DNA of 64,000 bases. Origin: an uncultured Acidobacteriia bacterium (lineage in GTDB: Bacteria; Acidobacteriota; Terriglobia; Bryobacterales; Bryobacteraceae). The translations under genes and the position numbers were made by a program. The notes beneath the pieces are model-generated. The model was not told the origin of the DNA, did no database searches, and worked only from the letters and a program-made list of their open reading frames with translations. The first letter of the stretch is position 1. Every line of letters begins with the position of its first letter. Location: contig CAIRSA010000372.1 in the NCBI GenBank assembly GCA_903881085.1, positions 1 through 64,000 of the forward strand. The letters run 5' to 3'. This document shows positions 1-64,000 of the stretch, one piece after another.

Positions 1-289
1 AGCGGCACTCGCGGGCAATATCGATAAACAATCCGCCCTCTGAAACGGCAGTAGAAAACCGCGGCTCCGCATCCACCGCCCGCCCCACCAGAGCCATCCG
101 AGCTTCCAATCCCACCCGCTCATACGTCTTGTGCGGAAACTCACGCGGCATAGTAAACACCACTTCGTCCACCACCGCAAGCGCTGCCCGCGCCACCGCC
201 AAATGCGCCGCTGTCACCGGATGGTAACTGCCGGGGAAGGCCGCAACCCTGCGTGGAAAGCCGCTGTTTTGACGCTGAAAAAACTGCAT
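1..289 (-). CDS. NadD-like nucleotidyltransferase, 3' part beyond window
   Basis: The minus strand from an ATG at 289 stays open to the window edge for 96 codons. The N-terminal region reads FPGSYHPVTAAHLAVAR, which fits the nucleotidyl-transferring HxGH-type signature (usual form GGxFDPxHxGHL) of nicotinate-nucleotide adenylyltransferases and relatives. It is followed by a VVDEVVFTMP strand resembling the second beta strand of that fold. In the usual family this enzyme adenylylates nicotinate mononucleotide for NAD synthesis. The second histidine motif is relaxed (TAAH rather than xxGH), so another cytidylyl/adenylyltransferase role is possible. The gene is cut by the window edge and runs divergently from the oxidoreductase gene at 342. 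Confidence 0.6.
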   Translation of the reverse strand, partial: MQFFQRQNSGFPRRVAAFPGSYHPVTAAHLAVARAALAVVDEVVFTMPREFPHKTYERVGLEARMALVGRAVDAEPRFSTAVSEGGLFIDIARECR

Positions 290-296
290 ACATTGT

Positions 297-302
297 TATA
301 AT
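297..302 (+). promoter_or_regulatory. Possible -10 box for the oxidoreductase gene at 342
   Basis: A perfect TATAAT lies 39 bases before the TTG start at 342, in the divergent gap. A TTGACG occurs at 269-274, but the spacer of about 22 bases is longer than the usual 16-18. This is therefore a weak sigma-70-type call. Confidence 0.3.
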
Positions 303-341
303 CGTCTACTTAACAACCCATGCGCATCACGGAGTACCGCC

Positions 342-1430
342 TTGGCTAACCGCCTGCTGAAGACCGCCCTCATCGGGCAAGGCTTCATGGGCCGCGCGCA
401 TTCAAACGCCTACCGCCAGGTAAGACATTTCTTCGAAGTTCCGTTTGACATCGAAACCACCGTATTGTGCGGCCGCAACCAGGCTGCGCTCGATGCGATG
501 GCGGCCACGTGGGGCTGGCACGAAACCTCCACGGAGTGGCGCGCCATTGTCGAACGGCCCGACATCGACATCGTCGACATCGCCACGCCAAACGCGCTGC
601 ACGCCGAAATCGCCATCGCCGCAGCCGAGGCCGGCAAGATCGTATTCTGCGAAAAGCCCATGGCAATGTCAGCCGGCGAAGCCGCACGCATGGCCGCCGC
701 GGCAAAGCACGTACCGAACATGGTGTGGCACAACTACCGCCGCGTTCCGGCCATCGCCTACACGCGCCGGCTGATCGACGAAGACCGCATCGGCCGCGTG
801 TTCCACTACCGGGCCACATACCTACAGGAATCAGGGACCGATCCTACCCGCCGGCCCAGTTGGAAGACGCAAAAGGCGAGCGCAGGCTCGGGCGCGATGG
901 GCGACCTGATGAGCCATGTAGTGGACACAGCGCTCTATCTGAACGGGCCAATTGCAGCGGTCGCCGCCATGCAGCATACGTTCGCCGAAGGCCGCGACGT
1001 GGACGATGCCGCGCTCGTGCTCGTTCGATTCGTGAACGGCAGCCTCGGATCATTCGAAGCCACACGCTATGCCACGGGATGCCGCAATGCCAACCGCTTT
1101 GAGATCCACGGCTCCAAAGGCATGGCAGCCTTCAATCTGGAAAATCTGAATCACTTGCAATTTCTCGACGCCACCGAACCGCGCAATCTGCAGGGCCCCC
1201 GCAACATCCTTGTCACCGGCCCGGACCATCCTTTTTCCAGTAACTTCTGGAAACCAGGGCACGTCATCGGTTATGAGCACACATTCATTGCGGCGCTGGG
1301 AGAATTTCTGCGCGCGTTGGCCGAGGGCCAGCCGTTTCATCCCAATTTCGAGGATGGCTTGCGAGTGCACACTGTTTTAGCGGCCATCGAACAAGCCGCC
1401 GAATCGAAGCAGTGGATTGAGTTACTGTAG
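342..1430 (+). CDS. Gfo/Idh/MocA-family NAD(P)-dependent oxidoreductase
   Basis: A 362-residue cytosolic enzyme. Residues 9-21 form the Rossmann dinucleotide loop (ALIGQGFMGRAHS). Residues 104-106 are the EKP motif whose lysine is catalytic or substrate-binding in this family, and GAMGDLMSHVVD further on matches the family's active-site histidine region. Family members oxidise or reduce sugars, inositols or their derivatives; the substrate cannot be read here. The start is taken as TTG at 342 because GGAG at 331-334 sits at ribosome-binding distance. An ATG at 320 is in another frame and encodes only nine codons. No leader peptide is seen, unlike the paralogue at 32756-34018. The next gene starts 8 bases downstream, so the two are probably cotranscribed. 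Confidence 0.88.
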   Translation: MANRLLKTALIGQGFMGRAHSNAYRQVRHFFEVPFDIETTVLCGRNQAALDAMAATWGWHETSTEWRAIVERPDIDIVDIATPNALHAEIAIAAAEAGKIVFCEKPMAMSAGEAARMAAAAKHVPNMVWHNYRRVPAIAYTRRLIDEDRIGRVFHYRATYLQESGTDPTRRPSWKTQKASAGSGAMGDLMSHVVDTALYLNGPIAAVAAMQHTFAEGRDVDDAALVLVRFVNGSLGSFEATRYATGCRNANRFEIHGSKGMAAFNLENLNHLQFLDATEPRNLQGPRNILVTGPDHPFSSNFWKPGHVIGYEHTFIAALGEFLRALAEGQPFHPNFEDGLRVHTVLAAIEQAAESKQWIELL

Positions 1431-1438
1431 GAGATACA

Positions 1439-2302
1439 ATGTTTACCTGGATCTGTCCTCAATGCGGGCGTGAAGTGTTGCCTTCGCAAAGCGAATGCCC
1501 GGCCTGCGCTGACCGCGCCAAGGCCGCCGCCCAGCCACAACCCCAAGCACCACCGCCCGTGCAACCGCCGTCGCAGGCTCCGCCGCAGTACGCGCCCCCG
1601 CCGTCACACTATGCTCCGCAGGCGCCTCCACAATACGCGCAGCCGGTGCAACCACCGCCGCAGTACGCACCGCCAGCGCAACAATACGCCCCGCCTCCGC
1701 CGCAGCAGCAGTATGCCGCGCCGCCTTCGCAACAATTCGCGCCGCCCCAGCAGCCTCCCTATGCGCCGCCGCAACAACCGGCCTTTGGCGCTCCCCCGAT
1801 GCAGTACGGGCCGCCGCCCGCCAAGGGCTTGCCGCAGTGGCTGGTGATGGTGCTGGTCGCGGGGGGCATGCTCACCGTGGGCTTCCTCGCATACAAGTAT
1901 CTGCTGCCGTCGTCCAAGTCAGCATCGGACGATACGGAAACCGTAGCCACCGGCAAACCCAAAGCCGGCGCAAAGAAAGCCGCAGACGGCAAGGTCCATC
2001 CATACATGAAGCACTTGGAAGTGGCAGGTATCCGGCTGAGCGAAGATGCGCGCCAGCGTCTGGTGGTGAAGATGACCGTAATCAACCACTCCGCGGCTGA
2101 CCTGAGCGGCCTAAAACTGCTGGTCTCCGTGAAGACGAAAGGCAAGGGCGCAGCCACGCTGAGCGAAGTACCGGTGGATGTGCCGAACCTCGGCCCCTTG
2201 GAATCGAAGGACGTCAGCGCCACCGTGCCCACGAAGCTCCGCGCTTATGAACTTCCTGACTGGCAGTTCCTCGAAACCAGCTTCGAAATCACCGCCCCAT
2301 AA
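1439..2302 (+). CDS. Zinc-ribbon membrane protein with Pro/Gln-rich linker
   Basis: A 287-residue protein of clear architecture but unknown role. Residues 5-21 hold a CxxC-x11-CxxC zinc ribbon (CPQCGREV...CPAC). Residues about 25-130 are a low-complexity linker of repeated QYAPP / APPPQ units. One membrane helix (about 135-155, QWLVMVLVAGGMLTVGFLAY) follows, then a polar C-terminal beta-rich domain of about 100 residues. The last domain resembles the extracytoplasmic FxLYD/DUF-type domains found behind single helices, but I cannot name it firmly. The zinc ribbon would be cytosolic and the C-domain periplasmic. GGAG at 1430-1433 supports the ATG. The 3' end overlaps the convergent TPR gene by 14 bases. 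Confidence 0.7.
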   Translation: MFTWICPQCGREVLPSQSECPACADRAKAAAQPQPQAPPPVQPPSQAPPQYAPPPSHYAPQAPPQYAQPVQPPPQYAPPAQQYAPPPPQQQYAAPPSQQFAPPQQPPYAPPQQPAFGAPPMQYGPPPAKGLPQWLVMVLVAGGMLTVGFLAYKYLLPSSKSASDDTETVATGKPKAGAKKAADGKVHPYMKHLEVAGIRLSEDARQRLVVKMTVINHSAADLSGLKLLVSVKTKGKGAATLSEVPVDVPNLGPLESKDVSATVPTKLRAYELPDWQFLETSFEITAP

Positions 2303-3740
2303 TCCGGCGCTGCTCGTCAGAGTAGCGGCAGGTTGCGGGAGCGTCGAATCGCTTTAGATTAAGCCGCGCGTCAAACTGGCAGGGATCGGCCCGCAAGGCC
2401 GCTTCAAAGTCAGCACGCGCGGTTTCTGTTTGTCCCATCGCCTGCAGTGCCACGCCACGATTGTTCAATGCCCGCGCGTCGCCGGGCCTAATCGCAAGCG
2501 CCTTGCCGAAATCCATCAACGCGTCCATGTATCTTCCGCGCTGCATGTCAATGCGGCCGATCTCCGCATAAACCGCGGCGTTTTCCGGCTCCAGTATTTT
2601 CGCGCCTTCCAGCAACAGCAATCCCTTCTCTGGCGGCACCACACGAGCGAGCATCAATCGCGGGCGAATCTTGTTCGGCGCTCGCTCCAACGCTTCCGAC
2701 CACAGCGCTTCTTCGCTCTGCCACACGGCCACGCGCGCAATAGCCAATACGGCAAGAAGCCCGATCACCCAATAAGGCTTGAAGCGTTCAATGGCCAATG
2801 CCGCACCCGCGCACAGCGCGATCATCGGCAGATACATGCGCCGGTCGGCCGAAAGATCGGCAGTGGGGAAGATCGACGAGCTTGGCGCAAGCAAAACCAG
2901 AGCGCCAATGAGCCACATCCGGTATGGAGACCGCCAGGCGAGCACGGCCAGTCCGCCCACAACCGGCCAGGCGATCCACGCCAGATTCGTCTGCAGCGCG
3001 GCATCGACGGAGAATCCCCACGGAATTACGAACAGGCGCAAATAACGAAAAATGGCCACGCCCTGCGCTGTAAGATAGGCGGCCGGAGTCACGCCGGCAT
3101 CGAAGCCGGAGCCCGCGCCAGCGATCGCCTTGGTCGCCAGAATGACGCGCACGCCTGCCGTGAGCGACAGCCCGCACATCGCGGCAATCTGCCTCCATTG
3201 CGAACGCGCCCCCGGCATCAGGGCCAGGAACAGAGGAAACGCCGCGCACTCTTCTTTCGCCAGCAAGGCCGGGACAAACCACAAAACAGCCCACCACCGC
3301 CGCTCCATGATCCAACAGCGCCACGACAACAAACAGAACATCGCCGCCAGCATTCCACTGCGGGCAAAGATGTAGATCACCACTTCGCTCTGCAATGGAT
3401 GCACGGCGAACAGCAACGCAGAGATAAAGGCCGTGCGCCGCGGAAGCAATCGTCCCAGCACATCGAACAACAGCAAACAGCACGCCAGATGAATGGCCAG
3501 GTTCAGCGCATGATAGCTCCAGGCCGAGTTGCCGCCGGTTTGAAAGTTGAACCAGAATGTCAGATACGTGAGCGGACGAGTCTGCAGCGGCGACCACACA
3601 TCGAGCCATCCGCCCGCCGAAGTGATCGCCGGATCGGCGAAAATCGCATAGTCGTCGTACTGGAATGGCGCGGCGACGGCTCCGCCAAAGACCACCAGTG
3701 CGACCAGTGCCAGAATGATTTTTTCACGCAATGTTACCAT
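2289..3740 (-). CDS. Polytopic membrane protein with C-terminal TPRs (TMTC-like)
   Basis: A 483-residue protein. It starts with a signal-anchor helix followed by PFQYDDYAIF, the acidic loop motif seen after the first helix of GT-C and TMTC-type O-mannosyltransferase-like proteins. About nine to ten hydrophobic helices fill residues 1-340. The last 140 residues contain TPR units (AVYAEIGRIDMQRGRYMDAL, then the DARALNNRGVALQAMGQ region). GT-C enzymes use lipid-linked sugars on the outer face of the inner membrane, so a glycosylation role is likely but unproven. The start is only 12 bases from the divergent nth gene. The 3' end overlaps the convergent gene before it. Confidence 0.75.
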   Translation of the reverse strand: MVTLREKIILALVALVVFGGAVAAPFQYDDYAIFADPAITSAGGWLDVWSPLQTRPLTYLTFWFNFQTGGNSAWSYHALNLAIHLACCLLLFDVLGRLLPRRTAFISALLFAVHPLQSEVVIYIFARSGMLAAMFCLLSWRCWIMERRWWAVLWFVPALLAKEECAAFPLFLALMPGARSQWRQIAAMCGLSLTAGVRVILATKAIAGAGSGFDAGVTPAAYLTAQGVAIFRYLRLFVIPWGFSVDAALQTNLAWIAWPVVGGLAVLAWRSPYRMWLIGALVLLAPSSSIFPTADLSADRRMYLPMIALCAGAALAIERFKPYWVIGLLAVLAIARVAVWQSEEALWSEALERAPNKIRPRLMLARVVPPEKGLLLLEGAKILEPENAAVYAEIGRIDMQRGRYMDALMDFGKALAIRPGDARALNNRGVALQAMGQTETARADFEAALRADPCQFDARLNLKRFDAPATCRYSDEQRRIMGR

Positions 3741-3752
3741 GATAATTCACCG

Positions 3753-4424
3753 ATGCCATCGAAGCCCGCACGCCCGAAAACCGCAGCAGACCGCCGCGCC
3801 CGCATTACGGAAATTCTGCGCGTGCTCGACGAGCGCTACCCCAACGTGGAATGCGCGCTACACCACACTAATGCCTGGGAGTTGCTGGCGGCCACCATCC
3901 TTTCGGCGCAATGCACGGATGTGCTCGTCAACAAAGTGACGCCCGGACTGTTTCGCAAGTACCCAACCCTCCAGGATTTCGCCAATGTCAGCCAGGCTGA
4001 ACTAGCCCAGGATATTCACTCCACCGGCTTCTTCAACAACAAGGCCAAATCGTTGATTGGCGCGGCCCAAACGCTGCTACGCGATTTTGGCGGCGAGGTT
4101 CCAACAACGATGGAGCACTTGCTGAAAGTGCCCGGCGCGGCGCGCAAAACCGCCAACGTCGTGCTCGGCTCGGGCTTTGGCATTGCCGCCGGAGTAGTTG
4201 TCGATACCCACGTACAACGCATCGCCACGCGGCTGGACCTGACCAAACAAGCCACCCCGGAGAAGATTGAACAGGACCTGATCAAAGTAATCCCGCAGGA
4301 CCGTTGGATTCTGTTTTCGCACCAGGTGATCCACCACGGCCGCTCTCTGTGCCCGGCACGCAAACCCAAATGCAGCGAATGCCCGCTCGATTCGTTATGC
4401 TATGCGAAAGACAAAAGTATCTGA
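3753..4424 (+). CDS. nth: Endonuclease III (DNA glycosylase/AP lyase)
   Basis: A 223-residue protein of usual length that excises oxidised pyrimidines in base excision repair. The helix-hairpin-helix is VPGAARKTA (126-134), with the catalytic lysine at 132 and the catalytic aspartate at 151 in VVDTHVQR. The 4Fe-4S cluster loop is C-x6-C-x2-C-x5-C at 200-216. The hairpin normally reads LPGVGxxTA; here the second glycine is alanine. The ATG at 3753 is chosen because the reading frame upstream is only the antisense shadow of the divergent gene. The lipoprotein gene starts one base after the stop, so translation is probably coupled. Confidence 0.95.
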   Translation: MPSKPARPKTAADRRARITEILRVLDERYPNVECALHHTNAWELLAATILSAQCTDVLVNKVTPGLFRKYPTLQDFANVSQAELAQDIHSTGFFNNKAKSLIGAAQTLLRDFGGEVPTTMEHLLKVPGAARKTANVVLGSGFGIAAGVVVDTHVQRIATRLDLTKQATPEKIEQDLIKVIPQDRWILFSHQVIHHGRSLCPARKPKCSECPLDSLCYAKDKSI

Positions 4425-4425
4425 T

Positions 4426-4956
4426 ATGCGCCTCCGATTTCTGACCCTCGCCTTGTTTGCCTCGCTCGCAGCGTGCGTGAAGATTCCCGACAGTTATGCC
4501 CCGCCGATGCAGCGCAAACCAATGGACGTGATTGAGCCGTCTTTATTGAAGTTCTTCATCCGGATGAGCGACGCCACCGCTTCCAACAACATTGTTGGAG
4601 ACATCAATGAGTCCATCGAGTGCAGTTCGTGGCGCTGGACAAAGCGCAAGCCCACCATGCGCTTTCAGCTCAAACATGTGAACAATCAAAAGTTCATGGC
4701 CGACCTTTCCATCGCCGACCAGACCTTCAAAGACACAGGCCCAGTGACCATCACGTTCGTCGTGAACGATCATGAACTGGACCGCGTCACCTACATCAAG
4801 CCCGGCCATCAGCCGTTTGAAAAAGCAGTGCCTGCCGAATGGCTGCACGCCGTTGGTGACAACATCGTTTCCATGGAGATCGACAAGATGTGGACCGCGC
4901 CGGCCGATCATGTCGAACTCGGCTACATCCTCGCCAGCGCGGGATTTCTGGAGTAA
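4426..4956 (+). CDS. Predicted lipoprotein of unknown function
   Basis: A 176-residue protein with a classical lipoprotein signal: basic n-region, FLTLALFASLAAC, and cysteine at 17 in an LAAC lipobox. The mature part is soluble and beta-rich, with no family I recognise. An alternative ATG at 4402 lies within nth and would add eight residues ahead of the signal; 4426 gives the better signal peptide and directly follows the nth stop. Its stop (4956) directly abuts the ATG of the large membrane protein at 4957. That suggests the lipoprotein works with that glycosyltransferase-like protein, perhaps at the cell envelope. The function is inferred only from this context. Confidence 0.75.
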   Translation: MRLRFLTLALFASLAACVKIPDSYAPPMQRKPMDVIEPSLLKFFIRMSDATASNNIVGDINESIECSSWRWTKRKPTMRFQLKHVNNQKFMADLSIADQTFKDTGPVTITFVVNDHELDRVTYIKPGHQPFEKAVPAEWLHAVGDNIVSMEIDKMWTAPADHVELGYILASAGFLE

Positions 4957-7152
4957 ATGTCGCAGGTTTTCTATCTACTGCTTGGCGCGCTGCTCACGGT
5001 AGCGTGCGCATTCGCGTTGGGCCGCGTGTTGCTCGCACGCATTGCCACTCCGATGTATAAGCACGAGCAGATCTTCTTTTCGTTTGTCACCGGTTCCGCG
5101 ATGCTGAGCCTGCTGGTGTTCTTACTCGCCGCCAGCGGCACGGCGCGCAAAGGAGTATTCATCGCGCTTGGCTTGGCCATCCCCGCGGCGGCTATTTACA
5201 AGGGACTGTTCCGGCTGAACGGAGATGACTTTCCACGGCTGGCAAAGCCCTTGAAGTGGCTGTGCATATCGGTGTTCACCGTATACACGGCGCTCTACCT
5301 GAGCAACGCAATGGCTCCGGAGATGAGCCCGGATGGGTCGACCTATCACCTCGGACTGGTTGCCCGCTACTACCGCGACCACGGCTTCACGCGCATCACC
5401 AACAACATGTACGCCGCGCTTTCCCAGGGCATGGAGATGCTGTTTCTGTTCGCGTTTTCCATCGGCCGCCACTCTGCGGCCGCCATGATTCACTATGCTT
5501 TTCTGTGTGCGCTGCCGTTGGGCATGATTTCGTTCGGACGCCGCTTTGGCTTTGCCGGCGCAGCCGTGGCAGCGGCGATTCTCTTTTTCTGCTCGCCTGT
5601 CGTTGGCAATGATGGCACGGCGGCGTACAATGACGTGGCAACCGCCTGCATTCTGTTCTCGATCTTTTATCTATTGCAGATTTGGGAACAATCGCGCGAA
5701 CAGAAACTACTGATCGCCGTGGGCGTGCTGGCCGGCTTTGCGTTCGGCGTCAAATACACGGCTTGCCTGGCGGTACCGTATGCGCTGGGTTTCGTATTGT
5801 GGAAGGAACGGCGCATCAAACCGCTGCTGTTGGTTTCTGCTTGCGCCCTTGTATTCATTGCTCCGTGGATGATCAAGAACATCATTGTGATGAACAATCC
5901 GGTGGCCCCGTTCTTTAACCGTGTTTTCCCGAATCCCTTTATCCACGTGCAATTCGAGCAGGACTACATCCGCATGATGTCGCACTTCAACGACGTGCCG
6001 TATGCGAACCTGCCGCTGGAAACCACTACGAAAGGCGGCGCTCTTGGCGGCTTGATCGGCCCGATTTTTCTGCTTGTCCCGCTGGCGCTGTTGAGTCTGC
6101 GTACGTCGTTCGGACGCCGTGCGGTGTTTGCATTTCTGTTTTTCGGGGCGACGTACTTCGGCAACACTGGCACACGCTTTTTGATTCCTTCGCTGCCGTT
6201 TCTTTCGCTCGCGATTGCGCTCGCGATCCCCAATTTGCAAGCGGCATTGCTTGGCATTGCACTGGTTCACGCCGCAATTTCCTGGCCGAGTGTGATTCCG
6301 CGATACTCTGACAAGCATGCGTGGCGGCTGGAGAAAGTGGTTTGGAAAAACGCGCTGCGGCTGCGCCCGGAAGACCAGTACATCCACGAACACCAACCCG
6401 GCTACCTGATCACACGCGTGATTGACGAGCTCGTCCCCAAGGGCAAAAAGATTCTCGCATTCACCGACATCCCGTACGCCTACACTAGTAAGGAAGTGGT
6501 AGTCAGCTATCAGTCCGCATTGGGCGAGAACCTTATCGACGGCCTGTACTGCGCCATGATTCAGGAGCGCAGTCCCATCGCCCGCCAGCGCTTTAAATTC
6601 CCGCCACGAAAGCTACGTAAAGTGCGAGTCGTGCAGACTGCGCCTGCAAACATCGACCTGTGGAGCATCGCGGAGTTCCGCGTGCTGCGCAACGGCAAGG
6701 AACTGCCGCGCGCGGCCGATTGGAAATTGCGCGCCAGCCCCAATCCCTGGGAAGTACAGCTGGCTTTCGACAATAGCCCCATCACCCGCTGGCGCAGCTA
6801 CGAAGGCGCCAAGCCTGGCATGTTCATGGAAGTGGAATTCCTCTTGGAGACAGAGGTCGACGAAGTGCTGCTCGAATCCTCGCGCGACCAGTACAAGGTG
6901 CGCGTTCGACTCGAAGACGGCAACGGACAGGTGCTTGTGCCTGAGCCGGAGGAGTCCGAAATCCCCGTGCCGCCGGGCCTGCGCCGTGCAGCCATCGACG
7001 AGATCGTCCTGAATGGTTTCGATTACATGGTGGTCTGGCCCGACGATTTCGGCTCTGAGGATTATCGCAAGAACGCAGAGATCTGGGGCATCGAGCAGAT
7101 CGCCGAGCGCAATCATCTGCGACTGTACAAGCTGAACGGGACCACAAAATGA
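4957..7152 (+). CDS. Large polytopic membrane glycosyltransferase-like protein
   Basis: A 731-residue protein. Residues about 1-450 form some eleven to twelve hydrophobic helices. MAPEMSPDGSTYHLGL, in the first large loop, resembles the acidic catalytic loop of GT-C dolichol/undecaprenyl-phosphate-sugar enzymes. The last 270 residues are soluble. Residues about 590-640 (FDNSPITRWRSYEGAKPGMFMEVEF) look like a discoidin (F5/8 type C) or galactose-binding beta sandwich, so the enzyme may carry its own glycan-binding domain. It starts immediately after the lipoprotein stop and overlaps the BadF-type kinase gene by 4 bases (ATGA). The four genes from 4426 to 9397 are therefore an operon. The exact sugar and acceptor cannot be read. 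Confidence 0.7.
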   Translation: MSQVFYLLLGALLTVACAFALGRVLLARIATPMYKHEQIFFSFVTGSAMLSLLVFLLAASGTARKGVFIALGLAIPAAAIYKGLFRLNGDDFPRLAKPLKWLCISVFTVYTALYLSNAMAPEMSPDGSTYHLGLVARYYRDHGFTRITNNMYAALSQGMEMLFLFAFSIGRHSAAAMIHYAFLCALPLGMISFGRRFGFAGAAVAAAILFFCSPVVGNDGTAAYNDVATACILFSIFYLLQIWEQSREQKLLIAVGVLAGFAFGVKYTACLAVPYALGFVLWKERRIKPLLLVSACALVFIAPWMIKNIIVMNNPVAPFFNRVFPNPFIHVQFEQDYIRMMSHFNDVPYANLPLETTTKGGALGGLIGPIFLLVPLALLSLRTSFGRRAVFAFLFFGATYFGNTGTRFLIPSLPFLSLAIALAIPNLQAALLGIALVHAAISWPSVIPRYSDKHAWRLEKVVWKNALRLRPEDQYIHEHQPGYLITRVIDELVPKGKKILAFTDIPYAYTSKEVVVSYQSALGENLIDGLYCAMIQERSPIARQRFKFPPRKLRKVRVVQTAPANIDLWSIAEFRVLRNGKELPRAADWKLRASPNPWEVQLAFDNSPITRWRSYEGAKPGMFMEVEFLLETEVDEVLLESSRDQYKVRVRLEDGNGQVLVPEPEESEIPVPPGLRRAAIDEIVLNGFDYMVVWPDDFGSEDYRKNAEIWGIEQIAERNHLRLYKLNGTTK

Positions 7153-8087
7153 GCAGACTCTATCTAGGCGTAGACGGTGGCCAATCCAGCACCACCGCCA
7201 TCGTCGGCGACGAAACAGGCCGCATCTTAGGCTTCGGCCGCGGCAGCGAATGCAATCACGTCAAAGGCCCCGAAGGCCGCACCAAGTTCATCAACGCGAT
7301 CAACGGCTGCATCGAAAAGACCGGCTACCACGGCGCAACGTTTGAAGCGGCCTGCCTGGGCTTCAGCGGCGGTCCGGCCGACAAAGAACAATTACTCAAG
7401 GAAATGTTGCATGTCAGCGGCGCGATGACTGTGACGCACGATGGCCTCATCGCGCTATCGGGCGCAACCGCCGGCGCACCCGGCATTATCACCATCGCCG
7501 GCACCGGGTCCTTCTGCTTCGGCCGCAACGCAGAAGGCCGCACCGCGCGCGCAGGCGGCTGGGGCTACATCTTCGGAGATGAAGGCGGAGGGTTCGACAT
7601 CACACGCCAAGCCTTGCGCGCCGCGCTACGCTACGAAGAGGGCTGGGGACAGCCGACCATTCTCCATACGATGCTGCTGGAAGCGACAGGCGAAAAAACA
7701 GCCAACGACCTGATGCACCACTGCTACACTTCCGACTATCCGCGGCCCAAGATCGCAGCCATGTCGAAGTTGGTTGACGAAGCGGCGGAAAACGGCGACG
7801 GCATCGCGCGCGACATTCTGATGGCAGGGGCGCAGCAACTGGCAGGCTTCACCATGGCGCTGGCCAGCCAACTTTTCAAGGAAGGCGAGCCGGCCTTTGT
7901 CGCTTACATCGGCGGAGTGTATCGCAGCAATCTGTTGCGCGAACGCTTCCGCATGCTGGTGGAGCTTTCGGACGGGATCACAGTCGGTCCGCCCAAATTC
8001 GGCCCCGCCACGGGCGCACTGATCGAAGCGTATCGTTCCACAGGCATCAACCCACCACTCAGCAATCTACCGGAGTCAGAAAAATGA
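7149..8087 (+). CDS. BadF/BadG-type ATPase, probable N-acetylglucosamine kinase-like
   Basis: A 312-residue ASKHA-fold protein. YLGVDGGQSSTTAIVGDETG at the N-terminus is the phosphate-1 motif. AGTGSFCFGRN (about residue 118) is the phosphate-2 motif, followed by GWGYIFGDEGGGFDI, which is typical of the BadF/BadG/BcrA/BcrD group and of the human N-acetylglucosamine kinase family. The likely reaction is ATP-dependent phosphorylation of an amino sugar. The other option, activation of a radical dehydratase, is unlikely because the FeS cysteines are absent. ATGA overlaps on both sides bind it to the membrane protein before it and the peptidase after it, pointing to recycling of cell-wall or glycan sugars. 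Confidence 0.8.
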   Translation: MSRLYLGVDGGQSSTTAIVGDETGRILGFGRGSECNHVKGPEGRTKFINAINGCIEKTGYHGATFEAACLGFSGGPADKEQLLKEMLHVSGAMTVTHDGLIALSGATAGAPGIITIAGTGSFCFGRNAEGRTARAGGWGYIFGDEGGGFDITRQALRAALRYEEGWGQPTILHTMLLEATGEKTANDLMHHCYTSDYPRPKIAAMSKLVDEAAENGDGIARDILMAGAQQLAGFTMALASQLFKEGEPAFVAYIGGVYRSNLLRERFRMLVELSDGITVGPPKFGPATGALIEAYRSTGINPPLSNLPESEK

Positions 8088-9397
8088 AATCGATTCTCGC
8101 CATCCTCACCGCAGCCGCTGCCTTCGCCGCCGAGCCTGACTGGCGCGCCATAGAACCACACGCGCTGGAACTGCTGCAGCAGTACATCCGTATTGAATCG
8201 GTCAACCCGCCAGTCGATTCCCGCAAGGCCGCGGCCTTCTTCCAATCCGAACTCGAAAAGGCCGGCCTGCATCCAAAGCTGTACGGCAATTCGCCGGAAC
8301 ACATGAACATGATCGTGCGACTGGAAGGTCGCGACCGCACAAAGAAGCCGCTCATGCTGCTCAACCATTTTGACGTCGTACCCGTCGACGCAGCCGCCTG
8401 GGCCATGCCCCCGTTCGGAGCCACTCTGAAAGACGGCATGATCTGGGGCCGCGGCGCGCTCGACATGAAGGGTATCGCCATCATGCATCTGACCGCGCTT
8501 ACCACGATGAAGCGGATGGGAATCGTACCCTCGCGCGATATCATCATGGTGACCACGTGCGATGAAGAGACCAACGGCACCAACGGCATCCGCTGGCTGA
8601 TTGAGAATCACTGGAAAGAGATGGATCCCGAATGGGTCATCGATGAAGGCGGCTTCGGCACTCGCGACATCCTCGCCAACGGCAAGCTGATTTTCGGCGT
8701 GCCCGTGGGCGAAAAGCAGGTGGTGCAGATTCGCCTGCGCGCCAAGGGCACGGCGGGCCATGGCTCGCAGCCCATTCCAGACAACGCCAACGACACGCTG
8801 CTGCGTGCGATTCAGAAAGCGCTCGACGCCCCCGTCAGCGCGAAAGAAAATCCGATCGTTACGGCGATGCGCACCAACGTTGGCGGACAGATGGCCGAAA
8901 ACAAATACACCGCTGCGATCCAGCGCAACACCATGTCGCTGACCACGCTGACGGCGGGCGTCGGCAATCCGCCCAAGGTGAACGTGATCCCATCAAACAG
9001 CGAAGCCACCATCGATTGCCGCTTGCTGCCCGGCGTCAACGCACAGGAGTTCATCAGCGATGTGCGCGCCCGCATTAATGATCCAAAGGTCACCGTCGAA
9101 CTGATCAGCAATCCCGCCGACTCCGGCGTTAGCAGCAGCCAGACCGCTGCCTTTGAAGCAATCAAAGCCGCGATTCTGAAGCATCACCCAACCGCTACAG
9201 TAACGCCGATGCTGGTCCCGCACGGCACCGATTCCGCGCAGATGCGGCGCAAAGGCGTGAACTGCTACGGCCTGACGCCGATGATTCTCGACGCCGCCAC
9301 CGCCGGCACCATGCACAGCGACCAGGAGCGCATTCCGGTCGCCGAATTCCAGAAAGGAATCCGCATCTTCTTCGACGTGCTACGATCAGATTTGTAG
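8084..9397 (+). CDS. Exported M20-family metallopeptidase
   Basis: A 437-residue protein with an N-terminal signal peptide (MKSILAILTAAAAFAAEP). The zinc ligands of M20 peptidases are visible: LLNHFDVVPVD (His and catalytic Asp), GRGALDMKG (bridging Asp), and CDEETNGTNG (catalytic Glu pair). DEGGFG, the GTAGHGSQP dimerisation-domain motif and a C-terminal HGTDSAQ ligand region follow. The family cleaves dipeptides, N-acyl amino acids or carbamoyl groups; the substrate is unknown. It overlaps the kinase gene by ATGA and ends the 4426-9397 operon, 24 bases before pgk. Confidence 0.87.
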   Translation: MKSILAILTAAAAFAAEPDWRAIEPHALELLQQYIRIESVNPPVDSRKAAAFFQSELEKAGLHPKLYGNSPEHMNMIVRLEGRDRTKKPLMLLNHFDVVPVDAAAWAMPPFGATLKDGMIWGRGALDMKGIAIMHLTALTTMKRMGIVPSRDIIMVTTCDEETNGTNGIRWLIENHWKEMDPEWVIDEGGFGTRDILANGKLIFGVPVGEKQVVQIRLRAKGTAGHGSQPIPDNANDTLLRAIQKALDAPVSAKENPIVTAMRTNVGGQMAENKYTAAIQRNTMSLTTLTAGVGNPPKVNVIPSNSEATIDCRLLPGVNAQEFISDVRARINDPKVTVELISNPADSGVSSSQTAAFEAIKAAILKHHPTATVTPMLVPHGTDSAQMRRKGVNCYGLTPMILDAATAGTMHSDQERIPVAEFQKGIRIFFDVLRSDL

Positions 9398-9421
9398 GAG
9401 CGCGTCTCCCGCAACCCCCTT

Positions 9422-10591
9422 ATGCCTAAACTATCCGTTCGTGATTTAGCTCTCAAAGACAAGCGTGTATTTATCCGCGTGGACTTCAACGTTCCGCTCG
9501 CACCCGGCGGCCAGGAGATCACCTCCGACAAACGCATCAAGGCCTCGTTGCCAACCATTCAATATTGCCTCGAACATGGCGCAGGCGTGATTCTCGCCAG
9601 CCACCTAGGCCGTCCGAAGGGCAAACCAAATCCGGAGATGAGCCTGAAGCCCGTCGCCGTGCGGCTTGCTGAATTGCTGGGCCGTCCCGTTAAAATGGCG
9701 CCCGATTGCGTCGGCCCCGAAGTGGAAGCGATGAAGCCCGCGCCAGGCGAGGTCCTGCTGCTGGAAAACCTCCGCTATCACGCTGAAGAAGAGAAGAACG
9801 ATCCTGCATTTTCGTCGCAGCTCGCCGCGCTCTGCGACGTCTATGTGAACGATGCCTTCGGCTCCGCGCACCGCGCCCACGCGTCCACGGCAGGTATGGT
9901 TGCGTTCGTCTCGCAGGCCGCCGCCGGCCTGCTGATGGACAAGGAACTCGAATACCTCACCAAGGCCACCAAGAACCCCGATCGCCCGTGCATCGCCATT
10001 CTCGGCGGCGCGAAAGTCTCGGACAAAATCGAAGTCATCCAGAACCTGATGAAGTTCGTCGACCGCCTGGTAATTGGCGGTGCGATGGCGTACACGTTCC
10101 TGGCCGCAAAGGGCGAGCCCACCGGCAAGTCGCTGGTGGAAGCTGATAAGATCGACCTGGCGAAAGAGCTGATGGCCTCCGCGGGCGATCGACTGGTGCT
10201 GCCCGTCGATCACATCGTCGCCTCGGAATTCAAAGCGGGCGCGGAATGGGAAGCCGTAGAAACCATCCCCGAAGGTAAGATGGCGCTCGACATCGGCCCC
10301 AAGTCGGTGGAACTCTTCAACTCCATTGTGAACGGCTCAAAGACCATCATTTGGAACGGCCCCATGGGCGTGTTCGAAATGCCTCCGTTCGATAAGGGCA
10401 CCTTCGCCGTGGCCAACGCAGTTGCCAACTCCGGCGCTGTGTCGGTAGTGGGCGGCGGCGATTCAGAGAAGGCAGTGAAGTCGGCCGGCGTGGCGGATAA
10501 GATCTCGCACATCTCCACCGGCGGCGGCGCTTCGCTCGAATTCCTTTCGGGACTCGAACTTCCCGGCGTGGCCGCTTTGACTGAGAAGTAG
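9422..10591 (+). CDS. pgk: Phosphoglycerate kinase
   Basis: 389 residues, the normal bacterial length. The enzyme makes ATP from 1,3-bisphosphoglycerate in glycolysis. Visible landmarks: [10 protein letters not shown] (substrate aspartate and asparagine region), [31 protein letters not shown], the interdomain [17 protein letters not shown] motif, [11 protein letters not shown], and the nucleotide-binding [14 protein letters not shown] replaces the commoner GGGDT, a conservative change. GAPDH is not beside it. It follows the M20 gene by 24 bases and is followed by a GC-rich hairpin at 10605. Confidence 0.97.
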
Positions 10592-10604
10592 TTATATGTG
10601 GCAA

Positions 10605-10626
10605 GGGGCGAGGCCGGACTCGCCCC
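10605..10626 (+). terminator. GC-rich hairpin after pgk
   Basis: An 8-bp perfect stem (GGGGCGAG paired with CTCGCCCC) with a six-base loop starts 13 bases after the pgk stop. There is no U-tract after it, so it may slow decay or act only as a weak terminator. Confidence 0.45.
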
Positions 10627-10652
10627 CCTGCAAAAAGTGATAAAGTCAGGGC

Positions 10653-11519
10653 ATGAAATCAGCCCTGTTTGCTTTCCTGCTATTTTCCATTTCATCGCCC
10701 GCGCAAGTCTTCACATTCACCCGCGAGCAGATGCTCCAATACACCGCAAAGAATCCCTTCGACCGCTTCCCTGACGGCCGCCCCATGGTGCCCGATGCGC
10801 TGCTCGAAAAAGCCCGCGACCTGAGCCAGGAAGAGGTGTGGGCCGTGCTGCCAGGCAAAGGCTATCCGAACTTCTATGAAGGCGGCTGGCGCATTTTGCA
10901 TCCGGAAAAGAAACTGGTTGGCCGAGTGGTCACCGCACAGTACATGCCGCTGCGGCCTGATGTTTCCGACGTCTCGGAAGGCGCTGCCAAAGCGCGCGGC
11001 GTTTCGGACAAGGTGAACCAACGCGTGATCGATATGCTGCAACCGGGCGACGTACTTGTCGTCGACCTGTTCGGAAAAGTCGAGGATGGCACCTTCGTCG
11101 GCGACAATCTGGCCACGGCAGTCTTCGCAGCGACCAAGGCCGGCATGATCATTGACGGCTCTATTCGCGACCTGGAAGGAATCCACCCCATCGAAATGGG
11201 CGCCTACTTCCGCAATGTACATCCGACACCGCTGCGTAACGTAATGCTGACCGGCGTGAACATTCCGATCCGCATCGGATCAACCACAGTGATGCCGGGC
11301 GACGTAGCCTTCGGCGACCGCGAAGGTGTAAGCTTCATCCCTCCGCATTTGTTGAAAGTCGTGCTGGATAAGGCCGAAGAGACGCACATTCACGACGAGT
11401 GGACCAAGGCGAAGTTCCTGACCGGGAAGTACAAATCGAGCGAGCTCTATCCTACGCCTTCGAGCCCAGAGCTGAAACGGGAGTATGAAGAGTACAAGAA
11501 GGCGAAGCTGAAGAAGTAA
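10653..11519 (+). CDS. RraA-like fold protein with export signal
   Basis: A 288-residue protein whose core matches the RraA / 4-hydroxy-4-methyl-2-oxoglutarate aldolase fold: GDVLVVDLFGKVEDGTFVGD, then DNLATAVFAATKAGMIIDGSIRDLEGI, where the last arginine and aspartate bind substrate and metal in the aldolases. A clear signal peptide (MKSALFAFLLFSISSPAQ) precedes it, which is unusual because RraA inhibits cytosolic RNase E and the aldolases are cytosolic. N- and C-terminal extensions of about 80 and 60 residues make it longer than the 160-residue core family. A metal-dependent lyase or hydrolase outside the cytosol is the likely role; no substrate is deduced. Confidence 0.7.
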   Translation: MKSALFAFLLFSISSPAQVFTFTREQMLQYTAKNPFDRFPDGRPMVPDALLEKARDLSQEEVWAVLPGKGYPNFYEGGWRILHPEKKLVGRVVTAQYMPLRPDVSDVSEGAAKARGVSDKVNQRVIDMLQPGDVLVVDLFGKVEDGTFVGDNLATAVFAATKAGMIIDGSIRDLEGIHPIEMGAYFRNVHPTPLRNVMLTGVNIPIRIGSTTVMPGDVAFGDREGVSFIPPHLLKVVLDKAEETHIHDEWTKAKFLTGKYKSSELYPTPSSPELKREYEEYKKAKLKK

Positions 11520-11533
11520 GGCCCTGTTGGCGT

Positions 11534-11539
11534 TATAAT
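11534..11539 (+). promoter_or_regulatory. -10 box of a likely leaderless toxin-antitoxin promoter
   Basis: A perfect TATAAT ends six bases before the ATG at 11546, so transcription would start at or next to the start codon and the mRNA would be leaderless. No good -35 is visible. Confidence 0.45.
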
Positions 11540-11545
11540 GCATAC

Positions 11546-11764
11546 ATGATCACACTCAGCGCGGAGGAGGAAAGATTGGTCGAGACCATACGGTCGCTCC
11601 CACCCGACTCGGCCGATCACTTACGGGTTTGGATCAAGCGGCTCGGTGAGTTAAGCGAAGGCAAAGGCGTTGATTGGTCGGACAGTTGGAGCGAGGAAGA
11701 CATTGAGGATTTGCAGGCCGCGTCCATCAAAGATTTTGAGGCACGAGAACTGGAAGACCATTGA
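11546..11764 (+). CDS. Small acidic protein, probable antitoxin of MazF-like pair
   Basis: A 72-residue, strongly acidic protein with heptad-like helices and a C-terminus rich in Glu/Asp (SWSEEDIEDLQAAS... ARELEDH). I recognise no DNA-binding fold, but its position directly before a MazF/PemK-like gene, overlapping it by 4 bases, and its small size fit the antitoxin of a type II module. A perfect TATAAT stands six bases before its ATG. Confidence 0.6.
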   Translation: MITLSAEEERLVETIRSLPPDSADHLRVWIKRLGELSEGKGVDWSDSWSEEDIEDLQAASIKDFEARELEDH

Positions 11765-11985
11765 AACCTGGGGAAGTTGTTACGGTTCTCTTCCCTGGCG
11801 CCAAGACAGCTAAGATCCGGCCTGCCGTTGTGCTTTCAACGCATGATTATCATCTTCATCGACCCGATGTAATTCTTGGCTTGATCACTTCTTCGCAGAT
11901 TCCGCAGCTTGGGCCTCCCGATTATCGAATACGGGATTGGCAGGAAATCCGCAAGCGCATTCCGTTTGGCATCGCAGGATTATAG
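11761..11985 (+). pseudogene. Short MazF/PemK-like toxin, probably truncated
   Basis: Starts at TTG 11761 overlapping the previous stop. The first 60 residues match the MazF/PemK endoribonuclease fold: PGEVVTVLFPGAKTAKIRPAVVLS (the KxRPAVVLS beta strand with the catalytic arginine), DVILGLITSSQIP and DYRIRDWQE. Family members usually run to about 110 residues after the DWQ motif; this one stops at 74. In the +1 frame the text continues with SASAFRLASQDYRLWP, and SAFRL is what normally follows the DWQ helix, so a frameshift near 11945 is likely. It is probably inactive as read, although a short functional variant cannot be excluded. Confidence 0.6.
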
Positions 11986-12060
11986 GCTTTGGCCAGCCAG
12001 TATAGGAATCTGCCAATGGCTCAGCCACGATCCATGAGTCAGCCGAGTGCGCGGATTGAT

Positions 12061-12081
12061 TTAGTTCACTACTTAGTTCAC
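12061..12081 (+). promoter_or_regulatory. Direct repeat, candidate operator of the phd-vapC pair
   Basis: TTAGTTCAC occurs twice, at 12061-12069 and 12073-12081, with a 12-base period, 9 bases before the antitoxin ATG. Type II antitoxins commonly bind such repeats to repress their own operon. Confidence 0.4.
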
Positions 12082-12090
12082 AATAAAACC

Positions 12091-12330
12091 ATGAAGTACG
12101 TCAACATGCACGATGCGAAAACCAATCTTTCGCGTTATGTTGCAGGCCTGGCTCCGGGCGAGGTACTGGTGCTGTGCAATCGGAATCAGCCGGTGGCCGA
12201 GGTACGGGCAATTTCCAAACCGAAGCGCCCCATCCGTAGAATTGGGGCCTGCAAAGGTGAGTTCGAGGTTACGGACGCTTTCTTCGATCCCTTGCCGCAG
12301 GATATTTTAGACGCGTTCAACGGGAAGTAG
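12091..12330 (+). CDS. Phd/YefM-type antitoxin
   Basis: A 79-residue protein. The N-terminus (MKYVNMHDAKTNLSRYVAGL) is the Phd/YefM DNA-binding signature, followed by the APGEVLVLCNRNQPVAEVRAI strand pair. The C-terminal part, with FFDPLPQDILDAFNGK, is the usual toxin-wrapping tail. Upstream TTG or ATG codons in frame would add a region unlike the family, so ATG 12091 is chosen. The PIN toxin gene begins 13 bases downstream. Confidence 0.85.
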   Translation: MKYVNMHDAKTNLSRYVAGLAPGEVLVLCNRNQPVAEVRAISKPKRPIRRIGACKGEFEVTDAFFDPLPQDILDAFNGK

Positions 12331-12343
12331 CATCGGTCAAAGC

Positions 12344-12730
12344 ATGAGGTTTCTCCTCGACACCTGCGCCTTCCTGTGGATTTCAGAAGACTCGCAGAAG
12401 GTGAATCGATCGGTCCGTGACCTGTATCTGGATCAGGACAATGACGTCTACCTAAGCACCGCGTCGGCTTGGGAGATCGGCATCAAATTCAGTTCGGGCA
12501 AACTTTCGCTCCCAGAACGTCCAGATGTTTATGTCCCCAAGATGCGGCTCCGCAGTCGCGTTGAGACACTCGAGATAGGCGAAGAATCTGCGCTTCTAGC
12601 AGGCAAGCTCCCCAATATTCACGCGGATCCATTCGACCGAATGTTGGTGGCACAGGCGATTGTCCATGACCTGATCATTCTCACGCCGGACCCCAAGATC
12701 GAAGCTTACGCAGTCCGAGTTCTTTGGTAA
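12344..12730 (+). CDS. PIN-domain ribonuclease toxin (VapC-like)
   Basis: 128 residues, the full PIN length. Acidic metal ligands are in place: RFLLDTCAFLW (Asp 6), ASAWEIGIK (Glu at about 43), and IHADPFDRMLVAQA (Asp 94 and Asp 97), with a C-terminal ILTPDPKIEAY. Such toxins cut tRNA or rRNA in Mg-dependent fashion until bound by the antitoxin made just upstream. The pair is intact. It lies only 105 bases downstream of the truncated MazF-like gene, making a small cluster of two modules between pgk/RraA and trmO. Confidence 0.88.
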   Translation: MRFLLDTCAFLWISEDSQKVNRSVRDLYLDQDNDVYLSTASAWEIGIKFSSGKLSLPERPDVYVPKMRLRSRVETLEIGEESALLAGKLPNIHADPFDRMLVAQAIVHDLIILTPDPKIEAYAVRVLW

Positions 12731-12744
12731 GTAGGAGCACTATA

Positions 12745-13212
12745 ATGATCGAACACATCGAAGCAATCGGCCATGTTGAAGCATCGCGCCTGCATGCGGA
12801 AGACGACTATTGGGGCGGCCAGGAGTCCTGCATCGTTCTAACGGAAAGCTACACGGCGGAGGCGCTGCAAGGCCTGGAGGATTTTTCGCACGTGGAAGTC
12901 CTCTTCCTCTTCGACAAGGTGGAACCCGCAAAAGTCGTCAACGGCGCGCGCCATCCGAGAAACAACAAAGATTGGCCGGCCGTCGGCATCTTTGCCCAGC
13001 GCGGGAAGAATCGCCCCAACCGAATCGGCAGCACCATCTGCAGAGTCTTGAACGTAGAGAAGACCAAGCTCTATGTCGCGGAACTCGACGCGATCCACGG
13101 CACGCCTGTCCTCGACATGAAGCCGGTAATGACCGAGTTCCTTCCGCGCGAGGACGTGCGCCAACCCGCTTGGTCACACGAACTCATGCGGGAATACTGG
13201 ATGGTTAAGTAA
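12745..13212 (+). CDS. trmO: tRNA m6t6A37 methyltransferase TrmO (TsaA/UPF0066)
   Basis: 155 residues. The TrmO/TsaA beta-barrel is recognisable from GLEDFSHVEVLFLFDKVEP, HPRNNKDWPAVGIFAQRGKNRPNRIGSTICRVL and YVAELDAIHGTPVLDMKPV, which are the family's SAM-site motifs. It methylates N6 of threonylcarbamoyladenosine at position 37 of certain tRNAs. The ATG at 12745 has GGAG at 12734-12737 seven bases ahead; an in-frame TTG at 12724 overlaps the PIN gene and is less likely. Confidence 0.9.
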   Translation: MIEHIEAIGHVEASRLHAEDDYWGGQESCIVLTESYTAEALQGLEDFSHVEVLFLFDKVEPAKVVNGARHPRNNKDWPAVGIFAQRGKNRPNRIGSTICRVLNVEKTKLYVAELDAIHGTPVLDMKPVMTEFLPREDVRQPAWSHELMREYWMVK

Positions 13213-13213
13213 G

Positions 13214-13236
13214 TAGGCGGAACCGCCGCCCGCCTA
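13214..13236 (+). other. Short inverted repeat before asnB
   Basis: TAGGCGG and CCGCCTA form a 7-bp stem with a nine-base loop between trmO and asnB. It has no U-tract; a weak attenuator or chance. Confidence 0.25.
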
Positions 13237-13258
13237 TGTTAAATTGGAGTAAGCTACC

Positions 13259-15127
13259 TTGTGCGGCATCGCTGGATTTACTCATCGCAACCATCAGCCT
13301 GACCCCGAACGGATTCGCCAAGCAACACTCTCTCTGGTCCATCGCGGACCCGATCAACAGGGCGTTTTCGAATCACCCGTGGTGTCACTGGGAGCAGTGC
13401 GTCTGCGCATCATCGATCTCGCTGGCGGTGAGCAGCCTATCCGCAGCGAAGACGGCGATTCGGTAATCGTCTTCAACGGAGAGATTTACAACCACGTCGA
13501 AATCCGCCACGAACTGGAAGCCCTAGACCACCGCTTCCGCTCGCATTGCGACACAGAAGTTGTGCTGCGCGCCTTCATGCAATGGGACATCGCGGCGTTC
13601 TCAAAAATGCGCGGCATGTTCGGCGTTGCGCTATGGAGGGAGTCTACGCGGCGGCTCGTATTGGCTCGCGACCGCATGGGCATCAAGCCGCTCTATATTC
13701 ACCAACGCGGCGAAGAGATCTACTTCGGTTCCGAACTGAAGGCCATCTTCGCGCACGCGGAAATCGAGCGGCGCATCTCGCCCGAAGGCCTGGCCCACTA
13801 CCTTTCGCTGAATTACGTTCCGTGCCCGTACACATTGGTGGATGGCATCCGCAAGCTACCGCCCGGCCATTATCTGGACTGGCGGGATGGCAAGTCGACA
13901 ACCGGCGCATGGTGGGAGTTGAAGCGGCCCGCGCCGCGCAACATCACGCTGGAAGATGCGAAAGTGGAGCTCGACCAACTGCTGAAGGACTCCATCAAAG
14001 AGCATCTGATCTCCGATGTGCCGCTTGGCATCTGGGCCAGCGGCGGAGTGGATTCGTCGACGATCCTACACTACGCGGCCGAAGCTTCGTCATCGCAGCT
14101 GAAGACGTTTTCCGTGGGCTTCCCTGGCCGCAAGTTCGACGAAAGCCCCTATTTCAGGCAGGTCGCAAAGCAGTACGGTACAGACCATCACGAATTCGAT
14201 CTGAACCCGGAAGCCGATCTTGTCGGCTCCGTCGAAGAGCTTGCATTCTATTCCGACGAGCCCAGCGCCGATGCAGGCGCGCTGCCCGTGTGGTTCCTTT
14301 CGAAGATGAGCCGCCGTAACGTCACCGTCGCACTCAGCGGCGAAGGCGCCGATGAACTCTTCGGCGGCTACTACACCTATCTCGCTGATCGCTACGCCGG
14401 CTGGATGCGCATGGTCCCATCGCCGCTACGCAGCCTTGGTCTCGGCATCATGAATCAACTGCCGGTGTCGGACGATAAGATCAGCTTCGAATACAAGGTG
14501 AAACGTTTTCTGACGGGCTCACTGTTGCCGTCGAACGAAGCCCACTTCTTCTGGAACGGCACGTTCACCGCTGCCGAACGCGTTCCTCTGCAGCGCAACG
14601 GCGCGCAAGTGCAACCGCTGATGGAAGCTAGCAACAAGCTCGAAGATTTTCTCGACATTGACCAGCGCTATTACCTTACCGACGACATTCTTTATAAGTG
14701 CGACCGCATGAGCATGGCCCACTCGCTGGAAGTGCGCCCGCCATTTCTTGACCATCGAATTGTGGAATTCGCCGCAGCACTGCCGATCTCGCTTAAGGTG
14801 CACGGGTCGAAACTGAAATATGTATTGAAGGAACTGATGCGCGGCAAGCTGCCGGACGAAGTTCTGTTCCGCAAGAAGGAAGGCTTCGACATTCCCGCCC
14901 ACCACTGGTTTCGCGGTGTGCTGAAGCCCCTGCTGCTGGAAACACTTTCGCGTGAAAACATCGAACGCACCGGCTTGTTCCATTGGAGCTACATTGAATC
15001 GATACTCAAACAACACTTTGAACGGCGCGCCAATTACGGCTACCATCTATGGGGCCTGCTCATTCTGCTGCTGTGGATGAAACGATGGGGAATCGAAACC
15101 AACTCGAACGCTACTACGGCGCGATAG
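13259..15127 (+). CDS. asnB: Glutamine-hydrolysing asparagine synthetase
   Basis: 622 residues. The start TTG at 13259 is supported by GGAG at 13246-13249 and places Cys 2 (MCGIAGF) as the N-terminal nucleophile of the glutamine amidotransferase domain. NTN-hydrolase landmarks HRGPDQQG, LAGGEQPI and FNGEIYNH follow. The synthetase half shows the pyrophosphatase loop WASGGVDSST and the GEGADELFGGY motif. It makes asparagine or, in envelope gene clusters, amidates a sugar or peptide. The downstream membrane glycosyltransferase overlaps its 3' end by about 40 bases, so a role in glycan modification is also possible. Confidence 0.93.
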   Translation: MCGIAGFTHRNHQPDPERIRQATLSLVHRGPDQQGVFESPVVSLGAVRLRIIDLAGGEQPIRSEDGDSVIVFNGEIYNHVEIRHELEALDHRFRSHCDTEVVLRAFMQWDIAAFSKMRGMFGVALWRESTRRLVLARDRMGIKPLYIHQRGEEIYFGSELKAIFAHAEIERRISPEGLAHYLSLNYVPCPYTLVDGIRKLPPGHYLDWRDGKSTTGAWWELKRPAPRNITLEDAKVELDQLLKDSIKEHLISDVPLGIWASGGVDSSTILHYAAEASSSQLKTFSVGFPGRKFDESPYFRQVAKQYGTDHHEFDLNPEADLVGSVEELAFYSDEPSADAGALPVWFLSKMSRRNVTVALSGEGADELFGGYYTYLADRYAGWMRMVPSPLRSLGLGIMNQLPVSDDKISFEYKVKRFLTGSLLPSNEAHFFWNGTFTAAERVPLQRNGAQVQPLMEASNKLEDFLDIDQRYYLTDDILYKCDRMSMAHSLEVRPPFLDHRIVEFAAALPISLKVHGSKLKYVLKELMRGKLPDEVLFRKKEGFDIPAHHWFRGVLKPLLLETLSRENIERTGLFHWSYIESILKQHFERRANYGYHLWGLLILLLWMKRWGIETNSNATTAR

Positions 15128-16860
15128 TCATTGTCTTCGCCGCGCTGATCTACCTTGGCTGCATCGTCAGCCCACCATCATTGATGGACGACGTGGATGC
15201 CGTGCAGGCGCAGATCGCGCGCAACATGCTCGACTCCGGCGACTGGGTGACGGCGCGCCTGGATGGAGTCGCCTACCTGGAAAAATCGCCGCTCAAGTAT
15301 TGGATGATCGCCGTCAGCTACATGATCTTCGGCCCTACCGATTGGGCCGCACGCATGCCGCTGGCGCTGGGCGTGATCGTGCTTTGCTGGCTTGTATTTC
15401 TGATGGGCCGCTGGGCTTTTGACGCGCTGGCAGGCTTCTATGCGGGCATGATCCTGGCGACGTGCATCGGACTATGGCTGTTCACGCGCATACAAATTCC
15501 CGATGCAATCCTCACAGCGACCATTGCCCTTGCAATGTGGAGCCTGCTTCGCGCGATCGATCCCGATGAGCCGCGCCCGCGCTTGTGGGCCGCGTCGCTC
15601 GCTGCCTCAATCGCCGTGGGCCTGCTGCTGAAAGGCCTGATCGCCGCGGTATTTCCAGTAGCGGCGGGTCTGCTCTATCTCGGCTTCACGAAGCAACTGT
15701 TCTCGCTCGAGACATGGAAACGCATCCGGCCATTTTCAGGCATCGCCATCATCCTGATCATTGCAGCCCCGTGGCACGTGCTCGCCACGCTGGCCAATCC
15801 GCCGTATTTCGATTTCACCATGAAGAGCGAACCGGGCCACTACCACGGCTTCTTCTGGTTCTACTTCTTCAATGAGCATGTATTCCGTTTCCTGAACATG
15901 CGACATCCGCGCGATTACAACACCGTGCCACGCGTATTGTTCTGGGCCTTTCATCTGCTGTGGATGTTCCCGTGGAGTGTATTCTTTCCGAAGCTGGTGA
16001 AGCTCACCTACAAACCCTTAGACCGCGCAGGACGCATGCGCCTGCTGTGCCTCTGCTGGACCGGCTTCCTGCTCACATTCTTCACTTTCTCAACAACGCA
16101 GGAATATTATTCGATGCCCTGCTACCCCGCGCTGGCATTGCTATTGGGCTCTGCGCTGGCAACCGAGGACTCACTTTCGCGCATCGGCAGCCGCGTACTC
16201 GCTGTAGTCAGCGCACTCGCCGCCGCTGCGGTTGCCGCCATCTTCATCGCAGTGCGCAACCTGCCAACTCCGGGCGACATTTCGAACGCACTGACGCAGA
16301 ACCCCGATGCCTACACGCTTTCGCTCGGTCACATGGGCGACCTGACGCTGGAATCATTCGCCTATCTCCGCGTTCCGCTACTGTTAGCAGGCGTGGCCTT
16401 CCTGATCGGCGCATGGGGCGCGTGGAGTCTGCGCAGAGTCAGCCGCGCACTGGCACTTGGCGCGATGATGACTCTCTTTTTCCACGCTGCGCGGCTGGCG
16501 CTAATCGCCTTCGACCCGTACCTGGCCTCGCGCCCGCTGGCCGAAGCGCTGATGCAGCAGCCCGCCGGCCAGCTCATTGTTGACGACCAATACTACACGT
16601 TCTCCAGCATATTCTTTTACACCAACCGGACTGCACTATTGCTCAACGGGCGAGTAAACAACCTGGAATACGGCGCCTACGCGCCCGGTGCAGTTCAGGT
16701 CTTCATCGGTGACGAAGACTTCGCCGCGCGTTGGCGCTCCACCCAACGCTACTATCTGGTGATCGAAAAACCAAAGCTTGCGCGCATCGAAAAACTAATC
16801 GGCGTTGCAGCCATTCACGTCATCAAAGAAAGCGGCGGCAAGCTGCTCGTTTCAAACTGA
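15085..16860 (+). CDS. GT39/ArnT-like membrane glycosyltransferase
   Basis: A 591-residue polytopic protein. PPSLMDDVDAVQAQIARNML in the first periplasmic loop carries the DD motif of PMT/ArnT (GT39/GT83) enzymes, and LEKSPLKYWMIAVSY is the following conserved helix start. About eleven helices occupy residues 10-460, followed by a soluble C-terminal domain. It would transfer a sugar from an undecaprenyl-phosphate donor in the periplasm, for example to lipid A or protein. ATG 15085 lies inside the end of asnB; an earlier ATG at 15049 lacks family similarity. cydA begins 13 bases downstream. Confidence 0.82.
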   Translation: MGNRNQLERYYGAIVIVFAALIYLGCIVSPPSLMDDVDAVQAQIARNMLDSGDWVTARLDGVAYLEKSPLKYWMIAVSYMIFGPTDWAARMPLALGVIVLCWLVFLMGRWAFDALAGFYAGMILATCIGLWLFTRIQIPDAILTATIALAMWSLLRAIDPDEPRPRLWAASLAASIAVGLLLKGLIAAVFPVAAGLLYLGFTKQLFSLETWKRIRPFSGIAIILIIAAPWHVLATLANPPYFDFTMKSEPGHYHGFFWFYFFNEHVFRFLNMRHPRDYNTVPRVLFWAFHLLWMFPWSVFFPKLVKLTYKPLDRAGRMRLLCLCWTGFLLTFFTFSTTQEYYSMPCYPALALLLGSALATEDSLSRIGSRVLAVVSALAAAAVAAIFIAVRNLPTPGDISNALTQNPDAYTLSLGHMGDLTLESFAYLRVPLLLAGVAFLIGAWGAWSLRRVSRALALGAMMTLFFHAARLALIAFDPYLASRPLAEALMQQPAGQLIVDDQYYTFSSIFFYTNRTALLLNGRVNNLEYGAYAPGAVQVFIGDEDFAARWRSTQRYYLVIEKPKLARIEKLIGVAAIHVIKESGGKLLVSN

Positions 16861-16873
16861 GACAATAAGCTAT

Positions 16874-18202
16874 ATGGATTCAGCGCTGGCGATCCACCGA
16901 CTCCACTTCGCGTTCACGATTACGTATCACTACATTTTCCCGCAGTTGACCATGGGGTTGGCCCTGCTGATACTCATCCTGAAAACCCTAGCACTCAAAA
17001 CGGGCGACGAGCACTACAACGATTGCGCAAGATTCTGGATACGCCTCTTTGGCATCAACTTCGCCATGGGAGTAGTGACCGGCATTCCCATGGAATTTCA
17101 GTTCGGCACAAACTGGGCGCGATTTTCCAGGGCCGCGGGCGGAGTCATCGGCCAGACTCTGGCGATGGAAGGCGTCTATTCGTTCTTCCTCGAATCCACA
17201 TTTCTGGGCCTGCTTGTTTATGGTGAAAAACGGCTCAGCAAACTCGCACACTGGTTCGCGGCATTGGCGGTCTTTGCCGGCTCGTGGCTTTCCGGATATT
17301 TCATCATCGTGACCGATGCCTGGATGCAACACCCGGTTGGCTACAAGATTGGCCAGGCCGGCGACATCCAACTCGACAGCATCACCGCGCTGTTCTTCAA
17401 CCCTTGGCTGATGTGGCAGTACCTGCACAACATGACCGGCGCTGTCGTCACCGGCGCATTCACCATGTGCGCTGTGGGTGCCTTCTACCTGCTCGAAGGC
17501 AAGCATGATCGTTTCGCTAAGACATCTCTCACCCTTGGCGTCATCACTGGTTTCATCGCCTCTATGACGATGGCCTTCCCCACCGGCGACGGCCAGGGCA
17601 AGATGGTCGCACAGTATCAACCGGCAACGCTGGCCGCGATGGAAGGGCTGTTCCACTCCGAAAAAGGCGCGCCGCTTGCCATCCTGGGGCAGCCCGATAT
17701 GGACAAGCTGCAACTCGACAATCCGCTGCTGGTGCCAAAACTACTGAGCTTTCTTACCTACCAGCGATGGTCCGCCGAAGTGCGCGGTCTCGATGAATTC
17801 CCGCGCGAGCAGTGGCCCGACAATCTTCCGCTGTTGTTCTACAGCTTCCACATCATGATCGGCCTCGGCACCATTTTCATTGCAGTCACCGGCCTCGCAT
17901 TGCTGCTTCTTTTCCGGGGCGCGCTATGGACGGCGAAGCCCATTCTATGGGCTCTGATGCTGCTGCTTCCCTTCCCCTTCATCGCCAACACCGCAGGATG
18001 GATGACCGCTGAAATTGGTCGCCAGCCTTGGCTCATTTATGGCTTGATGCGCACGGACAAAGGCTTTTCCGCCAACGTCTCCGCAGGCAACGGTCTGTTC
18101 ACGCTGATGGGCTTCATGGGCATGTATGGGCTGCTAACCATTCTCTACCTCTTCATGATGCAGCGCGAACTCCAGCAAGGGCCTGAAGGAGGTGGCCACT
18201 AG
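16874..18202 (+). CDS. cydA: Cytochrome bd ubiquinol oxidase subunit I
   Basis: 442 residues. IHRLHFAFTITYHYIFPQLTMGL places His 19, the high-spin haem ligand, exactly as in Escherichia coli CydA. GIPMEFQFGTNWARF and GRQPWLIYGLMRTDKG are family hallmarks. The quinol loop is of the short type. The protein is a quinol-oxidising, O2-reducing enzyme of the inner membrane with high oxygen affinity. It overlaps cydB by one base (TAG/GTG), as in a coupled operon. Confidence 0.95.
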   Translation: MDSALAIHRLHFAFTITYHYIFPQLTMGLALLILILKTLALKTGDEHYNDCARFWIRLFGINFAMGVVTGIPMEFQFGTNWARFSRAAGGVIGQTLAMEGVYSFFLESTFLGLLVYGEKRLSKLAHWFAALAVFAGSWLSGYFIIVTDAWMQHPVGYKIGQAGDIQLDSITALFFNPWLMWQYLHNMTGAVVTGAFTMCAVGAFYLLEGKHDRFAKTSLTLGVITGFIASMTMAFPTGDGQGKMVAQYQPATLAAMEGLFHSEKGAPLAILGQPDMDKLQLDNPLLVPKLLSFLTYQRWSAEVRGLDEFPREQWPDNLPLLFYSFHIMIGLGTIFIAVTGLALLLLFRGALWTAKPILWALMLLLPFPFIANTAGWMTAEIGRQPWLIYGLMRTDKGFSANVSAGNGLFTLMGFMGMYGLLTILYLFMMQRELQQGPEGGGH

Positions 18203-19182
18203 TGGAAACGATTTGGTTCTGCCTCGTGGCATTCTCACTCGCCGGTTATGTTGTGCTGGATGGCTTCGACCTTGGCGCGGGCATTGTTCATCTCATCGCT
18301 GCGCGCGACATCGAACAGCGCCGCCTTCTGCTCGCCTCCATCGGCCCCTTCTGGGATGCCAACGAAGTGTGGCTGCTCGCCTCCGGCGGCACCCTCTACT
18401 TCGCCTTCCCTACCCTCTATGCGTCGAGCTTTAGCGGCTTCTATCTGCCGCTCATGATGGTGCTGTGGCTGCTAATTCTACGCGGCATTGCCATCGAGTT
18501 TCGCAACCACATCGAAAGCAACACGTGGATACAGCTGTGGGATGTTGTGTTCTCAGGCGCCAGTGGGCTGCTCGCCATCTTTCTTGGTGCGGCCATCGGC
18601 AATGTGGTGCGCGGCGTACCACTCGATCGCAGCGGCGAATTCTTCCTGCCGCTGTGGGGCGAGGTCGGCATACTCGATCCGTACACCATCGCCACCGGCC
18701 TTCTCGCCTTCGCCGCCCTCGCATTGCACGGAGCATTGTGGGTCCGCCTAAAAACCAATCTCCACGTGAACCACATTCTTGTTTGGGCGTGGCGCGGCAC
18801 AGTCGTGTTCACCTTGCTGGTGACATGGGCGACGTTCCAGATTCAACCCATCATCGGCTTCAGCTTCATCACTCGCAAGTGGGGCTACATTATTCCAGCC
18901 ATCGCACTGGCAGGCCTTTGGACAGCCGGCAGCGCGCGCGAGTTAAAATCATTTCTCGGTTCCTGCGTTTTTTTGCTCGGCATGATGGCAAGTGTCGCAT
19001 TCGGCCTGTATCCCAACGTGCTGCCCTCGCTGGGCAATGGCGCCACGAATCTGACGATCTACAACACGGCCACCGGCAGCTACGGCATGAGCGTGGGCCT
19101 GGCGTGGTGGATTCCCGGCATGATCCTGGCGACTGCTTACGCAATTTTCCAGTACCGGAAATTTAGCGGCAAAGCGGCATAA
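18202..19182 (+). CDS. cydB: Cytochrome bd ubiquinol oxidase subunit II
   Basis: 326 residues with eight to nine helices, the normal size. FSLAGYVVLDGFDLGAGIVH and IGPFWDANEVWLLASGGTLY are the CydB signature regions, and RGIAIEFR follows. The start is GTG at 18202, sharing its first base with the cydA stop. No cydX-like short gene follows; the next gene is an esterase 10 bases on. Confidence 0.94.
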   Translation: METIWFCLVAFSLAGYVVLDGFDLGAGIVHLIAARDIEQRRLLLASIGPFWDANEVWLLASGGTLYFAFPTLYASSFSGFYLPLMMVLWLLILRGIAIEFRNHIESNTWIQLWDVVFSGASGLLAIFLGAAIGNVVRGVPLDRSGEFFLPLWGEVGILDPYTIATGLLAFAALALHGALWVRLKTNLHVNHILVWAWRGTVVFTLLVTWATFQIQPIIGFSFITRKWGYIIPAIALAGLWTAGSARELKSFLGSCVFLLGMMASVAFGLYPNVLPSLGNGATNLTIYNTATGSYGMSVGLAWWIPGMILATAYAIFQYRKFSGKAA

Positions 19183-19191
19183 AATAGCTGC

Positions 19192-20067
19192 ATGAACATT
19201 CCTGTAGTCTTGGCGCTGCTTACGGCGGCCGCAGCCCATTGCGCGCAACCTGTTGCCGCCTGGCTTGATCCTGACAAGACAGAGCCAGAAGGTACGCACT
19301 ACCGGAGCTTTCCCAGTAAACTCGCCAACAGCGAAGTCAGCTATCTGATCTACTTTCCGCCCTTCTATGAAAAAGACACCACCGCGCGTTTTCCTGTTAC
19401 CTACTGGCTTCACGGCCTGAACGCAAATCAGCGCGGAGGTGCGCCCTTCGTCGCTCAAGTTGATGCCGCCATTCGCGCGGGCCAAGCCCCGCCGATGATC
19501 GCCGTGCTTGTCAACGGTATGCGAGACGTATGGTGGAACGATTCCGCCGATGGCAAAATGCCCGTCGAAAGCGTAGTCATCAAAGAACTGATCCCGCACA
19601 TCGACAGCACCTACCGCACCATTGCCCGGCGCGAGTCACGCGGCGTTGAGGGTTACTCCATGGGCGGTTATGGCGCGGCGCATCTCGGGTTCAAGTACCC
19701 GGAAGTCTTCGGCATCGTCGGCATCATCGCCGGCGGCCTTGCAGGTTCGCCGCAACCCCACATTCAGGCCGCTACTCTTGACCAATATTTCGGCGGACGC
19801 AAGGGAACATGGGCAGATGGCGACCCATTCCTCCTGCTACGCAAGAACGCGGATGCAATTCGCGGCCGCACAACCATTCGACTCGCCGTAGGCTACGAAG
19901 ACGGCTTCCACGTCCACCACCGCGCGCTGCACGATTTTCTCAATGAACTGAAGATTGAACATGAGCACGAAATCCTCCCAGGGTTGGCGCACAGCGTAGT
20001 GAAGTGGTATCAGACGCTGGGCCCGCGGTCGTTCACCTATTACAGGAAAGCACTCGACAAAAGGTAG
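19192..20067 (+). CDS. Secreted alpha/beta-hydrolase, esterase D / feruloyl-esterase-like
   Basis: 291 residues with a signal peptide (MNIPVVLALLTAAAAHCAQP). The putative-esterase fold is visible: FPVTYWLHGLNANQ (oxyanion strand), IDSTYRTI, GVEGYSMGGYGAAHL with the nucleophile serine in GYSMGG, and a C-terminal HSVVKWYQ with the catalytic histidine region. It probably removes acyl groups from polysaccharides. It stands nine bases after cydB and four before the next gene, and its neighbours suggest polysaccharide use rather than respiration. Confidence 0.82.
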   Translation: MNIPVVLALLTAAAAHCAQPVAAWLDPDKTEPEGTHYRSFPSKLANSEVSYLIYFPPFYEKDTTARFPVTYWLHGLNANQRGGAPFVAQVDAAIRAGQAPPMIAVLVNGMRDVWWNDSADGKMPVESVVIKELIPHIDSTYRTIARRESRGVEGYSMGGYGAAHLGFKYPEVFGIVGIIAGGLAGSPQPHIQAATLDQYFGGRKGTWADGDPFLLLRKNADAIRGRTTIRLAVGYEDGFHVHHRALHDFLNELKIEHEHEILPGLAHSVVKWYQTLGPRSFTYYRKALDKR

Positions 20068-20070
20068 CTC

Positions 20071-21189
20071 ATGCTTACCAGACGAGAACTACTAGCATCG
20101 GCGCTGTTCTCACCAGCGGCAGGCAAATGGTCGCTCGCTCGAAGAGGCGAACGCTCAGCCTTCCAGTCTCCCGAAGGCAAACGGACGTTTCTGTTGGGCG
20201 TGAATCACGCCGCGCAGGCAGCGGCCGTGATGAAGCCCGCCGCGATCCGCCAGACCATCCTGGATCTCGGTTACAACTCCGCCGGCTACGGCGCGCCCGA
20301 ACCATCGGACGGCAAAACCCCTTGGTTCGCCGCGCTCGACATGGTCGCCAACTCCCACTACCTTGCGCCGGACAAATTCCAATATGCCGACGTCTTCGAC
20401 TCAACTTTCAAACAAACGCTCCGCAACAAAATCAGGGCACTTTGCGATCGCCACAAAAACGACCCAAGTCTGGTTGGCTACTATTGGACGGACACGCCAC
20501 GCTGGGACCCCGAGATCGCCAGGCGCACCCGCGGCACCAACTGGCTGGAGTATTACCGCGCCCTCCCCACCGACGCTCCGGGCCGTCAACTTCTCGCAAA
20601 ACTGGACTTCGCTCCCAACGCCTCGCTGCAAGCCATCGCCCGAGAAATCTTCCAACTTTCCGCAGGGGAATTCCGCGCCGCCGACCCCGGCCGCCTGCTG
20701 CTCGGCGAACGCTACAAGCTCTACGATCACCCAACGCCAGTGCTGGAAGAAGCAGCGAAATACACCGATGCCGTCGCCATTCAACCCGGCCCCGCAACAG
20801 GCCCCAAGCCCGGTCAAGGCAATGACGAAACGACATTCGACAGAGCCGCGTTCGATAATGTTCACCGCGTAACAAAGAAGCCAGTAATCATCTGCGACCA
20901 CGCTTGCAGCTTCTACACCGGCGAATACCCAGTCACGCTGTGGAATCAATTCCCCTCGCGCGAGGAAGCCACCGCCGCGATGACGGCCTACGCGCGCGCC
21001 GCCATGGAGCGGCCTTACCTCCTCAGCTACAGCCGCTGCCAGTTCATCGGCCGCTTCGACCCCGCGCGTCAATTGCTCAAACAAGGGCTGCTCCTGCCAG
21101 ACGGCCGTCGCGATGAGGCTCTCTGCAAATTGACGCAACAAAGCAACGCCGCGCTGTTAAAGCGTTTCAGCGAACTATGGATGCGGTGA
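20071..21189 (+). CDS. Exported agarase-like TIM-barrel protein
   Basis: 372 residues. The leader MLTRRELLASALF looks like a twin-arginine or lipobox-less export signal. KNDPSLVGYYWTDTPRWD, with its acid/aromatic stretch, resembles the beta-agarase/beta-galactosidase-type GH barrels, and TTFDRAAFDNVHRVTKKPVIICDHA is a later barrel strand. I cannot name a GH family with certainty, nor point to both catalytic acids. It overlaps neither neighbour, but its stop lies three bases from the convergent acetylesterase. Confidence 0.55.
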   Translation: MLTRRELLASALFSPAAGKWSLARRGERSAFQSPEGKRTFLLGVNHAAQAAAVMKPAAIRQTILDLGYNSAGYGAPEPSDGKTPWFAALDMVANSHYLAPDKFQYADVFDSTFKQTLRNKIRALCDRHKNDPSLVGYYWTDTPRWDPEIARRTRGTNWLEYYRALPTDAPGRQLLAKLDFAPNASLQAIAREIFQLSAGEFRAADPGRLLLGERYKLYDHPTPVLEEAAKYTDAVAIQPGPATGPKPGQGNDETTFDRAAFDNVHRVTKKPVIICDHACSFYTGEYPVTLWNQFPSREEATAAMTAYARAAMERPYLLSYSRCQFIGRFDPARQLLKQGLLLPDGRRDEALCKLTQQSNAALLKRFSELWMR

Positions 21190-21191
21190 CC

Positions 21192-21857
21192 TTATCGAAG
21201 CTCTTTTTTCAAACGCGGATCTATCTCAACCAGTTCCTTCATGACAAGCGCGGCGATGGCACGGGCACCTTTCTCATTAAAGTGCGTGCGGTCCTTGGCG
21301 TTGGCTTCCAGTTCGGCCGTTGCGGCTTCGCCCAGTTCGCCGTACAATTTTCCGCTCGATCCGTGCAGATCGATCAGGGCCACCTGCTTCTCCGTCGCAA
21401 CCGCGCGCATCGCATCGGCGTAAGGAAGCAGCGAATCCACTTTGGTGCGGCGTTGCACCGGCGTGATCAGCACCGGAACGGCGCCGGCTGCGCGCGCCTC
21501 ATCGACGAAATTGCGCAGATAGTCTGCATAATCGCCCGCCGCGTTTGTCGCCTCAGGCTGCTTCGGGTCATGCGAGTCGTTATGCCCGAATTGAATCAAG
21601 ATCACGTCTGGCTTCACCGCCAGTGACTTTGCCCACAGCCCTTCATTGAGAAATGTCTTGGTGCTTCGGCCTCCCTTGGCGAGATTTGAAACCTGCACGG
21701 AATCGCGAAAATACCACTGAATATACTGGCCCCAGCCGCGCTGCGTGGTCTTGTCGCCGTATTCAGCCACCGTGGAATCGCCGGCAATAGCGATGCGCAG
21801 GTTAGTTTCGGCCACCACTGGCGCAGCAAAGAAGAGCATGGCTAAAAGAAATTTCAT
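21192..21857 (-). CDS. SGNH/GDSL hydrolase, rhamnogalacturonan acetylesterase-like
   Basis: 221 residues counted from ATG 21857, which starts the signal peptide MKFLLAMLFFAAPVVAE; ATG 21869 would add four residues. RIAIAGDSTVAEYG is the block I serine motif, LAKGGRSTKTF block II, QFGHNDSHDP block III, and RTHFNEKGARAIA block V with the catalytic histidine. This order matches rhamnogalacturonan acetylesterases (CE12), which deacetylate pectin backbones. It is divergent from the sulfatase gene with about 33 bases between the starts, so both probably answer to one control region. Confidence 0.85.
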   Translation of the reverse strand: MKFLLAMLFFAAPVVAETNLRIAIAGDSTVAEYGDKTTQRGWGQYIQWYFRDSVQVSNLAKGGRSTKTFLNEGLWAKSLAVKPDVILIQFGHNDSHDPKQPEATNAAGDYADYLRNFVDEARAAGAVPVLITPVQRRTKVDSLLPYADAMRAVATEKQVALIDLHGSSGKLYGELGEAATAELEANAKDRTHFNEKGARAIAALVMKELVEIDPRLKKELR

Positions 21858-21890
21858 AGTGGAAGCCATTATGGTATCGTCAACTGGAGT

Positions 21891-23264
21891 ATGAACCCCA
21901 CACGCAGAGAATGGCTCGCAGCAACCGCGGCGATGGCGGCCCCCGCACAGAAACCGAATCTCTTATTCGTGTTTAGCGACGAGCACCGCGCCTGCTCGCT
22001 TCCAGGTGAGCCGTTCAACGAAGCGCACACTCCCGTGCTAGCGAAATTCGCCGGCGAGGGAATGTCGTTCAACAACTGCATTTCGAACTACCCGGTCTGT
22101 TCGCCCTACCGCGCCATGCTGCTTACAAGCCGTTGGCCTTATCAGACCGGCATTACCGACAATGCGCTGCAACTGCGTCCCGATGAAGTGTCGATCGGCC
22201 GCGTCTTTCGTGACGCGGGCTATCGCACCGGCTACATCGGCAAGTGGCATCTCTCACCCGGCGACGAAGGCGGCACATTCATCCCCAAAGGACCAGCCCG
22301 CCAGGGTTTCGACGATTGGCACGTGTGGTCCAACACCAATAAACATTACGACAAGTCGTTCACGCACAATCCCGATACCGGCGAGCGCATTCAACCCAAG
22401 GGCTACAACGCCACGCTGATGACCGACACTGCTCTAGAGTTGATCGAAAAGAATCGCCAGCAGCCTTGGATGCTGATGATCTCATGGAATCCGCCGCATC
22501 CAAATTTCGAAGATGCGCCGCCTGACCAACAGAAACGCTACGAGCCCGATGCGCTCAAGTTCCGCCCGAATCGGAAGGCCGCGCCCACGGCGAATTTGCG
22601 CCGCCAACTGCGGGGCTACTACGGCCACATCAGCGCGGTCGATACGGAATTCGGCCGCCTGCTGCGCAAACTCGAAGAGACCGGCCAGGCCGCGAAAACT
22701 ATCGTCGTCTATACGTCCGATCATGGCGACATGATGGGCTCGCACGGCTTCGGTGGCAAGCGATTGCCTTGGGACGAGTCGTGCCGCGTTCCATTCATGG
22801 TGCGCTATCCCGGCGTGGTGCCGGCGAAGAAAGTGGCCAGGCAACTGTTCTCAACCGTCGACATTTATCCCACCATGTGCGGGCTTGCCGGCTTGAAAGT
22901 GCCGCCACACTGCGTGGGCAAAGACATATCCGCCGTCATGCACGGTCAGGATCAGAAGTCGCAGGAGAGCGTCTTCCTCATGCACATCGCCAAGGAGAAC
23001 GCCTCCGGCGGCGTGGAAAATCGCGCCCGGCTCTTCCGCGGCGTTCGCACGCAAACCCACACCTACGCGCTGGGCGAAGATGGCCGATGGTGCCTGTACG
23101 ACAACGTTGCCGACCCTTACCAGATGCACAATCTGATCGATGATCCCAAGCAAGAACCGCTACTGCAATCGCTGGACGCGATGCTGCGGCAATGGCTCAA
23201 CAAAGCCAGGGATCCGTTCCCGCTGGAAAAAATGCGCCAGCAACGTTCGTCGCTCAGTGCCTGA
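21891..23264 (+). CDS. Sulfatase (formylglycine type)
   Basis: 457 residues. The leader NPTRREWLAATAAMAAPAQ carries twin arginines. LLFVFSDEHRAC gives the first metal ligands and YPVCSPYRAMLLTSRWP holds Cys 70 in C-S-P-Y-R, a variant of CxPSR where the cysteine becomes formylglycine. GYIGKWHL and VVYTSDHGDMMGSHG complete the site. It releases sulfate from a carbohydrate or small molecule. No maturase gene is in the window. It belongs with the neighbouring acetylesterase and agarase-like genes. Confidence 0.9.
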   Translation: MNPTRREWLAATAAMAAPAQKPNLLFVFSDEHRACSLPGEPFNEAHTPVLAKFAGEGMSFNNCISNYPVCSPYRAMLLTSRWPYQTGITDNALQLRPDEVSIGRVFRDAGYRTGYIGKWHLSPGDEGGTFIPKGPARQGFDDWHVWSNTNKHYDKSFTHNPDTGERIQPKGYNATLMTDTALELIEKNRQQPWMLMISWNPPHPNFEDAPPDQQKRYEPDALKFRPNRKAAPTANLRRQLRGYYGHISAVDTEFGRLLRKLEETGQAAKTIVVYTSDHGDMMGSHGFGGKRLPWDESCRVPFMVRYPGVVPAKKVARQLFSTVDIYPTMCGLAGLKVPPHCVGKDISAVMHGQDQKSQESVFLMHIAKENASGGVENRARLFRGVRTQTHTYALGEDGRWCLYDNVADPYQMHNLIDDPKQEPLLQSLDAMLRQWLNKARDPFPLEKMRQQRSSLSA

Positions 23265-23266
23265 AG

Positions 23267-23644
23267 CTAACTCGCGCGCTTCATTACGAAGGCAGCGCCC
23301 TTGCCTTTACCTTGATCGGCCTTGTGGCGGCCTGAAATCTGGCTATCGGTGACCGTACCTTCCCAATGCGTCTTTATATCGCCCTTCTTCTTGTTGCGGG
23401 CAACGGTATCAAAGGAAATCTTGTCGCCTTCGATCTTGCCGTTCTGCAAAGGTGTAGCCTTCATCTTCCGCCCAGGCTTGTACATCGTACCCATCACCTT
23501 GCCGCCATCGGTCTTCAAATCGAAGGTGACCGTGACCGTCTGATCCTTGGCCTTCTGCTCCATATTCCACTTACCATCAACCGAGGCGCCAAATGCGGCA
23601 ACGGACATCGCGAACACTGCGATAATAAAAGAAAGCTTCTTCAT
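23267..23644 (-). CDS. Small secreted protein of unknown function
   Basis: 125 residues beginning MKKLSFIIAVFAMSVAAFGAS, a strong signal peptide, with AGAAGGAG-like ribosome binding sequence just upstream (23651-23660 on the complement). The mature protein is lysine-rich and beta-strand-like (GKWNMEQKAKDQTVTVTFDL... GGKVMGTMYKPG), reminiscent of the lipocalin-like or DUF-type domains found repeatedly in Solibacter-like genomes. It ends three bases after the sulfatase and faces it tail to tail. Confidence 0.7.
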   Translation of the reverse strand: MKKLSFIIAVFAMSVAAFGASVDGKWNMEQKAKDQTVTVTFDLKTDGGKVMGTMYKPGRKMKATPLQNGKIEGDKISFDTVARNKKKGDIKTHWEGTVTDSQISGRHKADQGKGKGAAFVMKRAS

Positions 23645-23695
23645 GCGTCTAACTCCTTCTGATAGGAACACTGCTCCGCGCGGAAAGTCGCTTCG

Positions 23696-26101
23696 ATGAG
23701 ATACTGCGACGTGAGCCTTCCGGTCCCGCTCGACCGGCCCTTCACCTACGAACTTCCGCTAACCCTACGCCATCGCGCGCAGCCGGGCTGCCGCCTCATC
23801 GTACCATTCGGCTCGCGCAAGATGACCGGAGTCATTTTACGCCTTCATGACGACCCACCGCAAATGGCCGCTAAAGAGGCTCTGTTACTGCTGGACGAAG
23901 AGCCGGCCATCAGCCCCGAATTGATGGCGCTCGCCCGCTGGATCTCTGCCTACTATTGCGCCCCGCTTGGCGAAACTCTGCGTGTGATGACGCCACTGTC
24001 GTCCGAAGTTCGCAAGGGCAAGATCTACACCGTTACCGATCAGGGCCGCGACATCGTTCGCCAGCTTTCGCTCATCACCGAAACCGATCCACAAACACAG
24101 ATTCTGCAGCTGCTGGAAACACGTCCGCTCTCAGCCGGCTACATCATCAAGAAGGTGACGGACGGTGCCCGTCATTTGAAAGCGCTCGAAAAGCGCGGCC
24201 TCATCTCGCGCGAAGACGTGCAGGAGTCGCGCGATCCGCTGCGCGCCTCGGCAGCGCATCTTGCGGTGGAGTTCACAGGCCGCCCCGAGGGCGTGAAGCT
24301 GATCAAGGCCGAACGTGAACTGATGGCATTTCTCGAATTGCATCCTGGCATCCACAATCTGGCCGCGGTAGACGAGATGCTCGCCGGCGCCAGCGTGGCC
24401 GCACGTTCACTGGCGCGCAAAAAACTACTCACGCTGAAAATCGTTACGACGCCAATCACGCCAATCGAAATCAAGCGCCGCCACTCGCTGAACGAGCGTC
24501 AGCAGTATGCCGTGCACGAGATCAAGAGCGCGATTCAAGAAGCGAAGTTCCAGGCCTTTCTCCTCGCCGGGGTAACAGGCTCCGGCAAAACGGAAGTCTA
24601 TCTGTCGGCCATCGACGAAACGCTCGCCATCGGCCGCAGTGCGCTATTGATGGTGCCTGAAATTGCGCTCACGCCTGCCGTGGCCGGACAATTCTTTTCG
24701 CGCTTTGGCGACAACGTGGCCATTCTGCATTCCGCGTTCACCGACACCGAACGCGTTGAGCAGTGGCGCCGCATCCGCAGTGGCGCGGCGCGCGTTGTTG
24801 TCGGCACGCGCTCCGGCGTTTTTGCTCCGGTGCAGAATCTGGGCCTCATCATTGTCGATGAAGAGCACGACCAAAGTTACAAGCAGGAAGAGGTGCCGCG
24901 CTACAACGGCCGCGACGTGGCCATCGTCCGTGCTCGTGCGGCAAACGCCGTGGTTGTGGTCGGCTCAGCCACGCCAAGCCTCGAAACCCGCTACAACGTC
25001 GAACGCGAAAAATACCGCCTGCTGGAAATGCCCGAGCGCATTGAGAGCCGCCCCATGCCGCAGGTGGAGTTGATCGACATGCGCGCCGAATTCCTGGAAT
25101 CACGCAAGCAGGCGACGTTCTCACGCCGGCTGGTGGAAGCCGTGAATGAACGTCTGGAAAGCGGCGAGCAGACCATGCTGCTGCTCAACCGCCGCGGTTT
25201 TTCGAGCTTTGTGACATGCCGAGCATGCGGAGAAAAGATTCAATGTACCAACTGCGCCGTTACGCTGACCTACCATCGCCGCGATAAGCGCCTGCTGTGC
25301 CACTACTGCAACTATGCGGAGAAGGTCCCGAACAAGTGCCCCAAGTGCGATAGCGAGCACATTCAGTTTTTGGGCGTCGGCTCTGAGCGCGTAGAAGAGG
25401 AACTGCACCAGGCATTCCCGAAAGCGCGCGTGGCAAGGCTTGACCGCGACACGGCATCGAACAAGAACCACTTCCAGTCGATTTTGCAGGGCTTCCGAGA
25501 AGGCAACTACGACATATTGGTGGGCACGCAGATGATCGCCAAAGGGCACGACATCCCCAACGTCACGCTGGTTGGAATCGTCTCCGCCGATATCGGCCTT
25601 GGCATGCCCGACTTCCGCGCCGCCGAACGAACTTTTCAATTGTTGACCCAGGCCGCCGGGCGCGCTGGCCGCGGCACACTGCGCGGGCGAGTGCTAATCC
25701 AGACCATCAACCCGGAACATTATGCAGTGCGTTTCGCTTCCCTGCAGGACTACGGTCTCTTCTACGAAAAGGAACTGCAATTCCGCAAGCTGATGCGATA
25801 CCCACCTTTCAGCGCACTGGCTAACGTGCTGGTGCGCGCCCAGCAGCAGGAGGACGCATTGCGCATGAGCGCGGAAATCGGGCAGTTCCTCAATCCGCCG
25901 CCAGACGGCATGAAAGTGATGGGTCCGGCTGAAGCGCCAGTGCCACGTCTGAAGAATGAATTCCGCTATCAGCTGCTGCTGAAATCGATCGATCGCAAGA
26001 AACTGAACCAGATTCTCCACAACCTGCGCGACTTTGCGCAGAAGCGGCAATGGCCGGCGACTTCATTGGTGATTGACGTTGACCCATTGAGTCTGCTTTA
26101 A
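23696..26101 (+). CDS. priA: Primosomal replication protein N' (helicase)
   Basis: 801 residues. The N-terminal DNA-binding part has PLDRPFTYELP. The superfamily-2 helicase core shows Walker A AGVTGSGKTEVYL, Walker B IIVDEEHDQSYKQEE, VVVGSATPSLET and QAAGRAGRGTLRGRVLIQT. The zinc-binding insert contains four CxxC pairs from FVTCRACGEKIQCTNC to NKCPKCDS. It restarts stalled replication forks. An acetyltransferase gene follows 14 bases later and may be cotranscribed. Confidence 0.95.
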   Translation: MRYCDVSLPVPLDRPFTYELPLTLRHRAQPGCRLIVPFGSRKMTGVILRLHDDPPQMAAKEALLLLDEEPAISPELMALARWISAYYCAPLGETLRVMTPLSSEVRKGKIYTVTDQGRDIVRQLSLITETDPQTQILQLLETRPLSAGYIIKKVTDGARHLKALEKRGLISREDVQESRDPLRASAAHLAVEFTGRPEGVKLIKAERELMAFLELHPGIHNLAAVDEMLAGASVAARSLARKKLLTLKIVTTPITPIEIKRRHSLNERQQYAVHEIKSAIQEAKFQAFLLAGVTGSGKTEVYLSAIDETLAIGRSALLMVPEIALTPAVAGQFFSRFGDNVAILHSAFTDTERVEQWRRIRSGAARVVVGTRSGVFAPVQNLGLIIVDEEHDQSYKQEEVPRYNGRDVAIVRARAANAVVVVGSATPSLETRYNVEREKYRLLEMPERIESRPMPQVELIDMRAEFLESRKQATFSRRLVEAVNERLESGEQTMLLLNRRGFSSFVTCRACGEKIQCTNCAVTLTYHRRDKRLLCHYCNYAEKVPNKCPKCDSEHIQFLGVGSERVEEELHQAFPKARVARLDRDTASNKNHFQSILQGFREGNYDILVGTQMIAKGHDIPNVTLVGIVSADIGLGMPDFRAAERTFQLLTQAAGRAGRGTLRGRVLIQTINPEHYAVRFASLQDYGLFYEKELQFRKLMRYPPFSALANVLVRAQQQEDALRMSAEIGQFLNPPPDGMKVMGPAEAPVPRLKNEFRYQLLLKSIDRKKLNQILHNLRDFAQKRQWPATSLVIDVDPLSLL

Positions 26102-26115
26102 TCGCGGTTCTGCCG

Positions 26116-26904
26116 ATGAGCAAGGCCTACGAAATTGTCGAACAAAACTTGCGCCAGTCGCTGCGATTCTTCGCCCGCGCCACAGGCAGTGGGCAGGTCC
26201 GCGAGACGCCTGGCGTGACTATGATCAGCTGCGGCAAGAATTATCCGCTCTTCAATAGCGCGCTGCTCGCATCAGAAGTGCCCGGCGAAAACGGGGACCT
26301 CGGTTCGCGCATCAGCACTCCTGCTACTTATTTTTCCAACCTCGGCTTCGGCTGGAGCTATTGGGTTTGCGAGGACATGCTCGACGAAAAATCGCAACGA
26401 GGCGCCGCCGGCCTGTTTCATTCGCGCGGCCTTCATCGCGTAGTGGGAACACCCGGCATGGTGGCCACGCAACTCACCCGGCCACGCATGAAGCCGCCTC
26501 AGATGCAGTTCCGCCGGATTGAACAAGCACACCATCGAATCGCCTTCTGCCACATCACGGCGATGGTGTTTGAGATCCCATTCCCAATGTCGCGTGACGT
26601 CTACGATTGTGAGTCGGCATGGCGCAGCGACTTCGTCGGCTACCTGGGCTATCTCAACGGTGAGCCCGTCACATCAACCATCGTCGTGATCACCGGCGAC
26701 GTGGCCGGCTTATACTCGGTTGCCACGCTGCCTGCGCACCAGCACAAAGGATTGGGCGAAGCGACGGTGCGGTATGCCATCGAACAGATCCGCGCCGAGC
26801 GCGGCATTCAGAAGTTTATACTGCAATCCTCGCGCGAAGGCCTCGGGCTGTATGTGCGATTGGGGTTTCGCGAGGTGTGTAGGTTTACGATTTATCGGAC
26901 GTAG
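26116..26904 (+). CDS. GNAT-family N-acetyltransferase
   Basis: 262 residues. The C-terminal third has the GNAT core: TGDVAGLYSVATLPAHQHKGLGEATVRYAIEQ (beta4, acetyl-CoA pyrophosphate loop xHQxKGLG, helix 3) followed by KFILQSSREGLGLYVRLGFREV. The N-terminal part is poorly conserved. The substrate is unknown. It starts 14 bases behind priA, whose role it does not obviously share. Confidence 0.78.
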   Translation: MSKAYEIVEQNLRQSLRFFARATGSGQVRETPGVTMISCGKNYPLFNSALLASEVPGENGDLGSRISTPATYFSNLGFGWSYWVCEDMLDEKSQRGAAGLFHSRGLHRVVGTPGMVATQLTRPRMKPPQMQFRRIEQAHHRIAFCHITAMVFEIPFPMSRDVYDCESAWRSDFVGYLGYLNGEPVTSTIVVITGDVAGLYSVATLPAHQHKGLGEATVRYAIEQIRAERGIQKFILQSSREGLGLYVRLGFREVCRFTIYRT

Positions 26905-26907
26905 CGA

Positions 26908-27158
26908 TCAAAGACCAGTGAACCCGAAGCTGCGAAGACTTTTATTCAATGTAATCGGATCGAGTCGAATATTTTGATTTAGAAGGTCCGCGTATGCATC
27001 TTTCAAATCAGTCAATGCTCCCCTCCGATAGAGTTCTTCAAGAATGCCAATACACCCGAATGTCGACAAGCCCAATTCGATAGCCATCCGACGCCCTCGG
27101 CGCTCATCAATAAGAACAGCACCCAGCCCCAACTCTTTGGCCAGGACAACGGCGCTAG
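26908..27158 (-). pseudogene. 3' remnant of a PIN-domain (DUF3368-type) toxin gene
   Basis: The minus strand encodes SAVVLAKELGLGAVLIDERR, then RGRRMAIELGLSTFG, IGILEELYRRGALTDL and NIRLDP, which are the second half of DUF3368/PIN nucleic-acid-binding proteins. These are normally about 150-160 residues with an N-terminal DSSPLI/LDTSA-type region. Here only about 83 codons remain. Upstream, the frame runs into unrelated sequence at 27159 and then a TAA at about 27217. It is therefore a truncated gene. A short form starting at TTG 27132 could be translated but would lack the first catalytic acid. Confidence 0.7.
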
Positions 27159-27226
27159 GAGCCTGTCGGACTGAAATTTTCTCATTTCCGATTTGTAGGC
27201 GTCTGACCGGATAAAATTATCGCCCA
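27159..27226 (+). mobile_element. Possible insertion-sequence end at the PIN gene break
   Basis: GAGCCTGTCGGACTG begins exactly where the PIN coding text stops, directly after CTAG at 27155-27158, as at IS junctions with a short target duplication. No transposase or second end is seen before 27305, so at most a remnant or solo end is present. This is inferred from the junction alone. Confidence 0.3.
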
Positions 27227-27304
27227 TGCTAGAATCCATTCCACCTCGAAATGCCGCCTGCAACCGCCGGTGGAGACTCATCGAATGAATATGTCTATCG
27301 CCGG

Positions 27305-28648
27305 TTACAGGGCCGCCAGATCCCTCTTGTGAGCCCAGACCTTTTCGAACGCGTTCACGTATTGCGAGTTTACTTCCTGCGCGTCGCCGTGCAGGTTGGG
27401 CAAGAAGATGTGGGTGCGGTTAACCTCCAAGGTCCCGGGCAAGGCGTCCGGAATCACTGGCGGGTGATGCCACCATTTCGATTCGGCATAAATGGCGAGC
27501 GTGTGCTGCTGCGGATAATCCCAGAACGTAGCGCGGACGCCTTCCGCCACCAACGCCTTGATCAGCGCGCCGCGCGAAAAGCCGGCTTTCTTTTCGTCCA
27601 GGATCAGCATATTGCCGTTGTAATAGACGCGGTCCTGATCGGGCCGGCAGCGCGGTTCGCTCAGTCCAGGAAGTTCCACCAGGCGGTCGTTGAGATTTCT
27701 GATGTTGGCCTTGACCAGCGTGTTGCGCTCCGCCAGACCGCGCAGTTGTTGCCGTCCGATTGCGGCGGCAAAGGGGTGCATGCGGAGTTTCATGCCGAAG
27801 CCGGTGCCAGAGTAGCGGCGCACGGGACTTTCCTTGGGGAACTTGTCCGGATCCTCATAATGGCCGAAGGCTGCGGCGCGCTCGTAGTATTCGCGCGTCT
27901 GGTACATTCCCATGCCGCCTTCCACGCAGGGCATGGGTTTGCTGGCCTGAAAACTGAAGGCCGCCATGACGCCCCAGGTGCCCGTCTTCTTGCCCTGCAT
28001 GGAAGCGCCGTGGGCATGCGCTGAATCCTCAAGCAGGATGATGCCTTTCTCTTTGGCGAAGGCTGAGATGTGGTCCATTTCGCAGGGCAGACCCCAGGAA
28101 TGCATCACTACCATGGCCTTCGTCCGAGCGGTGAGCTTGCGTTTGGCGTCTTCCAGGTCGAAGCAGGCCGTCTTGGGATCGATGTCAATGAAGATTGGCA
28201 CGTAGCCCAAGAAGCGCATGGCCAGGCACGTAGAAAAGAAGGTGTACGAGGGCACCATGATCTCGCTGCCAGCGGGCAGATCGAGCGCGAAATACATGCT
28301 GGTGAGGGCGCTGGATCCGTTCATGTGGGCTTTGGCAAAGGCCGAGCCGGTGAAAGCGCACCATTCTTTTTCGAACAGGGGCAGTTCGCTGTAATACTTG
28401 TTCTCGTCAATCAGGTCGTGCAGCACCTTCTTTTCGGCTGCGCCGTAGCGCGGCCACTTTGTCATCGCCGTGATTTTGGCCGCGGGCACGGTGACGGCTT
28501 TCTTGCCGCCCGATAGGGCCAGCGGTTCGGTGGAGGCGGCACTCAGCGCCCGGCTGGCGGCTCCGGCCGCAGCCAGAATTGCGCCGCCAGCGTTGACAAA
28601 CTCTCTTCGGGTAGTGGGGATGAATCTCGTGGTCTTAATTTGAGTCAT
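27305..28648 (-). CDS. DegT/DnrJ/EryC1-type aminotransferase with RR leader
   Basis: 447 residues. The PLP-enzyme core is clear: LHDLIDENKYYSE, MVPSYTFFSTCLAMRFLGYVP, MVVMHSWGLPCEM and EDSAHAHGA. FSFQASKPMPCVEGGMG carries the lysine that binds PLP. The family aminates keto-sugars, or makes 3-amino-5-hydroxybenzoate. The N-terminus TTRREFVNAGGAILAAAGAASRA resembles a twin-arginine leader, so the enzyme may be exported folded with its cofactor. TTG 28660 is another possible start. No nucleotide-sugar genes are adjacent; the substrate is not deduced. Confidence 0.8.
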   Translation of the reverse strand: MTQIKTTRFIPTTRREFVNAGGAILAAAGAASRALSAASTEPLALSGGKKAVTVPAAKITAMTKWPRYGAAEKKVLHDLIDENKYYSELPLFEKEWCAFTGSAFAKAHMNGSSALTSMYFALDLPAGSEIMVPSYTFFSTCLAMRFLGYVPIFIDIDPKTACFDLEDAKRKLTARTKAMVVMHSWGLPCEMDHISAFAKEKGIILLEDSAHAHGASMQGKKTGTWGVMAAFSFQASKPMPCVEGGMGMYQTREYYERAAAFGHYEDPDKFPKESPVRRYSGTGFGMKLRMHPFAAAIGRQQLRGLAERNTLVKANIRNLNDRLVELPGLSEPRCRPDQDRVYYNGNMLILDEKKAGFSRGALIKALVAEGVRATFWDYPQQHTLAIYAESKWWHHPPVIPDALPGTLEVNRTHIFLPNLHGDAQEVNSQYVNAFEKVWAHKRDLAAL

Positions 28649-28761
28649 AAAAGAGATCAATAGACGCTCTTATCTTGATTGCAGCCTTCAATGGAATATT
28701 ACTCCATCGGCGAGCTCTAAGCAAGAATTGTAAGGTGGATCCCGGGTGGTAACATTGACAA

Positions 28762-29823
28762 ATGAGGCGAGCCACCCCAATTGCAATTTGGGCGATTGTT
28801 ATCGCTACGGCGGCCAGCTCTTGTTTCGCATCGGATTGGAACAAGCAACTGGCGGCTGAATATCTGGATGCGCGTCAAGAGGCCTGGTTCGCCTGGCGCG
28901 CGCCCGCAAAAGACGCCGGCGGCGCGTGTTTATCGTGCCATACCGGACTGACCTATCTTCTGGCGCGCCCCGCATTGCGCGCCGCACTGCACGATGCAAC
29001 GCCCACCAAACGCGAGACCGCGCTGCGCGAAGGCATTACGTTCCGACTGGAAAGCGAAAAGCCAGGGCGCATGTTCAAAGGCCGCACCAAGGAGCCCGAA
29101 CTGACGCAGGCCGCAGCAGTGCAGGCGGTGGTTGAGACGTGCGCACTGGCAACCGGCAAGGCGCCGGCTGAGATGCTGGCAAAGTCGCTGGACCGCATGC
29201 TGCAATTGCAGGATGCGCAAGGTGGCTTTCCATGGTTCGATCTGCACGATTCGCCGTGGGAGGAGGCCAAGTCCGGCTACTTCGGCGGAGCGCTGGCGGC
29301 TGCGGCGTTGGACATGGCTCCCGCAGGCTATACGGACAAAACTGAGGTAAAGCGGCAGATCGCCGCATTCGAAGAGTATCTGAAGCGCGAGTTCAGCGCG
29401 CAACCGCTGCATCACCGCCTGACGCTGCTTTCGGCTTCGCAGGGTATTGGCAAGGCCGTTCCCGCGGACGTGCGCCAGGCAACGCTCGATGAAACGGCCC
29501 GGCTGCAACACACGGATGGCGGGTGGACGATCGCCGAATTGGGGCCGTGGAAGTCGAAGGGCAACCTGGTTGAGAACGCCGAAAGTGACAACTATGCCAC
29601 GGCCATTGCAGTGATGGCGCTGCAGCGCGCGGGCGGGGCGAAAAAGAGCGTGGAGAGTGGGCTGGCGTTTCTGCGCACGCATCAGGATGCAGCGACGGGG
29701 GCGTGGCTGGCATCGTCGATGAATCATAAGTACCCACCGGAATCGATGATGTTTCAGTTCATGAATGAGGCGGCTACGGCGTATGCGGCCATTGCGCTGT
29801 TGGAGTCAGAGAAAAAGAATTAG
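28762..29823 (+). CDS. Exported haem-c protein with terpene-cyclase-like helical repeats
   Basis: 353 residues. A signal peptide (first about 23 residues) is followed by a CLSCH motif at residues 56-60, a single c-type haem site. The rest consists of repeated helices with QW-like motifs typical of the prenyltransferase/squalene-cyclase alpha/alpha toroid: LQDAQGGFPWFD, LQHTDGGWTIAE, FLRTHQDAATGAWLAS. The DxDD catalytic motif of class II cyclases is not seen, so it is probably not a cyclase. A role as periplasmic electron-transfer or sensing protein is only inference. It is a lone gene between oppositely oriented neighbours. Confidence 0.75.
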   Translation: MRRATPIAIWAIVIATAASSCFASDWNKQLAAEYLDARQEAWFAWRAPAKDAGGACLSCHTGLTYLLARPALRAALHDATPTKRETALREGITFRLESEKPGRMFKGRTKEPELTQAAAVQAVVETCALATGKAPAEMLAKSLDRMLQLQDAQGGFPWFDLHDSPWEEAKSGYFGGALAAAALDMAPAGYTDKTEVKRQIAAFEEYLKREFSAQPLHHRLTLLSASQGIGKAVPADVRQATLDETARLQHTDGGWTIAELGPWKSKGNLVENAESDNYATAIAVMALQRAGGAKKSVESGLAFLRTHQDAATGAWLASSMNHKYPPESMMFQFMNEAATAYAAIALLESEKKN

Positions 29824-29862
29824 CGATAGCGCAAGAAACGTTGTCCGCATCCGTGCAAACGC

Positions 29863-32628
29863 TTAGTTGGGCGAGACGGCGACAGTAACTCCGACTTGGC
29901 TGGTTGAGGAGCCAATGGTAACCAATACCGAAACTGCACCCGCCTGGGCGTTGGCTGGGATTCTGGCATTGATTTGCATGAGGCCGGCGACGATTCCAGG
30001 TGCTGCGCCGGCGTAGAGAAGTTCGGCGGCTTTGCCGTCAATGATCACGCTGACGCGCTGCTGAGGTTTCGGGTATGTAGCCGTTGCCAATTGCCCGTCC
30101 ACGCCCGCGGGGGAGGTCTGGCCTTCTCCGGTGGCGTACATTACGAGGATAGACCCGGGCTTGGCTGGCGCGGCGGATTGATTCAACGCACCATTCTCAT
30201 TGAAAGCGGCCGCCTGGCCTTTGCCTGAAGCGTCCATGGTGAACAGCCCCGGGGCTGCGGGCGCGATGGGAACAACAATGGGATCGCTTCTGACGCCTTG
30301 ATACTCCATCTGGACGCTGGCGGTTGTGCCACTGATTCCGTAAGGCACAATCGCGGAGACTTGCGAAGACCATGTATAGAGGATAGGCGCGGGCGTGCCA
30401 TTGAATAGAACGCGGGAGGTGGCGAGGCTTGTTCCATAGAACCCGTTGACGTCGAGAGTCGCCTTGGTAAGTTGGGAGGGGCCTACTAAGGAACCATAGA
30501 GAACGACTATCTCCCCTGGAGCGATAGCTCCGCCCAGGTTGCTGGCGGCATTGGTCACACTGCTGACGGAAAGCAGGGCGGCGACGGGCTTCAGAACGCG
30601 GATGGCGTTGTTGCCGGAATCGGCGATGTAGACGTTGCCGGATAAGTCTACCGCGAGTCCCCATGTGGTGCTGATTTGCGCGCTGGTAGCGCGACCGGCA
30701 TCGCCTGAAAAGCCGCGAACGCCAGTGCCGGCGATCGTATTAATGATACCCGTGGAACTTACTTTCCGGATGGCATAGTTATCGCTATCCACCAGATATA
30801 AGTTGCCGGTTATATCCAGTGCGATGCCCAGAGGGTAGGCTAACTGCGCGCCGGCTGCGGGGCCGCCGTCGCCCGATGAGCCGTAGGCGCCAGTTCCGGC
30901 GACGGTAGAGATGGTTCCATTCGGGGTAACTCTGCGGATGCGGTGATTCAGATAGTCGGCAAAGTAGAAGTTACCGGAAGAATCAAGCGCCATACCCCAG
31001 ACGGTGCTTATTTGCGCGTTCACGGCCTGGCCGCCATCGCCCGAGTAACCGGAAGAGCCGGTGCCGGCGATGGTAGTTATAATACCGTTCGTCGAGACTT
31101 TGCGAATGCGATAGTTCCCATAGTCGGCGATGTATAAGTTGCCGTCGGCATCGAGAACCACATCGTTGATGTTGTTGATTTGGGCGCTCTGCGCGGGGCC
31201 GCCGTCACCTGAGTAACCGGGCGAGCCGGTGCCGGCAACTGTGGTGATGATGCCGTTGGCGCTGACTTTGCGGACGCGATGGTTGAAGGAATCGGCGATA
31301 TACAGTTCGCCGGTTGGACTTACGGCCAGACCAAGTTGATACGCAAGTTGGGCATTGGTGGCCGGGCCGTTGTCACCGGAATAGCCTTGCGTCCCATTGC
31401 CGGCGACGGTAGTGATAATGCCATTGGTTGCGACCTTGCGAACGCGGTAGTTTCGACCATCGGCGATGTACACGTTGCCCGCGGCATCAGTGGCAAGGCC
31501 GCGCGGCTGGTCCAACTGCGCGCCTATCGCAGAGCCGCCGTTAACGGCATAAGATCGCGAACCGTTGCCTGCGATGGAGACGATCGAGCCGGTAGTGGTG
31601 ATCTTGCGGAGTCGGAAGTTGAACTGGTCGGCCACGTACAGATTGCCAAGCAGGTCGACCGAAAGGCCCGTAGGCGTATTCAGCTGGGCTGTTGCTGCCG
31701 GGCCGCCCTCGTTTGTAAACCCGGCGGAGCCGTTGCCTGAAACCGTGGTGACGATTCCGCTGGTGGATACCTTGCGAACGCGGTTATTGTTTGTGTCGGC
31801 TATGTAAAGATTACCCGCATAATCCACGGCCACGCCAGCGGGTGAAGATAACTGGGCAGTTACGGCCTGTCCGTTGTCGCCGGAGTAACCGGTAGTTCCA
31901 ATCCCGGCAACGGTCGAGATAATGCCATTGGCTACTTTTCGAATGCGGCTATTGCCGCTGTCGGCAATGTACAAGTTACCGAAGGCATCCGCGGCAAGTC
32001 CAGCGATGTTACTCAGCTGCGCGGAGGTTGCAGGACCGGCATCGCCGGAGAAGCCTGAAATGCCGTTTCCAGCAATGGTGGTAATGACGCCGTTGGACCC
32101 GATGCGGCGAACGCGACAGTTGTTCGCGTCGGCGACATACAGGTTTCCGGAAGCATCGAGGGCGAGGCCTACCGGATTCGATAGCTGGGCGTTTACGGCG
32201 GGGCCGGTGTCGCCGGAAAAGCCGGCCGTTCCGGTGCCGGCAACCGTTGCGATGGCGCCTGCCTGTGTGATTTTTAGAATGCGATGAAAAGTTGTGTCGG
32301 CCAGGTATACGTTTCCCGCGGTGTCGGCGGCGACGCTGCTCAGATTGCCTAGTTGCGTGGTTGCTGCTGGCCCGCTGTCGCCGGGGCGGCCCGCTCCAGC
32401 TACGCGCGTTAAGACGCCGCGGTTGTCAACCTTGTATAGGGTGGAGGCGCTGTTGGTGAAGTAGGCATCTCCGGCGGGGCCGATGGCAACCGAGGAGGGT
32501 TCCCCGATCGAGGCCGAGGGCGCCGCGATGGGCGTTGGGGTGGCCGGTCCGCCAGCGACGGTAGCGATGACGTACTGCTGGGCTACTGCTACCAACGAGG
32601 TGAGCGCTAGGCCGAGGATTATCTTCAT
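29863..32628 (-). CDS. NHL-repeat beta-propeller protein with Solibacter C-terminal domain
   Basis: 921 residues with a signal peptide (MKIILGLALTSLVAVAQQ). Residues about 20-690 contain about twelve units of 56 residues, each with GNLYIAD-type and TVAGTG.GFSGDGGPA-type motifs, as in NHL or RHS-like propellers. Residues about 695-921 (AASNLGGAIAPGEIVVLYG... PGLFTMDASGKGQAAAFNENG... VMYATGEGQTSPAGVDG) are the TIGR03437 domain characteristic of Candidatus Solibacter proteins. It is probably secreted or surface-attached. The repeats are about 168 bp at DNA level and are coding, not CRISPR. Confidence 0.9.
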   Translation of the reverse strand: MKIILGLALTSLVAVAQQYVIATVAGGPATPTPIAAPSASIGEPSSVAIGPAGDAYFTNSASTLYKVDNRGVLTRVAGAGRPGDSGPAATTQLGNLSSVAADTAGNVYLADTTFHRILKITQAGAIATVAGTGTAGFSGDTGPAVNAQLSNPVGLALDASGNLYVADANNCRVRRIGSNGVITTIAGNGISGFSGDAGPATSAQLSNIAGLAADAFGNLYIADSGNSRIRKVANGIISTVAGIGTTGYSGDNGQAVTAQLSSPAGVAVDYAGNLYIADTNNNRVRKVSTSGIVTTVSGNGSAGFTNEGGPAATAQLNTPTGLSVDLLGNLYVADQFNFRLRKITTTGSIVSIAGNGSRSYAVNGGSAIGAQLDQPRGLATDAAGNVYIADGRNYRVRKVATNGIITTVAGNGTQGYSGDNGPATNAQLAYQLGLAVSPTGELYIADSFNHRVRKVSANGIITTVAGTGSPGYSGDGGPAQSAQINNINDVVLDADGNLYIADYGNYRIRKVSTNGIITTIAGTGSSGYSGDGGQAVNAQISTVWGMALDSSGNFYFADYLNHRIRRVTPNGTISTVAGTGAYGSSGDGGPAAGAQLAYPLGIALDITGNLYLVDSDNYAIRKVSSTGIINTIAGTGVRGFSGDAGRATSAQISTTWGLAVDLSGNVYIADSGNNAIRVLKPVAALLSVSSVTNAASNLGGAIAPGEIVVLYGSLVGPSQLTKATLDVNGFYGTSLATSRVLFNGTPAPILYTWSSQVSAIVPYGISGTTASVQMEYQGVRSDPIVVPIAPAAPGLFTMDASGKGQAAAFNENGALNQSAAPAKPGSILVMYATGEGQTSPAGVDGQLATATYPKPQQRVSVIIDGKAAELLYAGAAPGIVAGLMQINARIPANAQAGAVSVLVTIGSSTSQVGVTVAVSPN

Positions 32629-32689
32629 GAAGTTGGTCTAGCCCCCTGTACTCATAGTGGCACGTTTCCGGTGGCGCGAAAAACAAAAA

Positions 32690-32745
32690 CAGATTTAGCC
32701 GCGGATAGGAGCGGATGGACTCGGATAAAACGAAGAAAAGAAGCC
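32690..32745 (+). repeat. Possible dispersed A-rich repeat
   Basis: A short intergenic stretch with GCGGATAGGAGCGGATGGAC and GGATAAAACGAAG has a sequence style common as a dispersed repeat in environmental Acidobacteriota and Verrucomicrobiota. No second copy is seen here. Confidence 0.3.
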
Positions 32746-32755
32746 TTGGCCGCGA

Positions 32756-34018
32756 TTACTCCGGGTAGACCCACGGGGCACGGTAGGTGCTGCGCAGGAA
32801 TTTGTTGGCTGCGTCGTCGCCGATGCAGCGGTTGCCGTCCCAGCGGATGCTGTGGCCAGCGCGCAGGCTGACCATGCCGAGCAGCGCCGCAACGGTGGCG
32901 CGGTGGCCGATTTCGATGTCGCGCACAGGCTTCTTTTTCTTCTTGATTGCCGTTAGGAAATCGGCCCACAGTTCCTTGATGTTTTGGCCGTCGGGGTCGT
33001 TGAGCTGCGGCTCCACGTGGATCACTTGCTGGCTTTTCTTCGCCGGATAGAACGTCCAGCCGTCGCGCCAGCCCATGTGAAACGTGCCTTCCGTGCCGTA
33101 GAAATACGCGCCGATGAGGTGCTTTTCGGCCTCGTTGCCCGCGTAGTGGCGCTGCTCCCAGGTGGCGCTGAAGGATTCGAATTCGTAGGTGACAATCTGT
33201 GTGTCGGGCGCGTCGGTGGAATCCTGGCGCACGAAGCGGCCGCCAGTGGAATAGACGGCTTTGGGATGCGTTTCGTCGGTCCACCAGAGTACCTGGTCCA
33301 TCCAGTGGACGCCCCAGTCGCCGAGGGTGCCGTTGGCATAGTCGAGAAAGTGGCGGAACCCTTTGGGGTGTATGGCGGGGTTGAAGGCGCGGCTGGGCGC
33401 GGGGCCGAGCCACATGTCCCAATCCATGCCCTTGGGCGGTTCGCTGTCGGGCGTCTTCTTGCCGGGACCGCCGGAGGCATGGGCAAAGGTGCGGACCATG
33501 CCGATCTTGCCTACTTTCCCGGATTTCAAGAACGCCATGCCGGTGATGGGGTGCGGCGAGACGCGTCGATGCAGGCCAACCTGCACGATGCGGTCGGCTT
33601 CGCGTGCGGCTTTCACCATGGCCTTGCCCTCGTCGATGGTGTGGCTGATGGGCTTTTCAACGTAGACGTGGGCGCCGGCCTTAACGGCGGCGATGGTGGG
33701 CATGGCGTGCCAGTGGTCGGGCGTGGCCACAATGCAGATGTCGGGTTTCTCTTTGGCCAGCATTTCGCGGAAGTCGCGGTAGTGGCGGGGCTGGTCGGAG
33801 GAGAGCTTGGAGACCAGTTCGGAGGATTTGGCGAGTTGCGCGGGGTCGGGGTCGACAAGCGCGACGGCGCTGCATTCGCCCGAAGCCAGGGCTTCGCGCA
33901 GGATGTTGCCGCCCCACCAGCCGGAGCCAATGAGCGCGGTCTTGTATTTGCGGCCCGCGGGGGCGGAAAGCAGGGGAGTGGCGGAGAGGGCGGATTGGAA
34001 GAATGTTCGGCGGTTCAT
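32756..34018 (-). CDS. Exported Gfo/Idh/MocA-family oxidoreductase
   Basis: 420 residues. The leader MNRRTFFQSALSATPLLSAP has a twin-arginine pattern, so the enzyme is probably exported with bound NADP. The Rossmann loop is KTALIGSGWWGGNIL and the lysine motif is VYVEKPISHTIDEG. GTLGDWGVHWMDQVLWW is the active-site histidine region. The C-terminal domain has GTEGTFHMGW. The family acts on sugars; the substrate is unknown. Its paralogue at 342-1430 has no leader. Its start at 34018 is about 107 bases from the divergent EF-hand gene. Confidence 0.85.
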   Translation of the reverse strand: MNRRTFFQSALSATPLLSAPAGRKYKTALIGSGWWGGNILREALASGECSAVALVDPDPAQLAKSSELVSKLSSDQPRHYRDFREMLAKEKPDICIVATPDHWHAMPTIAAVKAGAHVYVEKPISHTIDEGKAMVKAAREADRIVQVGLHRRVSPHPITGMAFLKSGKVGKIGMVRTFAHASGGPGKKTPDSEPPKGMDWDMWLGPAPSRAFNPAIHPKGFRHFLDYANGTLGDWGVHWMDQVLWWTDETHPKAVYSTGGRFVRQDSTDAPDTQIVTYEFESFSATWEQRHYAGNEAEKHLIGAYFYGTEGTFHMGWRDGWTFYPAKKSQQVIHVEPQLNDPDGQNIKELWADFLTAIKKKKKPVRDIEIGHRATVAALLGMVSLRAGHSIRWDGNRCIGDDAANKFLRSTYRAPWVYPE

Positions 34019-34124
34019 TTGTGGAGTAGTCTATCGTATTTCTTGGGGTGGGAGAAGTGAGACTTAACATAGCTTTACATTGTGCGGGTAACCGCGCGGC
34101 GGCTAGGGTTCGTCTTCTCGTACA

Positions 34125-34892
34125 ATGACTAACATGCTTTTCGTAGCTATTCTTGCCGCATCCAGTTTGATGGCGCAGCCGCCGGAAGGTGAGCGTGGGC
34201 CGCGTCCGGGGTTCCCTCCCGGTGGATTCATGCGCTTTAATCCGCTGCTTTCTGCGATCGACACGAATCACGACGGCGTAATTTCGGAAAGCGAGATTGC
34301 GGTGGCGGCGAAGTCGCTGATGATTTTGGATAAGAATGGCGATGGTCAGATTACGGCGGACGAGATGCGTCCCAGTTTCGGGCCGGGTGGACCGGGCGGA
34401 CCGGAAGGGCGGCGGCGCGAAGAGGGCGGACGCGAGGGCGGTCCTGGCAATAATGCGGCGGCCGAACTGGTAAAGACGCTGATGGCCTTCGATAAGAATG
34501 GCGACGGCAAGCTTTCGAAAGACGAATTGCCGGAGCGCATGCAGGGCATGTTCGCGCGCGGCGATGCCGATCACGATGGCTTTCTGACGCCTGAAGAGAT
34601 CACGAAAATGGCTGCGGCACAATCGCAGGCGCGCGGTGGTGGCCGTGGTGAAGAGCGCCGCGGAGAAGAGCGTCGTGGCGAAGGCGAACGCCGCGGACCC
34701 GGTGGGGAAGGCGGCGGCTTCCGCAGGCCGGACGCGGTAATGGCGGCCCTCGACACAAACCACGACGGGACGCTATCGGCCGAGGAGATCAAGAACGCCC
34801 CAGCCTCATTGAAGAAACTCGATACGAACGGCGATGGTAAAATCAGCGAAGACGAAGTTCGTCCGAATTTCCCGCCACGCCGCGAAGAATAA
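34125..34892 (+). CDS. Secreted EF-hand calcium-binding protein
   Basis: 255 residues with an N-terminal signal peptide. Six EF-hand loops can be counted: DTNHDGVISESE, DKNGDGQITADE, DKNGDGKLSKDE, DADHDGFLTPEE, DTNHDGTLSAEE and DTNGDGKISEDE, each with the D-x-[ND]-x-D-G calcium signature. Two proline/glycine/arginine-rich linkers separate them in pairs. It probably acts as an extracytoplasmic calcium binder. The ApbE gene starts 19 bases later, which suggests one operon. Confidence 0.85.
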   Translation: MTNMLFVAILAASSLMAQPPEGERGPRPGFPPGGFMRFNPLLSAIDTNHDGVISESEIAVAAKSLMILDKNGDGQITADEMRPSFGPGGPGGPEGRRREEGGREGGPGNNAAAELVKTLMAFDKNGDGKLSKDELPERMQGMFARGDADHDGFLTPEEITKMAAAQSQARGGGRGEERRGEERRGEGERRGPGGEGGGFRRPDAVMAALDTNHDGTLSAEEIKNAPASLKKLDTNGDGKISEDEVRPNFPPRREE

Positions 34893-34911
34893 CTGAATCA
34901 CCGGATCACTC

Positions 34912-36450
34912 ATGAAAAAACTGGTCACAGCTACTGCTATCGTTGTCTCCGCTCTTTGCCTTTTCGGCGCGAGCCGCTTGGAGCAACCTTCCAACACTTA
35001 CACCCTGCACCATGAGAACGTGCTGGGAACTTCCATGGAGATTCGCCTTAACGCCGAATCCCCTGCCGCGGCCGCCCGCGCGGAAGCCGCTACACTGGCA
35101 GAAATTGACAGACTGGGGCGCATTCTGAGCTCCTACGACAGCAAGAGCGAATTCAGCCGCTGGATGCGCACCACTGGGCAGCCCGTGGCCGTTTCCGAGG
35201 AGTTGCGCGAAGTGCTGACATTGTGGGACCGCTATCGTGCGCTAACTGGCGGAGCCCTGAATCCGGCCGCCGAAGCGGTGAACCGCGTGTGGAAGCATGC
35301 TGCGAAACAGAATCGCATGCCTTCGGCCCAGGAGTTAACGGCGGCGGTTCGCATCGCCGGCGGAAAACATTGGAGCCTGGGCGCGGGCACGGCCACGCAC
35401 TTGAGCGCGGCCCCGTTGGCGATGAACTCTTTTGTGAAGAGCTACATTCTTGCCAAGGCGAACGCAGCCGCACTCGCGGCAGGCGGTGTAACGTCGGCGA
35501 TGGTCAACATTGGCGGGGACATCGTGACTGGCGGCAAAAGCGAACAGACGCTGCAGATCGCAGATCCGGTGGCCAAAGCCGATAACGCCGCACCGATGGC
35601 GCAGATCGCGGTTCGCAACCGCGCCGTAGCAACCAGTGGCAACTACAAACGCGGAGTGCAGATCGGCGGACAGCATTATTCGCATATCGTGGACCCGCGC
35701 ACGGGCTCGACAGCCGACCAGATCGTGAGTACTACGGTGGTGGCGTCAAACGCCGTGGATGCAGGCGCACTGGCAACTGCCTTTTCAGTGATGACTCCGG
35801 AAGAGAGCAAGCGCGTGGCAGCGCTGATCCCGGGCGTGGAATACATGCTGGTGGACCGCAACGGACATCGCATCACCAGCGCCGGCTGGAGCCGTATGGA
35901 AACGGCGCCCTTCAAACCGGTGCAGTTGGCAGCGGCAATGCCCCGCCCTGGCCTGCTGGCCGCGCAAGGACAAGCGGGCGGCGCGTGGAATGCCGGTTTC
36001 GAATTGAACATTACGCTGGCGCTGGCGCAGATCGAAGGGCAGCGCACTCGGCGGCCTTACGTCGCGGTGTGGATCGAAGATAAAGACAAGTTCCCGCTGC
36101 GAACCATCGCGCTGTGGTACAACAAAGACCGCTGGTTGCCTGAGCTGAAAGCCTGGACGCGCGATGAACGCGTGCGGTCGCTGGCCGAAGGCACGGACAT
36201 CTCTGGCACGGTGGCCAGCGCCACACGCCCGCCCGGCAAGTACAACTTCAAGTGGGACGGCAAAGATAACGCCGGCAAGCCGGTGAAGCCCGGCAAGTAC
36301 ACGGTGATGATCGAAGCCTCGCGCGAACATGGCACGTACCAGGTGATGCACCAGGAGATGGACTTCACCGGCACACCGAAACAGATCCAGATCCCTGGAA
36401 ATACAGAAATCGAGTCTGCAACCCTTGATTACCGCAAAGCTACCCGTTAG
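34912..36450 (+). CDS. FAD:protein FMN transferase (ApbE) fused to DUF2271
   Basis: 512 residues with an N-terminal signal peptide. Residues about 30-330 are an ApbE domain: VLGTSMEIRLNAE, LSSYDSKSEFSRW, MVNIGGDIVTGG and HIVDPRTGSTADQIVSTTVVA, with SNAVDAGALATAFSVM next to the metal/FAD site. It attaches FMN covalently to extracytoplasmic proteins. Residues about 345-510 match DUF2271 (AGFELNITLALAQIEG, RPYVAVWIEDKDKFP, YNFKWDGKDNAGKPVKPGKYTVMIEASREHG), a domain usually found in flavin/PepSY gene sets. The PepSY-type partner overlaps its 3' end by 26 bases. Confidence 0.85.
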   Translation: MKKLVTATAIVVSALCLFGASRLEQPSNTYTLHHENVLGTSMEIRLNAESPAAAARAEAATLAEIDRLGRILSSYDSKSEFSRWMRTTGQPVAVSEELREVLTLWDRYRALTGGALNPAAEAVNRVWKHAAKQNRMPSAQELTAAVRIAGGKHWSLGAGTATHLSAAPLAMNSFVKSYILAKANAAALAAGGVTSAMVNIGGDIVTGGKSEQTLQIADPVAKADNAAPMAQIAVRNRAVATSGNYKRGVQIGGQHYSHIVDPRTGSTADQIVSTTVVASNAVDAGALATAFSVMTPEESKRVAALIPGVEYMLVDRNGHRITSAGWSRMETAPFKPVQLAAAMPRPGLLAAQGQAGGAWNAGFELNITLALAQIEGQRTRRPYVAVWIEDKDKFPLRTIALWYNKDRWLPELKAWTRDERVRSLAEGTDISGTVASATRPPGKYNFKWDGKDNAGKPVKPGKYTVMIEASREHGTYQVMHQEMDFTGTPKQIQIPGNTEIESATLDYRKATR

Positions 36451-37063
36451 CGCACCGGCGCAGAAACATAAACATACAGTCCCGCACTGGAAGCGCCAAC
36501 TGGCGGCAGTGTCGCGATGGCTGCACATCTATCTTTCGATGGCCAGCTTCGGCGTGCTGTTCTTCTTTGCCGCCACCGGCATTACGCTGAATCACACGGA
36601 GTGGTTCGCCACGAAACAGAAGGTGTCGCAGTCGAAGGGCACGCTCGACAAGAAGTGGATTGCCTCGAAGGATGTTGCCAAGCTGGAGGTGGTGGAGTAT
36701 CTGCGCTCCACCGGCGTGAAGGGCGCGCTTAGCGATTTCCGAGTGGACGATTCGCAGCTCGGCGTTTCGTTCAAAGGGCCGGGATATACGGCGGATACGT
36801 TCATCGATCGCGATACGGGCAAGTACGATTTGACCGAGACGCGGATGGGGCTGGTGGCGATCATCAACGATCTTCACAAGGGCCGGGATAGCGGCAAGGC
36901 GTGGTCGTTGATCATTGATGTTTCGGCCGCGCTGATGGTGTTTGTTTCGCTCAGCGGGTTGGTATTGATTTTCTATCTGAGCAAGCGGCGGACATCGGGG
37001 CTGATTGCATTGGCTGTGGGCGCGGTGTTGTGCTGGGGCGTTTATATGGTTTGGGTGCCGTAG
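36425..37063 (+). CDS. PepSY-associated transmembrane protein
   Basis: 212 residues starting at TTG 36425 inside the end of the ApbE gene. A first helix near 40-58 has LHIYLSMASFGVLFFFAATG followed by ITLNH, the histidine motif of PepSY-TM proteins. NDLHKGRDSGKAWSLIIDVS and two C-terminal helices complete the family. Such proteins are thought to pass electrons across the inner membrane to flavin partners or to reduce iron. No canonical flavinylation threonine is seen here. Its position shows that it works with ApbE-DUF2271 next to it. Confidence 0.8.
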   Translation: MITAKLPVSAPAQKHKHTVPHWKRQLAAVSRWLHIYLSMASFGVLFFFAATGITLNHTEWFATKQKVSQSKGTLDKKWIASKDVAKLEVVEYLRSTGVKGALSDFRVDDSQLGVSFKGPGYTADTFIDRDTGKYDLTETRMGLVAIINDLHKGRDSGKAWSLIIDVSAALMVFVSLSGLVLIFYLSKRRTSGLIALAVGAVLCWGVYMVWVP

Positions 37064-37070
37064 AACAAAC

Positions 37071-37091
37071 GCTCCCTTGCGGTCGCGGCTC
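37071..37091 (+). repeat. Half copy of the REP-like palindrome
   Basis: GCTCCCTTGCGGTCGCGGCTC matches the left arm of the palindromes at 44446 and 62735 (GCTCCCTyACGGT core) but has no paired right arm. It sits between convergent gene ends. Confidence 0.6.
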
Positions 37092-37115
37092 TGTAAGCAA
37101 CGGCGCGGTGAAATC

Positions 37116-38483
37116 TCAGGGCTGCGCAGCTTGCGGTAGCGAACCGGCCGGCGTCTTATAGACCTTTCGGGCTTTCGTTCCTCGCCAGGAGCCTTGGACC
37201 TCGGCTGGAAAACCGGGCACCAACGCTTCGATGCGCGCGTAGATTTCGGCCACCACGTCGGGGAACTCGGCTGCCCGGTCATAGCCTTCTTCCGGGTCCT
37301 TCGACAGGTCGTACAGTTCCGGCGTGGGCAGCGGTAGATTCTGCAAGCCCTCTGGCGGCAGCGGCGCGTAGGCCGGCGCGTTGTGGCGCGAAACATGCAG
37401 TTTCCAATTTCCCATGCGGGCGCACTGAATGTCCCAATAATTGAAGTACAGGAAGATCTCGCGATTAATCGCCGCGGTGCTGCCGGTGAGCATGGGCCAG
37501 ATGTCCACCCCGTCCAACGGATTCAGCGGCCGCCTGGCGCCAGTAAGATTGATCAGCGTTGGCAACACGTCGAGTGTGCTGGCGAAGGCGTCTGACACCT
37601 GCCCCGCCGGAATGCGGCCGGGCATGCGTGCGATAAAGGGCTCGCGCATGCCGCCTTCGAAGGTGTCGCCCTTGCGTCCGCGCAGTGCGCCGGCGCTGCC
37701 CTGATACCACGGGCCGTTGTCGCTTGAGAACATCACCAGCGTGGAATCGTCGAGACCGCTTTCCTTCAGCGTACGTAGAATCTCGCCGACGCTCCAATCG
37801 AGTTCCTGAATCACATCGCCATAGAGGCCGAAACCGGACTTGCCAAGGAACTGATCGGAGGCAGCCAGCGGTATGTGAGGAAACGTGTGAGGCAGGTATA
37901 GGAAAAATGGCTTATCGCTTGCGGTCTTGACGTAATTAATGGCCTGTGCGGTATAGCGGGCAGTGATCGTTTGGAGTTTAGCTGGCTGTTCAATCACGTC
38001 GGTATTGTGCATCAAAGGCAGCGGCAGCATGTCGTTGCTATATGGAATGCCGTAGTATTCGTCAAAGCCTTTGTTGGTGGGCAGGTGCTTCAAGGCGTCG
38101 CCGAGGTGCCATTTGCCGATGCACATGGTGCGGTAGCCAATTTCCTTCATCACCTGGGCCATGGTGGTTTCCTTGGCGCCAAGGCCGGCCGGGTCACCGG
38201 GGCCGATTACGGCAGGAAGTCCGGTGCGCACCGCATACCTGCCCGTAAGCAGCGCTGCGCGCGAAGGCGTGCAGACAGGACTCGCGGAATAGAAGTTCGT
38301 CAGGCGAATGCCTTCGGCGGCCATGAGATCGATGTTGGGCGTGGCGATTTTGGCGCCGTAGCAGCCGACGTCGGCATAGCCCAGATCGTCACAATAGATC
38401 AGTACGACATTGGGCAAGGTGCTCTTTGCCCGAAGCGCCGTAACCGAGGCGGCGATCACACCGAAAAACTTTCTGCGATTCAT
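37116..38483 (-). CDS. Sulfatase with twin-arginine-like leader
   Basis: 455 residues. [19 protein letters not shown] looks like an export leader. [18 protein letters not shown] supplies the metal ligands. [21 protein letters not shown] has Cys 71 in the canonical C-T-P-S-R formylglycine site, and CIGKWHLGD and MFSSDNGPW follow. The ATG at 38483 is preferred over the GTG at 38501, although no strong ribosome site is visible. It is the second sulfatase of the window and follows a sulfotransferase-like gene on the same strand, at 110 bases. Confidence 0.9.
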
Positions 38484-38593
38484 TATCGATGCAGTATACA
38501 CAAATACTGCACCCCAGCGGACTCGCCTCTTCGAACTACTCCGTCAGGTCAGGGTCCTGATGCTTTCGAATCAACACAAAGCTTTCGTCGGGG

Positions 38594-40345
38594 TTATTGG
38601 GAATCGGAGTAGATATCGGCCAGCCGGAAAGAGCGGTATACGGTCTGGGAAAGGTCCATCGTGCGGACGACCTTGCCGGAAGCGTCGACCTCCAGATGGC
38701 GACTGGCGACGGCGGGCGTCCAGCCCGCAGTAAAGTGGTAGTCCCCGTTTTGTAACTGCTGCGCCGAGCCCAGGGCGAACGAATATACGCCTAAATCGCT
38801 GTTTAACTGCAATCTGGCGGTACGCTTCTGTTCGTCAATCTCAAGTACCTGGCCGCGACTGGTGGCGGTAGGGTCCGTAACCAGGCGGGTGTTGCCATTA
38901 TCGAATAACTGGATGTGGGCAGTATCGCCTGCCAGAAAATGCGCGTCATGCTGGTGGGAGAACCACGGGTTGGCAAGCATGGAATCCATGAAAAAGTCGC
39001 CGTCTTTTCCCAACCGCCACAGGATGCGCCCGTCACCGGAGCCGTTCTCATAATTGATCTTGATCAACCAATCCTGGTGGCGCGAGGAGTAAAGAATCGA
39101 CCCATCGGGTGCTAAGGAGGCTGCGTTGCCATGGGTCCAGTCGTTGGCCTGCTTGGCCAGAAACAGCGGCGGGCAACCGCCCTGCGCGCAGCCCTCATTC
39201 AGCACGGCTGTGCGATGCGGGTCGAGCCAGTCGAAGGCGTCCCATGCCCATTGCACGTTCAGATCCTGGTCGAGGACCAGGATCATATCCCCGATAACAT
39301 CGACCGTTCCGGGGCCTTGGACACCAGTAAGCAGCCGTTCTTCGGAAGCCATGACCAGGAAATTGCCATTGGGCAGCAGCCTCGCTTCATGATGGAAAGA
39401 GCCGATACTTTTCTTGCCCATAGCCGTCAACTGTTCATTCACTCGCGCCGCATTGGTATCTTTCACGATCAAGCCCATCAGATCGAATTCGATAAAGCGC
39501 TGGTCGGCCTGTCTCGACGGCGCCTCAAAGACAGCTAAAAATCGTCCGCCGCCCACTGGGCGAGTGATGTAGCTGACAGCGGTGGGCAGGTACCACACCA
39601 GATTTCCACTCAGATCGGTGATGGTTTGTGGATTCGGCGGCAGCGAGCAGAATAACATCAGGCCGCTGGTGGGAGCAGGCCCATCGCTGATTAAAGGCAG
39701 TTTCGCCGGGATGTCCGCGGAAGCAGGAAGCGCCTTGGTGTGGAATTTCCGCTTCCTGGTGCTGACCACGGTGGTGGTGTTGGTAATGGAGTCCTCAAGC
39801 GTGATTTCGGTGTTCTGCGGCACACCGGCAATCAGAAAATTCATGGTGTGGGCACCATCGCATGCCTTGGCAGGCGTCGTCTGCGATTGTCCTCCGGTGA
39901 CGGAGAATTGCACGTGGCTGGTCAGCCCCTTGCGGCAAGGCGGGGCACTATAGAGATACACCAGCGGGTGCTGGGTCGGCGTTACCACCACCGCGTTTGA
40001 CGCGATGGCTGTCCATTCATAGGGCATGGATTCCACGGTGATCGCGCCGGTCGCATTCTCTCTTGCCGAGACCTCCATTTCCACCACGCCTTCACGGTCA
40101 TAAACAGTCCAGTCCAAGGAGGCAATGGGACCGAAGTCGCGAATCATCGAATACGAACCGTCCAAGCCCTTGATGCGAAAGCGGAACCAATAAGCATCGC
40201 GCGCTGCGCCGGGTATGCTCGCGCTGATGTTCACTACCGTAGCCAAGGGTTGCGGTCCATCCAACGTGGCAAACAGTTGCACGCCACCTGGGCCGTCCGC
40301 AAATAGCGACACCGATGATAACAATAAGAATAAGATCGACAACAT
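38594..40345 (-). CDS. Arylsulfotransferase-like (ASST) secreted protein
   Basis: 583 residues with a signal peptide (MLSILFLLLSSVSLFAD). The second half shows the six-bladed ASST pattern: SFHHEARLLPNGNFLVMAS, QWAWDAFDW, DWTHGNAASLAPDGSILYSS, SSRHQDWLIKINY and FSHQHDAHFLAGD, with the His residues of this family. Arylsulfotransferases move sulfate between phenols without PAPS. Residues 1-160 are an extra beta-rich domain. It lies on the same strand upstream of the sulfatase gene, so the pair may cycle sulfate on aryl or sugar substrates. The activity is inferred from the family. Confidence 0.75.
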   Translation of the reverse strand: MLSILFLLLSSVSLFADGPGGVQLFATLDGPQPLATVVNISASIPGAARDAYWFRFRIKGLDGSYSMIRDFGPIASLDWTVYDREGVVEMEVSARENATGAITVESMPYEWTAIASNAVVVTPTQHPLVYLYSAPPCRKGLTSHVQFSVTGGQSQTTPAKACDGAHTMNFLIAGVPQNTEITLEDSITNTTTVVSTRKRKFHTKALPASADIPAKLPLISDGPAPTSGLMLFCSLPPNPQTITDLSGNLVWYLPTAVSYITRPVGGGRFLAVFEAPSRQADQRFIEFDLMGLIVKDTNAARVNEQLTAMGKKSIGSFHHEARLLPNGNFLVMASEERLLTGVQGPGTVDVIGDMILVLDQDLNVQWAWDAFDWLDPHRTAVLNEGCAQGGCPPLFLAKQANDWTHGNAASLAPDGSILYSSRHQDWLIKINYENGSGDGRILWRLGKDGDFFMDSMLANPWFSHQHDAHFLAGDTAHIQLFDNGNTRLVTDPTATSRGQVLEIDEQKRTARLQLNSDLGVYSFALGSAQQLQNGDYHFTAGWTPAVASRHLEVDASGKVVRTMDLSQTVYRSFRLADIYSDSQ

Positions 40346-40565
40346 TTCTCCTCCAACAGAGACTGGCCTTACCGTTTCATCGCTATGTCTTTATTCGGGG
40401 AAACGTGCCCTACTTTGCTTAACACCTGTTGCCGCCAATAGTCTCTGCAACATTTTCAGCATCCCGAATGAAGAGACTCTTTACTCTTCGGACGGGCGAG
40501 GCGGGACTTTAATTTCACTCTGTTCTTTGCTGGCCATCACCTGCGGAATGGTATTTTAGTTAGGA

Positions 40566-41132
40566 ATGAACAAGATATGCGTATTGATATTGGCGGCTTG
40601 CGGTGCGCCCACTGGATTGTTCGCCGAGCAGTTCGTACTCTTCGACGTCACCTTTACTTATTCCAAGCAGGATGCTGACAATTCAACACCCAGTAAGTCA
40701 CACTACTACGTGCGCGGCGAGACCTTAAACAGCGAGCGCCCACGCGATTGGACTGCGCCAGTGGATTACCGCAACGGCACCGTGCATATTCGCACGGAAG
40801 TTCTGGAGAAACCCGCCGGGGGCGAAAAGACCACTTGGTCGCTGTGCTACATTCCCAATCGCGGCCAGGGCAACGGCTATGGGTGTACCAGCACAGGGTT
40901 TTACACGGAAAAGGGCGTCTATGAGCAGGACGTGTCAATGAAGGCGTTCTGGCAGAATGAGGGCATCGTGTGGACAGAAGGCATCAAGCAGATGGATCTG
41001 GTGATTAAAGACGCTAGCGGGGGCGGCGGGCATGCGCACAAACGCGCCGACCATGAGAAGTTCTTCCCCACCAAGGTGCGGATTACGATGACGCAGGTTT
41101 CGGCGGGTGCGAAGTATCAGGCGGCTCAGTAG
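40566..41132 (+). CDS. Secreted protein of unknown function
   Basis: 188 residues starting MNKICVLILAACGAPTGLFAEQF, a signal peptide; the LAAC at 10-13 could be a lipobox but is early. The mature part contains FVLFDVTFTYSKQDADNSTPSKSH, TVHIRTEVLEKP and a C-terminal glycine/histidine stretch (GGGGHAHKRADHEKFFPTKV) that may bind metal. I recognise no family. It stands alone, followed by a repeat-rich gap. Confidence 0.65.
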   Translation: MNKICVLILAACGAPTGLFAEQFVLFDVTFTYSKQDADNSTPSKSHYYVRGETLNSERPRDWTAPVDYRNGTVHIRTEVLEKPAGGEKTTWSLCYIPNRGQGNGYGCTSTGFYTEKGVYEQDVSMKAFWQNEGIVWTEGIKQMDLVIKDASGGGGHAHKRADHEKFFPTKVRITMTQVSAGAKYQAAQ

Positions 41133-41185
41133 AGAGAGCAGCTGCGTCGAAGATTAAAACATGGCGTTCGCAAGCGAGCGGGCAG

Positions 41186-41252
41186 GCGAATACTAACTCA
41201 AAGAACAGCCGGATCTAGAAAACGAGTGGTATTGGATTGGCAATCTGCAGCC
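41186..41252 (+). repeat. GCGAATACTAAC repeat, copy A
   Basis: The core GCGAATACTAACTCA followed by AAGAACAGCC is shared with copies near 54266 and 57754. In copies A and B the similarity extends through AAAACGAGTGG and ATT..CAATC to about 67 bases. Copy A lies 54 bases after the stop of the gene ending at 41132. Confidence 0.7.
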
Positions 41253-41261
41253 GACCTATCC

Positions 41262-41335
41262 GCCAGCTTGTCCGCCATAGCGTTAGCGGAGGTGGAAGCT
41301 TTAGCGAAGGCGGATTGGTAGCCAGCTCTTCGTGC
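41262..41335 (+). repeat. Imperfect GCGGA/TAGCG repeat of a widely dispersed type
   Basis: CCGCCATAGCGTTAGCGGAG and GCTTTAGCGAAGGCGGA are related tandem units. Translated on the complement they give the FAKAS-like peptide often seen in environmental Acidobacteriota genomes. It is a repeat and not a gene. Confidence 0.45.
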
Positions 41336-41374
41336 GCTGCAGAGAAAAACAGGCCGAGTGCCACTCAGACGCAG

Positions 41375-41583
41375 AATGCCATTCCAATTTCGCTTACATT
41401 GGAGGCAACCTGGCGAATGTCCGGGATCGCTTCGGGGCGCGGACACTCGTGTCTGCCGCGTCCCGACTTTTCGGGACGCCTTGTTTTCAACACCGAGCCA
41501 AGCCTCGGCACGAGTGCCGAGGCGGCAGGCAAAAGTGCCTGCGCCACAAAAAAGCGGCAATGTAAGCGACATTGGAATGCCAT
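41375..41583 (+). repeat. Outer inverted repeat enclosing a MITE-like element
   Basis: About 25 bases starting AATGCCATTCCAATTT (41375-41400) recur inverted at 41559-41583 with few mismatches, around the element at 41435-41547. It looks like a nested insertion, or a second small element. Confidence 0.5.
41435..41547 (+). mobile_element. MITE-like element, copy 1
   Basis: The ends GGCGCGGACACTCGTG and, inverted, GGCGCAGGCACTTTTG form imperfect terminal inverted repeats about 25 bases long. The interior has TCCCGACTTTTCGGGA and AGCCTCGGCACGAGTGCCGA hairpins. The same ends and similar hairpins recur at 51724-51874. No coding capacity. Confidence 0.6.
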
Positions 41584-41597
41584 CCTGCCTACACTCG

Positions 41598-43229
41598 CTA
41601 CGCGATGTAAGTCAGCAGTAACTCGGCGTCGGAAGCCTTCAGTGGCTGAGATAACAGATAGCCCTGGCCCAGGGTGCAGCGCATTTCGCTTAATATATCG
41701 GACTGTTCCTGCGTTTCAATCCCTTCGGCGATCACCTGCATGTGAAGCCGCTGCGAGAGGTTGAGTACGGCGCGAACAATCTCCGTATTGCCTGTATCTT
41801 GCCCCAGGCCGGCGACAAAGCTGCCGGCGATCTTCAGCATCTCGACCGGAAACCGGCTCAAATACGACAAGGACGAATGGCCAGTGCCGAAATCATCCAC
41901 CACCAGGCGCACGCCAAGATCTTTGAGCGCCGCAAGGGACGCGCGGTTAGAGATCGCCTGCTCAATAAAAACGGTCTCGGTGATTTCCAGCTTCAACCTT
42001 CCCGGATCAAGCGACGTCCGTTCCAGAATATTTTCGATGCGCTCGATCAGATCCGGCTCCATGAACTGCAGGCCGGAAAGATTCACATGCATGGCCACAC
42101 CGTCGGGAATCTCAAGTCGCGAATCCCAGTCATGGAATGTGCGGCAGGCCTCCTCGAGCACCCACCACCCGATAGGCAGAATCTGATAGGTCTCTTCGGC
42201 CACCGGAATAAACTCCACCGGCGATACCGCGCCGCGCTGCGGATGTTTCCAGCGCAGCAGCGCTTCATAAGCAAAGAGGCTGCGATCCTGCAGGCGCATG
42301 ATGGGCTGATACTCTACCCAGAATTCACCGCGGTCGAGTGCGCGCCGCAGGTCGGTTTCGATCCGCAAACGGTCAACAGGCTGCAACGGGGCATGCGGAT
42401 CAAACCATGCCAGCCGGGCTTTACCCGACGCCTTGGCGCGGTACATTGCCGTATCGGCATCGCGCAAAATGTCTTCCGGCGTCTTGGATTGGCCGGCGCA
42501 CAGCGCGATGCCGATGCTGGCGGTGACAATCAGTTCGTGACCATTGAGCACAGCCGGCTTCAACATCTCCTGCAGCACTCGCACAGCCACGGTCTCGGCT
42601 TCCGCGGGTGTCTTCAACTCTTCCAGCAGCAAAACAAATTCGTCACCGCCTGAGCGCGCCACGAAGTCGCCCGGCCGCACGCACAGTTCCAAGCGCCGCG
42701 CTACAATCACCAGCAGTTTATCGCCCACGGCATGGCCCAGGCTGTCGTTCACCAGCTTGAAACGGTCCAAATCCAGATACAGGATTGCGGAAATACTACC
42801 GCTGCTGCTGCGTGGGCGCGCCAGCGAGTTGGCAAGGCGGTCCAGCAGCAGCGGCCGCGTCGGCAGCCCGGTTAAAGCATCGTGCACCAATTGCCGTTCG
42901 GCCAATTTGCGCTCGGTGATATCGGTGAACACGCAAACGGCCCCGGCATATTCGCCCTTTTCGTCATTCATCGGAGTAATGTTGGCAATTACCCACAAAT
43001 CGGCGCCATCCTTGCGCCTCAATTTCCAATCATATTGGTCCCGCGGAATGGAAACGGCCGGAGTCGGATAATCCAGGAACTCAGCCAGACTGCGCCCGGT
43101 CAATTCCGCAATTGTGCACCCCAACATATCGGCCATCTGAGGATTGGCAATGGTAATGTAGTTGCGTGCATCCAACGCCGCGATCCCAGTTGTGGCGCTG
43201 TCTACAATTTGACGATAGGCGTCAGTCAT
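41598..43229 (-). CDS. PAS-GGDEF-EAL cyclic-di-GMP signalling protein
   Basis: 543 residues. A PAS domain (about 1-115) is followed by a GGDEF domain with SGGDEF at about 200 and the RPGD allosteric site five residues before it. An EAL domain follows with YEALLRWKHP, HVNLSGLQF, LKLEITETVF, VVDDFGTGHSSLSYL and AEGIETQEQ. The EAL metal and catalytic residues seen look complete, though the usual KID is KIA. It can be expected to make or break c-di-GMP in the cytosol under PAS control. Its first codons overlap the 3' end of the NodB-like gene by 8 bases. Confidence 0.92.
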   Translation of the reverse strand: MTDAYRQIVDSATTGIAALDARNYITIANPQMADMLGCTIAELTGRSLAEFLDYPTPAVSIPRDQYDWKLRRKDGADLWVIANITPMNDEKGEYAGAVCVFTDITERKLAERQLVHDALTGLPTRPLLLDRLANSLARPRSSSGSISAILYLDLDRFKLVNDSLGHAVGDKLLVIVARRLELCVRPGDFVARSGGDEFVLLLEELKTPAEAETVAVRVLQEMLKPAVLNGHELIVTASIGIALCAGQSKTPEDILRDADTAMYRAKASGKARLAWFDPHAPLQPVDRLRIETDLRRALDRGEFWVEYQPIMRLQDRSLFAYEALLRWKHPQRGAVSPVEFIPVAEETYQILPIGWWVLEEACRTFHDWDSRLEIPDGVAMHVNLSGLQFMEPDLIERIENILERTSLDPGRLKLEITETVFIEQAISNRASLAALKDLGVRLVVDDFGTGHSSLSYLSRFPVEMLKIAGSFVAGLGQDTGNTEIVRAVLNLSQRLHMQVIAEGIETQEQSDILSEMRCTLGQGYLLSQPLKASDAELLLTYIA

Positions 43230-43941
43230 GAACCCGTATTATAGACCGAAGCGCAGGCAGGGCGTTGAAGAATTCACACTTCGAAACCCAGTGCGCGCCG
43301 GCATCCCCATGCAGATGGTGCAGCCAGAACAACTGGCGAAAATACCGCGCGTCGATTCTTGGCAACGAAAATAACTCCGAATCCGCGCCGGCAAAACGTG
43401 GCGTGCGCCCTACGGCGAGGCGGAATCTTTGCGAAGCCAGCCACTGAATCCTCCGGTCCGACCGACCGAACGGATAGGCAAGCGCCAGCGCCATGGTGCC
43501 CGTATACTGCGAAATCTCTTCGGCGCATTCATCCATTTCAGCCGCCAGTTGCATGCTACCTTTCGCGCTCCAATCGGAAAGCGTAACGCCTTGCGCCCCG
43601 ATTTCCACGCCGCCCTGTTGCGCAATCGTTCGCAACTCATCCCATTTCAGGTAACGTCCACCCCTTTTGCAGTGCCCGCTGCTAACGAACAAGGTGGATG
43701 GATAGCCGTAACTTTCCAGGATTGGCAATGCGATTTCGGCGTAAGTGCGATAAGCGCCGTCAAAAGTAAGTGCAATCGATTGATTAGCGCTCCGAATGTC
43801 CTGTAACTTCACCACGGGTATTCCGGCTGTAGCGATGGTTTCGATCTGGCGGCGGAAACAGTCCGGAGTAACGGCCGCTGTCGACCCGGAATCGTCAATG
43901 GCACGCCAAAAGAGGATCGCCGATCGCACTGGCGCTGTCAT
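43222..43941 (-). CDS. Degenerate NodB/polysaccharide-deacetylase-like protein
   Basis: 239 residues from ATG 43941, which has GGAG just upstream; 43980 would start earlier without support. The NodB fold is recognisable (IALTFDGAYRTYAEIALPIL, STLFVSSGH, AYPFGRS). Motif 1, usually TFDDG, is TFDGA, and motif 2, usually HxxxH, reads EIGAQGVTLSDW with no histidine. Metal binding is therefore probably lost, and it may be a glycan-binding or regulatory relative. It overlaps the downstream PAS-GGDEF-EAL gene, so the two are coupled. Confidence 0.75.
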   Translation of the reverse strand: MTAPVRSAILFWRAIDDSGSTAAVTPDCFRRQIETIATAGIPVVKLQDIRSANQSIALTFDGAYRTYAEIALPILESYGYPSTLFVSSGHCKRGGRYLKWDELRTIAQQGGVEIGAQGVTLSDWSAKGSMQLAAEMDECAEEISQYTGTMALALAYPFGRSDRRIQWLASQRFRLAVGRTPRFAGADSELFSLPRIDARYFRQLFWLHHLHGDAGAHWVSKCEFFNALPALRSIIRVHD

Positions 43942-44038
43942 AGGTTCTCCAAGTGTAAACTTTTTCCTATTGGAAGCCAAAGTTTCATAAAGTTAACAAG
44001 GGCGCAGTCCGATTAGTTCCCAGATAAGGACAACGAAC

Positions 44039-44434
44039 ATGAACATGATTGCCAAAACACTGGCAAAATGCTTTGGCGTCGGCTTGATCATCATCGGCAT
44101 TGCTGGAGTAATTCCGAATGGGGCCATCGGCGCGGAGGGCTTTCTGGAAACTGACATGGCCGGCAACGCCATCCACATTGCGTTCGGCCTGTTGCTTCTG
44201 GCCAATAGCTTCAAGGGAGAAAGCACGGCCGCAATGGGCCACTTCCTGGTGGCGGGACTATCGTTCCTGCTTGCCGCAGTGGGCTACAAGGCAGTCGGAA
44301 ATTACGGTAGGGCGCTGGTATTTGACATAGTGCAAGTTTCTCCCATATTGAATTACTTTCACGCTGGGTTGGCTTGCTCTCTGGCTGTATGTGGAATGCT
44401 TAACACATCGAGCCGCCAGTTGATTCGCGACTAG
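44039..44434 (+). CDS. Small four-helix membrane protein (DUF4383-like)
   Basis: 131 residues with four hydrophobic helices (about 7-30, 44-62, 67-88, 103-124). The arrangement with HIAFGLLLL and LAAVGYKA resembles small uncharacterised families such as DUF4383 or DUF4345, but I cannot choose. AAGGA lies before the ATG at 44039. It is divergent from the NodB-like gene and convergent with DUF420; a perfect 25-bp hairpin follows at 44446. Confidence 0.6.
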   Translation: MNMIAKTLAKCFGVGLIIIGIAGVIPNGAIGAEGFLETDMAGNAIHIAFGLLLLANSFKGESTAAMGHFLVAGLSFLLAAVGYKAVGNYGRALVFDIVQVSPILNYFHAGLACSLAVCGMLNTSSRQLIRD

Positions 44435-44445
44435 CTGGAGTAGGC

Positions 44446-44508
44446 ACCGCTCCCTCACGGTCTCGGTGAGAGGATGCCGACTGCTCACCGAGACCGTGAG
44501 GGAGCGGT
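44446..44508 (+). repeat. REP-like palindrome, full copy 1
   Basis: A perfect 25-bp stem (arm beginning ACCGCTCCCTCACGGT, 44446-44470; paired arm 44484-44508) around a 13-base loop. A related, nearly perfect copy is at 62735-62815, with a loop that also has TGCCGCTG/TGCCGACTG. It lies between convergent genes and could also work as a two-way terminator. Confidence 0.85.
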
Positions 44509-44511
44509 CAC

Positions 44512-44916
44512 CTACATGCGGTACAGCATCAGATACACCACAACCCCGGTAACGTTCACGTAGAGCCAGATGGGGAACGCCCATTTTGCGATTTTGCGGT
44601 GCTCGGCGTCGTCCCGGCGCAGGCCCCGGCGCAGAGTGATTACGGCCAGAAACGGAACCGCCGCGGCCAGCACAGTGTGCGTCAACAAAATAGTAAGATA
44701 CAGGATTCGCATGGCGCCAGTACCTGGAAACCGCACGCTCCCCACCTGTAAGTGGTAAATCACGTAGCAGACCAGAAAAACCACTGACGATGCGAAGGCG
44801 CCCAGCATCATCCGCTTATGCATGTCAATTTCACGGCGGCGAATATAATAGTACCCAGCGCAAAGAAACAGCGCCGAAATCGTGTTCAGCCCGGCATTCA
44901 ATTCAGGAAATCCCAT
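44512..44916 (-). CDS. DUF420 membrane protein, cytochrome-oxidase assembly
   Basis: 134 residues with four helices. Conserved features of DUF420 are HKRMMLGAFASSVVFLVCYVIYH, the THTVLAAAVPFLAV stretch and HRKIAKWAFPIWLYVNVTGV. Proteins of this family sit beside SCO and cta genes in aerobic bacteria. Last gene of the operon; its ATG shares a base with the SCO stop. Confidence 0.85.
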   Translation of the reverse strand: MGFPELNAGLNTISALFLCAGYYYIRRREIDMHKRMMLGAFASSVVFLVCYVIYHLQVGSVRFPGTGAMRILYLTILLTHTVLAAAVPFLAVITLRRGLRRDDAEHRKIAKWAFPIWLYVNVTGVVVYLMLYRM

Positions 44917-45482
44917 TATTCCTCCAGTAAACCCCGCACGTCGTCAACCACGCGTTGCACCGGGTCGGCATCCATGGTCGCGTAATACGCCCGCACGCGC
45001 ATCTTATTGTCGATCAACACAAATCGGGTACTATGTTCCAGGTCTCCGGTCACGTCGCCGAGCTTGAACGTTTCCCGTTTCAAATAGTGGATGACTTCGC
45101 GCTTACCCGTCAGGAAGTGCCAGCGCGAAACATCGGCCAGGTAACGCTTGGCATAGGCGGCCAAAACCGGCGGTGTATCCACGTCAGGATTGATGGTAAT
45201 CGAGACCAATTGGACGTCTGGCCACTTTGCGGTGAGTTCCTGAATGCGCCGCATTTGCGTACTCATGCGCGGACATGGCCCGGGGCAGGTAGTGTAAATG
45301 AAGTCGGCGATCCAGATCTTACCCTTCAACTGATCCGAGCCGAAGGTCTCGCCCGCCTGGCTGGTGAGTTCGAAACCAGGCACGGCGCGCAACACCGGTA
45401 ACTGCTGGCGGCGCTGGCACCCGGACGAGGCCAGCAATGCCAGCGTCAGAAAATACAGCCCGGTTGCGCGCCTGCCAATCAT
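44916..45482 (-). CDS. SCO1/SenC-type copper chaperone
   Basis: 188 residues. An N-terminal signal (FLTLALLASSGC) looks like a lipoprotein leader. The thioredoxin-fold core has DFIYTTCPGPCPRM (Cys 66 and Cys 70, the CPxxC copper site, here C-P-G-P-C) and the conserved histidine near 150 in DLEHSTRFVLID. It loads Cu into cytochrome oxidase subunit II. ATG 45482 overlaps the permease stop by 4 bases. Longer upstream frames are shadows of the permease gene. Confidence 0.93.
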   Translation of the reverse strand: MIGRRATGLYFLTLALLASSGCQRRQQLPVLRAVPGFELTSQAGETFGSDQLKGKIWIADFIYTTCPGPCPRMSTQMRRIQELTAKWPDVQLVSITINPDVDTPPVLAAYAKRYLADVSRWHFLTGKREVIHYLKRETFKLGDVTGDLEHSTRFVLIDNKMRVRAYYATMDADPVQRVVDDVRGLLEE

Positions 45483-46225
45483 ACCGTTGTGTCTCTTGCA
45501 CTCCTGCTGCCCGCCACGCGGGCCGACGCCATTAGCAAAACAAATCCGCAAACCGCCGTTACCGCCAGGCTCAATTCCAGCCCTGGAGTACCCACTGGAA
45601 CAACCGGTTCCAGCACCTGGCGCAGGGCAGCCAGGCCGTATGTCATGGGATTGATCTTCATAATAAACTTCATCCAGCCGTGGGCCTTCTCTTCGGGAAA
45701 CAGAGCGCCTGAAACCATCCACAGCGGGAATAGCACCAGCATCATCACGGCATGGAAGCCCTGGCTGGAATCCATCTGCCAGGCGATCAGAAAACCCAGG
45801 ACGGTAAAGGTGAACGACACCAGAAACAGTGCGCCCGCCGTCATCAAAATCGTCATGGGCGAAAGCGGAATGTTGGTGAATAGCGCGAAGGCCAGAAAGA
45901 TCATCCCCTGTATCCACGCCAGTGTAGTTGAACCCAGCACCTTGCCGAGCACCATCGACGCGCGCGGCGCGGGCGAGACCAGCATCGACAACAGGAACCC
46001 TTCGCGCCGGTCTTCGATCAGCGACATGGTGCTGAAGATGGCCGAAAACATCACCGTCATGGTGAGGGCGCCGGGAAAGAAAAACTCCAGGTTGCCGAAG
46101 CCCGACCCGATCACGAACCAAAAGATTAGCGGCGAGCCGACAAAGCCCATCACGCGCGACTTTTCACGCCAGAACCGGACCAGTTCGCGCTTCCATAGGG
46201 CCCATACGGGCAACCAAAAGTTCAT
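45479..46225 (-). CDS. ABC-2 type transporter permease
   Basis: 248 residues with six helices (for example LIFWFVIGSGFG, LAWIQGMIFLAFALFTNIPL, AVTAVCGFVLLMASA). It is the membrane half of an ATP-binding cassette exporter and overlaps the ATPase gene by 4 bases. Its place between ctaB and SCO suggests a role in oxidase or copper assembly, but no substrate can be read. Confidence 0.87.
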   Translation of the reverse strand: MNFWLPVWALWKRELVRFWREKSRVMGFVGSPLIFWFVIGSGFGNLEFFFPGALTMTVMFSAIFSTMSLIEDRREGFLLSMLVSPAPRASMVLGKVLGSTTLAWIQGMIFLAFALFTNIPLSPMTILMTAGALFLVSFTFTVLGFLIAWQMDSSQGFHAVMMLVLFPLWMVSGALFPEEKAHGWMKFIMKINPMTYGLAALRQVLEPVVPVGTPGLELSLAVTAVCGFVLLMASARVAGSRSARDTTV

Positions 46226-47130
46226 AAGCGCGCTCCCGTTTCCTTGAAAAATACGTCTTCGATGGTCGGCTTATGAAACGCTACGGATTGAATCGAACCA
46301 GGGAAAGCTTCCACCGCTTCGGCGGCAAAACGATGCCCATTGGCGATCTCAACCCGCACCATGCCTTCGTCAATCACGCATTCGTAGCCAAAACGGCCAC
46401 GGATTTCACGGCGCAACGCTTCGGGGTCGGCCGCTTCTAACGACACGACATCGCCACCCACGCGGGCTTTCAGTTCGGCCGGACTGCCGCGCGTAACGGC
46501 CTTGCCTTCGTGAATCAGCAGCAGCGTGTCGCAGCGGTCAGCCTCTTCCAGAAAGTGCGTGGTCACCAGCACGGTCAGCTGTTCCCTGGCGCGCAGATCG
46601 GCGATGAACTGCCACATCTCGCGGCGGGCTACCGGGTCGAGGCCAGTTGAGGGCTCGTCCATCAGCAAAACCTTGGGACGATGTAACAGCGCCTTGGCGA
46701 TCTCCACGCGGCGGCGCAGGCCACCGGAGAGTTCACCAGTCATGTCGTTGCGGCGGTCGGTCAAGCCCAGCCGGGCCATAGATTCTTCGGCCCGCGTGCC
46801 GAGCAGCGCTCCGCTCATGCCGAATAATTGGCCCTGGCTGAGCAGATTTTCGAGCACGGTCATTTTCTTATCGAGGCTATGCGACTGGAAGACGACGCCG
46901 ACTTCGCGCCGCACTTGAGCCGATTGTTTGTCGATGTCGAAACCTGCAATCCGCGCGGAGCCCGAAGTCGGTGCCATCAGCGTGGAAAGAATCCGGAATA
47001 GTGTGGACTTGCCGCTGCCATTCGGCCCCAGCAATCCATACACGACACCGGCAGGCACTTCGAACGAGACGTCATCCAACGCTATCCGGCCGCCATATTT
47101 GTGAACGATGTGATCTACCTGAACAATCAC
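46222..47130 (-). CDS. ABC transporter ATPase subunit
   Basis: 302 residues. Walker A LLGPNGSGKST, Q-loop VFQSHSLDKKM, signature ELSGGLRRRVEIAKAL, Walker B VLLMDEPSTGLDP and switch VTTHFLEEADRCD are intact. The C-terminal tail of about 80 residues is typical of the drug/ABC-2 exporter ATPases. It overlaps ctaB and the permease by 4 bases on each side and is thus part of the cta operon. Confidence 0.94.
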   Translation of the reverse strand: MIVQVDHIVHKYGGRIALDDVSFEVPAGVVYGLLGPNGSGKSTLFRILSTLMAPTSGSARIAGFDIDKQSAQVRREVGVVFQSHSLDKKMTVLENLLSQGQLFGMSGALLGTRAEESMARLGLTDRRNDMTGELSGGLRRRVEIAKALLHRPKVLLMDEPSTGLDPVARREMWQFIADLRAREQLTVLVTTHFLEEADRCDTLLLIHEGKAVTRGSPAELKARVGGDVVSLEAADPEALRREIRGRFGYECVIDEGMVRVEIANGHRFAAEAVEAFPGSIQSVAFHKPTIEDVFFKETGARL

Positions 47131-48041
47131 AGAGAAGGCCTGTCCAACATCATCAAACCGTACAACACCGGCAGGTAAAGAACCGAGGCGAGCAGCACTG
47201 CGCGCGCCCGGACCCGAGTGCGCTCACGCGCTACACGAACGCCGGCGTACAGGAAGTACATGCCCAGCATGATGGCTCCAACAAAATAGATCTTACCCGT
47301 CATCGCCAGAAACACAGGCAGCAGGCTGAACGGAATCAGCACCACGGAAAACGCCACAATCTGCCTCGAAGTGGACTGGCCGTCTGGTTCGACAACCGGC
47401 AGCATGCGGATGCCGGCCCGTGCGTAGTCGTCACGATACATCCACGCGATGGAGTAGAAATGCGGGAACTGCCAAAGGAACAGTATGCCGAAGAGCACCC
47501 ACGCCTCGGCGGTCAGCGTACCGCTGGCGGCGGCAAAGCCGATCAGCGGAGGCATGGCGCCAGGGATTGCGCCGATCGTCGTGGAGTGCGGCGACTTCTG
47601 CTTCATCGGCGTGTAGAGAAACAAGTAGCTGGCAAGCGTCAATGCGCCGAGCGCGGCGGTCAACAGGTTCACGCCCAGCCATAGTTCGATGAAGCCGAGC
47701 ACGGAGAGCCCGATGCCAAACCACATGGCGTTGCCTGGCGTGATCTGACCCGAGGGGATAGGACGCTTGTTGGTACGGTCCATCTTGGCGTCGGCCAGAT
47801 GTTCCCACCACTGGTTCAACGCGGCGGTTCCGGATGCGATCAGACCGGTGCCGATCAGCGTATGCAGGAATACAAGCCAGTTGAAGCCGTTCTTCAAGCC
47901 AAAGAAGTAGCCGACGCCCGTACTCATCAGGATGAGCCAGGTGATGCGCGGTTTGGTTAAGGCCAGATAAGGAGCGCAAAGGCCGCGCAGGCTCTTAGCC
48001 GGAGCAGGTCCGTTCTGCGCGGTTGTAAGAGACGGTGTCAA
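47127..48041 (-). CDS. ctaB: Protohaem IX farnesyltransferase
   Basis: 304 residues with nine helices. The first acidic motif is DAKMDRTNKRPIPSG, and YRDDYARAGIRMLP gives the second. It adds a farnesyl group to haem b, making haem o. It overlaps the ATPase gene by 4 bases and ctaA on the other side by 4 bases, both in the ATGA style. In the usual pathway the next step is haem A synthase, encoded upstream. Confidence 0.95.
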   Translation of the reverse strand: MTPSLTTAQNGPAPAKSLRGLCAPYLALTKPRITWLILMSTGVGYFFGLKNGFNWLVFLHTLIGTGLIASGTAALNQWWEHLADAKMDRTNKRPIPSGQITPGNAMWFGIGLSVLGFIELWLGVNLLTAALGALTLASYLFLYTPMKQKSPHSTTIGAIPGAMPPLIGFAAASGTLTAEAWVLFGILFLWQFPHFYSIAWMYRDDYARAGIRMLPVVEPDGQSTSRQIVAFSVVLIPFSLLPVFLAMTGKIYFVGAIMLGMYFLYAGVRVARERTRVRARAVLLASVLYLPVLYGLMMLDRPSL

Positions 48042-48832
48042 TTGTGCACCGCCAGAGAATGCTGCCCCGATATCCCACGCACGGGGATGTGACGGTGGAT
48101 CTGCAGCGTGAGCAGCGCCGTGGCGGCCATGGTGAGTGAGCCGGTGACGATGTGAGCGGCGGAAAACAGTTGAGGCGGGAAGCCCACGATGGGCGAACCG
48201 ACCTTGTTAAGATAAGCGCCGATGCCTAACAGCAACTGCGCCGCGATCAAACCGCTGAGGGCGACCGCCGGGTACATCAACTCTCGATGCGAAGAATATT
48301 GCATAAACACTGCCATTACTAGATATAGGATGACCGCCGATGCCAACATGGCGCCAAGGATATGAGGGATTACCGGGATCGCTTCGCGGCGGAAAGAAGC
48401 GCCCAAGCCAACTTGCACAGCCAGACCACAAACGGAAAACACCGCAACCGAGCGCAGCGGCGGATTACCAGAATCCTCAAGCATAACAGCCGGCCCCGAC
48501 CACGCTCTGCTCAAGCGGACGGCCGACATGACGGCCATGGAAAAACTTCCGCAAAGCACACAGGAATGGGCTACTCCAGCCAGCTTGGGGTATTCCGCGA
48601 ACATGCCGGCAAGGAAACCATCGACAACGACGAGCGAAAAAAACAGAACACTGCTGCGCGCTGCGGCGGTCTTCCGCGCCCCGGCCAACAGGCCAAGCGA
48701 GAGAACGCCAACTGCCCCCAAAATGCGCAGGTAGGCCGTCGTGTCAGGTGCAGTGACAGCGCCGGTAATCAATAAAATCAGCGAGCTTGCCGCAGCCAGA
48801 AGGGCATAGCGGGGCAGCCAGGGTTTGTCCAT
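48038..48832 (-). CDS. ctaA: Haem A synthase (CtaA/COX15-type)
   Basis: 264 residues with eight helices, arranged as two four-helix halves. Histidine-bearing helices (AGVAHSCVLCGSFSMAV, VIPHILGAMLASAVIL and FSAAHIVTGSLTMAATALL) are the haem and substrate sites, and VQVGLGASFRR is in the second half. It oxidises the C8 methyl of haem o to formyl, giving haem a. It is the first gene of a six-gene minus-strand operon (ctaA, ctaB, ABC ATPase, permease, SCO, DUF420). Confidence 0.88.
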   Translation of the reverse strand: MDKPWLPRYALLAAASSLILLITGAVTAPDTTAYLRILGAVGVLSLGLLAGARKTAAARSSVLFFSLVVVDGFLAGMFAEYPKLAGVAHSCVLCGSFSMAVMSAVRLSRAWSGPAVMLEDSGNPPLRSVAVFSVCGLAVQVGLGASFRREAIPVIPHILGAMLASAVILYLVMAVFMQYSSHRELMYPAVALSGLIAAQLLLGIGAYLNKVGSPIVGFPPQLFSAAHIVTGSLTMAATALLTLQIHRHIPVRGISGQHSLAVHN

Positions 48833-49112
48833 ATTTTACGAAAGGAATGGGGCGGCCACAATCCGCCCCACATTCCATGATACTACGTCTTTGGCGTGGG
48901 GCTTGGTTGTTGGATGCCGCGGAGAGGGTTGCGATTCGGGTTTGGAGAAGCGTCGTCTTCGAGCGCCAATGTTGGAAATACCGAAGCAGATCGGGCAAAC
49001 GGTTGTGTCAGGAGGACGGCGGAGAGTCGATACGAGTTGCAGAATTCTAAAGACCCGGAAGCAGGTCGACAGCACTTAACTAGTGGAGGATGTGGGCTAC
49101 ATCGCTACCCTG
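48833..49112. other. Intergenic region upstream of ctaA
   Basis: About 280 bases with open frames on several strands, but none with a recognisable family or ribosome site. It should hold the ctaA promoter; no consensus boxes are visible. Nothing else is seen. Confidence 0.5.
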
Positions 49113-49523
49113 TCATTCAACGGGATAGCCCAGAGCAATGGCGTTGTCTCGAACGCGATTGTCTCGAGTTATCATTGTGACGAGAGCAGGCGGATCGCCC
49201 AAGGCTTCCGCCGTGGCAAGGTGAATCGCATCCAAAGTTCGGACCGGCTCGACGGGGAACCTACGGCCAACTTGGGCAAGGATGGCTTCCGTGACGCTCA
49301 CGACATGACAACGCTGGGTAAATTTCTGCAGCGTGAGCATGGCAGCCCTCTCCTGCTGCGCAGTGATCCTTCCGGAGAGCCGGGCACGAAGCACGGCTCG
49401 ACTGGCTTCGGCCAAGGTAAGAGCCGACGTGACTCTCTGACCTTGGGCTCGAATTGAGGCGATAGCGGAGGCATCGCCCTCAAGCACGGCCGCGACCAAA
49501 GCGCTTGATTCAATGTAGCGCAT
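49113..49523 (-). CDS. PIN-domain toxin (VapC-like)
   Basis: 136 residues from ATG 49523 (MRYIESSALVAAVLEGD), the normal VapC beginning although the first acidic residue is Glu instead of the usual Asp. TLAEASRAVLRARL, RTLDAIHLATA and MITRDNRVRDNA supply further acidic ligands. A start at 49631 is possible and would add 36 residues, but that stretch overlaps the antitoxin end and resembles no PIN region. The 82-base gap to the antitoxin is longer than in most pairs. Confidence 0.82.
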   Translation of the reverse strand: MRYIESSALVAAVLEGDASAIASIRAQGQRVTSALTLAEASRAVLRARLSGRITAQQERAAMLTLQKFTQRCHVVSVTEAILAQVGRRFPVEPVRTLDAIHLATAEALGDPPALVTMITRDNRVRDNAIALGYPVE

Positions 49524-49605
49524 GGATTCCGTATCGGGCAGGATAACAGTGCCCTTGGCGGCGGCTGAACCAACGGCCAGCCGAGTCCGGCGGATGGGAA
49601 CATGT

Positions 49606-49890
49606 TTAGGCTTCGCCACGGTCGTAGTCAATCAGAGCGGCGGCCGTTCCCTTAGGAAGGCCAATCTTGGGACAGTTTTCCAAAGGGTCACCGGCCTCGC
49701 TTGGCGCCGTGATCACACCAGAAGCAATGAGCCTTTCGAATTGGCTAGTCCTGCTTGACCGGCCAGCAGCCGGCGGAACGAGCTCCGCCACAACTCGCCC
49801 ATGCGCTGTAACGACGACACGCTCACCGGCTTCGACACGCCGGATGTACAGGCTGAGGTTGTCCTTCAAGGTGCGTATTCCAGTCTCCAT
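49606..49890 (-). CDS. Phd/YefM-family antitoxin
   Basis: 94 residues. METGIRTLKDNLSLYIRRVEAGERVVVTAHGRVVAELVPP is the prevent-host-death DNA-binding fold. The C-terminal portion has ENCPKIGLPKGTAAALIDYDR, the toxin-contact tail. A perfect -10 box six bases before its ATG, with TGTGGCTATA direct repeats, suggests a leaderless mRNA and self-repression. Confidence 0.85.
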   Translation of the reverse strand: METGIRTLKDNLSLYIRRVEAGERVVVTAHGRVVAELVPPAAGRSSRTSQFERLIASGVITAPSEAGDPLENCPKIGLPKGTAAALIDYDRGEA

Positions 49891-49896
49891 ATTCTA

Positions 49897-49920
49897 ATTA
49901 TAGCCACATATAGCCACATT
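49897..49920 (-). promoter_or_regulatory. Leaderless promoter and operator of the phd-vapC pair
   Basis: On the minus strand TATAAT (complement of 49897-49902) ends six bases before the ATG at 49890. TGTGGCTATA occurs twice in tandem over 49900-49919 and overlaps the box, as expected for an antitoxin-bound operator. Confidence 0.5.
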
Positions 49921-49988
49921 GCGAAACTGGCCCGCAGACTGCACTGACGTTTGCGTCGCGACAATTCACAATTTTGATCACGTCCGTC

Positions 49989-50753
49989 CTACTGCTTAAA
50001 CGTGAACTCCGCCGTCTTCGAATCCTTCGCTTCCACCTTCAGCTTCAACTGCTGCGTGCCGAACTTTTCGTGCCAGGCTTCAAGCGTGTAATCTCCCGGC
50101 GGCAGGCCCTTGATAGAGAACGTTCCGTCCTCGGCGGTAACAGCGAAAAACGGATGCTGCAGCACGCTGACATACGCGCGCATCCAGGGATGGACATTGC
50201 ATTTGAAAAGAATCCCGACCTCTGGCTTGTCGAAGGTCTTCAACTTTTTGTCGGACTGAGGCGGCTGAGATTCGTTCCACTCCTTGTTGCTGCGCGGCAT
50301 GGGATGCACGTTGTGGTTTGTTGGATCGCTATTTGAGATCGCCAGCCCCTGGCCCACCATCACGCCCAGTACATGCGGGCTGTAGACGCAGCCTTTTTGG
50401 TCGAGGTCGACGGGCATTTGCGGCATCGGCCAATTGCCCGCCGGCAGCCCTTCCTTCACATAGACGAACACATTCGCAAGTGCACCGCCGGCTCCAACAA
50501 TTGCGTCTTCGGCCAGCAGCGGCTTTTCATGCTGGCGCGCGCAGTTGGGGACCGCGTCCATGCTGATCGCCATGCGCTTGGGCTTTTCGCCGCTGAAGAT
50601 GGCCTTGCCGGTAATGCTGGCGGCGGTCGCTGCATCCACGGTCATGGTAGGCGCGGCCGCTGGGGCGGAGACAGACTTCACCTCTTCTTTCTTCTCGCCG
50701 CCGCATGCGGCAAGCAACAGGATGGGAAGGGTGGCTAAAAGTGTTTTTCTCAT
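49989..50753 (-). CDS. Lipoprotein with copper-site-like and CarboxypepD-regulatory-like domains
   Basis: 254 residues. The leader MRKTLLATLPILLLAACGG has a lipobox with Cys 17. The middle region has NSDPTNHNVHPM and LFKCNVHPWMRAYVSV, where His, Cys, His and Met lie as in cupredoxin copper sites. The C-terminal portion (GTFSIKGLPPGDYTLEAWHEKFG) is a carboxypeptidase-regulatory-like beta sandwich. It is probably a periplasmic copper or electron-transfer protein, perhaps linked to the nearby cta/SCO operon. No direct partner is adjacent. Confidence 0.75.
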   Translation of the reverse strand: MRKTLLATLPILLLAACGGEKKEEVKSVSAPAAAPTMTVDAATAASITGKAIFSGEKPKRMAISMDAVPNCARQHEKPLLAEDAIVGAGGALANVFVYVKEGLPAGNWPMPQMPVDLDQKGCVYSPHVLGVMVGQGLAISNSDPTNHNVHPMPRSNKEWNESQPPQSDKKLKTFDKPEVGILFKCNVHPWMRAYVSVLQHPFFAVTAEDGTFSIKGLPPGDYTLEAWHEKFGTQQLKLKVEAKDSKTAEFTFKQ

Positions 50754-50893
50754 AGGGGGCTATCACTGATTATAGCTCCGTGGTATTTTAATATTAAGAG
50801 ATTCGTTTCTCTCTTATTCGATATGCGCATAACAGTCCTTCTTCGACGCCCGGCAATGTCGAAGCGGCCTGTGTGCTTTTATAAGGAGCTCAT

Positions 50894-51118
50894 ATGAAAT
50901 TCGCTCGATTCTTAATTCCCGTGGCAATCGTAGTTGCGGGCCTTACTATTAACGTGAAACCTACCGAAGCAAAGATGGAGTACACAAAGAAAGAAAAGAA
51001 GCCCTGCGCCACCTGCCACAGCACGGCTAAACCGACCAAGGAAAACGAGGCGTTGAATGCAGTAGGCAAGTGCTACAAAGAAAAGAAATCAATGGAGACT
51101 TGCGCCGCCGCGAAATAA
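50894..51118 (+). CDS. Small single-haem c-type cytochrome
   Basis: 74 residues. The signal peptide MKFARFLIPVAIVVAGLTIN is followed by CATCH at 38-42, a c-type haem site, in a lysine-rich mature chain of about 48 residues. No obvious distal methionine is seen; the later CYKEKKSMETC cysteines could form a disulfide. TAAGGAG stands eight bases before the ATG. A very small periplasmic electron carrier is likely. Confidence 0.72.
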   Translation: MKFARFLIPVAIVVAGLTINVKPTEAKMEYTKKEKKPCATCHSTAKPTKENEALNAVGKCYKEKKSMETCAAAK

Positions 51119-51170
51119 CCTGTGCTAGCGGGTATTCCAAGGGTGCACTGCTTTTTGCTACTCTGAGCAC

Positions 51171-51713
51171 GTGCACTCTTCTTTTTACGACATGGATCCC
51201 GGCCCCGAGTCGCCCGAGATCGTCCGGATGATTGTCGAGATCCCCAAGAACTCGTCCAACAAGATCGAATACGATGGTAAGCTCGGAGTTTTCCGCCTCG
51301 ACCGGGCGCTATACTCTCCAATGCACTACCCCGGGGACTATGGATTTGTCCCTGGCACAATAGCGGAAGACGACGATCCGCTGGATGTACTGGTGCTGGT
51401 GCAGGAACCAAGCTTTACCGGTTGCCTGATTGAAGTGCGGCCCGTTGGCGTGCTGAACATGATCGACAACGCTGAGGGCGACCAGAAGATCCTCGCCGTT
51501 CCCACCAAGAATCCGCGCTACGATCAGATCCATACAATGGATCAGATTTTCCCGCATGTGCGGCGCGAGATCGAGCATTTCTTTACGATCTATAAGGAGT
51601 TGGAAGGCCGCGTGACGAAGATGAACGGCTGGGGCGATCCCAAGGATGCCCGCCATGCAATTGTGGACTGCCGGCAGCGTTACTTGGACAGGAAAGCCGC
51701 AGAGTCGGCTTAG
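51171..51713 (+). CDS. ppa: Inorganic pyrophosphatase (family I)
   Basis: 180 residues, the standard length. VEIPKNSSNKIEYD, YPGDYGFVPGTIAEDDDPLDVLVL (the D-x-D-P-x-D active-site acid run) and RYDQIHTMD are hallmarks. It hydrolyses pyrophosphate in the cytosol. It starts with GTG at 51171; ATG 51192 is an alternative. A MITE-like element begins 11 bases after its stop. Confidence 0.93.
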   Translation: MHSSFYDMDPGPESPEIVRMIVEIPKNSSNKIEYDGKLGVFRLDRALYSPMHYPGDYGFVPGTIAEDDDPLDVLVLVQEPSFTGCLIEVRPVGVLNMIDNAEGDQKILAVPTKNPRYDQIHTMDQIFPHVRREIEHFFTIYKELEGRVTKMNGWGDPKDARHAIVDCRQRYLDRKAAESA

Positions 51714-51723
51714 TTGGAGATCT

Positions 51724-51874
51724 TGTGGCGCGGACACTCGTGTCTGCCGTCTCCACATTCGTGTCGAGACGTTTGGTTTTGGCCTCTCCCGCAAATCCGA
51801 GTTTCCTATCTTGGAGATGTAAATAACGCGCCGAGACGAGACTCGGCGCGGCAGACACAAGTCTTTGCGCCACG
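51724..51874 (+). mobile_element. MITE-like element, copy 2
   Basis: GTGGCGCGGACACTCGTG opens the element and GTGGCGCAAAGACTTGTG opens its complement, giving imperfect terminal inverted repeats of about 25 bases. The interior has TCGTGTCGAGAC and GCCGAGACGAGACTCGGCG hairpins. It resembles the element at 41435-41547. It lies between ppa and the response-regulator gene; no coding capacity. Confidence 0.6.
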
Positions 51875-52834
51875 CTAAGCGCGTCCGGCGATGCGGCCAG
51901 AACCTATCGGAGCTTCGGAAGCAGCGATGTTCGCATCGATAAACTCTACGCGGTTTCTTCCGTTGTGCTTGGCACGGTATAAGGCATCGTCGGCAATTTG
52001 GATCAGCTTATCGCCGGAAACGCCACTTACCAGATTGGTAGCTCCCAGACTAGCGGTAACGAACACTGGGCCGCTTTCAAGCATGATGGGTTCGGTTCGA
52101 ATCGCGCTCAGCATTCGCTCGGCTTGAGCCACCGTGCAGTGCTCGTCGCAACCGGGCAGGACGATCAAAAATTCTTCGCCCCCGTAGCGGCCGATGGAGT
52201 CGTAGTCCCTGACACAGGAAGCCATGCGGTTTGCACATTCCTTCAGCACTGTATCCCCAGCCGCGTGGCCATAAGTATCGTTGATCCGCTTGAACAGGTC
52301 CAGATCCAGAATCACCAGGCCAAGGCCATCGTGCATTCGTTGATCGCGAGCCATCTCCATATGCAGCATTTCTACGATCGTGCCGCGATTCTTCAGGCCC
52401 GTGAGCGAATCGTGGGTGGCCTGCTGTCGAAGCGCTTCGCGCGCCACCAACAGATCGTCCTGCAGGTCAATAATTCTCTGGCCGGCGCGCAGCCGCACGC
52501 GCAGTTCCTGTTGATCGAAGGGCTTGGCGATGTAATCGTCGGCGCCGGCATTCATGCCTTCGATCAGGTCTTTCTTTTCATTCTTCGAAGTGAGAAGAAG
52601 AATGTACGTGTAAGTGTCGCGATTACGCTGCCGGACCATGCTGCAAACTTCCGGACCGGTAAGTTCGGGCATCTCCCAATCGAGAATGGCAAGCCGCGGC
52701 GCATCGTCGGATTGAAACACATCCCAGGCGGCCTGGCCATCGTCCACCGAGATCACCTCGTAGTCCCAGTTCTGCAGCGATGCTTCCAGCACGCGCCGGG
52801 AAACTGCGTTGTCATCTGCGATTAGTATTCTCAT
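51875..52834 (-). CDS. Response regulator with diguanylate cyclase output (PleD-like)
   Basis: 319 residues. The receiver domain has the phosphoacceptor Asp 52 in AILDWEMPELTG and Lys 102 in YIAKPFDQ. The GGDEF domain shows RYGGEEFLIVLPG, with RDYD as the inhibitory site five residues before it. The output should be c-di-GMP synthesis controlled by phosphorylation. No histidine kinase is adjacent. It is the second c-di-GMP enzyme of the window. Confidence 0.93.
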   Translation of the reverse strand: MRILIADDNAVSRRVLEASLQNWDYEVISVDDGQAAWDVFQSDDAPRLAILDWEMPELTGPEVCSMVRQRNRDTYTYILLLTSKNEKKDLIEGMNAGADDYIAKPFDQQELRVRLRAGQRIIDLQDDLLVAREALRQQATHDSLTGLKNRGTIVEMLHMEMARDQRMHDGLGLVILDLDLFKRINDTYGHAAGDTVLKECANRMASCVRDYDSIGRYGGEEFLIVLPGCDEHCTVAQAERMLSAIRTEPIMLESGPVFVTASLGATNLVSGVSGDKLIQIADDALYRAKHNGRNRVEFIDANIAASEAPIGSGRIAGRA

Positions 52835-53091
52835 GCCCCAAAGTGACTATCGGTAGTCTTCGCCCGAAATTTAACCACACCCTGCTTATCGGACAGCTCA
52901 GGCAATCCGTTAATACTGGATCTCCTTGTCCGGCGTATTCGAAGTGGACCTACGAAAGGGTCTACGCATATCACGCGCTGATAGCTTTATCAGTATCATA
53001 TCGCTTTCCGTGCTGGAATGGGAGGAGCCTCAAAAGATGGGTCTCCCAATTCCATATCAAAATATCATAAGATCTTATTGGGGGAGTTCAA
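52835..53091. other. Intergenic region upstream of Rrf2 gene
   Basis: Divergent gap of 257 bases between the response regulator and Rrf2. It holds a 12-bp palindrome at 53067-53078; no gene is seen. Confidence 0.5.
53067..53078 (+). promoter_or_regulatory. Palindromic operator candidate for Rrf2
   Basis: ATAAGATCTTAT is a perfect 12-base palindrome, 13 bases before the Rrf2 start and directly ahead of a GGGGGAG ribosome site. Rrf2 dimers bind such symmetric AT-rich sites, so autoregulation is likely. Confidence 0.5.
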
Positions 53092-53556
53092 ATGATCTTT
53101 TCGCGAGCAGCGGAGTACGCAATCAGGGCGTGCATCGATATGGCGGTACTGGAGCCCGGCTCTTTTGGCATGGGCAAACACATCGCCGAACGAACGGGCG
53201 CACCTACACCATTCTTACTTAAAATACTACAACAACTAACGCGCGAACGAATCCTGCGTTCCAATAAGGGGCCTACGGGCGGATTCTCGCTCAGGGTTCC
53301 GCCATCGGAGCTGACACTGCGCCGCATTGTCGCCATAGTGGACGGCGAGGATGAGGAACCGCGTTGCATCGCCGGGTTCTCGGAATGCACCGATACAACG
53401 CCGTGCCCAATGCACGATAGCTGGAAACCGCTTCGGAGCGGTATCATGGAGTATCTGGACCGGACCACGATCGCGGTGCTCGCCGAAGCCGCCGCGGTCA
53501 AGCGGCGAACCGCTGATAAGAAGAAGACCAAGGCCAGTGGCCGCAAAAAGAGCTGA
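53092..53556 (+). CDS. Rrf2-family Fe-S transcriptional regulator
   Basis: 154 residues. The winged helix-turn-helix begins [21 protein letters not shown], and [21 protein letters not shown] is the recognition region. Three cysteines, Cys 92, 99 and 105 ([14 protein letters not shown]), stand in the place used for an Fe-S cluster in IscR and NsrR; the spacing C-x6-C-x5-C differs slightly from IscR (x5, x5). A lysine-rich tail follows. It probably senses iron-sulphur, redox or nitric oxide state. clpP starts 14 bases downstream. Confidence 0.9.
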
Positions 53557-53570
53557 GTAAAGGACAAGCC

Positions 53571-54182
53571 ATGCATAATTCCGTATTGGTCCCAATGGTG
53601 GTGGAACAGACCTCCAGGGGCGAGCGAGCTTTCGATATCTATTCTCGCCTGCTGAAGGAAAACATTATCTTCCTTGGGACCCCGATTGACGACAACGTCG
53701 CAAACCTGATCATCGCGCAAATGCTGTTTCTTGCCTCCGAAGATCCGGAGCGCGATATCTCGCTGTACATCAATTCACCCGGTGGATCCATCACGGCAGG
53801 ACTTGCCATTCTGGACACCATGCGTCTGGTGGAGCCCGACATCGTAACCTACTGCGTAGGCCAGGCCGCCAGTATGGGCGCTGTGTTGCTTGCCTGCGGA
53901 ACAAAAGGCAAACGCTTCAGCCTGCCACATTCGCGAATCCTGATCCACCAGCCCTCGATGAGCGGCCTGGCTGGACAGGCCACCGACATTGACATTTATG
54001 CCAAAGAGATTCTGCGCATGCGCGAGACGCTCAATGGGATTCTTGCTGATGCGGCCGGCCAGTCGATTGAAAAGGTCGCCCGCGACGTGGACCGCGATTA
54101 TATTCTGGAGCCGCAACAGGCTTTGGAGTATGGTCTGATCGACCACGTGATTTCGAAACGGACGGCGCCAGGTAAGCTGTAA
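53571..54182 (+). CDS. clpP: ATP-dependent Clp protease proteolytic subunit
   Basis: 203 residues, standard. Catalytic Ser 101 in [12 protein letters not shown] and His 126 in SRILIHQP; the Asp is in RDVDRD near 175. It forms the 14-subunit chamber used by ClpX/ClpA. AAGGA precedes the ATG. It shares the operon with an Rrf2 regulator rather than with tig or clpX, which is unusual. Confidence 0.96.
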
Positions 54183-54265
54183 CGAAAGAACGAAGTGGCC
54201 CCGGGTGTAAGCCTGGGGCCATCTTACATTGGATGGCGCGTGGGTGGCGCAGGCGATTCGCCTGT

Positions 54266-54332
54266 GCGAATACTAACTCAAGAAAGCGTCATAGTGAAAA
54301 ACGAGTGGAAGTAGATTACCAATCAGCCGCAC
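54266..54332 (+). repeat. GCGAATACTAAC repeat, copy B
   Basis: The core GCGAATACTAACTCA is identical to copy A at 41186. The later AAAACGAGTGG and ATT..CAATC..CCG matches extend over the same length. A GGCGATTCGCC hairpin precedes it. It lies between clpP and the convergent cupin gene. Confidence 0.7.
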
Positions 54333-54338
54333 GTCGGG

Positions 54339-54980
54339 CTACTTTATTTCTACCACCAGGACTTCAAACTCTTTCCCGCCCAGATTCTCTTCCTTGTGGC
54401 GCGCTTTGCCGGCATAGCTCACATCGCCTGCCTTGTGCTTCGCAAGCTCCACCTTGCCATCCTCCGTAGTGATCTTGAAATCCTGATCCGACAAATACAC
54501 AACCACTCGCGGAAGGCCGTGCTCATGCATCGGCACGCTCTGCTTGGGGCCGATCTTCACGCGCAGCACGCGCACCTGCGGATTATCGAATTCCACCTTG
54601 TAGTTTTTCGGCGCCAGTTTCACCGGGTCCATCGCTGAGAACGCCGCGGGCGTGGAAGGCCCAGGCTTCTTCAGTTCGACTTCGATCAGGTGATTGTCGA
54701 TCTTGGTGGGATTCTCGCTTGTATGCTTGCCGCCGGCCGGACTCCACGCCACGCCGCCAGCTTTCCACTTTTGATTTTCCACGTGGCCGTCATCAAAGCG
54801 TAGCGTCTGGCCGCCCGCAGTGGGGTAGATCATCACCCGGTTCACCTTGTGCTCATGCAGCTTGCTCTTGGCGCCAACGGGCTGCGTGACGGTCAGCACT
54901 TTGATCAGATCGTTATCGACGTTGATGGTGCTTTGCTGCGCGAACGCCGCAGCGCTGAGGAACAACAGGAAGAATTTCAT
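54339..54980 (-). CDS. Secreted two-domain cupin-like protein
   Basis: 213 residues from ATG 54980, with signal peptide MKFFLLFLSAAAFAQQ. Two cupin-like halves can be seen. The first has SKLHEHKVNRVMIYP and SPAGGKHTSENP; the second has SVPMHEHGLPRVVVYL and VSYAGKARHKEEN. HxH metal-binding histidines are present in both halves. Its stop lies near the repeat copy B. It starts 15 bases after the PaaK-like gene stop and closes the operon. Confidence 0.72.
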   Translation of the reverse strand: MKFFLLFLSAAAFAQQSTINVDNDLIKVLTVTQPVGAKSKLHEHKVNRVMIYPTAGGQTLRFDDGHVENQKWKAGGVAWSPAGGKHTSENPTKIDNHLIEVELKKPGPSTPAAFSAMDPVKLAPKNYKVEFDNPQVRVLRVKIGPKQSVPMHEHGLPRVVVYLSDQDFKITTEDGKVELAKHKAGDVSYAGKARHKEENLGGKEFEVLVVEIK

Positions 54981-54995
54981 CAATGGCAGTATATC

Positions 54996-56264
54996 TTACA
55001 GGCGGACCCAGCGCCGCGCCTTCATCTCAAAGCGCGGCAATGTCCCGGCTGGCACGATGGAGATGGGGATGCGCAAGGCGAGCGAATCTTTCAGCGCCAC
55101 TTCAATGTGATGGCCGACATTTGCGGCGTCAGCAGTGCCAGGCTCCAACTCCACCTGAATGCGAAGCTCCGTCAGCGCGTGGCTGCGGTCGATCTCCACA
55201 CGAAATTCCGCCACCTGGTCAAAGGATCGCATGATCTCTTCGACCGCCCGCGGATAAACGTTGACGCCGCGCACAAACACCATGTCGTCGGTGCGGCCAA
55301 GGATCCCGCCTTCGAGCGCCATTTCATAACTGCCGCAGGCGCAGGGTTCAGCGGCCGCGCGCTGCACGATGTCACCCGTGCGATAGCGGATCAAAGGCGA
55401 GCCGGCGCGGCCAAGACTGGTCAGCACCAGTTCGCCGGTGCCACCAGCAGGGACAGCAGCATCGGTCAGTGAGTCCAACACTTCGGGAATATACGCGGAC
55501 TCGATAATGTGCAGCACGTCGTGACGCGCCGGGCATCCGAAGCTGACCGGGCCGACTTCGCTCATGCCATGGTGGTCGATCACCGTGGCCCCGTTCCAGA
55601 GTTTTTCAATCAGGCTGCGCGTGGCTGGAATGCTGCCACCGGGCTCGCCTGCAACAACGATTTTCCGGATGTGGCAAGCCGGCAAGTCGATATTCTCTTC
55701 CGCCGCGGCTTCGGCCAGCCGGATGGCATAGGTAGGCGTACAGCAGAGCACAGTCGACGCGGAATCGATCATGGTGGCCAGCCGGGCCGAACTGCGCATG
55801 CCGCCTCCTGGGATGCACAGGCAGCCCATGCGGGCCGCGGCATCGAAGGCTGTCCAGAAGCCGAGGAAGGGGCCGAAGGAGAAGGCGAAAAAGATGCGGT
55901 CCGCGGCAGTCACGCCGGCTTCGTCGAACACGCGTTCCCATTGGCCGAGCATCCAGTTCCAACTCTCCGGCGTATCAAGCCAGCGCATCGGCTTGCCAGT
56001 GGTGGCAGAGGTCTGGCAGAAGCGCGAATAACGCTCAACGGGGTAAGTCAGGTTCGAGCCGAACGGCGGATGGGCAGCTTGGTCGTCGATCAGTTCTTTC
56101 TTGAGTGTGAACGGCAGATTGGAAAGAAGTGAAGTGGCAGCCAAGCCTTGCAGCTTCTGCCGGTAGAAGGGGTTGGTCCGGCACACTTCGGAGAGCAGCG
56201 CGCTAAGTTTTTCGATTTGGTGCGCTTCGATATACGCGCGATCGGCGTTCCGGTCCGCGATCAC
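54996..56264 (-). CDS. Phenylacetate-CoA-ligase-like adenylate-forming enzyme
   Basis: 422 residues from GTG 56264. The PaaK fold is visible from YSRFCQTSATTGKPMRW (phosphate loop SATTGKP), DHHGMSEVGPVSFGCP, PLIRYRTGDIVQR, GRTDDMVFVRGVNVYP and RFEMKARRWVRL with the C-terminal catalytic lysine region. It would activate an aryl or alkyl acid as acyl-AMP and thioester. It shares one base with the radical SAM stop; a secreted cupin follows. A degradative paa cluster is not present. Confidence 0.85.
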   Translation of the reverse strand: MIADRNADRAYIEAHQIEKLSALLSEVCRTNPFYRQKLQGLAATSLLSNLPFTLKKELIDDQAAHPPFGSNLTYPVERYSRFCQTSATTGKPMRWLDTPESWNWMLGQWERVFDEAGVTAADRIFFAFSFGPFLGFWTAFDAAARMGCLCIPGGGMRSSARLATMIDSASTVLCCTPTYAIRLAEAAAEENIDLPACHIRKIVVAGEPGGSIPATRSLIEKLWNGATVIDHHGMSEVGPVSFGCPARHDVLHIIESAYIPEVLDSLTDAAVPAGGTGELVLTSLGRAGSPLIRYRTGDIVQRAAAEPCACGSYEMALEGGILGRTDDMVFVRGVNVYPRAVEEIMRSFDQVAEFRVEIDRSHALTELRIQVELEPGTADAANVGHHIEVALKDSLALRIPISIVPAGTLPRFEMKARRWVRL

Positions 56265-57595
56265 TATTTGGCTCCTACCGCCTGATGACGCGGCAGGAAG
56301 AAGCGATGCAGCAGGCTATCCACCTGGAGCAGTCCGTCGCGCGAGTATTGCAGACCTTCATCGGTCACGGTCAAGTGGCCCTGCTGCTGCAGCACGGCAA
56401 GATCGTCGGCAAAGCGCTGGTGAATATCGACGCCGTATTTTTCCTGGAAGTAAGCGCGGCGCACGCGGCCGAGCTTCATCTGCAGAATAAACTCGCGGAT
56501 CATGCGCTCTTCGTTCGAGGGCGTGAGGGCTCGATAGACAGGCAGTTCGCCCGTGCTCATGGCGTTGCAATAGGAGTCAAACTCAGTATCGTTCTGGAAG
56601 TGCGTGCCTTGAATGTGCGAGAAGCTGGCCACGCCCAGGCCGATCATATCGGCGCCCGCCCACAGCATGTCGCGGTACAGAAACTTGGTCTTCGCAGGGT
56701 CCTTCACCGCGGTGTAAGCACTGCCCACGGTGTAGCCTGCTTTCTCCATTTCCGAGAACGCATAGGCGACCCATTCGCGTTTGGTTTTCCAGGTGGCAAC
56801 CGGCGCCACGCTTGCTCCAAACACTTTCATCTCCTTAAACATGGTGGTGTTGTAAGGGACTTCCATCTGGTACACCGTGACGCTTTCAGGCGACATGGCG
56901 ATGGTGCGGCGTACGCACTCTTTCCAGTTCTCGGGCGTTTCGCCAACCATGCCGGCGATCAGATCGATGTTGATCTGTTGAAAGCCGATGGAGCGGGCGA
57001 AGTCGTAGCAGCGGTCAATCTCGCGCGAAAGATGGGCCCGGCCGTTGGCCTTGAGAATTTCGTCGTCAAAGTTTTCGATGCCGAGGCTGATGCGCGTGAT
57101 CCCCAGATCCTTGATCGCCTGCAGCTTGCCTTCCGTGATGGTGCCGGGTTCGCATTCGAACGCCACTTCCTGCGCCTGATCCCACGGCAAAGCGCGCTTC
57201 ATGCCTTCCGCTAGCCGGGTCAACTGCTTCGACGAAATGTAGGACGGCGTGCCACCGCCGAAGTAGACGAAGCTTGGCTTTCGTCCACCGATGAAAGGCT
57301 TGGCTGCGTAGAGTTCGATCTCCTGAATCGCGGCGTCGATGTAGCGTTCCACTTCGTCGGCGTTCTTATCGGTATAGACCTTGAAATAGCAGAAGTGGCA
57401 GCGTTTGCGGCAGAAAGGGATGTGGATGTAGACACCCAGCGGAGAGTCGATCGCCGGCGGCCGGTTGAGCACGGCCTGGGCATCGGCGGCGGCTTCGCGA
57501 TTCCAGAAAGAATAGGGCGGGTAGTTGGATACAAAGTAACTGCCTGCCGTGGTTTCCTCATCGGAACAGCCTGTTTTTTCTAAAATCTCACCCAT
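56264..57595 (-). CDS. HemN/HemW-like radical SAM protein
   Basis: 443 residues. The radical SAM cluster CRKRCHFCYF (C-x3-C-x2-C) comes at about residue 62. VYFGGGTPSYIS, FECEPGTI, ISLGIENFDDEILKANGR and INIDLIAGMVGETPENW follow as in coproporphyrinogen dehydrogenase-like proteins, and the HemN C-terminal domain is present. Its role may be haem handling, or, as in class C radical SAM methyltransferases, a modification in a small biosynthetic pathway. It shares a base with the PaaK-like gene, which is not typical for hemW. Confidence 0.83.
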   Translation of the reverse strand: MGEILEKTGCSDEETTAGSYFVSNYPPYSFWNREAAADAQAVLNRPPAIDSPLGVYIHIPFCRKRCHFCYFKVYTDKNADEVERYIDAAIQEIELYAAKPFIGGRKPSFVYFGGGTPSYISSKQLTRLAEGMKRALPWDQAQEVAFECEPGTITEGKLQAIKDLGITRISLGIENFDDEILKANGRAHLSREIDRCYDFARSIGFQQINIDLIAGMVGETPENWKECVRRTIAMSPESVTVYQMEVPYNTTMFKEMKVFGASVAPVATWKTKREWVAYAFSEMEKAGYTVGSAYTAVKDPAKTKFLYRDMLWAGADMIGLGVASFSHIQGTHFQNDTEFDSYCNAMSTGELPVYRALTPSNEERMIREFILQMKLGRVRRAYFQEKYGVDIHQRFADDLAVLQQQGHLTVTDEGLQYSRDGLLQVDSLLHRFFLPRHQAVGAK

Positions 57596-57824
57596 GGTCG
57601 CCTCGTGGAAAGAACGTTGGAAGAACTGCCGTTACGTTGTGTATTCGGGCCCGCTACGAGGGGAAGAATATGGAATCCTCCGGCCAGAAGACTGTTCTTT
57701 TAAATATACCATGCGTGGGATTGGAAGCTGTGAAAGGCTGGAATATGTTTCAGGCGAATACTAACCAAAAGAACAGCCGAATAGATTTAGAGACTCGTCT
57801 GCTGATCCAAAGTCTACAAAGCCG
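57596..57824. other. Intergenic gap with repeat copy C
   Basis: 229 bases upstream of the radical SAM gene. Only weak unmatched open frames are seen. It contains the GCGAATACTAAC repeat copy C. A promoter for the operon should be here, but no consensus is visible. Confidence 0.5.
57754..57778 (+). repeat. GCGAATACTAAC repeat, copy C
   Basis: GCGAATACTAACCAAAAGAA followed by CAGCC matches copy A with two differences. The 3' extension seen in A and B (AACGAGTGG) is not recognisable. Confidence 0.6.
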
Positions 57825-59345
<1,521 letters not shown>

Positions 59346-59355
59346 TTAAGCTTTG

Positions 59356-60099
59356 TTAGTAAGTTGCCCGCCCACCGCTTGCATCATAGCATTGCGCGGT
59401 TACGAAGCTGCAATCCGGGCTGGCTAGAAAGTGCACAACGGCTGCAATTTCCTCGGTGGTTCCAGTGCGGCGCATGGGAATCTTGTCCGTCATGTATTTG
59501 ATTTGCGCTTCCGGCAGTTGATCCAGAATTTTGGTACGGATCACTGCGGGCGAAACTGCGTTGACGCAAATGCCATCGGTGGCGAATTCCTTGCCAATGG
59601 CTTTGGTGAAGCCGATGACGGCGGCCTTGGTGGCCGAGTAGCCAGTCATCATCGGATTGCCTTCTTTGCCGGCAATCGAGGCGATGTTGACGATGCGGCC
59701 GTACTGGCGGCCCTTCATGTGGGCGGCCACGGCGCGGCAGCAGAAGAAGACGCCGTTCATATTCACGTCGATGGTCTTCTGCCAGGCTTCGTTGGTTTGA
59801 TCGGTAAGCGGACCGGCCGTGCCGGCGATTCCAGCGTTATTAACCAGGACGTCGATCTGTCCGGTCTTTGCTAGAACCATGGCCACGGCGCGGTCCACGG
59901 ATGCGGAGTCGGTTACATCGACCTGCACGGGAAACGCACGTTCGATCGTAGCCGCGGTAGCAGCAGCTGCATCGAAGTTCAAATCAGCGATGGCAACGGT
60001 TGCGCCAGCGCCGCTCAAGCGGCGTGCGATCGCTTCCCCGATGCCTGTTGCGGCGCCGGTAACGATCGCGGTTTGTCCAGTAAGGTCGAAGTAAGCCAT
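59356..60099 (-). CDS. Short-chain dehydrogenase/reductase (FabG-like)
   Basis: 247 residues. TGxxxGIG motif (TGAATGIGEAIARRL), DLNFD, NNAGIAG, and the YSATKAAV catalytic Tyr/Lys pair with serine in NIASIAG. NAVSPAVIRTKIL and a C-terminal ASGG(R)ATY are family landmarks. A 3-oxoacyl or sugar/alcohol reductase using NAD(P)H is implied. It starts five bases after the rplI stop, an unusual neighbour for a ribosomal gene. Confidence 0.88.
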   Translation of the reverse strand: MAYFDLTGQTAIVTGAATGIGEAIARRLSGAGATVAIADLNFDAAAATAATIERAFPVQVDVTDSASVDRAVAMVLAKTGQIDVLVNNAGIAGTAGPLTDQTNEAWQKTIDVNMNGVFFCCRAVAAHMKGRQYGRIVNIASIAGKEGNPMMTGYSATKAAVIGFTKAIGKEFATDGICVNAVSPAVIRTKILDQLPEAQIKYMTDKIPMRRTGTTEEIAAVVHFLASPDCSFVTAQCYDASGGRATY

Positions 60100-60103
60100 A
60101 GCG

Positions 60104-60553
60104 TTATTCTTCTTCTTTGACGACGTTGACAGGGATCTCGATCGTTACCGCTTTGTGCAGTTTGATTCCGACCTTGTGTTCGCCAAGCGTTTTGATGGGC
60201 TCAGGCAGCAGAATGTTCTTACGGTCAACCGTATACTTCTGCGCTTCCAGAGCTTCCGCGATGTCCTTGGAGGTAACCGAACCAAACAGCTGGTCGTTTT
60301 CGCCGGCTTTCTGTTTGATTACGATGACAACCGTGGACATGAGCTTGCCGAGTTCTTCGGCGTCCGACTGCTTCTTCGCATCGCGGCGAAGATGGGCGGA
60401 GCGCTCCTGCTCGACGATCTTCTTGTTGGAATCCGTAGCCGCAACAGCCAGGCGCTTGGGCAATAGGAAATTCCGGGCATAGCCCGGAGTAACCTTCACC
60501 ACGTCGCCTCTGGATCCGAGTTTTTCGATATCTTCTCTTAAAATGACTTCCAT
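60104..60553 (-). CDS. rplI: Ribosomal protein L9
   Basis: 149 residues. MEVILREDIEKLGSRGDVVKVTPGYARNFLLP is the L9 N-terminal domain signature, followed by the long connecting helix and C-domain. It belongs to the rpsF-rpsR-rplI order common in bacteria; ssb and other genes sometimes found there are absent. Confidence 0.97.
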   Translation of the reverse strand: MEVILREDIEKLGSRGDVVKVTPGYARNFLLPKRLAVAATDSNKKIVEQERSAHLRRDAKKQSDAEELGKLMSTVVIVIKQKAGENDQLFGSVTSKDIAEALEAQKYTVDRKNILLPEPIKTLGEHKVGIKLHKAVTIEIPVNVVKEEE

Positions 60554-60564
60554 GACGATGCTCC

Positions 60565-60867
60565 TTAGGACGCTGCCGCGAACGGCAGCAGTGCGATGTT
60601 ACGGGCCTGTTTGATCGATTCGGCGAGCCGGCGCTGATGAGGCGCGCACACGCCAGAAATGCGGCGCGGGGTGATCTTGCCGCGTTCGGAGATGAACGAG
60701 CCGAGCAACTTCACATCCTTGTAGTTGATGTCGTCGATCTTTTCCACGCAGAAACGGCACACTTTTTTGCGCCGGAAATATTGTTTCTTGCCAGTGACGA
60801 TCGCTTTGTCGCCGCCGGTGGGCCGCATAGAGCCGCTGATTGGACGTCCGCCTTTACGTTCTTCCAT
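60565..60867 (-). CDS. rpsR: Ribosomal protein S18
   Basis: 100 residues. The core [41 protein letters not shown] and [10 protein letters not shown] are S18 motifs. CRFC and the later cysteine suggest the zinc-binding (C+) form of the protein. The first 27 residues are an extension. Confidence 0.96.
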
Positions 60868-60882
60868 GTTCGTGATCCTCCT

Positions 60883-61395
60883 TTATTCCTTCTCCGCGGC
60901 AGGGGCAGCAGCCGGGGCGGCAGGAGCCGGAGCGGCGGGTGTGGGCACAACGGGCATGGGCGCGCCTGGGGCCGGAGCGCCAGGCATTGCGCCGGAACCC
61001 TGAGCCATCAATTGCTCAGCGGTCGGCAATGCGGGAGCAGCGGCAGGCGCGGGTTTGCGGTGAGCGCGCTTTTCGCGGATCTTCTTGCGCTTTTCGATCT
61101 TTTTCAGCTTTTCGTCAATGCGCACAGTGATGAATTTGATAACCGGGTCTGCTACGCGCAGGCGGCGTTCCAATTCCTTCACAACGGAAGCGGCAGCGGT
61201 GAACTGCATTAAGATATACAGTCCTTCGCTCTGCTTCGCGACGCGATAAGCAAGACGGCGTGTTCCCCAACGGTCGGCTTTATCGATGGTGCCGCCGGCA
61301 TGGGTTACTACGCCTTTCATCTGTTCGATCAATGCATCCACTTCTTCTTCAGGAGTGGAGGATTTCACGATGAACAACTCTTCGTAAATTCTCAT
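60883..61395 (-). CDS. rpsF: Ribosomal protein S6 with Pro/Ala-rich tail
   Basis: 170 residues, against about 95-135 in most bacteria. The core runs to about residue 105 ([45 protein letters not shown]). After a basic [16 protein letters not shown] stretch it continues as [17 protein letters not shown] and repeated [16 protein letters not shown]-type sequence. The tail is disordered-looking. Its start overlaps pth by 4 bases. Confidence 0.94.
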
Positions 61396-61997
61396 TCTTC
61401 CTCTTTTGAGCCTTGGGCGCGGCGATTGTATTTCGCCATGGACTTTTCGACGCCTTCAGCAATTATGGATTCGACTGCCTGGCACACCGTGTCAAGCAGA
61501 GCATCCAATTCCAACATCTGCGCCCGCCTTAGAGGTGCGAGCACAAAATCCGCGTTTCCGGAAAGCGCATGCTCCGGACGGATGCCCACGCGAACGCGGG
61601 CAAACTCTTCAGTACCTAAACTACCGATGACGCTCTTGACACCGTTATGTCCGGCCGACGATCCCTTGGGGCGGAGGCGCAGGCTGTTCCATTCGAGCGC
61701 CAATTCGTCATAAACCAAAATCAAATTAGCCGCGCTGAGTTCGTACCTGGCAAGCAGGTCACGTACGCTGGCCCCGCTGCGGTTCATGAAGGTCTGCGGC
61801 TTAGCCAGGATGACTGGCGAGTTGCCTACCTTGCCCAAACCGGTGAGGGCCTGCGATTCGGGCCGCGTAATGCGGACCCCATTGCGCACGGCCAGACGAT
61901 CGACAGCCAAAAACCCGAGATTGTGCGGTGTAAGTTCGTATTCGGGCCCAGGGTTTCCCAGGCCCGCCACAAGCCAGGTTTTCGGCTCGTCTGGCAC
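61392..61997 (-). CDS. pth: Peptidyl-tRNA hydrolase
   Basis: 201 residues. [25 protein letters not shown] contains the catalytic histidine (THNxGF), and [16 protein letters not shown] and [11 protein letters not shown] follow. It recycles stalled peptidyl-tRNA. It overlaps rpsF by 4 bases and starts six bases after rplY. Confidence 0.95.
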
Positions 61998-62003
61998 AGG
62001 CTA

Positions 62004-62699
62004 TTATTTCTTCTTCGCGGCCGGTGCAGCAGCCTTCTTGTCGCCGGCAGCAGCAGCAGGCTTGGCTTCGTCCTTCTTGCCCTTCTTCACTACTTCGGGC
62101 TCGGCGACGGCAGCGGCGTCGGTTGCGGCGGCTTCGGCACGCAGCGCGATGACGTGTGCAAGAACCATGTCACCATTGCTGACGAGCGACATGGAAGCGC
62201 TCATGGCGAGGTCGCTGGCGCGCTTGCTCTGGCCGATCATGAGGTCGCCCACTTCGACGGTGAACTTGTCAGGAATTTCGTCGGGCAGGCATTCGATTTC
62301 CACTTCACGGGTGATGAGTTCCATCAAGCCGCCCTGCAGTTTGACGCCCTTAGGATCGCCAACACAGACGATCGGAACCATGACGATGATCGGCTTGGTG
62401 AGATCGATACGCTTCAAGTCAACGTGGAGGAGACGGCCCTTGATGGGATCGTTCTGCCAGTCTACAATCATGACCGGCTCGCTTTCGCCGCCCTGAACCG
62501 CGACGTTGAAAATGGTGTTGTGGCCGGTAGCGGAATGGAGAATCTTGTTGACTTCCTTCGGACTGACGGCAACGGCGACGGGCTCCTTGCTCACGCCATA
62601 CACAATGGCGGGGGTAAGCCCTTTAACGCGAAGACGGCGCGCTTCGTTCTTGCCGCGTGCCGGACGCTCTTCTGCGATGATGGTGATATCTTTTCTCAT
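62004..62699 (-). CDS. rplY: Ribosomal protein L25 (general stress/CTC type)
   Basis: 231 residues, the long CTC-type L25 with an N-terminal 5S-rRNA-binding domain (NEARRLRVKGLTPAIVYG), a second beta domain and a C-terminal Ala/Lys tail (AAAAGDKKAAAPAAKKK). It precedes pth, the usual order. A REP-like palindrome stands upstream at 62735-62815. Confidence 0.94.
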   Translation of the reverse strand: MRKDITIIAEERPARGKNEARRLRVKGLTPAIVYGVSKEPVAVAVSPKEVNKILHSATGHNTIFNVAVQGGESEPVMIVDWQNDPIKGRLLHVDLKRIDLTKPIIVMVPIVCVGDPKGVKLQGGLMELITREVEIECLPDEIPDKFTVEVGDLMIGQSKRASDLAMSASMSLVSNGDMVLAHVIALRAEAAATDAAAVAEPEVVKKGKKDEAKPAAAAGDKKAAAPAAKKK

Positions 62700-62734
62700 A
62701 CAAACTCCTCAAACTCGAACTTAAAACTGATTCG

Positions 62735-62815
62735 CGGCACCGCTCCCTTACGGTCACGGCTCGGTGTGGGCATTCTGCCGCTGACCGAGCCGCGACCGTA
62801 AGGGAGCGGTTGCCG
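62735..62815 (-). repeat. REP-like palindrome, full copy 2
   Basis: A nearly perfect stem of about 31 bp (left arm 62735-62765 with CCGCTCCCTTACGGT; right arm 62784-62815) with one mismatch and one insertion, around an 18-base loop. It is the second full copy of the 44446 palindrome. It lies between prs and rplY, so it may split the operon. Confidence 0.8.
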
Positions 62816-62827
62816 ATAAATTCAAAC

Positions 62828-63772
62828 TCATACGAATAACCCGCTTACGGAGGTTTCTTCGTGGATGGACTCAATGGCGCGGGCTAACAAAGCCGCCACG
62901 GACAGAGTCTTGATTTTGCCGCACAGGCGGGCTTCCTCTTTCAGAGGAATGGAATTGCTGAACACGACCTGATCGATGTTCGAATTGGTGATGCGCTCCA
63001 CGGCCGGGCCGGACAGCACGGCGTGGGTGGCGCAGGCGGTGATAAATTTCGCGCCATGGGCAACCAGTGCTTCAGCGCCTTTCACCAGGGTGCCGGCAGT
63101 GTCGATGAGATCATCGACCATCAGGCAGTTGCGGCCTTCCACATCGCCGATGACGTGCATCACTTCGGCCACGTTGGCTTCTTCGCGGCGCTTGTCGATG
63201 ATAGCCAGCGGCGCATCCAGGCGTTTTGCAAACGCACGGGCGCGCTCCACGCCGCCTGCATCGGGCGAGACAACGGTGAGGTCGGGGGTCTTCAGATTGC
63301 GGAAATACTCCACCATGACGGGAGCGGCAAAGAGGTGATCGACCGGGACGTCGAAGAAGCCCTGAATGGGCGCGGCGTGCAGATCAAGAGCGAGGACGCG
63401 GTCGGCGCCGGCACGTTCAATGATGCTGGCAACGAGTTTGGCTGAGATGGGGACGCGGGGTTTGTCTTTGCGATCCTGGCGGGCGTAACCGAAGTAAGGG
63501 ATCACGGCGGTGATGCGTTCGGCCGAGGCGCGCTTGAGTGCATCGGTGAGCAGCAGCAGCTCCATGATGTGGCGGTCAACTGGAGTGCAGGTTGACTGCA
63601 CAACGAAGACGTCAGCACCACGAACGTTTTCCTTGATCTGCAGATAGACTTCGCCATCGGCAAAACTACGCACGGGGGCAGAGCCCAGCGGCACGCCTAG
63701 ACACGCGCAGATCTCCGCGGCGAGCGTTGGGTTCGAATTGCCCGTGAATACTTTTAATCTATCCGATCTCAT
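62828..63772 (-). CDS. prs: Ribose-phosphate pyrophosphokinase
   Basis: 314 residues from ATG 63772, the normal length; upstream residues to 63838 belong to the end of the ispE frame region. [44 protein letters not shown] (flexible loop) and [21 protein letters not shown] (PRPP-binding site) are all present. It makes PRPP for nucleotides, His and Trp. The ATG overlaps the ispE stop by ATGA. Confidence 0.96.
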
Positions 63773-64000
63773 CGAGCGTACCGGCTTTGGGGCGGCCATA
63801 CTTCTCCAAGCACATGATCCTTTAATTGCCGCCGCCACATGGTGCGATAGCGGTTGCGTCCCACGAACACGACAGGGTAGGCCCGTTCCCGCGCAAAGGC
63901 GGGCAAAGCTACCTTAACAGCCTGACTAGAGTCGAAAACTCCAAACAAAGCAGCTCCACTCCCGGTTAACATCGCCGGTTTGGCACCGAGCTTCGTTAGT
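63769..64000 (-). CDS. ispE: 4-diphosphocytidyl-2-C-methylerythritol kinase, C-terminal part
   Basis: The minus frame is open from the edge to a TGA at 63769, giving about 77 codons. [20 protein letters not shown] matches the C-terminal GHMP-kinase motif MSGSGxxxF of IspE, whose gene is usually found directly upstream of prs. It overlaps prs by 4 bases. The N-terminal part lies beyond the window. Confidence 0.82.

What the first reader, a model, noticed from the sequence alone, without database searches (positions are those of the whole stretch)
28762..29823. Haem-c protein with a terpene-cyclase-like toroid
A CLSCH haem motif just after the signal peptide is joined to several QW-like repeats of the squalene cyclase/prenyltransferase fold, without a visible DxDD motif. 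A c-type haem on this fold is not a well known arrangement, and the partner is not evident from context.
Basis: partly seen in the sequence, partly recalled or inferred. Interest (0 to 1): 0.55.

Follow-up and report, generated by a model that had tools for sequence, protein, structure and literature searches.

The report
Haem-bearing secreted toroid, likely electron carrier
A secreted soil-bacterial protein appears to carry one haem on the barrel-shaped fold best known from terpene-making enzymes, and its relatives tend to occur with enzymes that oxidise amines or alcohols, so it is probably an undescribed kind of electron-carrying cytochrome.

Summary
Window 28762-29823 (+) encodes a 353-aa protein with an export-type start and one CLSCH haem-c site. 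Its AlphaFold2 model (pLDDT 90.7, pTM 0.89) is a 12-helix alpha/alpha toroid; squalene-hopene cyclases are the best PDB matches (Z 21.8). The CxxCH lies inside the toroid, in the loop before the first inner helix; DxDD is absent. CxxCH is kept in 29 of 29 full-length rows found without the motif and in 20 of 20 more found by profile. A scan of one genome collection found 279 related stretches.
The window gives no partner; relatives do. A full quinohaemoprotein amine dehydrogenase (qhp) gene set lies within 10 kb in 8 of 80 named loci, QhpG-like alone in 2 more, and a same-strand PQQ-type or GSDH dehydrogenase adjoins it in 5. In 395 genomes it co-occurs with the QHNDH gamma subunit (12 of 24, p 1.3e-8) but not with LodA (1 of 24). 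QHNDH was not found in the window's own genome. Best reading: a toroidal monohaem cytochrome taking electrons from periplasmic quinoprotein dehydrogenases. The haem toroid is well supported; the function is inferred.

The parts
28762..29823 (+). Gene for the exported monohaem toroid protein, 353 aa (stop included in the coordinates)
   Evidence: full-length group-A relatives at 31-45% identity
28762..28833 (+). Signal peptide, about residues 1-24 (MRRATPIAIWAIVIATAASSCFAS), cleavage site read by eye
   Evidence: Sequence; relatives have a similar hydrophobic start. No signal-peptide program was run
28834..29820 (+). (alpha/alpha)6 toroid domain, residues 25-353
   Evidence: AlphaFold2 model, 12 helices after the leader helix; PDB matches span residues 22-353
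28927..28941 (+). CLSCH haem-c attachment site, residues 56-60, in the loop from helix 28-45 to helix 60-75
   Evidence: kept in 29 of 29 rows and 20 of 20 further stretches
29209..29235 (+). QW-like loop 1, residues 150-158
   Evidence: Q150 and W158 invariant in the 27 rows of A1
29506..29526 (+). QW-like loop 2, QHTDGGW, residues 249-255
29683..29706 (+). QW-like loop 3, QDAATGAW, residues 308-315
29761..29763 (+). Met334, a candidate sixth haem ligand (weak)
   Evidence: Met in 95 of 99 group-A rows, but Val, Phe and Leu in three intact ones; Ile in 10 of 10 group-B rows

Best explanation
The gene encodes a periplasmic monohaem c-type cytochrome built on a single squalene-cyclase-like alpha/alpha toroid. 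Shown by sequence and model: the export-type start, the conserved CxxCH, the toroid and the absence of the cyclase acid motif. Inferred: haem is attached by the genome's own cytochrome c assembly proteins and lies at the mouth of the toroid, held by His60. Inferred: the protein takes electrons from periplasmic quinoprotein dehydrogenases and passes them to the respiratory chain. In several relatives the donor would be the quinohaemoprotein amine dehydrogenase (a CTQ enzyme). In others, and probably in this genome, where QHNDH was not found but many PQQ-type propeller proteins were, it would be a PQQ-type dehydrogenase.
For: Fold: pLDDT 90.7, pTM 0.89, 12 helices; SHC best by two aligners (8pak_B E 3.2e-5; 3sqc_A Z 21.8, rmsd 3.6 over 270 residues). 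Haem site: CxxCH in 29 of 29 rows and 20 of 20 further stretches, neither set chosen by the motif. Haem-c assembly proteins in the genome: PF01578, 3 matches over cut-off. Linkage: full qhp set (alpha, beta, gamma, QhpD) within 10 kb in 8 of 80 named loci, QhpG-like alone in 2 more; also in G030. The alpha, QhpD and gamma proteins tested pass NCBIfam equivalog cut-offs. With the 11 linked rows marked, the label changes 7 times on a 90-row tree. In L037, L050, L051, L061, L094 and L134 the only called CxxCH proteins are QHNDH alpha and the toroid. Co-occurrence in 395 genomes: toroid 24, gamma 32, both 12, Fisher 1.3e-8; by genus 15, 22 and 8 of 213, p 1.4e-5; group A alone 10 of 17, p 3.8e-8. 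Second set of 101 genomes: 20, 18 and 9, p 0.0014. Control, LodA: 1 of 24, p 0.56. Same-strand adjacency to PF01011 (L071, L082, L089, L102) or GSDH (L043) dehydrogenases.
Against: QHNDH gamma and alpha were not found in the window's genome, and no quinoprotein lies next to the gene. 12 of 24 toroid genomes lack gamma and 20 of 32 gamma genomes lack the toroid. 65 of 80 named loci show neither arrangement, though many contigs are short (54 of 80 have 6 kb or more downstream) and 6 were not surveyed for adjacency. The linked label is also clustered on the tree (for the 9 full-qhp rows, 3 changes against the other marked groups, shuffled mean 6.4), so kinship explains part of it, and the Fisher tests do not correct fully for kinship. 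In L085 and L109 another called CxxCH protein lies nearby. For group B alone co-occurrence is not significant (2 of 7, p 0.10). No sixth haem ligand is strictly conserved, odd for a simple carrier. The loop with CxxCH is among the less certain parts of the model (block pLDDT 73-74). No electron transfer was tested.
Confidence: 0.48

Rival explanations
1. It is a haem-dependent maturation factor for tryptophylquinone enzymes, working like MauG: in the periplasm it oxidises the dihydroxy-Trp made by QhpG to the CTQ quinone.
For: Linkage to qhp, with QhpG-like genes directly beside the toroid in L037, L050, L051, L061, L090 and L101. The QhpG paper only proposes that the alpha-subunit haems may catalyse the step from dihydroxy-Trp to CTQ (PMC7876137, passages read). 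The absence of an invariant sixth ligand would suit a haem that binds peroxide or oxygen.
Against: 20 of 32 gamma-bearing genomes lack the toroid, and 12 of 24 toroid genomes, the window's among them, lack gamma. Some neighbours are PQQ-type enzymes, which need no such step.
Confidence: 0.13
2. It is a haem enzyme: the toroid cavity binds a hydrophobic or terpenoid substrate and the haem at its mouth oxidises it.
For: SHC-like fold; many invariant or nearly invariant residues besides the haem site, such as Trp42, Arg69, Trp158, Thr280, Trp315 and Asn321; no strictly conserved sixth ligand.
Against: No terpenoid family is among the 25 commonest of 118 Pfam families in 101 neighbours scanned (the other 93 were not listed). 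The recurrent partners seen are dehydrogenases. QW loops alone explain some of the conservation.
Confidence: 0.2
3. It is a haem-based redox or gas sensor, or a binding protein, with no role in dehydrogenase electron flow; the linkage is only loose clustering of periplasmic oxidation genes.
For: Most named loci show no qhp or dehydrogenase neighbour; apart from the toroid itself, the commonest neighbour cluster is a large TonB-receptor-like family (named by eye) in 18 loci, 10 of its 19 members within 4 kb.
Against: No sensor output domain was found; co-occurrence is with QHNDH and not with LodA.
Confidence: 0.12
4. CxxCH binds no haem (a structural disulphide or metal site) and the protein is a degenerate cyclase-like scaffold.
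For: No haem attachment has been shown; the loop is among the less certain parts of the model.
Against: Cys, Cys and His are kept in 29 of 29 rows and 20 of 20 further stretches found without the motif; export-type start; the genome has haem-c assembly proteins.
Confidence: 0.05

Closest known systems
Squalene-hopene cyclase (Alicyclobacillus acidocaldarius SHC, PDB 2sqc/3sqc)
   Same: alpha/alpha toroid with QW-like loops; best structural and profile match
   Different: One toroid of 353 aa against a chain of 631 aa, export-type start, no DxDD, carries CxxCH; scores far below the TIGR01507 cut-off (18.9 against 431.1 bits)
Single-toroid cyclases of 361-367 aa such as MstE (6sbb) and 8pak/8paj
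   Same: Size and single toroid (Z 19.2 to 21.5)
   Different: I know of no haem motif in them (recalled, not checked); 8pak matches the family profile at E 1.3e-6, best stretch 280-325 only
Class I cytochromes c (PF00034)
   Same: CxxCH monohaem attachment site in an exported protein
   Different: No PF00034 match for the window protein up to E 10; 1 of 27 family members matches, at E 0.045; the fold is a toroid
Quinohaemoprotein amine dehydrogenase (qhp) system
   Same: The toroid gene is a recurrent neighbour of qhp genes in relatives
   Different: The toroid matches none of the qhpABCDEFGR products listed in PMC7876137 (passages read; judged by their descriptions), and QHNDH was not found in the window's genome
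MauG, di-haem TTQ maturase
   Same: A haem-c protein tied to a tryptophylquinone enzyme (analogy only)
   Different: One haem site and a toroid; the only Pfam family matched up to E 10 is SQHop_cyclase_C. No direct comparison with MauG was made

Membership tests
Squalene-hopene cyclase family | alpha/alpha toroid with QW motifs | tested here: met
   (QW-like strings, not all matching the full consensus)
Squalene-hopene cyclase family | DxDD catalytic acid motif | tested here: not met
   Absent in the window protein; D.DD strings occur in 4 of 109 family rows (L007, L037, L038, L050), position not examined
Squalene-hopene cyclase family | Passes the curated cut-off of the equivalog model | tested here: not met
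   TIGR01507 18.9 bits against 431.1
Squalene-hopene cyclase family | Cyclises squalene | not testable with these tools
   Needs an enzyme assay
c-type cytochromes (broad sense) | CxxCH in an exported protein, conserved in relatives | tested here: met
   export judged from the leader by eye
c-type cytochromes (broad sense) | Haem covalently attached | not testable with these tools
   Haem stain or mass spectrometry needed; PF01578 assembly proteins are present in the genome
Class I cytochrome c | Cytochrome c fold / PF00034 | tested here: not met
   No match up to E 10; the model is a toroid
Class I cytochrome c | Conserved Met sixth ligand | tested here: inconclusive
   Met334 in 95 of 99 group-A rows (three intact exceptions), 0 of 10 in group B
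QHNDH accessory protein | Encoded with qhp genes | tested here: inconclusive
   8 of 80 named loci with a full qhp set, 2 with QhpG-like only; alpha and gamma not found in the window's genome

The most novel reading that the evidence does not exclude
An undescribed class of c-type haem protein in which the haem guards the mouth of a terpene-cyclase-like toroid and oxidises a substrate held in the cavity, rather than only carrying electrons. (The related maturase reading, a monohaem MauG-like finisher of the CTQ cofactor, is rated apart as a rival at 0.13.)
Probability: 0.2. Interest if true: 0.82.

Novelty: new variant of a known kind. Interest (0 to 1): 0.57.

Why it matters
If true, it adds a fold to those known to carry haem c and gives a likely respiratory role to a family that the Pfam and NCBIfam models searched recognise only as weakly cyclase-like (279 related stretches in one genome collection). 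It offers a candidate for the electron acceptor, or the last maturation enzyme, of amine oxidation in Acidobacteriota, and a gene of about 1 kb is easy to test directly.

Tried and rejected
A plain cytochrome c domain joined to a toroid was rejected: the toroid takes up residues 25-353 and the CxxCH lies inside it. A true squalene-hopene cyclase was rejected: no DxDD and a score far under the curated cut-off. A chance motif on a shadow ORF was rejected: the reverse strand has a 265-aa ORF, but the plus-strand protein has full-length relatives and a confident fold. QHNDH as the partner in this very genome was rejected: gamma not found (the same search matched 18 of 101 and 32 of 395 genomes) and alpha not found (matched in 4 of the 8 genomes given). 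The beta search was empty too, but had no positive control and shows little. Met334 as a sixth ligand looked convincing until three intact group-A proteins (L033 Val, L068 Phe, L091 Leu) lacked it (the fourth, L050, has an unknown base there). His at position 278 in 10 of 10 group-B rows against Tyr, Phe or Val in group A is one event on one branch and proves little. Conservation on the mouth side of the barrel: 17 of 104 positions in outer-to-inner loops and 1 of 32 in inner-to-outer loops are 90% conserved, but QW loops alone could explain this. A single-protein scan of genome contigs found nothing. Papers on a haem-bearing toroid: searches gave 0, 0, 30 (15 listed) and 7 papers; only listings and starts of abstracts were seen, and no title names such a protein. 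Searches on QHNDH (5, 6 and 4 papers, listings only) gave nothing on the toroid by title. One paper, PMC7876137, was read in passages. A profile search of the PDB gave 22 distinct sequences at E 1 or less, all cyclases or cyclase-like by name. No haem protein is among the rows listed (50 each); one not listed is not excluded.

Rows dropped: A1 holds 27 of 29 family rows (L028 and L030 left out as near copies). A4 holds the window protein and 76 of 80 named loci (L050, L076, L089, L095 left out). Of the 80 loci, 10 were left out of the neighbour survey as linked and 6 for lack of a called target gene. The Pfam survey took 101 of the 105 neighbours that passed a 90-700 aa filter; 3 of the 101 carry PF01011 and 3 a cytochrome c domain. 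The dehydrogenase neighbours were picked by eye; L071's exceeds the length filter and L089's is cut by its contig end. Toroid genomes were counted at E below 1e-60 (24 of 35 matching genomes; the other 11 matched at E 1e-17 or weaker, over part of the profile in nearly all, and were taken as other toroids). Of the 24, the window's genome and 20 others were read for CxxCH (21 of 21 have it); G121, G143 and G299 were not read. Seven of the 24 were put in group B, four by their sequence and those three by sharing a genus with G307. In some searches, group A was counted at E below 1e-20 (20 of 31). The linkage probability (4.8e-9) assumes one 8-kb cluster in every 6-Mb genome and independent loci; it is rough, and L037 and L050 are close kin. 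In L087 the gene caller missed the toroid, so L087 is not in the CxxCH comparison.

Full report
The gene. Window 28762-29823 on the + strand is an ATG-started ORF of 353 codons. The product starts with a hydrophobic, export-type leader (read by eye), followed by DWNKQLAAEYLDARQ and CLSCHTGLTYLLARP. It is the only close match in its genome, an 11.9-Mb assembly of 588 contigs, completeness 98.6, contamination 5.4 (two further matches at E 0.16 and 0.18). A profile search adds one partial match at 4.5e-11 in a 652-aa frame, probably a true cyclase. The named relatives kept lie chiefly in Acidobacteriota.

Motifs. CLSCH at 56-60 is the only CxxCH; shuffling gives one in 0.095% of cases. QW-like strings lie at 249-255 and 308-315, with a weaker one at 150-158; DxDD is absent. 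Pfam finds SQHop_cyclase_C at 2.5e-8 and nothing else up to E 10. NCBIfam cyclase models match weakly and far below their cut-offs; the same holds for the 77 rows of A4, with no model specific to the family.

Family. A search of 101 related genomes found full-length relatives at 31-45% identity and a second, more distant group at 26-33%. I call these A and B. All 28 full-length relatives read, found without reference to the motif, have CxxCH; so do 20 of 20 further stretches found by profile. Group B has an inserted stretch near residue 265 and a different start of the last helix. A pattern-plus-tblastn scan of one genome collection found 279 related stretches, of which the best 80 were kept: mostly Acidobacteriota, with four Gemmatimonadota, one Verrucomicrobia, two gammaproteobacterial MAGs and one record titled Nevskia soli. 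That scan used a haem-motif pattern or an FM[SQN]DAAT pattern, so its 80 of 80 CxxCH is partly by construction.

Structure. With 77 rows AlphaFold2 gives pLDDT 90.7 and pTM 0.89; after the leader, 12 long helices pair up as six outer/inner pairs (the pairing is my reading of the order of elements, as no coordinates are given). Foldseek and VIA-align put squalene-hopene cyclases first (8pak_B E 3.2e-5; 3sqc_A Z 21.8, 270 residues, 3.6 A), followed by other toroids such as glucuronyl hydrolases and complement thioester domains. Matches cover residues 22-353, so the CxxCH segment is part of the toroid: it lies in the loop from helix 28-45 to helix 60-75, on the side where the QW loops of other repeats lie. 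By analogy with (alpha/alpha)6 enzymes (established knowledge) this would be the mouth of the barrel. No haem was modelled, and this loop is among the less certain parts (blocks of 73-74).

Haem ligation. His60 is the fifth ligand by rule. No sixth ligand is certain. Met334, at the start of the last inner helix, is kept in 95 of 99 group-A rows, but three intact proteins have Val, Phe or Leu, and group B has Ile in 10 of 10. Group B has His at 278 in 10 of 10, where group A has Tyr, Phe or Val. An open or variable sixth site is therefore possible.

Haem supply. ResB was not found, but there are three PF01578 matches over cut-off, one in a 671-aa frame of CcmF size, so haem-c assembly is likely.

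Context in the window. Neighbours are a DegT/DnrJ aminotransferase (27305-28660, -), an NHL-propeller protein (29863-32628, -), a GFO/IDH/MocA oxidoreductase (32756-34018, -) and PriA (23696-26101, +) (ten neighbours scanned). None suggests a partner.

Context in relatives. In 8 of 80 named loci a complete set of quinohaemoprotein amine dehydrogenase genes (alpha, beta, gamma and the radical-SAM maturase QhpD) lies within 10 kb: L037, L050, L051, L061, L085, L087, L094, L109. In L090 and L101 a QhpG-like gene adjoins the toroid without the others on the contig. The same linkage is seen in G030. NCBIfam confirms alpha, QhpD and gamma above equivalog cut-offs in the examples tested, while beta, QhpG and QhpE match below theirs. 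In L037, L050, L051, L061, L094 and L134 the only called CxxCH proteins are QHNDH alpha and the toroid; L085 and L109 have another nearby. L051's record is titled Nevskia soli, but its toroid sits among Bryobacterales, so the record may be mislabelled. On a tree of 90 rows the linked label (11 rows) changes seven times; some changes may be losses, short contigs are coded as unlinked, and the label is also partly clustered. Five other loci have the toroid next to a same-strand dehydrogenase gene: L071, L082, L089 and L102 (PF01011) and L043 (GSDH); L071 and L089 are sisters in the tree. In the blind part of that survey 3 of 101 neighbours carry PF01011. L124 has the toroid behind a PSCyt/DUF1592 cytochrome and a DUF1552 gene, and L085 has a PSCyt/DUF1592 protein on its other side. 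Apart from the toroid itself, the commonest neighbour cluster overall is a TonB-receptor-like family (named by eye) in 18 loci, a family that I recall as common in Acidobacteriota.

Co-occurrence. In 395 genomes of the phylum (searched with a completeness limit of 90), 24 hold the haem toroid (E below 1e-60) and 32 the QHNDH gamma subunit; 12 hold both (odds ratio 17.6, Fisher 1.3e-8). Collapsed by genus: 15, 22 and 8 of 213 (p 1.4e-5). For group A alone it is 10 of 17 (p 3.8e-8); for group B 2 of 7 (p 0.10). In the 101 nearer genomes: 20, 18 and 9 (p 0.0014). LodA, another CTQ enzyme, shows 1 of 24 (13 of 395 overall, p 0.56). These tests do not correct fully for kinship.

This genome. QHNDH gamma and alpha were not found; a beta search was empty but uncontrolled. 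It has 39 PF01011 matches, some of them pieces of one frame; 16 are below 1e-50. So if the protein carries electrons here, a PQQ-type enzyme is the likelier source. This is inference.

Reading. The shared thread of the telling neighbours is periplasmic quinoproteins, which must hand electrons to a redox partner. A monohaem cytochrome beside them is most simply that partner. The rival maturase reading rests on the QhpG neighbours and on the step from dihydroxy-Trp to CTQ, which the QhpG paper assigns to the alpha-subunit haems only as a possibility (PMC7876137, passages). The enzyme reading rests on the fold and the lack of a fixed sixth ligand.

Novelty. The fold is known and the haem attachment is known; their union was not met in the Pfam and NCBIfam scans, the PDB profile and fold lists, or the paper searches named under Tried and rejected. 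It is a new variant rather than a new kind, because each half is familiar.

Noticed in passing
window 50894-51118 (+): A 74-aa protein with an export-type leader and a CATCH motif, possibly a very small monohaem cytochrome; no Pfam family at E 0.001.
   Followed up: partly
window 34125-36450 (+): An EF-hand protein followed by an ApbE/DUF2271 protein.
   Followed up: no
window 16805-19182 (+): Two genes that look like cytochrome bd oxidase subunits I and II (by eye, not searched).
   Followed up: no
L051 5564-6031 (-), L061 5045-5518 (-), L101 6205-6651 (+): A small protein of about 150 aa with a leader recurs near the toroid in qhp or QhpG-bearing loci (likeness by eye); no Pfam or NCBIfam match for the two tested, L061 and L101.
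   Followed up: partly
L086 9008-12059, L096 9059-12113: In two related loci the toroid lies between an aminotransferase-like gene and a PP-binding/thioesterase gene, as if inside a peptide-synthetase cluster.
   Followed up: no
L124 3899-10049; L085 1-2238: A toroid gene in line behind a PSCyt/DUF1592 cytochrome and a DUF1552 gene; in L085 a PSCyt/DUF1592 protein lies on the toroid's other side.
   Followed up: partly
L051: Record titled Nevskia soli (Pseudomonadota), but its toroid groups with Bryobacterales; possibly a mislabelled or mixed assembly.
   Followed up: no
L023-L032 (group B): A distant haem-toroid group with His instead of Tyr at position 278 and Ile instead of Met at 334; no recurrent neighbour seen in the eight unnamed stretches fetched for it or its kin.
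   Followed up: partly
L087: The gene caller used in the scripts missed the toroid here, and an ORF at 13701-15509 with a CxxCH string is probably spurious.
   Followed up: no
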